A stretch of DNA of 26,699 bases. Origin: Peptococcaceae bacterium BRH_c23 (GTDB lineage: Bacteria; Bacillota_B; Desulfitobacteriia; Desulfitobacteriales; Desulfitobacteriaceae). Position 1 is the stretch's first letter, and each line of letters starts with the position of its first letter. The notes beneath the pieces are model-generated. The model saw only the letters and a program-made list of their open reading frames with translations, was not told where the DNA came from and ran no database searches. The position numbers and the translations under genes were made by a program. Below, piece after piece: positions 1 through 26,699 of the stretch. The stretch covers positions 1 to 26,699 of the forward strand of contig LADV01000169.1 of the NCBI GenBank assembly GCA_000961805.1. Direction: 5' to 3'.

Positions 1-77
1 ATCAGGTTGATAGGCCAGGTGTGGAAGCGCGGTGACGTGTGGAGCTGACTGGTACTAATAGGTCGAGGGCTTGACCT
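1..77 (+). rRNA. rrl: 23S ribosomal RNA, 3' end (partial)
   Basis: The first ~77 bases match the highly conserved 3' end of bacterial 23S rRNA: the segment around 40-76, with the ACTAATAGGTCGAGGGCTTGACC-type ending, is diagnostic. The gene runs in from the left edge, and its exact 3' end is placed by the terminal GACC pairing block, so it may be off by a few bases. A 5S gene follows on the same strand, giving the usual 23S-5S order. Confidence 0.95.
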
Positions 78-316
78 AAGGCGAGGTTCGAGGTTCGAGG
101 CGCGAGGTTCGAAAGGGCGGAGTGGCTGAAAACGGAGGATTTCGGGATCAATACGCTAGGTAAGTGGCTCAAGTTCTTAAGACAATTACTAGAAAATAGA
201 CTCTGTGCAGTTTTGAGAGAATAGCGGTTGAGGGATAAATCCTTTAGCTCTTGTTTTCTACAGAAAACAATTCGAGTTCGAACCTCGCGCATCGCGCCTC
301 GAACCTCGAGTACGCA
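78..316. repeat. 23S-5S spacer with inverted GAGGTTCGA repeat
   Basis: The spacer carries three GAGGTTCGA-type units at 82-113 and their reverse complement at 277-310. These could pair and enclose about 165 bases. Between them, 251-270 is a perfect 9-bp hairpin (TTGTTTTCT / AGAAAACAA). No gene is visible. The same motif family reappears in inverted orientation between the two tRNA genes at 26524-26638, so it looks like a dispersed element of stable-RNA spacers rather than a dedicated rRNA processing stem. Confidence 0.7.
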
Positions 317-433
317 TCTGGTGATCATGCCGGAGGGGTTCCACCCGTTCCCTTCTCGAACACGGAAGTTAAGACCTCCAGGGCCGATGATACTTGGGGC
401 GCAAGCCCCTGGGAAAGTAGGTTGTCGCCAGGT
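317..433 (+). rRNA. rrf: 5S ribosomal RNA
   Basis: About 117 bases show the 5S hallmarks: a GGGGTTCCACCCGTTC block followed by CGAACACGGAAGTTAAG. The 5' and 3' ends (CTGGTGAT and the GTCGCCAG-containing end) pair as helix I. It follows 23S rRNA on the same strand and is directly followed by a strong terminator. Ends are accurate to a few bases. Confidence 0.95.
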
Positions 434-480
434 AACAAGCGAAAAGACTATCTCTTACGAGGTAGTCTTTTCGCTTGTTA
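433..480 (+). terminator. rRNA operon terminator
   Basis: A perfect 18-bp stem (433-450 with 463-480) closes a 12-base loop. The 3' arm contains TTTT, and the hairpin directly follows the 5S gene. Its symmetry means it could stop transcription from either side. Confidence 0.85.
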
Positions 481-496
481 GTTTGTAGTGCGAGAT

Positions 497-832
497 CGAA
501 GCGACGGGGTTCCACCCGTTCGATCCACACTGCTGGAGTCTGCGTTATGAGTCGCAGTGTGGCGATAGGCTCGTCCGCCTATATGATTGTCGATCTGCTT
601 TTAGCGACTATATATAAGAAAGGAATGGGTGGTCCCAGGCTTACGGATGTGACATGTTACGCCAGAAGGCTCGCATATTTTGACGGAATTCCCAAGAGAG
701 CTTATTATCGTGTAGTTGCTTACCACTGGAGACTAACGTCACTAACGTATACCGAACTAGGAAGTTAAGACCTTCAGGGTTAAAAATACTTGGGGCGCAG
801 GCCCTGAAAAAATAGGTCAACGTCAGGTAAAC
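497..832 (+). pseudogene. Decayed 5S rRNA-like copy split by an insert
   Basis: Bases ~503-523 repeat the 5S block GGGGTTCCACCCGTTC. Bases ~752-832 repeat the 5S segment from CGAAC..GGAAGTTAAGACC through ACTTGGGGCGCA to GTCAGG, with many substitutions. The two parts are separated by about 225 bases absent from a normal 5S. The insert starts with a 9-bp hairpin (CCACACTGC / GCAGTGTGG). Its two ends (542-569 and 723-749) recur at 23886-23913 and 23967-23993. The helix I partner is poor, so this is unlikely to be a functional 5S RNA. A 97-codon open frame here is not credible as a gene. Confidence 0.65.
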
Positions 833-833
833 A

Positions 834-866
834 GCAAAAGGCTACCTTTATTAGGTAGTTTTTTGC
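834..866 (+). terminator. Terminator after the 5S-like remnant
   Basis: A 13-bp stem with two G-T pairs (834-846 with 854-866) and a 7-base loop has a T-rich 3' arm. It occupies the same position relative to the remnant as the terminator of the intact 5S gene, supporting a shared origin. Confidence 0.7.
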
Positions 867-1106
867 GTCGTGCGCCCGACATGAGCATTGTCTCTTTGGA
901 TTGGTGATCCCGTAAAACCTGCGGCTATGCCGAACGAATTCAGACCTGACTTAGAAGGAAATTTGAAATGCAGAGCGAATTAATACTTATAGAAATTCAA
1001 AACGACATTCGATAATACCGAACGAAGCGTTGAAAGTCAGTTGGATTTTCCATTAACAAGCGGAAATAATAAAAAATAATTGTTTTAGTAAGGAGGTAGG
1101 TTAAAA
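867..1106. other. Non-coding stretch before the first IclR gene
   Basis: No convincing gene or RNA was found. The region becomes AT-rich near 1060-1085 and ends with an AGGAGG ribosome-binding site at 1091-1096. A promoter for the IclR gene is expected here but no clear -35/-10 pair could be picked out. Confidence 0.5.
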
Positions 1107-1895
1107 ATGACTGAAGATTTTCCAACGATTACTGCGAGTACTCAGGTTCGGTCGGTGGCTAAGGCACTTATGATTTTGAATGTGCTTGCTGAGCACCAGC
1201 GGGAAATGTCTCTGGGTGACATAGCTAAGGAGATGCAGTTGGCTAAAAGTACAGCCTACGGCCTGTTGGCTACTTTAAGAGATTTTGGTTATATAGAGCA
1301 GTCCCCTTTGGACGGTAAATACCGTCTAGGAATTCGACTCTTTGAAGTTGGGAATGTTGTTGCCAATAGCTGGGATGTGCGCCAAGTAGCTGCACCATTC
1401 ATTCAGACTCTGGTAGATGGACTGGGAGAAACCGTTCACTTGGCAGTTTTAGACAAAGGTGAGGTTTTATATATCGATAAGCGAGAGAGTACAAAATCTT
1501 TAAGAATTGTCTCGCAAGTGGGTACACGGTTGCCAACTCACTGTACTGGCGTAGGCAAGGTTTTATTGGCAAATCTTCCGATTGATCAGGTAAGGCGTAT
1601 AATTGCCACCAAGGGTTTATCCCGCTATACCAAAAACACGATTACCGACTTCAGTCGGTTGGAAGAAGAGCTGAATCTAGTCAGACAACAGGGTTATGCA
1701 ATGGATAATGAAGAGATTATGGAAAGCTTGCGTTGTGTAGCGGTGCCGTTACGGGATCATACTGGTAAAGTTTGTGCCGCGATTAGCGTATCTGGACCAT
1801 CGTCGCGGTTTGACGGAGAACAGCTTGAATCGTTCGTGAACTTGATGGTTCGGATAGGACAAGAAATCTCGGTAAGTCTGGGATATAGGTCATAA
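1107..1895 (+). CDS. IclR-family transcriptional regulator, copy 1
   Basis: This 262-residue protein has IclR architecture. An N-terminal winged helix-turn-helix (about residues 12-75, including the segment SLGDIAKEMQLAKSTAYGLL) is followed by an effector-binding domain (about 85-260) with the typical HCTGVGKV and RGYA-like QQGYAMDNEE segments. IclR proteins control aromatic and organic-acid catabolic operons (PcaR and MhpR are members), which suits the neighbouring genes. By eye it differs from the second copy (10229-11017) at about 17 residues, so roughly 93% identity. It starts with ATG after AGGAGG. Downstream, the start of a NadC-like gene is present but quickly diverges, so this copy sits at a duplication edge. 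The effector is unknown. Confidence 0.93.
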   Translation: MTEDFPTITASTQVRSVAKALMILNVLAEHQREMSLGDIAKEMQLAKSTAYGLLATLRDFGYIEQSPLDGKYRLGIRLFEVGNVVANSWDVRQVAAPFIQTLVDGLGETVHLAVLDKGEVLYIDKRESTKSLRIVSQVGTRLPTHCTGVGKVLLANLPIDQVRRIIATKGLSRYTKNTITDFSRLEEELNLVRQQGYAMDNEEIMESLRCVAVPLRDHTGKVCAAISVSGPSSRFDGEQLESFVNLMVRIGQEISVSLGYRS

Positions 1896-1927
1896 AAAAA
1901 TAAAGATTTATGAAGGAGGTGATTGCA

Positions 1928-2089
1928 ATGGAGTTGCGAGAGTTTCTGTTTGAATCACTTAACAATCGTCACTGTCTCCCTATAAAGACAAAGATCGTTA
2001 AGCTGTCTTTGGGAAAATCAACGATTCAAGACCAGCAAAGCTCTCCTTTTGATGAGAACACCAAGCATCCATGTGTTGACACATCATGA
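1928..2089 (+). pseudogene. Truncated start of NadC-like gene (duplication remnant)
   Basis: From 1911 to about 1960 the sequence copies the start of the NadC-like gene at 11050: the same AAGGAGGT ribosome-binding site, the same ATG 7 bases later and the same first nine codons (MELREFLFE). After that the two sequences share nothing recognisable, and the frame closes at 2089 after 53 unrelated codons. It is a fragment left where the duplicated segment ends and is not expected to encode a working enzyme. Confidence 0.75.
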
Positions 2090-2254
2090 TGCCGTAGAGA
2101 CGTACGTACACATTTTTGTTGAACGATGTCGTCCTGATTCCAGCTTGTAATCTATTTTTTCGCGCTTGTTTGAACGCTCGATGGAAGAGCGACGCCTGTA
2201 AATCAAGGTCATTTTTCCGAGTTGCGAGATGTCTTTGTAAACAGCCGCTATAAG
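2090..2254. other. Non-coding stretch between duplication edge and symporter leader
   Basis: No plausible plus-strand gene is present. A minus-strand open frame (2264 down to 1998, 88 codons) crosses it. It has no clear ribosome-binding site and matches no family I recognise. Given the duplication edge beside it, it could be debris of an older gene or element, but the sequence alone does not show this. Confidence 0.4.
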
Positions 2255-2301
2255 GTTGTTTCAAGGAAACCCTTGTCCCAACTGCCCGGTGAATGCCGAG
2301 A
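2255..2301 (+). promoter_or_regulatory. Two-hairpin leader RNA (copy A), unidentified
   Basis: Just upstream of the symporter gene lies a block that recurs upstream of the chemotaxis gene (22920-22966), with about 35 of 42 aligned bases identical. Hairpin 1 has an outer helix GTTG/CAAC (2255-2258 with 2279-2282) and an inner helix CAAG/CTTG. Hairpin 2 closes a GAAT loop (CGGT GAAT GCCG). In copy B the outer helix is ATGG/CCAT, so pairing is kept although the bases changed. This supports a structured RNA. I could not match it to a riboswitch class I know. Confidence 0.55.
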
Positions 2302-2332
2302 GTCTATTTTTAATAACGGGAGGAAAAGTATT

Positions 2333-3745
2333 ATGGTTCAAGGTATGGGAATTATTCTGGGTATCGCTGTCATTTATATTATCGTTACCACCCTGGTAGG
2401 CGTTCGGTCCCTAAAGTACACTAAAAGCACTAGCAACATGATGTCGGCCAAAGCGATGATGGGCCCGGCTGTGATAGGAATCTTGCTAATGTCTGAGTTT
2501 ATCGGCACTGGGTCTACCCTGGGTACTGCTCAGACCGGTTTCGAGAAAGGTATCTGGGCTGCTTGGAATCTGGTTTCATTAGGTATCGGTTTCCTGTTCT
2601 ACGCTTTCCTGTTGGCGCCCAAGATCCAGGCGTCAGGTGAATACACTATCTCCGGCGTGCTTAGTAAAACCTACGGAGATGGCATAAGGATCTTCGCCTC
2701 TGTCGTGATGATTCTGGCCCTGACTTTGGTTAACGTCTCTATGTACACCGGCGGTGGCGCGACCGTGGCCAAGCTGCTGGGAGTGTCCATCCCTACCGCT
2801 GTCCTATTATTGGCGGTGATTACCGTCATAATCGTGTCTCTGGGCGGTATCCGCGGCGTTGGTTACACCAACCTCATTCACGCCTCCTTCAAGTACATTG
2901 GTCTGATCGTGGTCGCTTTCGTGGCTTATGGGCTTCTAAAAGGAACCCCGAACGTTTCCCTGGCGCAGCTACCAGCTAAATACTGGACGGCTAAAAATAT
3001 AGGCTACTCCACCCTTTTAGCTTGGACCCTGGCCAACATTGGCGCAGTGTTCTCCACTCAGTACGTTCTCCAAAGTATCTCGTCCTTGACCTCAGAAGCC
3101 GAGGCCAAGAAGGCTAGCCTGATCGCCGCCGTGACGATTGTACCCATCGGCTTTTTGGCAGCGTATGCGGGTATGTCTGCCAAGGTCTTATTTCCTACGA
3201 TTAAGTCAGTTAATGCTATTCCCGAGTTCCTGGGCCACATGAGTCCGTGGTTGGCTGGCGTGGTAGTAGCCGGTATCCTAGCCGCGACCTTCGTGACCGT
3301 CTTGGCCTGCACTCTGGGTTCCACCGCCCTTGTCATGAAAGACTTCGTAATCCCCTTTGTTAAGCCCAGCGAAAAGGCTAGTCTGAATTGGAGCCGTAGC
3401 TTGGCGGTCGTCCTTGGCTTGGCAGCTGTGCCGTTTGCCCTGTTCGTACCCGCCTTGTTAAAGGTCGTGTTCTTCGCCCGGGCACTACGTACCATCCTAG
3501 CTGTTGTGGCAATCTTCGCCTTTTACGCCCCACGATACAATTCCAAGAAGGGAGCCATGTGGAGTCTGATCCTGTCCACGTTGGCTACCATCTTTTGGTT
3601 CGCTTTCATTAATAGCGGCCCACTGGGTAATGCTGTGGTGGCTGGTATTCAGCTTAAAACAATTGATAACATCTTTATCGCTGCGGTTGCCCCTGCGTTA
3701 ATCCTAGTCATTGACCATTTCGTGGTTAAGAGAAAGCCTGAGTAA
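2333..3745 (+). CDS. Sodium:solute symporter family (SSS) transporter
   Basis: This 470-residue, very hydrophobic protein has about 12-13 membrane segments by eye. Glycine-rich stretches in the first third (for example LLMSEFIGTGSTLGTAQTGF) are typical of the SSS family, whose members couple solute uptake to Na+. The start is set at ATG 2333 because GGGAGG lies 9-14 bases upstream and the protein then begins with a membrane segment; the frame stays open upstream to 2222 but that part lies in the leader RNA. Codon use is unusual for the window: it is rich in C-ending and G-ending codons (GTC, ACC, CTG, TCC) whereas neighbours favour A/T endings, suggesting a separate origin. The substrate is probably an organic acid, from context only. 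Confidence 0.85.
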   Translation: MVQGMGIILGIAVIYIIVTTLVGVRSLKYTKSTSNMMSAKAMMGPAVIGILLMSEFIGTGSTLGTAQTGFEKGIWAAWNLVSLGIGFLFYAFLLAPKIQASGEYTISGVLSKTYGDGIRIFASVVMILALTLVNVSMYTGGGATVAKLLGVSIPTAVLLLAVITVIIVSLGGIRGVGYTNLIHASFKYIGLIVVAFVAYGLLKGTPNVSLAQLPAKYWTAKNIGYSTLLAWTLANIGAVFSTQYVLQSISSLTSEAEAKKASLIAAVTIVPIGFLAAYAGMSAKVLFPTIKSVNAIPEFLGHMSPWLAGVVVAGILAATFVTVLACTLGSTALVMKDFVIPFVKPSEKASLNWSRSLAVVLGLAAVPFALFVPALLKVVFFARALRTILAVVAIFAFYAPRYNSKKGAMWSLILSTLATIFWFAFINSGPLGNAVVAGIQLKTIDNIFIAAVAPALILVIDHFVVKRKPE

Positions 3746-3777
3746 GACAAAAAGAAGATAATTGGGGAGGATGCTAA

Positions 3778-4821
3778 ATGTTTAACAAGAGAAAAAGCGG
3801 AAAGTCATTAGTTGTATTTCTGATGGTTGGACTATTATTAACATCTCTAGCAGGTTGCGGCAGTAAGAATACTTCTCAGCCGGGCCAAGTAGATAAAAAG
3901 GACACAATTAACCTAAGAGTAGCTGATGTCGTACAGCCTGATCATCCTATGAATGTAGCTTTAGTAAAGTTCGCTAAAAAGGTGCTAGATAAGAGCAATG
4001 GACGCATCAAAATTACTGTTTATCCGGCAAGGCAGTTAGGCGATGACCGCCAGTTGTTTGAACAGGTTCAGCAGGGTTCTTTAGATATGGCTGAAATATC
4101 AGCCGCGCCGATGAGTGGTACTACTCCACTGATGACAGCCTTGCAGATGCCATTTCTATTCAACAGTTGGGACCAATATGCTAAGGTTATTAAAGGTCCA
4201 GCTACCGATAACCTATTAAAGGGCTTGGAAAAGAATAACGTTAAGGGTTTGGCAGTGTATAACGCTGGCTTCCGTCAAATAGTTACCGTTAACAAACCAG
4301 TTCAATCACCGGCAGACATGAAGGGTCTGAAATTCCGGACTGCTGAGACGCCTCAGCATGTGGATATTTTTAAAAGTCTTGGAGCCAATCCTACTCCAAT
4401 GCCTTACGGTGAGATTTACAGTGGATTGCAAAATAAAGTAATTGACGGTTTAGAAATGGACTTTAGCGCCATTTTGATGGAGAAACATTATGAGGTTGCC
4501 AAAAATATTACTATATCAAGACATTTTACATGGCCTGGAGTTTTAATGATGAATACTGCCAAGTTTAATGCTCTGTCGAAGGAAGATCAAAAGATTATTG
4601 AAGAAACAGCTAAAGAAATCATCGATGAAAATATCAAGGATATTCAAGTGATTGAAAAAAGTGCTATTGACCTATTGAAGGCTAAAGGAGCCAAGATAAC
4701 TGAGCTTTCAGAAGCGGATATGGCCAAATTTATTGAGGCAACTAAAGATGTAGAGCAAAAATACACAGCAATGGATCCCCTGATTGCTGAGTTTGTAAAG
4801 GTGGCCCGCAGTACAAAATAG
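3778..4821 (+). CDS. dctP: TRAP transporter substrate-binding lipoprotein (DctP family)
   Basis: This 347-residue extracytoplasmic binding protein belongs to a tripartite ATP-independent periplasmic (TRAP) transporter. The N-terminus is a lipoprotein signal with lipobox LAGC (Cys27). Family features follow: the DDRQLFEQVQQGSLDMA segment at about 89-105 and the GLKFRT motif around Arg187, the arginine that in this family usually grips the substrate carboxylate. DctQ and DctM genes follow directly, completing the transporter. The start is ATG with GGGGAGG upstream, 32 bases after the symporter stop. Family substrates include C4-dicarboxylates, 2-oxo acids and aromatic acids; the ligand here is not determinable by reading. 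Confidence 0.93.
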   Translation: MFNKRKSGKSLVVFLMVGLLLTSLAGCGSKNTSQPGQVDKKDTINLRVADVVQPDHPMNVALVKFAKKVLDKSNGRIKITVYPARQLGDDRQLFEQVQQGSLDMAEISAAPMSGTTPLMTALQMPFLFNSWDQYAKVIKGPATDNLLKGLEKNNVKGLAVYNAGFRQIVTVNKPVQSPADMKGLKFRTAETPQHVDIFKSLGANPTPMPYGEIYSGLQNKVIDGLEMDFSAILMEKHYEVAKNITISRHFTWPGVLMMNTAKFNALSKEDQKIIEETAKEIIDENIKDIQVIEKSAIDLLKAKGAKITELSEADMAKFIEATKDVEQKYTAMDPLIAEFVKVARSTK

Positions 4822-4898
4822 ACAGTAAGGCTTTGGGGGTGCCGGTATTCCGACGCCCTCCCGAGTTTTAATCAAACCAAAAGAAGGTGGAACAAGGC

Positions 4899-5384
4899 AT
4901 GGGATATTTAGAAACAATCAGTAAGGGCTTGGACAAGCTTGCTAGGTGGATTGTTCAAATTAGTGTAGCGGTTATGACTCTAGCTATTGTAGCACAAGTA
5001 GTATGGCGTTACTTTTTACAGCACCCCTTAATTTGGACAGAAGAACTGGCGCGTTACGCTTTAGTCTGGATGTCCTTTATCGGTGCTGGCGTGGCCTTGA
5101 GGGCAAAGGAATTAGCTTATGTTGATTTGTTTATAAGTAAATTACCCATTAAAGCGCAAAAAAACGTATTTATACTTGTGGATATCACGAATACTGTATT
5201 AATCGGGTTTTTGTTGTATTATGGTTTACTGCTAATTGGTTTACCCAGTGTAACTATGCAAAAGTCACCAGCTATGAATATACCTATGAATTACGTTTAT
5301 TTGGGGGTACCAGTGGGACTTGGAATTATGTTTGTCCAGTCAATTGTAAAGCTCGTAAAAAATTTTGGCGGGGAGGTTAGGTGA
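4899..5384 (+). CDS. dctQ: TRAP transporter small permease (DctQ family)
   Basis: About 161 residues with four membrane segments and the family hallmark around residues 40-60: WRYFLQHPLIWTEELARY, with the conserved TEE. DctQ is the small membrane subunit that links the binding protein to the Na+-driven DctM channel. ATG 4899 is chosen because AGAAGGTGG lies about 8 bases upstream; an in-frame GTG at 4887 would overlap that site. The gene lies between dctP and dctM, with only 4 bases before dctM. Confidence 0.92.
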   Translation: MGYLETISKGLDKLARWIVQISVAVMTLAIVAQVVWRYFLQHPLIWTEELARYALVWMSFIGAGVALRAKELAYVDLFISKLPIKAQKNVFILVDITNTVLIGFLLYYGLLLIGLPSVTMQKSPAMNIPMNYVYLGVPVGLGIMFVQSIVKLVKNFGGEVR

Positions 5385-5388
5385 ATAA

Positions 5389-6669
5389 ATGGCAATTATG
5401 GGTTTGACATTCATTGTCACTATTGTTATTGGCTTACCAATCGCCTTTGCCTTGGGAGCAACGGGTGTAATTCATGCTTTAAGTATGGGTGACCCTACGC
5501 TGTTAGCAATGCTGCCACAAAGAATGTACGCCGCGACTGATAGCTTTAGTCTGTTGGCGATTCCTCTTTTCGTTCTGGCAGGAGAACTAATGGGGTTTGG
5601 TGGGGTTACCGAAAAGTTAGCAGATATGGCCCGCGCGCTAATCGGTCATATCAGAGGAGGCATGGCTTATTCTACTGTTATCGTAGGTGTTTTCCTGGGG
5701 GCATTATTAGGATCAGCTAATGCTGCCGCCGCTCTTTTAGGTAAAGTAATGCATCCGGAAATGATTAAGGACGGTTATGATCCCTCTTTTAGCGCCTGTT
5801 TAACGTCGGCGACCTCAATTTTAGGACCTATCATTCCGCCCAGTATGATTTTCATTGTTTATGGTGTAGCGGCCAACCTCTCTATCGGTGAATTGTTCAT
5901 GGCCGGTATCGTACCTGGCCTGTTAATTGCCCTATCCTACTTTATTATTATATGGACGACAGGCAAACGGGAAAACTGGAAGGTACAACCTAAAGTTAAA
6001 CTGTCTGAAGTGGGTAAAAGTATTGTTAAAGCGTCTCCCGCATTGCTAGTACCGGTAGTTATTTTAGGGGGGATTTTAGGGGGGATTACTACCCCGACAG
6101 AAGCAGCGGCATCAGCTTCTGTAGTGGCTGTTATTTTGGGGACGGTAGTCTACAAAAAGTTAAAATGGGCTGATATACCGTTTATACTCGAACGAACCGG
6201 AGTTATTAGCGCTTCAATTATGATTATTGTAGCGATGGCCAATATTATGGGCTGGACTATGGCTCTAGACCAAGTTCCTCAGAAAATAGCAGAGTTTATG
6301 CTGTCCTTGACTACTAATAAGTATATGCTCTTGCTGTTAATCAACATTTTTCTTCTACTTGTAGGTATGGTGATGGAAACGGTAGCGGCCATCATTATCT
6401 TAGTACCGGTTTTTTTACCGATTATCACAGCTGTCGGAATTGACCCATTACACTTTGGAATGGTAGTAAGTATAAATTTAGTAATTGGGTTAATTACCCC
6501 TCCTGTTGGTGTAGCTTTGTTTACAACTTCAATTGTCACCAAGACACCTTTGGAAAAGATGATCAAACCTATCTGGGTATGGGTGGGCGCTGCTGTTGCA
6601 GTGTTAATGGTCATAACTTATGTTCCAGATTTGGTGACATTCTTACCTAACATGATTTTTAAACATTAA
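5389..6669 (+). CDS. dctM: TRAP transporter large permease (DctM family)
   Basis: This 426-residue integral membrane protein is the ion-coupled transport subunit of the TRAP system. Typical DctM segments are visible: LLAIPLFVLAGELMGFGGVTEKL near residues 45-70, LGPIIPPSMIFIVYG around 145-160 and LITPPVGVALF near 365-375. Length and the many hydrophobic segments fit the family (about 425 residues). It starts with ATG preceded by GGGGAGG and follows dctQ by 4 bases, so the three subunits are probably co-translated. Confidence 0.94.
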   Translation: MAIMGLTFIVTIVIGLPIAFALGATGVIHALSMGDPTLLAMLPQRMYAATDSFSLLAIPLFVLAGELMGFGGVTEKLADMARALIGHIRGGMAYSTVIVGVFLGALLGSANAAAALLGKVMHPEMIKDGYDPSFSACLTSATSILGPIIPPSMIFIVYGVAANLSIGELFMAGIVPGLLIALSYFIIIWTTGKRENWKVQPKVKLSEVGKSIVKASPALLVPVVILGGILGGITTPTEAAASASVVAVILGTVVYKKLKWADIPFILERTGVISASIMIIVAMANIMGWTMALDQVPQKIAEFMLSLTTNKYMLLLLINIFLLLVGMVMETVAAIIILVPVFLPIITAVGIDPLHFGMVVSINLVIGLITPPVGVALFTTSIVTKTPLEKMIKPIWVWVGAAVAVLMVITYVPDLVTFLPNMIFKH

Positions 6670-6690
6670 ACTGTATTATGTATCTTCGAA

Positions 6691-7887
6691 ATGTTGAGCC
6701 CGACAAAGGGTAATTTAGAGCAATGGACGGTGACTATATTGGCACATGTATTTCAATTACCAACGAAGATATTGTTTGGGATAGGTTCCATTAATGAATT
6801 GGGACGAGAAGCATTAGAATTCAATGCAAAGAAAGTCTTGGTAATTACCGACCCTGGAGTAGTTAAGGCTGAACTTCATAAAGGAATTATCGAGTCCTTA
6901 AACCGTTCCAGAATAGAAGTCCAAGTATTTGCAGAGGTTGAATCAGATCCAAGTATTGCTACTGCTGCCAAGGCAGCCGAACTAGCGAAGGAATTTTGTG
7001 CTGACGTGATAGTAGCTATTGGGGGAGGCAGCGTACTGGATGCTGCCAAATCCGCAGCGTTGTTGGTTACTAATAGCGGTAATTTGAAAGATTTTGCCGG
7101 AGTAAACAAGGTGAAATATCCTGGAATTCCGGTGATAGCAGTTCCTACAACTGCTGGTACTGGTAGTGAAGTTACAATTTTTGCAGTGATGAGTGATTCA
7201 GCAAATAATGAGAAGTTTACCATTTCCAGTCCCTTGATAGCACCAAGAGTAGCAGTTCTCGATCCTGCCCTTACTTTGACACTGCCTCGTGGGATTACGG
7301 CATCGACAGGTATGGATGCGTTGACCCATGCAATTGAAGCTTATACATCAACGAATGCACAGCCGGCCACAGATGGCTTAGCTTTGCAGGCTATAGAATT
7401 AATTAGTAAGAATTTGCGGGTTGCTGTGTGGCGTGGCGACAACATTCAAGCGCGAGGCAATATGCTACAAGCCTCATTACTGGCCGGTATCGCGTTTAAT
7501 AACGCCTTTTTAGGTTTGAGCCATGCTATCGCCAGTCCGTTAGGAGCCCACTTCCATATTGCGCATGGCATAGCAAATGCTGTTATGCTTCCTTACGTGA
7601 TGGAATACAACAGCGTTACTGCTGCCGATAAATTAGCTGTCGTTGCACGTCTAATGGACGTAAATGACAAAGAACTAAATACCCGCTCGTTAGCACGTCA
7701 AGCGGTTACCGCTGTTGAGGAATTGTGTAATGACATTGGAATCCCGAATAGGCTAAGGGATATTGGCGCTAAAGAAGATTTACTTCATGTGGTTGCCAGA
7801 GATGCATTAAAAAGTGTACAACTGAAATTTAATACTCGCGGCGCAAACGAATCAGATATTTTGGCATTACTGAAAAAAGCCTTTTAG
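6691..7887 (+). CDS. Iron-containing alcohol dehydrogenase
   Basis: Up to 398 residues of the group III (iron-type) alcohol dehydrogenase family. The nucleotide-binding GGGS lies at 111-114 and PTTAGTGSE at 152-160. The four metal ligands are in place: Asp209, His213, His278 and His292. Such enzymes interconvert alcohols and aldehydes, or 2-hydroxy and oxo acids, with NAD(P)H in the cytoplasm. In this context it could reduce the acetaldehyde released by the aldolase, or oxidise an incoming hydroxy compound. The start is uncertain: ATG 6691 has no clear ribosome-binding site, and GTG 6730 would place the start about 10 residues before the conserved QLPTKILFG, as is usual. A strong hairpin follows the gene. 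Confidence 0.92.
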   Translation: MLSPTKGNLEQWTVTILAHVFQLPTKILFGIGSINELGREALEFNAKKVLVITDPGVVKAELHKGIIESLNRSRIEVQVFAEVESDPSIATAAKAAELAKEFCADVIVAIGGGSVLDAAKSAALLVTNSGNLKDFAGVNKVKYPGIPVIAVPTTAGTGSEVTIFAVMSDSANNEKFTISSPLIAPRVAVLDPALTLTLPRGITASTGMDALTHAIEAYTSTNAQPATDGLALQAIELISKNLRVAVWRGDNIQARGNMLQASLLAGIAFNNAFLGLSHAIASPLGAHFHIAHGIANAVMLPYVMEYNSVTAADKLAVVARLMDVNDKELNTRSLARQAVTAVEELCNDIGIPNRLRDIGAKEDLLHVVARDALKSVQLKFNTRGANESDILALLKKAF

Positions 7888-7915
7888 ATTGAAGTTGTCT
7901 ATATGACGAATCCGT

Positions 7916-7946
7916 GGGGTGGTTTTTTTATAAAAAAGACTACCCC
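7916..7946 (+). terminator. Hairpin after the alcohol dehydrogenase gene
   Basis: A near-perfect 14-bp stem starts with GGGGT and ends with ACCCC, with a T-run in its 5' arm and an A-run in its 3' arm. It lies about 30 bases past the stop codon. There is no T-tract after it on the plus strand, so it may be a weak terminator or an RNA-stabilising hairpin. Confidence 0.5.
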
Positions 7947-7960
7947 AAAAAATATCTAAC

Positions 7961-8014
7961 AAAATCTATTGTTCGGGTGGTATCTCCACCGCCAAAAAGG
8001 TAAAGACAGATTTT
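7961..8014 (+). promoter_or_regulatory. Possible structured leader of the MoaD/AOR genes
   Basis: A long-range 7-bp pairing (AAAATCT 7961-7967 with AGATTTT 8008-8014) encloses a GGTGG/CCACC hairpin (7976-7990). This sits just before the tungsten-enzyme genes, where a cofactor-sensing leader would be plausible. The stems are short and could be chance. Confidence 0.25.
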
Positions 8015-8046
8015 AGTGGTAATCTAATGCAGCTGGAGGAGAGAAC

Positions 8047-8292
8047 TTGATTATTACCGTGTACTTATATCCTCCTTTAAGATTTCCGGATGGTACGGAA
8101 CGGAAACAAATGAAAGTTCAGGACGGATTTACTATTGGAGGTCTACTAGGTGAATTAAAAACCGGGAGAATTTTTGGCGACTATAGCGAGCAGGCGGTAT
8201 TTGCTATCGTTGATGATGATGTGGTTATCGATGATTACGTTTTACAAGCTTGCCAAACCGTTAAAATTCTTATTCAAATGGCAGGAGGTTAA
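8047..8292 (+). CDS. MoaD/ThiS-like ubiquitin-fold sulfur carrier
   Basis: An 81-residue protein ending in Gly-Gly (MAGG), the C-terminal tail that is adenylated and thiocarboxylated in MoaD and ThiS. Length and the hydrophobic strand pattern fit the beta-grasp fold. It starts with TTG preceded by CTGGAGGAGAG. The AOR gene begins 7 bases after its stop, so the pair is translated together. MoaD-like proteins beside AOR genes are common in anaerobes and presumably serve dithiolene formation of the tungstopterin. It lacks the rest of the pterin pathway here, so it must work with enzymes encoded elsewhere. Confidence 0.85.
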   Translation: MIITVYLYPPLRFPDGTERKQMKVQDGFTIGGLLGELKTGRIFGDYSEQAVFAIVDDDVVIDDYVLQACQTVKILIQMAGG

Positions 8293-8299
8293 AAAAACG

Positions 8300-10156
8300 A
8301 TGGATAAAGTGCTAGGCGGTTATGCGGGTGAGATTTTGTGGGTAGATTTAACTAAACGGCAGTGGCATACCGAAAATGTTTCTGAAACAATGGCCAAAAA
8401 GTGGATCGGGGGCAGCGGTTGGGCGGTAGAAACACTCTTTCATCGGGTGCCAGCCGATGCTGATGCGCTGGGTCCAGAAAATATCCTTGGTTTCTTTACC
8501 GGTCCCTTAACCGGAACAGTAATACCGTCGTCGGGACGTCATTGTATTGCAGCTAAATCTCCACTAACTGGCATTTGGGGGGAAGCTAGTGTAGGCGGTA
8601 CTTGGGGTAAAGCCCTTAAACGAGCAGGGTATGATGCTTTAATCCTTACTGGACAGGCTTCGGAACCAGTTTATTTGTGGATTAATAACGGGAAAGTCGA
8701 GATTCGCCCGGCTGGTTCTTTATGGGGTTTGGATACCTATGAGATAGAGGAAGCAGTTCGGGAGCTGACTGATCCGAAAGCTGAAGTATGCTCAATAGGT
8801 CCTGCTGGAGAAAGGATGGCTAAGATCGCCGGTTTATTTACAGACGGGAGGGAAGGACGAACAGCCGCACGTTGTGGGCTAGGTGCAGTTGCAGGCTCAA
8901 AGAAGGTAAAGGCTATTGCTGTATATGGCAATAAACCCCCAGTTCTAGCTTATAAGGATGAGTTACTAAAACGAATTAAAGAAGTAGTCCCTGAGATCAC
9001 TGAAAAAAACAAGGGTTTAACTAATTTCGGCACCCCGGTCCTAGTACTTCCTTGTGAACAGTTAGGAGATTTCCCAGTAAAGAATTGGACCGGAGGGTCA
9101 TGGGAAGAAGGGGCTAAGTCTATTAGCGGCCCCCGGCTTGCCGAGACATATTTGACTGGGCGCTATCATTGTGCGAGTTGTCCAATAGGTTGTGGACGAC
9201 GGGTGGCTATTGACAATGAAGTTCATGACAGCGTGCGTGGCGCCGGCCCTGAATATGAGACGTTAGGCTTATTTGGCGGCTCCTGTCTTATAGATAATTT
9301 GGAAGCTATTTGTTATGCCAATGAGCTTTGTAACCGCTATGGAATAGATACTATTGAGGTCGGCAATCTTGTTGCATTCAGTATGGAGGCTTATGAAAAA
9401 GGGGTTATTGGCAAGCAGGATACAGGCGGGAGAGAGATTCTCTGGGGTGATGCTGAAGCATTGATTGGGTTGATTCAAGAAATGGGTGAAGGATCAGGAT
9501 TCGGTGCTGTATTAGCAGAAGGATTTCCTGCCCTTGCCCAACGCTACGGTGAAATTGTCAACGAAATTGGTATGACTGCCAAAGGTTTAAGTTTTCCCGC
9601 CCATGACCCGAGGGCATATAACAGCCTTGCATTAGGATATGCTACGGCTAACCGGGGAGCAGATCATTTAGAAGCATTTAGTCACGCATTCGAACGCAAC
9701 TTAACAATGCCTGATCTGGGAATTGCTAAATCATTCGATAGATTTTCCAGCCAAGGTAAAGGAGCACTAGTTGCAAAGACACAGAACTTAATGATGGTAT
9801 TTGATTCACTTGCAGTTTGTAAGTTTTTAATGACCGGGGGAATTACCCCAACTGTGTTAGCTGAGTGGCTCTCTTTGGCGACCGGTTCGGAGTGGGATGT
9901 CGAAAGCTTAATGCGTACTGGAGAACGGATTTTCAATTTGAAGCGTCTTTATAACATCAAGTATGGTGTGGATCGTAGGATGGATACCTTACCAGACCGT
10001 ATTTTGAAAAACTCCCGGGCTACCGGCGGGGCTGCAAAGAATTTACCGCCCCTTAATGAAATGTTGGATGAATACTATATTGCTAGGGGATGGGATTCTC
10101 AAGGTATCCCAACAGCAGATAAATTAAAAGAACTGGAAATTAGTATAAAAAATTAG
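8300..10156 (+). CDS. aor: Aldehyde:ferredoxin oxidoreductase (AOR family)
   Basis: This 618-residue protein matches the AOR family throughout. It opens with the usual GGYAGEILWVDLT, and AARCGLGAVAGSKKVKAI lies near 189-206. The [4Fe-4S] ligands are Cys291, Cys294, Cys298 (CASCPIGC) and Cys507 (DSLAVCKF). These cytoplasmic enzymes carry a tungsten (rarely molybdenum) bis-pterin and oxidise aldehydes to acids with ferredoxin; some also run backwards. ATG 8300 is chosen because AGGAGG precedes it and the N-terminus then matches the family; the frame extends upstream over the moaD-like gene. Here it may oxidise acetaldehyde from the aldolase step, or another pathway aldehyde. Confidence 0.95.
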   Translation: MDKVLGGYAGEILWVDLTKRQWHTENVSETMAKKWIGGSGWAVETLFHRVPADADALGPENILGFFTGPLTGTVIPSSGRHCIAAKSPLTGIWGEASVGGTWGKALKRAGYDALILTGQASEPVYLWINNGKVEIRPAGSLWGLDTYEIEEAVRELTDPKAEVCSIGPAGERMAKIAGLFTDGREGRTAARCGLGAVAGSKKVKAIAVYGNKPPVLAYKDELLKRIKEVVPEITEKNKGLTNFGTPVLVLPCEQLGDFPVKNWTGGSWEEGAKSISGPRLAETYLTGRYHCASCPIGCGRRVAIDNEVHDSVRGAGPEYETLGLFGGSCLIDNLEAICYANELCNRYGIDTIEVGNLVAFSMEAYEKGVIGKQDTGGREILWGDAEALIGLIQEMGEGSGFGAVLAEGFPALAQRYGEIVNEIGMTAKGLSFPAHDPRAYNSLALGYATANRGADHLEAFSHAFERNLTMPDLGIAKSFDRFSSQGKGALVAKTQNLMMVFDSLAVCKFLMTGGITPTVLAEWLSLATGSEWDVESLMRTGERIFNLKRLYNIKYGVDRRMDTLPDRILKNSRATGGAAKNLPPLNEMLDEYYIARGWDSQGIPTADKLKELEISIKN

Positions 10157-10228
10157 AAGGGCTGACCAAAAAGTGAAAGTAACTATTTGTTAATAATAAA
10201 CGAACGGAACAAAAGGAGGTAAGGTAAA

Positions 10229-11017
10229 TTGACTGAAGATTTTCCGACGGTTATTGCGGGTACTCAAGTTCGGTCGGTGGCTAAGGCACTTATGATTCTG
10301 AATGTGCTTGCTGAGCACCAGCGGGAAATGTCCCTGGGTGACATAGCTAAGGAGATGCAGTTGGCTAAAAGTACAGCCTACGGCCTGTTGGCTACGTTAA
10401 GAGATTTTGGTTATATAGAGCAGTCCCCTTTGGATGGTAAATACCGTCTAGGAATTCGACTCTTTGAAGTTGGCAATGTCGTTGCCAATAGCTGGGATGT
10501 GCGTAAAGTAGCTACTCCATTCATTCAGACTTTGGTCGATGAACTGGGAGAAACCGTTCACCTGGTAGTTTTAGACAAAGGTGAGGTTTTATATATCGAT
10601 AAGCGAGAGAGTACAAAATCTTTAAGAATTGTCTCGCAAGTCGGTACACGGTTGCCAGCTCACTGTACTGGTGTAGGCAAGGTTTTCTTGGCAAATCTTC
10701 CGATTGATGAGGTAAGACGTATAATTGCCACCAAGGGTTTATCCCGCTATACCAAAAACACGATTACCGACTTCAGACGGTTGGAAGAAGAGCTGAATCT
10801 AGTCAGACAACAGGGTTATGCAATGGATAATGAAGAGATCATGGAAAGTTTGCGTTGTGTAGCGGTGCCGTTGCGGGATCATACTGGTAAAGTTTGTGCC
10901 GCAATTAGCGTATCTGGACCGTCGGCACGGTTTGACGGAGAACAGCTTGAATCCATCGTGGACTTGATGGTTCGGATCGGACGGGAGATCTCGGCAAGTC
11001 TGGGATATAGGGCATAA
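10229..11017 (+). CDS. IclR-family transcriptional regulator, copy 2
   Basis: This 262-residue protein has the same domain plan as copy 1 (1107-1895) and differs from it at about 17 positions, mostly in the effector domain and at the termini. The DNA-binding domain is almost unchanged after residue 11, so both proteins may bind the same operators. It starts with TTG (copy 1 has ATG) after AAAGGAGG. It stands 32 bases before the NadC-like gene and is probably the local regulator of the 11050-17494 operon. Copy, spacer and following gene start align with the first copy without gaps, with a constant offset of 9122 bases. Confidence 0.93.
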   Translation: MTEDFPTVIAGTQVRSVAKALMILNVLAEHQREMSLGDIAKEMQLAKSTAYGLLATLRDFGYIEQSPLDGKYRLGIRLFEVGNVVANSWDVRKVATPFIQTLVDELGETVHLVVLDKGEVLYIDKRESTKSLRIVSQVGTRLPAHCTGVGKVFLANLPIDEVRRIIATKGLSRYTKNTITDFRRLEEELNLVRQQGYAMDNEEIMESLRCVAVPLRDHTGKVCAAISVSGPSARFDGEQLESIVDLMVRIGREISASLGYRA

Positions 11018-11049
11018 GAAAGGGAGATATTATGAAGGAGGTGATTGCA

Positions 11050-11853
11050 ATGGAGTTGCGAGAGTTTCTGTTTGAACCACTCAAAGATAGGTCTTATTCG
11101 TTCGCGATCAGAACTCAGGAAAATGGAATACTGTCAGGAGTAGCTAGGGTAAAAGAACTGGCTATTGACCTCGGGTTGGAAGTTATTTCGTTGGCTGAGG
11201 AAGGATCGTTGCTAATTCCCGGTGCGGTGGTATTTTCCGCGAGGGGCGATGCTGAGATGGTTACCAGGGCCGAGGAAACCCTTATGGGAGCCATTGGAAA
11301 ACCCTCTGGAGTAGCCACTGCTGCTGCAGACGTAGTAAAAAAGGCCAGTCCGGTTAAGGTGGTTTGCGGTGCTTGGAAAAAGATAGGTCAGGCTACTAAG
11401 GGAGAACTACGCCAGGCGGTTATTACAGGTGGGGCAGGACTTCGGATGTCCGAACAACCATTTGTCTATTTAGACAAAAACTATATCCGGATGTTTGGAG
11501 GAGTTACCGCAGCCGTGGCTCAGGCAAAATTATTTGATCCGGATCGGTTAGTAGTTGCCCAATTGCGAGGAGAGGGGCAAGGTATTGTTGAAGAGGCTAG
11601 ATCTGCAGTACAGGCTGGGGCAGGCATTTTGATGGTTGATACCGGTATTCTGGAAGATCTTAAGGCTGTTATGTCTACCGCTATAGCCGATGGCTGGCGA
11701 AAAAGTGTACAGTTGGCCTTTGCAGGCGGGGTGTCTGCGGAAGAATTAGCCGACATCGTAGCACTTGGGCCAGACATTATTGATGTTGGTCGAGCCATTC
11801 TTGATGCTCCGTTACTTGACTTTAGTCTTGATGTGGAAGGCGGGGATCGTTAA
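11050..11853 (+). CDS. NadC-like (quinolinate phosphoribosyltransferase fold) protein, divergent
   Basis: This 267-residue protein follows the NadC/ModD layout: an N-terminal domain with the RAEETLMGAIGKPSGVAT helix (about 74-90) and a barrel ending in GGVSAEELADIVALGPDIIDVG. The catalytic motifs of true NadC are changed, however. TRKT is replaced by GAWKK (107-111), the GGGxxHR region reads GGAGLRM (127-133) and KDNH reads DKNY (142-145). It is therefore unlikely to be the housekeeping NAD enzyme; ModD normally keeps TRK. ATG 11050 has a perfect AAGGAGGT 7 bases upstream. The stop overlaps the next start by one base (TAATG), tying it to the MoCF protein. A role in a pyridine-nucleotide cofactor or in substrate conversion is possible but unproven. 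Confidence 0.72.
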   Translation: MELREFLFEPLKDRSYSFAIRTQENGILSGVARVKELAIDLGLEVISLAEEGSLLIPGAVVFSARGDAEMVTRAEETLMGAIGKPSGVATAAADVVKKASPVKVVCGAWKKIGQATKGELRQAVITGGAGLRMSEQPFVYLDKNYIRMFGGVTAAVAQAKLFDPDRLVVAQLRGEGQGIVEEARSAVQAGAGILMVDTGILEDLKAVMSTAIADGWRKSVQLAFAGGVSAEELADIVALGPDIIDVGRAILDAPLLDFSLDVEGGDR

Positions 11854-12758
11854 TGTTGGAGTGGGATCTTTTGGAGAAAACAACCTTTTGGATCGATGAT
11901 ATTGACTTGGACAATGCTAACTTAGGTCAGGTTGCAGAGGTTGCTGCCCAAGCGCTGGGATTGCTGCCGGAGGAAGTGATGGTTGTTGACGTGCGACCGG
12001 GATTATTGGCTTTTGACATTTTGCAAAAAAAGGTCAAACCGGAGGCGGTGGCTGGCAAAGGAGAATCTATTCTCCAAGGTTTGGCAAGTCTTCAGGGAGT
12101 CCTGATGGGGCCGAATGCAGCTATACATTCGGAAGGTGTTTTAGGATTTATTGCACTGGATCCAAAAGAAGTTGGAGAGGTGCTTAGAACTTCGGCAGAT
12201 CAGGCTAGGCAGGTCAGCGAGGCGGTGGCTCGGAGAGCAATAGTCTTTGCTTCCGGTACAGAAGTAATAGCCGGTAAGATTGAGGATACAAATTCGCCGT
12301 ATATAATGCAGCAACTAGAAAAACAGGGCTTCACCGCACGGTTTGGAGGGGTATTGGAAGACAATGCCAAGCTAGCGTCCGCTCGTATTGAGGAGGCTTT
12401 AGAAGCGGGTTTTGGTTTGGTGATAACAACTGGCGGAGTTGGGGCCGAAGATAAAGACTATAGTATAGAAGCTATCTTACGTTTGGATCCGCAAGCGTTC
12501 ACACCGTGGATTTTGAAATTTACCCCGGACTACCGTCGCCATCACAAGGAGGGTGTACGCATAGCCGTGGGACAGATGGGCATTGCGCGTATAGTCGCCC
12601 TGCCTGGACCGCATGAAGAGGCAATTTTAGGATGTAATTCTCTTTTAACGGGACTAGCCCAGGGACTGGATGCTGAGTCGATAGCAGAGTCAATCGCCGC
12701 AGTAATAAGAGAGCGCTGGCGGCAAGCTATGAAAAACGGAGGGTATAAACATGAATAA
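11853..12758 (+). CDS. MoCF-domain (CinA/MoeA-type) protein
   Basis: A 301-residue protein. The C-terminal part (about 128-290) is a molybdopterin-binding (MoCF) fold of the CinA-N/COG1058 type, with GTEVIAGKIEDTN (135-147), TTGGVGAEDKD (192-202) and LPGPHEE (250-256). The N-terminal ~125 residues are not recognised. Relatives either handle pterin cofactors (MoeA, MoaB) or hydrolyse nucleotides of the NAD cycle (CinA). Translation is coupled to the NadC-like gene by a one-base overlap, and it overlaps the hydratase gene by 8 bases. It could service the tungsten cofactor of AOR or act on a pyridine nucleotide together with its partner; the sequence does not decide. Confidence 0.7.
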   Translation: MLEWDLLEKTTFWIDDIDLDNANLGQVAEVAAQALGLLPEEVMVVDVRPGLLAFDILQKKVKPEAVAGKGESILQGLASLQGVLMGPNAAIHSEGVLGFIALDPKEVGEVLRTSADQARQVSEAVARRAIVFASGTEVIAGKIEDTNSPYIMQQLEKQGFTARFGGVLEDNAKLASARIEEALEAGFGLVITTGGVGAEDKDYSIEAILRLDPQAFTPWILKFTPDYRRHHKEGVRIAVGQMGIARIVALPGPHEEAILGCNSLLTGLAQGLDAESIAESIAAVIRERWRQAMKNGGYKHE

Positions 12759-13524
12759 GAGGGACATTGCCGCTAAATTATTACAGGCGGAGAGTGAAAG
12801 GGTGCCCATTGACACCCTGACAGAGACATACCCAGGGTTAACGGTTGAGGATGCCTATCGTATCCAACTAGAGGGCATCAGTATGAAGTTAGCTCAGGGT
12901 CGAAAGGTGATTGGCAAGAAGATTGGTTTAACCAGTAAGGGTATGCAAAAACTGTTAGGAGTTAATGAACCAGACTACGGACACCTGTTTGACAATATGT
13001 TGCTCTTAGAGGGGGAACCATGCCAGCGTCAGGAACTTCTCTTGCCCAAGGTGGAAGGGGAATTGGCTTTTGTCTTAAAGGATACCCTTAAGGGCCCTGG
13101 GGTAACTATAGCCGACGTATACCGTGCAACAGAAGGAGTCATGCCAGCCTTTGAGATAGTTGACAGTCGGATCCGTGATTGGAAGATAAAACTAGCGGAC
13201 ACTATTGCCGACAATGGTTCCAGTGCCCGCCTGGTCTTAGGCAGCCGCTTGGTTCCAGTACAAGATCTTGATTTGCGCCTAATCGGCATGGTGTTGGAGA
13301 AGAATGGAGAAATGGTCAGCAGTGGAGCTGGTGCAGAGGTATGGGGGCATCCTGCGGCTGCGGTTGCATGGCTAGCCAATAAGCTAGCTGAATTTGATAT
13401 CGCATTGGAAGCAGGAGAAATTATTTTATCAGGGGCAGTGACAGCGGCCGAAGTTGCTGAGTCGGGGGATGTCTTCACGCTGTCTTTCGACGGGTTGGGC
13501 TGTTTGAATTTAAAATTTATTTAA
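12751..13524 (+). CDS. mhpD: 2-oxopent-4-enoate hydratase / oxalocrotonate decarboxylase family
   Basis: A 257-residue member of the MhpD/DmpE/DmpH family. The divalent-metal glutamates are present as Glu102 and Glu104 (KVEGE) and Glu135 (FEIVDSRI), spaced exactly as Glu106/108/139 of E. coli MhpD. The SRIRDWKI and GDVFT-type C-terminal segments also match. The hydratase converts 2-hydroxypenta-2,4-dienoate to 4-hydroxy-2-oxovalerate; the sister 4-oxalocrotonate decarboxylase has the same fold and similar length, so that activity cannot be excluded. It is followed by acylating dehydrogenase and aldolase genes, giving the complete lower meta-cleavage set. ATG is preceded by CGGAGGG. Confidence 0.9.
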   Translation: MNKRDIAAKLLQAESERVPIDTLTETYPGLTVEDAYRIQLEGISMKLAQGRKVIGKKIGLTSKGMQKLLGVNEPDYGHLFDNMLLLEGEPCQRQELLLPKVEGELAFVLKDTLKGPGVTIADVYRATEGVMPAFEIVDSRIRDWKIKLADTIADNGSSARLVLGSRLVPVQDLDLRLIGMVLEKNGEMVSSGAGAEVWGHPAAAVAWLANKLAEFDIALEAGEIILSGAVTAAEVAESGDVFTLSFDGLGCLNLKFI

Positions 13525-13550
13525 AAAATATCGATTGGGAGATGTAATTG

Positions 13551-14426
13551 GTGGATAAAATTAAGGTAGCTGTGATTGGACCAGGAAATATTGGCACCGA
13601 CTTGATGTTTAAGATCCTCAAAAGTCAGCACCTGGAAATGGGTCTGCTGACTGGTATTGTGGAATCTGAAGGGATTCAAAGGGCTCGGAAAATGGGAATT
13701 AACACTTCGATTGAAGGGGTTAACGCAGTGCTTCAAGACCCGGATATTAAAATCGTTTTTGACGCAACCGGGGCAAAGCCACATCTTAGGCATGCTCCGC
13801 TACTCAAGGAAGCGGGTAAAATAGCGATTGATTTGACACCTGCCTCGATCGGGCCCTATTGTGTTCCCTGTGTTAATTTAGAAGAATTGCTGGATGAACC
13901 TAATGTTAACATGGTGACGTGTGCAGGACAGGCAACGGTTCCAATAGTTTATGCCATTAACAAGGTAGCTTCCGTTACCTATGCGGAGATTGTCGCCAGT
14001 CTATCTAGTAAAAGCGCTGGTCCGGGAACCCGTCAAAACATCGATGAATTTACGGAAACCACCTCTAAGGCCTTGGTACAAGTTGGGGGAGCCAAGCGAG
14101 GGAAGGCGATCATCGTGTTAAATCCTGCTGAACCACCTGTGATGATGGCGAACACTATTTATGTAGAAGTGGAGAATCCTGACGAAAAAGCTATTACAGC
14201 CGCTGTTCAAATGATGGTGAACGAGATTCAAAAATACGTGCCAGGTTATAGACTTCGTGTTCCGCCCATCATTGATGGTCACAAAGTCACCATCATCATT
14301 CAGGTAGAAGGGGCCGGCGATTTTCTGCCCAAATATTCCGGAAACCTTGATATCATCACTTCGGCAGCCGTATCCTTCGCGGAAAAGCTTGCCCAAAAAT
14401 TAATTAGAAAGGACGTGATCGCATGA
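13551..14426 (+). CDS. mhpF: Acetaldehyde dehydrogenase (acylating)
   Basis: About 291 residues, matching the MhpF/DmpF family. It has an N-terminal Rossmann motif ([14 protein letters not shown]), catalytic cysteine at about residue 125 in the segment [11 protein letters not shown], and the [16 protein letters not shown] segment. It oxidises acetaldehyde with NAD+ and CoA to acetyl-CoA and in this family forms a channelling complex with the aldolase encoded next. GTG 13551 is preferred since GGGAG lies 9 bases upstream; TTG 13548 would add one residue. The gene overlaps the aldolase start by 4 bases (ATGA), as expected for complex partners. Confidence 0.95.
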
Positions 14427-15427
14427 GCATGGGTAAGATTCATCTGGTGGACACAACATTGCGAGACGGCAGTCACGCAGTAAGCCATCAGTACAGCGTG
14501 GAACAAGTGGCGGCAGTTGCCGGCGGACTTGATGCGGCTGGAATTGAATATATCGAGGTGTCTCACGGGGACGGCTTAGCGGGCTCTTCGTTTAATTATG
14601 GCAGGTCTGCCACGGATGAGGAGGAATTGATCAAAGCGGCAGCAGAGGTCATCAAAAATGGAATTTTAACTGTTTTATTGATTCCCGGGATCGGCACTAT
14701 TGAGGATCTGAAACGGGCTGAGGCTTGCGGAGCTAAGGCGGTACGGGTTGCTACCCATGTGACAGAGGCGGATACTGCTGAGCAACATATACGGATGGCT
14801 AAGAGCCTGGGAATGCAGGCATTTGGTTTCTTGATGATGAGCCACATGGCTCCACCGGAAAAAGTCGTTGAGCAGGCCAAACTGTTTGAGTCGTATGGCG
14901 CAGATTTCATCTATGTGGCCGATTCGGCCGGGGCCATGCTGCCGGACGATGTTAGAGCCCGGGTTGGTGCTGTAGTCCAAGCAGTTGGGATACCCGTCGG
15001 GTTTCACGCCCACAACAATTTGACCTTGGCCACAGCTAATTCCCTCGCAGCCTTGGAAGTTGGGGCAACCTTCCTGGATGGGACTTGCCGAGGCTTGGGG
15101 GCCGGGGCGGGAAATACCCAAATTGAAGCGCTCGTGGGGGTTTTGAATAAAGTCGGTTATCAGACGGGCGTGGATTTATACAAAATCATGGATGTTGCTG
15201 AAGATTTGGTTGAGCCCATGATGCACCGGCCGCAGGTAGTGCGCAACGCCCCATTTATGCTGGGCTATGCCGGTGTGTATTCAAGTTTTCTCTTACACAC
15301 TTACCGGGCGGCTGAACGATTTAACCTTGATCCCCGGGATATCTTGACAGAACTAGGCAAGAGACGAATGGTTGGCGGACAGGAAGATATGATTGTTGAT
15401 GTGGCGTATCAGTTGGCGAAACAATAA
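14423..15427 (+). CDS. mhpE: 4-hydroxy-2-oxovalerate aldolase
   Basis: A 334-residue HMGL-like TIM-barrel aldolase of the MhpE/DmpG class. The opening motif DTTLRDGSH (10-18) supplies Arg14, metal ligand Asp15 and His18, and FHAHNN supplies metal ligands His195 and His197. The C-terminal dimerisation segment (from about 270) typical of DmpG is present. It splits 4-hydroxy-2-oxovalerate into pyruvate and acetaldehyde, and the aldehyde is passed to the acylating dehydrogenase. Length fits the family (about 340). ATG overlaps the preceding stop (ATGA) and has AAAGGA upstream. Confidence 0.96.
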
Positions 15428-15440
15428 AAAGGAGGGTATC

Positions 15441-16061
15441 ATGAAAAACGTAAATTTGCTGGCGGTCATTGACAAAGAGAAGTGCATCGGCTGTAAAACG
15501 TGTGTGAAGGTTTGTCCAGTATTAGCCATCAAGATGGAGGACCGGTTAGCAATTGTTGACGGTGAAATGTGCCGCGGTTGTAACGCTTGCGAGCAACGTT
15601 GCCCAGTTTATGCGATAAATATGGTAAAAAGGGAACAACCTGTCGTTGTTAAGGTTGATGTCGGTAGTGTAGATTATGCTAAGATTGAGGATCTCTGCCG
15701 GAAGGCTAAATTTCATCCCGAACAGTTGATTTGCTATTGTACAGCGACTCGGGCGGAAGAAATTGCTGCTGCGATTATATTAGGGGCCGATTCTCCGGAA
15801 AAACTTTCCTTACTGACGGGCGCTCGTACCGGCTGTAAAGTTGAATGTATTCAACCCTTGTTACGTCTTCTCGAGGCAGCCGGTGTCGAACCGCAACCGC
15901 CAGAAGGTGGATGGCAGTGGTATGGTAAGACAGTGACAGTGTGGGATATTTCAGAGGAAGTAAAACAAAAATATGCGAGCCGGGGATTTTACTTTGATGA
16001 AGACATCAAACTTTTAGATCGAGTAGTTGCCGCCCCGCTGCAAGGAAGGAGTGAATCTTAA
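15441..16061 (+). CDS. Ferredoxin / BFD-like multi-cluster Fe-S protein
   Basis: A 206-residue protein with two [4Fe-4S] motifs, CIGCKTCVKVCP (Cys15/18/21/25) and CRGCNACEQRCP (Cys44/47/50/54). A BFD-like [2Fe-2S] module follows, with Cys98, Cys100, Cys132 and Cys136 and the usual Thr-Arg-Ala-Glu-Glu-Ile start. The C-terminal ~55 residues are not recognised. It is probably an electron carrier. ATG 15441 follows AAGGAGGG. Its stop overlaps the start of the LarA-like gene (TAATG), so the two are likely partners. It could supply electrons to, or receive them from, a pathway oxidoreductase or AOR; no target is shown by sequence. Confidence 0.85.
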   Translation: MKNVNLLAVIDKEKCIGCKTCVKVCPVLAIKMEDRLAIVDGEMCRGCNACEQRCPVYAINMVKREQPVVVKVDVGSVDYAKIEDLCRKAKFHPEQLICYCTATRAEEIAAAIILGADSPEKLSLLTGARTGCKVECIQPLLRLLEAAGVEPQPPEGGWQWYGKTVTVWDISEEVKQKYASRGFYFDEDIKLLDRVVAAPLQGRSES

Positions 16062-17494
16062 TGCGACCTCCAATCAAGCCGGTACCGCCGCGTTCATCCC
16101 AATATGGGATTGATCCAGACTTAGTTAAAACCCGTGTCAGTGAGCTGCCTGGAATGACTTCGGTCATGCTGACCGATCTTTTCCCGGATCTTCCGGAAGT
16201 GATTTTCCCCAGTGATGCGGGAGTGTTAGTGATTCGCCAAGCTGCTGAAGCCGCTTTGCAAAACGTCGATATGAGCAAAATTAAGCCAGAACACTCTGTG
16301 AATATTCTTGCCTCCCATCACGGTTTTACCCTAATGGGTGGTGAGCCCTATGCGGAAATGCTCAAGACCCTTAAAGATGTTGTCGAGGCACGCACGGGTT
16401 GTCGCAACGTTCGCCTGCGGGCGGGTGTGGGACTTCGCTTCCGCGAGACGGAGGAGTATATCAAACGCCATGGCCTGGATGTCTATTTCGATGGCAAAGC
16501 TATTGGGGTAGCGCCGATTGATCAAGGGATTCCTATTGAGACGGAGATAGGAACCTTATTCGGACTTAAAAAGGTTTACGATGCAGACTGGATTATCCAT
16601 GCTCACAACAGCGATGTTCGTGAGGTTCATTTTCATCGCCAAGTTGATCGGGCTGTAAAGCCTTTCGGAATGTCTTATGCCCGAATCGAGACTCGTTCTA
16701 CGTACCATCAAAACCTCGGACCGAGAGCGGCTAACTTCACGGCCCGCGCTATTTTCGATTCAACCTTCGTGCAAAGTAAATTTGCCTTTGCTTCGTTTCT
16801 TACAGTCGCACCCAACGGGATCATCGGGGTGGATGTCGACAGTGATCTGTATGCCCTTAATGATAGGGTAACTCAAACTGGTTTACGTTATTACGGCAAA
16901 ATAATGACCTTATTCGGAGAACTTGAGGACTATATTTGTGCTTTAGATTTTCCTTGCCCAGTCGTTTACGTTTTCTCAGCGGGTGTCATCTATGCCAATG
17001 TTGTGGGCGCTAACACTGATCTTTATGATCTCGACTTACCTTTACCAGCTTATACCTGGTATACAGAGGCATTTTACGGTAAACAGGGTCGGCCTTTGCT
17101 TGCTGATATTCCCACAGTTAATCGGGCCATTAAAATGTGTGTACAAAATTATGCCTGGACCGGTTATCCGACGGCTTTTTTTAGTGAGCACATTCCGACG
17201 ATTGTTGTCGGACAGGAACAAGCCGAACTTTTTAATCGCGATCCGCAAAATCTTACCTATATGGACCATGCCATGGTGGCTGAGAGCACGGAGTCGGCTA
17301 TGGAATTTGCCTATAAGACCACAGGGACGAGAAAGGTCGTTATTTTTGATGGGGCTGTCGGTGGTATTAATGTCAGCGAATCTTTGGCCGAGGAACTGTT
17401 GCAGAAAGCTCCCGCTGTCAGCGCTAAAGTCGATGAAATCTTATTGCCGAAATGGCTGCGGCAGAGAGGAATTGAATTAGTACGCCCTAAATAG
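16061..17494 (+). CDS. Divergent lactate racemase (LarA)-like, putative NPN enzyme
   Basis: A 477-residue protein with LarA-like order: an N-terminal domain, then a GIPIETEIG..VYDADWII segment like the GTPV..ADLVI of LarA, then His190, Lys200 and His216. Their spacing (10 and 16) equals that of His174, Lys184 and His200 in Lactobacillus LarA, where Lys184 holds the nickel-pincer nucleotide and His200 binds nickel. The GFSGGRK sequence between them is lost. By alignment the catalytic His108 position is Leu125 and the Arg75 position is Phe89, so the reaction or substrate probably differs from lactate racemisation. LarE, LarB and LarC are encoded downstream on the same strand, which supports cofactor use. 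It overlaps the Fe-S gene by one base. The match to LarA is by hand alignment. Confidence 0.72.
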   Translation: MRPPIKPVPPRSSQYGIDPDLVKTRVSELPGMTSVMLTDLFPDLPEVIFPSDAGVLVIRQAAEAALQNVDMSKIKPEHSVNILASHHGFTLMGGEPYAEMLKTLKDVVEARTGCRNVRLRAGVGLRFRETEEYIKRHGLDVYFDGKAIGVAPIDQGIPIETEIGTLFGLKKVYDADWIIHAHNSDVREVHFHRQVDRAVKPFGMSYARIETRSTYHQNLGPRAANFTARAIFDSTFVQSKFAFASFLTVAPNGIIGVDVDSDLYALNDRVTQTGLRYYGKIMTLFGELEDYICALDFPCPVVYVFSAGVIYANVVGANTDLYDLDLPLPAYTWYTEAFYGKQGRPLLADIPTVNRAIKMCVQNYAWTGYPTAFFSEHIPTIVVGQEQAELFNRDPQNLTYMDHAMVAESTESAMEFAYKTTGTRKVVIFDGAVGGINVSESLAEELLQKAPAVSAKVDEILLPKWLRQRGIELVRPK

Positions 17495-17567
17495 AGATGC
17501 TGTTCTTTTCATTTCTAGTATAACCAGTAAAAAAGTGGAAGCTTAATAATAAATAGGATGGTGACAA

Positions 17568-18911
17568 ATGAGAGCTAGATCTTTAAGACAGTGGTTACAG
17601 GTTTTGAATACTGATGGTATGTTAAAACATGTTGATAAAAAAGTGAATCTTTCTTACGAACTGGCAGCTGTGGGTAAAAAAGCGGATGGACGCTTTGCGG
17701 TACAGTTTGATAAGCCGGGTGATTCGCAAGTACCCGTGGTAACAGGTATCGGTGGCAGCAGGGAACTCCTGGCACGGGCCATGGGAGTATCTGTCGATAG
17801 GGTGGCTGAGCATTTTGCCTGGGCTCAAGCCAATCCTATGGAATGCACCATAGTGGAAGCCGGGGCTGCGCCAGTAAAGGAAAGGGTTACCCATGATGTT
17901 GACCTGGGCACATTACCAATTCCCGTCCATCACGAAAAAGACGGCGGGCCATATATTACCGCAGGAGTGCTAATCGCCAAGGATCCAAAGACTGGCGTAA
18001 GTAATCTCTCGATCCACAGGCTCCATGTTTTAGGTCCTAATCGCTTGGGAATCTTGATCTTGCCCCGTCATCTCTCCCATTTTCACAGGATGGCTGAAGC
18101 AGAAGGAAAACCCCTGGAAGTAGCGATAGCTATTGGTTTGGATCCCATATTATTGTTAGCTTCCCAGGCTTTGACATCGCCTGGTTATGATGAGTATACT
18201 ATTGCCAGTGCTCTATATGGACAACCCCTAGAGTTAGTGAAAGGGGAGACTGTTGACCTCGAAGTACCTGCCCAGGCTGAAATAGTTTTAGAAGGCTATC
18301 TCCTGCCCGCTGTCCGAGAAATGGAAGGTCCTTTTGGCGAATATCCCAAATATTATGGCCCAGCTTCGCCGAAACCGGTTATTGAACTGACGGCAATGAC
18401 TTCTCGAATGGACCCTATCTTCCAGACCATTGTACCGGCAACCAAGGAACACTTGCTTCTGGGATCAGTTCCTCGAGAAGGAGGCTTGATACAAATAATT
18501 AGAAACGCAGTGCCGAATACCAGAAGTGTTCACCTTACTCCTGGAGGTACTTGCCGCTATCATCTGGCTATTTCTATCGACAAACAAAATGAGGGTGAGG
18601 CCAAAAATGCGATGTTTGCTGCTTTTGGCAGTAGTCAGGAAATTAAGCATGTAGTAGTGGTGGACAAAGATGTGGATATTTTCAATCCTGAAGATGTGGA
18701 GTGGGCTGTAGCTACTCGTTGTCAGGCCGGACGTGATGTCTTTATCGTTGAAAGGGCATTAGGCAATAAACTGGATCCTTCTTCTGATGATGGGATAAGC
18801 GATAAAATGGGTATTGATGCGACCGTGCCTTCAGATGCTCCAGTAGGACGCTTTGAGCGAATTCGTATTCCAGGGGAAGACAAAATTAAGCTCGAAGATT
18901 ATTGTTCCTAA
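17568..18911 (+). CDS. UbiD-family prenyl-FMN-dependent decarboxylase
   Basis: A 447-residue UbiD-family enzyme. The catalytic Glu-Arg-Glu set is visible: Arg151 (SIHRLHV), Glu253 and Glu258 (EGPFGE), with the glutamates five apart as in Fdc1. The C-terminal DVDIFNPEDVEWA stretch is also typical. These enzymes reversibly decarboxylate unsaturated or aromatic acids using prenylated FMN. The flavin prenyltransferase is encoded next. The family also holds hydroxybenzoate and furan-2,5-dicarboxylate (HmfF) decarboxylases; the LHVLGPNRLGILILP region recalls the HmfF side, but this is an impression only. It starts with ATG after AGGATGGTG, 73 bases after the LarA-like gene, probably the same transcript. 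Confidence 0.92.
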   Translation: MRARSLRQWLQVLNTDGMLKHVDKKVNLSYELAAVGKKADGRFAVQFDKPGDSQVPVVTGIGGSRELLARAMGVSVDRVAEHFAWAQANPMECTIVEAGAAPVKERVTHDVDLGTLPIPVHHEKDGGPYITAGVLIAKDPKTGVSNLSIHRLHVLGPNRLGILILPRHLSHFHRMAEAEGKPLEVAIAIGLDPILLLASQALTSPGYDEYTIASALYGQPLELVKGETVDLEVPAQAEIVLEGYLLPAVREMEGPFGEYPKYYGPASPKPVIELTAMTSRMDPIFQTIVPATKEHLLLGSVPREGGLIQIIRNAVPNTRSVHLTPGGTCRYHLAISIDKQNEGEAKNAMFAAFGSSQEIKHVVVVDKDVDIFNPEDVEWAVATRCQAGRDVFIVERALGNKLDPSSDDGISDKMGIDATVPSDAPVGRFERIRIPGEDKIKLEDYCS

Positions 18912-18978
18912 AGAAATTCGCCAAAAGGATTGTGGATAGTAGACTGGGTGGGAAATAATCATTAAGGAGGGGTAGAGT

Positions 18979-19545
18979 GTGACGAAACGTATAGTTGTAG
19001 GAATTACAGGTGCAAGCGGCTCTATCTATGCCTACACCCTCATAGAAACATTGGCCGCAATGGGTTGGGATGTGGAGGTCATTTTAACCCAGATAGGCGA
19101 GAAAGTACTGGCATATGAATGTGGGGTGGAGATAAAGGCCTTTTCTTCAGGAATTCATGTTCACGCCATAGACGACCTCTTTTCATCGTTAGCTAGTGGT
19201 TCATTTCGTAATGATGGAATGGTGGTTATTCCATGTTCAATGAATACTTTAGGTTTACTAGCCAACGGTATAGGGGATAATCTGCTTGCCCGGGCTGCCC
19301 AAGTGATGTTAAAAGAGAGGCGACCGCTGGTAGTAGTCCCGCGCGAGATGCCTTATAATATCATTCACTTGGAGAACATGTTACGGCTTGCTCGGGCTGG
19401 GGGCATTATTTTGCCTGCATCCCCAGGTTTCTATCATCATCCCCAGAGTATGGACGATTTAGTAAGGCATGTTGTCGGGCGCGTACTAGATCAGTTGGGC
19501 ATAGAACACACTCTGTACAAGCGTTGGGAAGGCGTCTTAACATAA
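18979..19545 (+). CDS. ubiX: UbiX-type flavin prenyltransferase
   Basis: A 188-residue flavoprotein-fold enzyme of the UbiX/Pad1 family, with GITGASGSIYAYTLIETL at the N-terminus, VVIPCSMNTLG around 75-85 and the PREMPYNIIHLENML and ASPGFYHHP segments. It prenylates FMN with dimethylallyl phosphate to make the cofactor of UbiD-type decarboxylases, so it serves the enzyme encoded just upstream. GTG start after AAGGAGGGG. Full length for the family (about 190). Confidence 0.95.
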   Translation: MTKRIVVGITGASGSIYAYTLIETLAAMGWDVEVILTQIGEKVLAYECGVEIKAFSSGIHVHAIDDLFSSLASGSFRNDGMVVIPCSMNTLGLLANGIGDNLLARAAQVMLKERRPLVVVPREMPYNIIHLENMLRLARAGGIILPASPGFYHHPQSMDDLVRHVVGRVLDQLGIEHTLYKRWEGVLT

Positions 19546-19587
19546 AAAGTAATTACAGGGCGCCTTTTTAGAACGCCTTGGAGTCGT

Positions 19588-19610
19588 GGGACTGGCAGTA
19601 TTCCAGTCCC
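19588..19610 (+). terminator. Terminator-like hairpin after ubiX
   Basis: A perfect 8-bp stem GGGACTGG/CCAGTCCC with a 7-base loop is followed by TTT, 43 bases after the ubiX stop. The T-tract is short, so read-through into larEBC is possible. Confidence 0.55.
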
Positions 19611-19638
19611 TTTAAGTAAAGTATCTATGGTAAATGTT

Positions 19639-19662
19639 AGCGGGCGGCGACTGTCGCCCGCT
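19639..19662. repeat. GC-rich inverted repeat
   Basis: A perfect 8-bp stem AGCGGGCG/CGCCCGCT with an 8-base loop lies about 30 bases beyond the ubiX terminator-like hairpin. No T-tract follows. It may be a second terminator element or an operator. Confidence 0.4.
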
Positions 19663-19934
19663 ACTTCCTAAACAAGACCATAATTGGACTTACGACTTGT
19701 CAAATTAGGCGAGTTGTTTTGCGCCGAGAATATACAGCAATTGGGTTAGGTAAAGGTAACGGCGGGTAAAAGTAATGGTAAAGTAACGGGGGTGCTAACC
19801 AACCTGGACATGCTGTTCATTGTTGGGCGGGAATGGAAATGGCAGTTGGGGCGGTTCTGAGAAATCTATTATTTGGTATCACGCGTTATCTAAGTTTCAA
19901 ATACTTTTATCGTGGAAATAAAGGAGGGTAACTT

Positions 19935-20759
19935 GTGGAATTAGTCAATAGGGAAAAGTTGAAAACACTGCGTAAAAATTTAAGAGATATGAAAAGTGTC
20001 GTTATTGCTTTTTCAGGTGGAGTTGACAGTACTTTTCTGCTTAAAGTTGCGGTAGAAGTACTAGGCGACAAAGCCTTAGCAGTCACAGCTACTTCCTCAA
20101 CATATCCTGCTCAGGAGCAGGCAGAAGCTCAAAAGCTGGCGCGCGAATTCGGGGCTAGACATAAACTAATCGTTTCGGAAGAATTGGAGATTGAAGGTTT
20201 TGCAGATAATCCGCCTAACCGGTGTTATTTCTGTAAAAATGAACTATTCTCCAAATTGTTAGTAGTCGCCAAGGATGAGGGAATAAATTACGTTCTTGAT
20301 GGTTCTAACTTTGATGACTTAAATGACCACAGACCGGGAATGAAAGCAGCAAAAGAATTGGGCGTACGCAGTCCACTGAAAGAAGCAGGCATCACAAAAG
20401 AGGAAATTCGTTGTTTTTCCAAGGAAATGGGTTTATCTACCTGGAATAAACCTTCCTTTGCTTGTCTTAGTTCCCGTTTTCCGTATAGCTCTAGAATAAC
20501 GAAAGAAAAGTTGAATCAAGTAGATCGAGGAGAAATGTTGTTGCGTTCCTTGGGTTTTCAACAGTTTCGATTACGTCACCATGGTGAAATTGCCCGGATC
20601 GAGATCAGCCGAGATCAATTCTTGCTTATGGTAGAAAAAGTAGACCAAGTCGTGGAAGAGCTTAAAGCTTGTGGTTTTATTTATGTTACCATGGACCTGC
20701 AAGGTTACCGGACGGGGAGTATGAATGAAATTTTATCTGAAGAGGACAAAAAAGTATGA
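19935..20759 (+). CDS. larE: LarE, ATP-dependent sulfur transferase for NPN cofactor
   Basis: A 274-residue PP-loop enzyme with SGGVDST at 27-33. LarE activates the carboxylates of the pyridinium mononucleotide intermediate with ATP and inserts sulfur, making the dithio pincer. Cys177 (PSFACLSSR) corresponds to the sacrificial Cys176 of Lactobacillus LarE. Two further cysteines, Cys97 and Cys100 (NRCYFC), are present; in LarE proteins with three cysteines these bind a [4Fe-4S] cluster that allows catalytic sulfur transfer. GTG start after AAGGAGGG. Overlaps larB by 4 bases. Together with LarB and LarC it forms the full NPN pathway. Confidence 0.94.
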   Translation: MELVNREKLKTLRKNLRDMKSVVIAFSGGVDSTFLLKVAVEVLGDKALAVTATSSTYPAQEQAEAQKLAREFGARHKLIVSEELEIEGFADNPPNRCYFCKNELFSKLLVVAKDEGINYVLDGSNFDDLNDHRPGMKAAKELGVRSPLKEAGITKEEIRCFSKEMGLSTWNKPSFACLSSRFPYSSRITKEKLNQVDRGEMLLRSLGFQQFRLRHHGEIARIEISRDQFLLMVEKVDQVVEELKACGFIYVTMDLQGYRTGSMNEILSEEDKKV

Positions 20760-21517
20760 ACGAAAAAAGCCTACGTGAATTACTCATAGGAATCAAGCAT
20801 AACGAAATTAGCGTTGATACAGGATTAGAAAAATTGAAAGATTTGCCCTTTGAAGATTTAGGTTTTGCCAAAATCGACCATCATCGCCAGCTCAGGCAGG
20901 GATTTCCCGAAGTTATCTATAGTGCAGGCAAAACAACTGAACAGATCGTTACCATCGTCGAAAAGTTGGCTGAAAGGGCAGATAATAACATTCTAGCCAC
21001 TAGGGCTAATTATGATGTTTATAAAGCAGTTGCCGCACGAATTCCTGACTCTGAGTATTATGATCTTGCTCGCTTAATCGTGATACGACGAGGTAAACAG
21101 GAAAGACGAGGACACATCTTAGTGGTGAGTGCGGGAACCTCAGACATACCGGTAGCAGAAGAAGCGGCTATTACCGCTGAAGTGATGGGGAACCGGGTGG
21201 AACGGCTTTATGACACCGGGGTAGCCGGTATTCATCGTTTATTAAGCCAAACGGATAAGCTTTTGGCCGCACGGGTCATAATCGTAGTTGCTGGAATGGA
21301 AGGAGCCTTGGTCAGTGTAGTTGGAGGGTTGGTGGACAAACCGGTGATTGCCGTGCCCACCAGTGTTGGTTATGGTGCCAGTTTCGGCGGGTTAGCCGCT
21401 TTGCTGGCTATGTTGAATAGTTGTGCCAGTGGTGTGAGTGTGGTCAATATCGATAATGGTTTCGGTGCAGGTTATCAGGCTAGTTTAATCAATAAATTAG
21501 GGGAGGCTGGGGCATGA
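20756..21517 (+). CDS. larB: LarB, pyridinium carboxylase/hydrolase for NPN cofactor
   Basis: A 253-residue protein with a C-terminal domain (about 118-250) like phosphoribosylaminoimidazole carboxylase (PurE): SAGTSDIPVAEEAA at 125-138 and PVIAVPTSVGYGASFGG near 196-212. LarB carboxylates the pyridine ring of nicotinic acid adenine dinucleotide and releases AMP, the first NPN step. Cys223 lies where Lactobacillus LarB has Cys221, which forms a covalent link to the substrate. It overlaps both neighbours by ATGA, so larE-larB-larC are translationally coupled. Confidence 0.95.
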   Translation: MNEKSLRELLIGIKHNEISVDTGLEKLKDLPFEDLGFAKIDHHRQLRQGFPEVIYSAGKTTEQIVTIVEKLAERADNNILATRANYDVYKAVAARIPDSEYYDLARLIVIRRGKQERRGHILVVSAGTSDIPVAEEAAITAEVMGNRVERLYDTGVAGIHRLLSQTDKLLAARVIIVVAGMEGALVSVVGGLVDKPVIAVPTSVGYGASFGGLAALLAMLNSCASGVSVVNIDNGFGAGYQASLINKLGEAGA

Positions 21518-22740
21518 GAATCGCCTACTTTCATTGTTTTGCCGGGATAAGCGGAGATATGACCTTAGGGGCTTTAGTTGATGCCGGTTTAGACTGGGAT
21601 CAACTGCGATCAGATTTAGCCAAACTTCCTTTAAGTGGTTATCAATTACAAATGGAGAAAGTGATTAAACAAGGCATCAGTGGGACCAAGGTACACGTTT
21701 TAACGGAAGAAGGCCATGTACACCGGCATCTGCGGCATGTTCAAGAAATAATTAGTAATAGTACGCTGCCGGACGTTGTTAAAGAAAAAAGTATCCAGGT
21801 TTTTACTCGGTTGGCTGAAGCCGAAGCAAAAGTACATCAAACATCTATCGACCGTATTCACTTTCATGAAGTCGGAGCGATGGATGCCATCATTGATATC
21901 GTTGGTTCAGTTATTGGTTTGTGGCGGCTGGGGATTGAGGAAGTATATGCCTCACCAGTGCATACCGGAACAGGCTTTACTAAATGTGCCCACGGGATAA
22001 TGCCAGTTCCAGCACCAGCGACTCTGGAACTATTGCAAGGGGTTCCCATTTACTCCCGGGATGTAGAAAAAGAATTAGTTACTCCAACTGGAGCGGCAAT
22101 TATTACCGCATATTGTCAAAATTTCGGCAGTATGCCGCCGATGCGGGTTAATAATATCGGTTATGGGGCAGGTGAACATGATTTAGTCATTCCAAACTTG
22201 CTGCGTTTAACCATTGGTGAGAAACTGGATCAGGTTAGTCACGACGGGCATATTCGTTACGGCGGCAAGGGTGATGTCCACCAAGGAGAAGCCCTGATGA
22301 TGGAAGCCAATATAGATGACATGAACCCGGAGTTTTTTGATTACCTGATTAACAAATTCCTTAAAGCTGGAGCGATGGATGTTTTCTTGCGAAAAATCCA
22401 AATGAAAAAAAATCGCCCAGCCATAGTATTAAGTTTATTGATTCATACCCATCAATTAGAAACATTCTATCAGCAAATATTTTCCGAGACAACGTCCATC
22501 GGGGTTAGGGTTTACCCTGTGACCAAGTATATGCTTCCTTATGAAATAAAGACGGTGCAGACCAGGCTAGGTCAAGCTAAGGTGAAAGTTGCCCGTTATC
22601 AGGATAGCCTGCGTAATGTGGCTCCAGAATATGAGGATTGCCGTAAATTAGCAGAAGAGCAACAGATACCGCTTAAAGAAATTTACGATATTATCAAATA
22701 CGCAGCTTACCAACAATTAGAACAAAAGGATCATAGCTAG
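21514..22740 (+). CDS. larC: LarC, nickel insertion protein for NPN cofactor
   Basis: A 408-residue protein starting with the LarC signature CFAGISGDMTLGALVDAG. HFHEVGAMDAIIDIVG follows near 116-131, and a C-terminal domain begins with MEANIDDMNPE. LarC is the CTP-dependent cyclometallase that inserts nickel into the pincer ligand. It is a single continuous frame here, unlike Lactobacillus where the two halves are joined by ribosomal frameshifting. His-rich segments (for example EEGHVHRHLRH) fit nickel handling. The most likely client in this window is the LarA-like protein at 16061-17494. Confidence 0.95.
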   Translation: MRIAYFHCFAGISGDMTLGALVDAGLDWDQLRSDLAKLPLSGYQLQMEKVIKQGISGTKVHVLTEEGHVHRHLRHVQEIISNSTLPDVVKEKSIQVFTRLAEAEAKVHQTSIDRIHFHEVGAMDAIIDIVGSVIGLWRLGIEEVYASPVHTGTGFTKCAHGIMPVPAPATLELLQGVPIYSRDVEKELVTPTGAAIITAYCQNFGSMPPMRVNNIGYGAGEHDLVIPNLLRLTIGEKLDQVSHDGHIRYGGKGDVHQGEALMMEANIDDMNPEFFDYLINKFLKAGAMDVFLRKIQMKKNRPAIVLSLLIHTHQLETFYQQIFSETTSIGVRVYPVTKYMLPYEIKTVQTRLGQAKVKVARYQDSLRNVAPEYEDCRKLAEEQQIPLKEIYDIIKYAAYQQLEQKDHS

Positions 22741-22919
22741 CAAACAACGTTTGTGGTAAAGCACATCTGACAGATCGGTTATCCAAAGCTTCGCAACCAG
22801 GGGCCAGTCATCGTTGACGATGACGAAGATTCCGCCAGAATAGTTTAGTTCGTCAATTTCCTATTGGAGACCAAAGAATGAAATCCTCCTAGCAAAAAGG
22901 TGGGAGGAGATTAATATCA

Positions 22920-22966
22920 ATGGTTCAAGCAAAGCCTTGTGCCATCTGACTCGGCGAATGCCGAGA
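22920..22966 (+). promoter_or_regulatory. Two-hairpin leader RNA (copy B), unidentified
   Basis: Second copy of the leader seen at 2255-2301. The outer helix is ATGG/CCAT (22920-22923 with 22942-22945), the inner helix CAAG/CTTG, and hairpin 2 is a perfect 6-bp stem CTCGGC/GCCGAG closing a GAAT loop. It ends 14 bases before the GGGAGG of the chemotaxis gene, about the same spacing as in copy A, so it may act on translation start. Confidence 0.55.
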
Positions 22967-22996
22967 CCATTATTACTTTAGGGAGGCGACGTAATC

Positions 22997-23830
22997 TTGA
23001 TGTATCATGTCACCAGAGCGCAACTGGAAGCATTTAAAACCTTGGAGGAAGTCATTCCTTACCTTTTAGGAGAAGATGCCGTATTGTTTACGACAAATAC
23101 GCAAAACTTTGATTCGATGTATACCACAAAAAGTTTTGTGACCTACAAGGCAAAAATAGGTGACAGACTGGTGGAGGGCAGCGGTGGTAAGCAATGTGTG
23201 GTGACAGGCAAACCGGTGGATAAACTCGTTCCGAAAGAGGTGTATGGGTTTACATTTCGAACGATTGCTCTCCCTGCTATTGAAGATGGCAAAGTTATTG
23301 GCTGTATTGCGGTAGCGAGAAGCAGAGAGAAGCCGGAATTGATCATCGAAATTGCGGACAATCTCTCCGCCAGTTCGGAGGAAATTGCTGCATCCTTGCA
23401 AGAAATGACAGTGTACGCGGACAAGAGTGTGGAATCCATGTCAGATTTAGAGAGTGCTATTAAAGCATTAATAGATGGACTAAAAATTATCGAAGAAATG
23501 AACGAGCTTGTTAAAAACATTGCTTCACAGACCAATTTGTTAGCGCTTAATGCAGCGATAGAGGCGGCCAGGGCTGGTGAACATGGGCGCGGGTTCGCAG
23601 TGGTGGCTGAAGAAGTGAAAAAGCTATCTCAGAAAAGTGTTGATGCAGTGAAGAACATTAGGCAGGCAATACTAAGTAGCCAGAAGAGCATCAATAATGT
23701 AGAGAATCAGATCAGCCAAAATGTTGCGACTACTCAGAACCAGGCGCAGATAACACATGACATAGAATCAGCTATGGCTGAAGTAGTAAATAGTGCTATG
23801 GGTTTATACGATGTTAGCAAAACAATCTAA
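22997..23830 (+). CDS. Soluble methyl-accepting chemotaxis-type protein
   Basis: A 277-residue protein without membrane segments. Residues 1-115 form a small sensor-like domain (PAS-like by pattern, not certain). Residues about 118-277 are an MCP signalling domain with the nearly invariant tip [20 protein letters not shown] (about 174-193) followed by [11 protein letters not shown], which contacts CheA and CheW. The coiled coil is short, as in cytoplasmic receptors of clostridia. TTG 22997 or the adjacent ATG 23000 can start it; GGGAGG is 10 or 13 bases away. A structured leader (22920-22966) precedes it. No other chemotaxis genes are in the window. The ligand is unknown. Confidence 0.88.
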
Positions 23831-23870
23831 AAGTCTGCGCAGTGATAGATGAATCCGTCTGAAAAAAGCT

Positions 23871-24003
23871 GAGGCGATACCGAATGCCGTTATGAGTCGC
23901 CATGTGGCGATAGTCTTTCCTTCGCCACGAAGTGTTTCTTTTGGGTAGGTGGCTCGGCGATAATCTCCACCGGAGACTATCGTGACTATCGTATCGCCAG
24001 GTA
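23871..24003 (+). pseudogene. 5S rRNA-like remnant with insert
   Basis: The ends GGCGATAC (23873-23880) and GTATCGCC (23991-23998) pair perfectly and resemble 5S helix I, with CCGAATGCC continuing the 5' side and CAGGTAA following the 3' side as after the true 5S. The interior is not 5S. It contains the two end blocks also found in the insert of the remnant near the rRNA genes (23886-23913 matches 542-569; 23967-23993 matches 723-749) around a shorter, different middle. A terminator follows, as in the other two copies. Confidence 0.55.
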
Positions 24004-24008
24004 AGAAG

Positions 24009-24041
24009 CAAAGAGACTACCACGTTAAGGTAGTCTCTTTG
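24009..24041 (+). terminator. Terminator after the second 5S-like remnant
   Basis: A perfect 13-bp stem (24009-24021 with 24029-24041) with a 7-base loop and a CTCTTTG 3' arm. It contains GACTACC/GGTAGTC as in the terminator of the intact 5S gene. It probably also ends transcripts from the chemotaxis gene. Confidence 0.75.
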
Positions 24042-24215
24042 TGTAGTAAACATATTGTTTTGAAGGCAAACAGGGCGTCCCTTTGGCTACCCCCTAGCTT
24101 TTAAATCCCGTCCTCACGAACGAATGCTGGAAAATATTAGGATAGTTAGCATCGTGGACTTGATTATCGATTATTTATAGATTTAGACACAAGAACCTGT
24201 CCTCTCATCTAATTA
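24042..24215. other. Non-coding stretch, nothing recognised
   Basis: AT-rich sequence between the terminator and the microprotein gene. No gene, RNA or clear repeat was seen. Confidence 0.4.
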
Positions 24216-24329
24216 CTATTGATTAGCATGGTTTTCTTTTTCATGTTTACTGGCTTCATATTCGAAGCGGAACTTCTGGTTACAAAAAGAACAATGGACA
24301 AACTTTCCATCAGGTGCCTGTATTGGCAT
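24216..24329 (-). CDS. 37-residue C2H2 zinc-finger microprotein
   Basis: On the minus strand, ATG at 24329 opens a 37-codon frame ending with TAG at 24216, preceded by a strong AGGGGGTGG site. The product starts MPIQAPDGKFVHCSFC and contains Cys13-x2-Cys16-x12-His29-x4-His34, the classical C2H2 zinc-finger spacing, with Phe20 and Tyr24 as core aromatic candidates. It consists of almost nothing but the finger. The good ribosome-binding site and exact spacing argue that it is real. Function is unknown; a single finger could bind nucleic acid or a protein, or buffer zinc. It is divergent from the membrane-protein gene at 24444. Confidence 0.65.
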   Translation of the reverse strand: MPIQAPDGKFVHCSFCNQKFRFEYEASKHEKENHANQ

Positions 24330-24360
24330 AGATACCACCCCCTTGCACACGATTTTAACC

Positions 24361-24386
24361 AAGTATAAGGGTTTTTATACTTTTTT
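24361..24386 (+). terminator. Terminator-like hairpin
   Basis: A perfect 8-bp stem AAGTATAA/TTATACTT with a 6-base loop is followed by TTTT on the plus strand. It lies in the divergent region between the microprotein and the membrane-protein gene, so it may instead be part of the microprotein leader or an operator. Confidence 0.4.
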
Positions 24387-24443
24387 CTTGATCGTTGTGT
24401 CTCTTTCTGAACTTTTTCATAATATGGGTATGAGGTGAGGAAG

Positions 24444-24761
24444 ATGTGGAATAAATGGACTAGGAGTCTATTTGTTGAATTTCAGTGGATGAAACGTAAT
24501 TTTGTGCGTCGCTGGAAACTGGATACTCCAACAGGTGTTATGGGCATGCTAGTAATCATATCAGCTCTATTATTGTTTATTGTAATAGGAAGCGGGTTTG
24601 CTCGTATCTTTAGGTCATTAGTTCCATGGGTTAACGGATCGAGAGTCGGAGAGATCTATTGGTACTCGATTAGCTTTGGAATAAAAGCCAGCTTTCTATT
24701 TATAATTTTTAGCGCTTCACTCATAATCTTTTTTCTCCATAAGATTTCCGAGCGACACTAG
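24444..24761 (+). CDS. Small membrane protein, unknown function
   Basis: A 105-residue protein with a basic N-terminus (KRNFVRRWKLD) and two strongly hydrophobic segments, about residues 35-57 (MGMLVIISALLLFIVIGSGF) and 74-98. It matches no family I recognise. ATG 24444 is chosen because GAGGTGAGG ends 3 bases upstream in good context; an in-frame GTG at 24435 would lie within that site. It may be a small integral membrane protein with both ends in the cytoplasm. It stands alone, followed by a palindrome-bearing gap. Confidence 0.6.
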   Translation: MWNKWTRSLFVEFQWMKRNFVRRWKLDTPTGVMGMLVIISALLLFIVIGSGFARIFRSLVPWVNGSRVGEIYWYSISFGIKASFLFIIFSASLIIFFLHKISERH

Positions 24762-24826
24762 TACATATACAGATTCTGGATACATAGCTGATCTAATTGA
24801 ACGTACTGGAACAGCCAGCGAGAGTA

Positions 24827-24874
24827 AATATGTATCATAAACATAATATTAGTATTATGTTTATGATACATATT
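24827..24874. repeat. Perfect 22-bp AT-rich inverted repeat
   Basis: Two 22-base arms (24827-24848 and 24853-24874) are perfect reverse complements around the loop TTAG. There is no T-tract after it. It could be an operator, a hairpin terminator for either strand or a site of a mobile element. It lies midway between the small membrane protein and the glycosyltransferase promoter. Confidence 0.85.
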
Positions 24875-25044
24875 ATGATTATTATTGTAGTGTCGGAAAT
24901 ATAAAACTCGACATTGGTCAAAAACACCTCCCATATGGCTTATAAAAAACTTCTTTGGTAAATGGTATTTTAGTTCTAAGCTTAATAAAGATCCAATATA
25001 AAGTAAATAATGGACAAACTGTATATATTGTCGCTTTATAATTC

Positions 25045-25073
25045 TTGCATAGGGTTCATACCTATGTTAAAAT
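25045..25073 (+). promoter_or_regulatory. Sigma-A-type promoter of the glycosyltransferase gene
   Basis: TTGCAT, a 17-base spacer and TAAAAT lie 28 bases before the GTG start. Spacing is ideal and each hexamer differs from consensus at one or two positions. Confidence 0.6.
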
Positions 25074-25100
25074 TTAATGCGTTAGAAAGGGGCTGAGTTC

Positions 25101-26381
25101 GTGGATTTATTGTCTGGCATTACAGGTACGCAAGTATTTAATGTCATTATGGTTCCTATACAAATTATTATCATTTTTTTAACCTTCTATTACTTTATCC
25201 TTTCTATGTTTGGTTTGTACAGGAAACAAGAGGAGAAGATACTTAAGCCAGAGAAGAGCTTTGCTATAGTTGTGGCTGCACATAACGAGGAAGCTGTCAT
25301 TGGACCTTTAGTGGAGAATTTACTCCAACTTGATTATCCCAAAAAACTATATGATATCTTTGTGGTAGCTGATAACTGTACGGATAAAACAGCCTTAATT
25401 GCTCGGAATTCTGGAGCAATTGTCCATCGTAGATTTAATACTGAGAAACGTGGTAAGGGTTATGCCTTAGAATGGATGTTCCATCGTTTATTTAAACTAG
25501 AGCGTCAATACGACGCGATTGTCATTTTCGATGCAGACAATCTTGTCAAAGAAAATTTCCTCTTTGAGATGAATAGTAAGCTTTGCCAAGGCCATAAAAT
25601 TGTCCAATGCTATCTTGATTCCAAAAACCCATTTGATACCTGGGTTACCAATACCTTCTCTATTGCATTCTGGGTAACGAATCGTTTGCTCCAGCTCGCA
25701 AGGTATAATACAGGTCGGCTCTCGAACGTTTTGGGAGGGACAGGCATGTGTATTTCCATGGGTGTTCTTAAGGAATTCGGTTGGGGGGCGACTTCCCTAA
25801 CCGAGGATTTAGAATTTAGCATGAAAGCGCTATCTCACGGCATTAGGACAACTTGGGCGCATGACGCAGTGGTTTATGATGAAAAGCCATTAACGTTTAT
25901 GCAATCTTGGTATCAAAGGAAACGATGGGCACAAGGACAAGTTGATGTAGCTGGACGTTATTTTTTTCCTCTCATTATCAAGGGCGTACGAGAACAAAAA
26001 TTCATGTATATAGATGCTGCTATTCACCTTTTCCAACCAGCACTGGTTATGATAGCAACTTTCTTTATGCTTACCAACCTTATAAGTGTATTTCAGAATC
26101 AGTATACTCAAGTGTTTACCTTAGTAATGCCTTGGACGGGATGGCAGATTTTATCCGCTTTCCAATACTTATACCCAATTGCAGCGTTGGCGCTTGATCG
26201 TTTACCATGGCGTGCCTATGTGGGGCTTATTCTATACCCAGTCTTTATTTATAGTTGGATTCCCATCGTCTTTTTAGGATTTGTCAATCGTAAAGACAAG
26301 CAATGGTCTCACACTAAACACACTCGCTCTATAAGTATAGAAGAAGTTATTGAAAAACAAAAAAAAGTATCGTCGTCTTAA
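25101..26381 (+). CDS. Family 2 glycosyltransferase, membrane-bound
   Basis: A 426-residue processive-type GT2 enzyme. One N-terminal membrane segment (about 15-37) precedes a catalytic domain with AAHNEEAVIGPLVENLL (59-75), ADNCTDK, the DxD-type FDADN (about 143-147), TEDLEFSM and the QRKRWAQGQ (QxxRW) motif. Three to four C-terminal membrane segments follow. Relatives polymerise or transfer sugars from UDP donors to polysaccharide or lipid acceptors at the membrane (the layout recalls chitin/hyaluronan synthase-like and beta-glucosyltransferases). GTG start after AAAGGGG. It appears monocistronic, with its own promoter. Product not predictable. Confidence 0.9.
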   Translation: MDLLSGITGTQVFNVIMVPIQIIIIFLTFYYFILSMFGLYRKQEEKILKPEKSFAIVVAAHNEEAVIGPLVENLLQLDYPKKLYDIFVVADNCTDKTALIARNSGAIVHRRFNTEKRGKGYALEWMFHRLFKLERQYDAIVIFDADNLVKENFLFEMNSKLCQGHKIVQCYLDSKNPFDTWVTNTFSIAFWVTNRLLQLARYNTGRLSNVLGGTGMCISMGVLKEFGWGATSLTEDLEFSMKALSHGIRTTWAHDAVVYDEKPLTFMQSWYQRKRWAQGQVDVAGRYFFPLIIKGVREQKFMYIDAAIHLFQPALVMIATFFMLTNLISVFQNQYTQVFTLVMPWTGWQILSAFQYLYPIAALALDRLPWRAYVGLILYPVFIYSWIPIVFLGFVNRKDKQWSHTKHTRSISIEEVIEKQKKVSSS

Positions 26382-26402
26382 TGAATGGTTATAAAAAAGT
26401 CT

Positions 26403-26431
26403 TTGACACAACGCCAGTTTTTGTGTATACT
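26403..26431 (+). promoter_or_regulatory. Strong promoter of the tRNA genes
   Basis: A consensus TTGACA (26403-26408), a 17-base spacer and TATACT (26426-26431) lie 17 bases before tRNA-Val. Such near-consensus promoters are expected for stable RNA genes. Confidence 0.85.
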
Positions 26432-26447
26432 GATAATCGTCAGTCTC

Positions 26448-26523
<76 letters not shown>

Positions 26524-26641
26524 AACTCGATGTTCGAAGTTTGAGGCTCGAGGTTCGAAAGAACCGTGGAGCTTAAGCTTGGACTATAAAGGTAAGAGAA
26601 CGGTGTCGTACTTCGAACATCGTACATCGAACCTCGATCAT
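26524..26641. repeat. tRNA spacer with inverted TTCGA/GAGGTTCGA repeat
   Basis: The spacer between the two tRNAs carries TCGATGTTCGAAG and CTCGAGGTTCGAAAG near 26526-26560, and reverse-complement versions at about 26611-26638. It is the same motif family as in the 23S-5S spacer, again in inverted pairs. Confidence 0.6.
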
Positions 26642-26699
26642 GGCCCCGTGGTGTAGTGGTTAACATGCCTGCCTGTCACGCAGGAGATCGTCGGTTCAA
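26642..26699 (+). tRNA. tRNA-Asp (anticodon GTC), truncated by window end
   Basis: The 5' 58 bases of a tRNA: acceptor GGCCCCG, D-arm GTGTAGTGGTTAACAT and anticodon arm CCTGC-CTGTCAC-GCAGG with anticodon GTC. The sequence stops in the T-loop at the window edge. Confidence 0.93.

Follow-up and report, generated by a model that had tools for sequence, protein, structure and literature searches.

A LarA-fold protein from a predicted furan-degradation operon, probably a new kind of nickel enzyme for reductive ring opening

Results

Gene organization of the locus

The window, namely the whole stretch of DNA that was analysed, comprises 26,699 nucleotides from Peptococcaceae bacterium BRH_c23 (assembly GCA_000961805.1, contig LADV01000169.1, positions 1 to 26,699, forward strand). 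An open reading frame that a first-pass annotation had placed at positions 16061 to 17494 is indeed present, and its product is referred to here as FroA, a name proposed in the present work. The features of the region are as follows.

3778..6669, + strand: TRAP transporter DctP-DctQ-DctM in three ORFs (Pfam), proposed furan acid uptake
6691..7887, + strand: iron-containing alcohol dehydrogenase (Fe-ADH), proposed furfuryl alcohol/HMF oxidation
8174..10156, + strand: aldehyde:ferredoxin oxidoreductase (AOR; AFOR_N/C), proposed furfural/formylfuran oxidation
10229..11017, + strand: IclR-family regulator at the operon head (IclR_C, HTH_IclR), ending 14 bases before the QPRT-like gene
11032..11853, + strand: QPRT-like protein of the quinolinate phosphoribosyltransferase family (Pfam QRPTase_N/C), proposed cofactor gene
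11853..12758, + strand: MoCF-domain protein, MoeA/MoaB/CinA-like (Pfam MoCF_biosynth), proposed cofactor maturase
12751..13524, + strand: 2-oxopent-4-enoate hydratase family, DmpE/HpaH-like (TIGR03220, 307.6 bits, below the cut-off of 408.8; PDB 2eb4, 8ih6)
13548..14426, + strand: DmpF, acylating acetaldehyde dehydrogenase (TIGR03215, 462.5 bits, cut-off 282.25)
14423..15427, + strand: DmpG, 4-hydroxy-2-oxovalerate aldolase (TIGR03217, 525.9 bits, cut-off 286)
15441..16061, + strand: iron-sulfur protein with two Fer4 motifs and a BFD-like [2Fe-2S] domain (Pfam Fer4, Fer2_BFD), proposed electron donor
16061..17494, + strand: FroA, LarA-fold protein of 477 residues, ATG start, proposed nickel-pincer 2-furoate reductase (ring-opening)
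17568..18911, + strand: HmfF-type UbiD, by sequence a 2,5-furandicarboxylate decarboxylase yielding 2-furoate (PDB 6h6v, 609 bits)
18979..19545, + strand: UbiX flavin prenyltransferase, prFMN for UbiD (TIGR00421, 219 bits, cut-off 108.9)
19935..20759, + strand: larE, sacrificial sulfur transferase (TIGR00268, 346 bits, cut-off 150)
20756..21517, + strand: larB (NF033503, 307 bits, cut-off 175)
21514..22740, + strand: larC, nickel insertase, unsplit (PF01969, 498 bits; TIGR00299, NF052512)

From the IclR gene the order is QPRT-like, MoCF, dmpE, dmpF, dmpG, iron-sulfur protein and FroA, adjacent genes lying -8 to 23 bases apart. The listed start of the iron-sulfur gene is a TTG at 15393; the ATG at 15441 has a purine-rich ribosome site upstream. 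Its stop codon overlaps the start of FroA in the sequence TAATG. Downstream of FroA, UbiD and then UbiX follow at 73 and 67 bases. The larE, larB and larC genes, which the first-pass annotation had noted nearby, are real (19935-22740); they overlap one another by 4 bases each, and the trio begins 389 bases further on. A repeat search around the FroA ORF found none. The placement of FroA within a catabolic operon, also suggested earlier, is supported. A reversed, biosynthetic route through DmpEFG was considered and dropped, as the IclR regulator, the uptake genes and HmfF favor catabolism.

The MoCF protein carries, besides that domain, an N-terminal part about 120 residues long, and its Foldseek matches are MoeA/gephyrin E, MoaB and CinA. 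Both it and the QPRT-like protein belong to families that handle nucleotide-type cofactors. The QPRT-like protein scores 95.9 bits against nadC, below the cut-off of 198.4. Degradation of nicotinate or quinolinate was dropped as an explanation of the operon because the QPRT lies so far below the NadC cut-off and no other pyridine gene was seen. These two genes played no part in the first-pass annotation; they look like dedicated partners.

Searches yielded 41 FroA loci in bacterial and archaeal genomes, and a later search added 13, for a total of 54. The iron-sulfur gene is present at all 54. QPRT is found at 46 and MoCF at 43 of them, dmpG at 44, and dmpE and dmpF at 41 each; many of the absences are due to contigs breaking off within it. 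Note that locus L015 has neither QPRT nor MoCF in the stretch read, that L040, L117 and L011 are without dmpEFG, and that L018 and L036 lack part of it. The product thus need not be common to all FroA members, as several long stretches lack dmpEFG in whole or in part. Also weighing against the proposed route is the window hydratase, whose score falls short of the DmpE cut-off. A BenE-type (benzoate family) carrier occurs at 23/54 loci and an M24 peptidase homologue at 25/54. TRAP homologues adjoin FroA and UbiD in L001, L003 and L007.

Family and fold of FroA

FroA matches no Pfam family at E values up to 0.1, and hence not PF09861, and NCBIfam gives only noise. Against the sequences of the PDB there was no real match, the two hits having E values of 0.4-0.5. 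A sequence search at E up to 0.001 returned 1328 relatives; among the best 120 of these the nearest belong to Desulfosporosinus (98% identical), and, where named, the matches listed are nearly always called "hypothetical protein". When the protein from the most distant locus (L041, 45% identity) served as the query, 972 proteins were found, from which it follows that the family is divided into two or more large branches. In the distant one FroA stands among different genes.

The predicted model of FroA displays the two-domain LarA fold, with 9q3k as the joint top VIA match. That FroA adopts this fold is, on the basis of the model, nearly certain, and the unrelated fold that would have spoken against the first-pass proposal of a divergent LarA homologue was not seen. 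The sequence-profile match to LarA is weak, with probabilities of 49%, 0.9% and 2.7% in three runs, depending on the LarA set employed, and 0.3% in a fourth, the alignment of which stops short of the site. Enlarging the FroA alignment brought no gain, the family being compact (Neff 2.7). Homology from sequence alone was accordingly set aside as insufficient proof; the relation to LarA is settled by the fold together with two residues that are invariant in 256 of 256 sequences, as described below.

Active site residues

The LarA numbering and residue roles are those of PMC7583248 and PMC12611868. Conservation was counted over 256 aligned sequences, the window's own included. His 190, Lys 200 and His 216 of FroA do have the spacings of 10 and 16 that had been claimed for them. 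The pattern H-x9-K-x15-H arises in 40 of 5000 shuffles of FroA, however, so that the spacing by itself is suggestive rather than proof. In all three profile alignments spanning the site, Lys 200 falls on the NPN lysine of LarA (K184) and His 216 on the nickel histidine (H200), and both are invariant (256/256). Indeed, 21 positions of FroA are invariant, including Lys 200, His 216, Arg 208, Arg 212, Asp 185, Arg 187 and Glu 188. Asn 81, Tyr 97 and Glu 129 are likewise unvarying, and His 192 is a histidine in 255 of the 256.

The residues that make LarA a racemase have fared differently. His 190 lies on LarA H174 in two of three profile runs, the third differing, and the position is occupied by His in 147, Tyr in 102 and Trp in 7 sequences; conservation among orthologues therefore holds for Lys 200 and His 216 of the proposed triad and not for His 190. 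LarA H108 had been equated with Leu 125, which does not stand, for the three profile alignments covering it all give Arg 126, a position with Arg in 139/256 and His in 2/256. All sequences with Tyr or Trp at position 190 are 48% or less identical to the window's FroA. Above 48% identity Arg 126 and His 190 are always kept, and below it position 190 is mostly Tyr and position 126 varies. LarA R75 corresponds to Phe 89, as had been proposed (3/3 profile alignments; Phe in 253/256), and D72 is replaced by residue 86, either His (138) or Glu (118). The GxSGGxK/GxSGGRK loop of LarA is absent from the FroA alignment, in agreement with the earlier remark that the GFSGGRK signature is gone. As the LarA residues that grip the phosphate and ribose are replaced, there is room in FroA for a modified cofactor tail. 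From the alignments it would appear that the pair holding NPN is fixed in FroA and that the residues making LarA a racemase are not. The evidence supports FroA as a LarA-fold protein outside PF09861 that retains the NPN lysine and the nickel histidine and lacks the racemase acid/base set.

It is very improbable that FroA is a LarA-fold protein that has ceased to bind metal or NPN and serves a structural or regulatory role: the GxSGGxK loop is lost, to be sure, and a cofactor is not demonstrable by computation, but the 21 invariant positions speak for an active site. A second possibility is an NPN racemase or epimerase of a 2-hydroxy acid with unusual active site residues, as FroA has the LarA fold and both NPN anchors, and LarA homologues without one of the catalytic histidines are known, including one whose solved structure contains NPN (PMC12611868). 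Those known homologues, however, keep H108, the equivalent of which is Arg 126 in FroA, and His 190 is lost in 109/256 sequences. Additionally, the iron-sulfur partner would have no role, and no enzyme would account for the conversion of furoate to oxopentenoate. We consider a racemase improbable.

Link to furan degradation

The window UbiD scores 609 bits against 6h6v, the next different protein scoring 221, and is 63% identical to PtHmfF from P. thermopropionicum, which is the protein of entry 6H6V (PMC8988006). HmfF converts furandicarboxylate to 2-furoate (PMC8988006, PMC7976604, PMC6644310). His 295 and Arg 303 of the window UbiD align to H296 and R304, and the furan-specific histidine of HmfF, numbered H297 in PMC7976604, is thus conserved (H295 = H296). 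Against entries for the pyrrole-2-carboxylate decarboxylase PA0254 the score is about 108 bits; an ordinary UbiD or a pyrrole decarboxylase was dropped as a reading, given the far higher HmfF score. As a matter of chronology, furoate was proposed from the atom balance given below, before the match to HmfF was known.

Of the 113 genomes in the class of genome G007, 13 have FroA and eight an HmfF-type UbiD (E up to 1e-100), and all eight belong to the 13. The hypergeometric P value of 2.5e-9 assumes independent genomes, and since the 113 are related it overstates their independence. In seven of the eight, FroA and the UbiD share a contig and are no more than about 20 kb apart. The UbiD of genome G210 is identical to 6h6v over 445 residues and FroA is 19 kb away, such that the characterized HmfF is encoded in a genome that also has FroA. 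AOR, Fe-ADH and HmfF stand together, in that order, in all five regions read of the seven linked ones (L120-L124), with AOR homologues of 55-65% identity and Fe-ADH homologues of 45-66%. Furfural is oxidized by an AOR according to PMC10816221. The window's FroA branch likely serves a furan pathway.

Some features of the loci would also suit a different heteroaromatic acid (pyrrole-2-carboxylate, thiophene-2-carboxylate or picolinate) as the main substrate of FroA, still a reductive enzyme of this kind, with HmfF a side input. Among the first 41 loci, only four (L001, L003, L007, L039) have a UbiD that is at least 70% identical close to FroA, eight have any UbiD homologue, and 33 have none. By arithmetic, pyrrole-2-carboxylate + 2[H] + H2O gives 2-oxopent-4-enoate + ammonia, and the different neighbors of the distant branch fit such a reading as well. 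The window UbiD, on the other hand, matches HmfF far better than PA0254, and the set of AOR, Fe-ADH and HmfF fits with the use of furan alcohols and aldehydes. Another main substrate is therefore regarded as unlikely, and furoate is preferred.

Link to the nickel-pincer cofactor

One or more of larB, larC and larE lie at 15 of the 54 FroA loci, including those of Desulfosporosinus, Desulfotomaculum, Clostridium, a myxobacterial MAG and an Archaeoglobus MAG; the other 39 show none. Genome-wide co-occurrence with larC was rejected as evidence for NPN, as larC is near-general in the class of genome G011 (78/82 genomes), and physical linkage was used in its place. In that class larC lies within about 9 kb of FroA in six of nine FroA genomes. 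Of nine further genomes of the G007 class, six (G134, G174, G180, G184, G185, G186) carry larC on the same contig and no more than about 20 kb away; in G180, G184 and G186 it lies less than 2 kb from HmfF. The larC gene of G210 does not lie near FroA, and the PF09861 hits of this genome are sub-threshold only.

Contig comparison revealed no PF09861 gene within the 15 lar-bearing FroA stretches, and the nearest such gene on a shared contig lies about 69 kb from larC (G024). A PF09861-type gene is near FroA in L019, L021, L024 and L031, of which the L019 member was profile-scanned; no larB, larC or larE was found at these four loci. Six of 40 FroA genomes tested have larB but, with E values up to 0.001 allowed, lack any PF09861 match. 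Five are MAGs and the sixth is the isolate Moorella thermoacetica DSM 21394, where larB/C/E are not beside FroA. LarC from M. thermoacetica was used for a study of nickel insertion (PMC11796402). Following FroA and BenE in L108 is a CbiM/CbiQ/ABC metal transporter, the sole case in the 54 loci. Speaking against the nickel link, no larB, larC or larE over cut-off was found in four of 41 FroA genomes, namely a complete Breznakiella chromosome and three MAGs. All four have PF09861 proteins, and the missing genes are thus not specific to FroA.

It is likely that FroA carries a nickel-pincer cofactor, either standard or modified. One may ask whether FroA is a reductase of the same pathway with a cofactor other than standard NPN, the QPRT-like and MoCF proteins building or modifying a different pyridine-type metal cofactor at Lys 200/His 216. 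MoCF (E up to 1e-25) is confined to exactly the 13 FroA genomes of the 113 in the class of G007, which marks it as dedicated. The frequency of QPRT, the replaced phosphate- and ribose-binding residues and the four genomes without larB/C/E all fit with this reading. Against it stand the lar genes beside FroA in clostridia, the myxobacterial MAG and the Archaeoglobus MAG, and the proximity of larC to HmfF. The four genomes, moreover, must obtain NPN for their PF09861 LarAs, or manage without it, regardless. A cofactor that is not standard NPN strikes us as doubtful, although less so than the alternatives considered above.

Proposed reaction

The single missing step of the pathway, from 2-furoate to 2-oxopent-4-enoate, is a two-electron reduction with ring opening (C5H4O3 + 2H = C5H6O3). 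FroA and the iron-sulfur protein, as conserved genes without a known step, would fill it and are the likely catalyst. The fold, the conserved anchors, the linkage of the genes, the closeness of the window UbiD to HmfF and the atom balance are established by the analysis; for the cofactor, electron flow, substrate and mechanism we infer the following scheme. LarB, LarE and LarC would make the cofactor, and the QPRT-like and MoCF proteins would probably finish or load it. The nickel-pincer-type cofactor would be attached to Lys 200, with the nickel held by His 216, and would be employed for net two-electron reduction rather than racemization. Reduced ferredoxin would supply electrons, which the co-translated 4Fe-4S/BFD protein would relay to the cofactor; hydride from the cofactor would then attack C5 of 2-furoate. 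Attack at C5 would place charge on C4, in the position beta to the ring oxygen, and elimination would thus open the ring directly to the dienolate: the C4 carbanion would expel the ring oxygen to yield 2-hydroxypenta-2,4-dienoate (2-oxopent-4-enoate). DmpE would then hydrate this product, DmpG would cleave the resulting compound to pyruvate and acetaldehyde, and DmpF would convert acetaldehyde to acetyl-CoA. HmfF/UbiX, AOR and Fe-ADH would supply furoate from furandicarboxylate, furfural and furan alcohols. The heats of formation of furan and crotonaldehyde indicate that opening the ring reductively is clearly exergonic, and ferredoxin would thus have the reducing strength needed.

Given a LarA fold and its anchors on the one hand, and a furan-degradation operon and an iron-sulfur partner on the other, FroA probably represents a novel type of nickel enzyme, one that opens the furan ring reductively. 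The role of reductive ring-opening catalyst is the best fit and is favored over the other readings taken up here. The first-pass annotation had envisaged an NPN enzyme with a different reaction or substrate, against the background that NPN enzymes act on 2-hydroxy acids. The fold and anchors are in keeping with its first part; action on a 2-hydroxy acid is not supported. What the iron-sulfur protein at every locus suggests, together with the 2-oxopent-4-enoate genes and the HmfF-type UbiD, is a net reduction of 2-furoate.

Discussion

FroA differs from the known LarA superfamily (PF09861/PF21113; 5huq, 9eia, 9q3k) in having no PF09861 match, in the replacement of GxSGGRK, D72, R75 and H108 with a variable H174 equivalent, and in its added iron-sulfur partner and proposed net reduction. 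The His-to-Asn proteins LarASp and LarABw have the LarA fold with one catalytic histidine missing, as in FroA (PMC12611868). In these two proteins H108 and the ribose Asp are retained, R75 is replaced by Lys and H174 is gone (PMC12611868), whereas FroA has lost H108 and, in the window's branch, retains His 190.

The HmfF/UbiX step to 2-furoate is shared with the aerobic Trudgill pathway, HmfABCDE/HmfFG (PMC6604932). No furoyl-CoA synthetase or dehydrogenase was seen among the 25 Pfam-scanned ORFs of the window (of 40 ORFs of 90 residues or more), and the product here would be 2-oxopent-4-enoate rather than the 2-oxoglutarate of that pathway. With the lower pathway of catechol meta-cleavage (DmpEFG) the operon has the hydratase, aldolase and acetaldehyde dehydrogenase in common, but the dienol would come from reduction of a furan ring, and the scanned ORFs of the window include no ring-cleaving dioxygenase. 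Benzoyl-CoA reductase carries out ferredoxin-driven aromatic ring reduction in anaerobes. Ring reduction by FroA would be similarly ferredoxin-linked, and FroA would differ in fold, in cofactor, in dispensing with a CoA ester and in cleaving a C-O bond.

A broader and more tentative idea is that FroA, the iron-sulfur protein, the QPRT-like protein and MoCF together constitute a new, self-contained kind of aromatic-ring reductase. LarB/E/C and then QPRT/MoCF would build a nickel-pincer cofactor with a modified tail, which, once charged by ferredoxin, would deliver hydride to heteroaromatic acids, the window's branch opening 2-furoate and the Tyr 190 branch acting on other rings.

A full-text search of the literature outside most subscription journals returned no description of a FroA cluster, a furoate reductase or a ferredoxin-dependent NPN enzyme in the titles and abstract openings among the matches listed. 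About 15% of analyzed genomes are reported to have larB, larE and larC without larA, their NPN users being unknown (PMC11796402). FroA is a concrete candidate NPN user in anaerobes. If the broader idea is right, NPN would here serve a net redox reaction, and part of the question of NPN users in LarA-less genomes would be answered. In a 2018 review the furfural/HMF pathway described depends on oxygen; two anaerobic degraders are noted, and the discovery of further pathways is expected (PMC6604932). The operon would be such a further furan pathway, proceeding without CoA esters of furoate and ending at acetyl-CoA and pyruvate, and an enzyme that opens furans reductively would help to remove furfural and HMF from biomass hydrolysates.

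Gene Content of the Window

The SSF/TRAP/Fe-ADH/AOR block of the window is flanked on both sides by paired IclR regulators:

1107-1895, IclR regulator
10229-11017, IclR regulator

Pairwise comparison gives 93% identity between the two proteins and 94.5% identity between their DNA sequences, and the pair is a recent duplication. For the iron-sulfur gene of the FroA operon, the TTG start listed at 15393 is probably wrong, and translation more likely begins at the ATG at 15441, which is preceded by AAAAGGAGGG.

Variation among FroA Loci

Archaeal clusters encoding FroA, the proposed nickel-pincer 2-furoate reductase, are found at L031-L034, L036, and L040 (Archaeoglobus, Borrarchaeota, Methanomassiliicoccus, and Thermoproteota MAGs). 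The visible cluster in L033 and L034, both short contigs, and in L040 consists only of the iron-sulfur-FroA-QPRT-MoCF core, with dmpEFG not seen beside it. Peptidases also occur near FroA:

L002:12829-13938, M24 creatinase/prolidase-like protein

This protein recurs next to FroA in 24 additional loci, and M20 peptidases are present in L006 and L035. Perhaps these enzymes hydrolyze furoyl-amino acid conjugates.

The distant relatives in L117 and L041 (45-47% identical to the window FroA) have neighbors differing from those of other loci, namely SDR, CN-hydrolase, MFS, and HpcH/HpaI aldolase in the former and AMP-binding ligase, CoA-transferase III, and EthD in the latter. They probably act on another substrate.

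Putative Metal Uptake and Cofactor Genes

Directly 3' of FroA and BenE in one locus lie genes of the nickel/cobalt uptake type:

L108:12788-15497, CbiM+PDGLE, CbiQ, and ABC genes

A LarA-type gene near FroA is observed in L019 (PF09861/LarA_C, ∼0.5 kb downstream), and its homologs are near FroA in L021, L024, and L031. No larB, larC, or larE scored over cut-off in G005 (locus L023), G030, G032, or G035, one of which is a complete Breznakiella chromosome; all four genomes contain PF09861 matches, two to five in each. Two adjacent operon genes are as follows:

Window 11032-12758, QPRT-like enzyme and MoeA/CinA-like (MoCF) protein

The QPRT-like enzyme scores far under the NadC cut-off, and the MoCF family is distributed in exactly the FroA-containing genomes (13 of 113). 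The two proteins may constitute a new cofactor-maturation pair.
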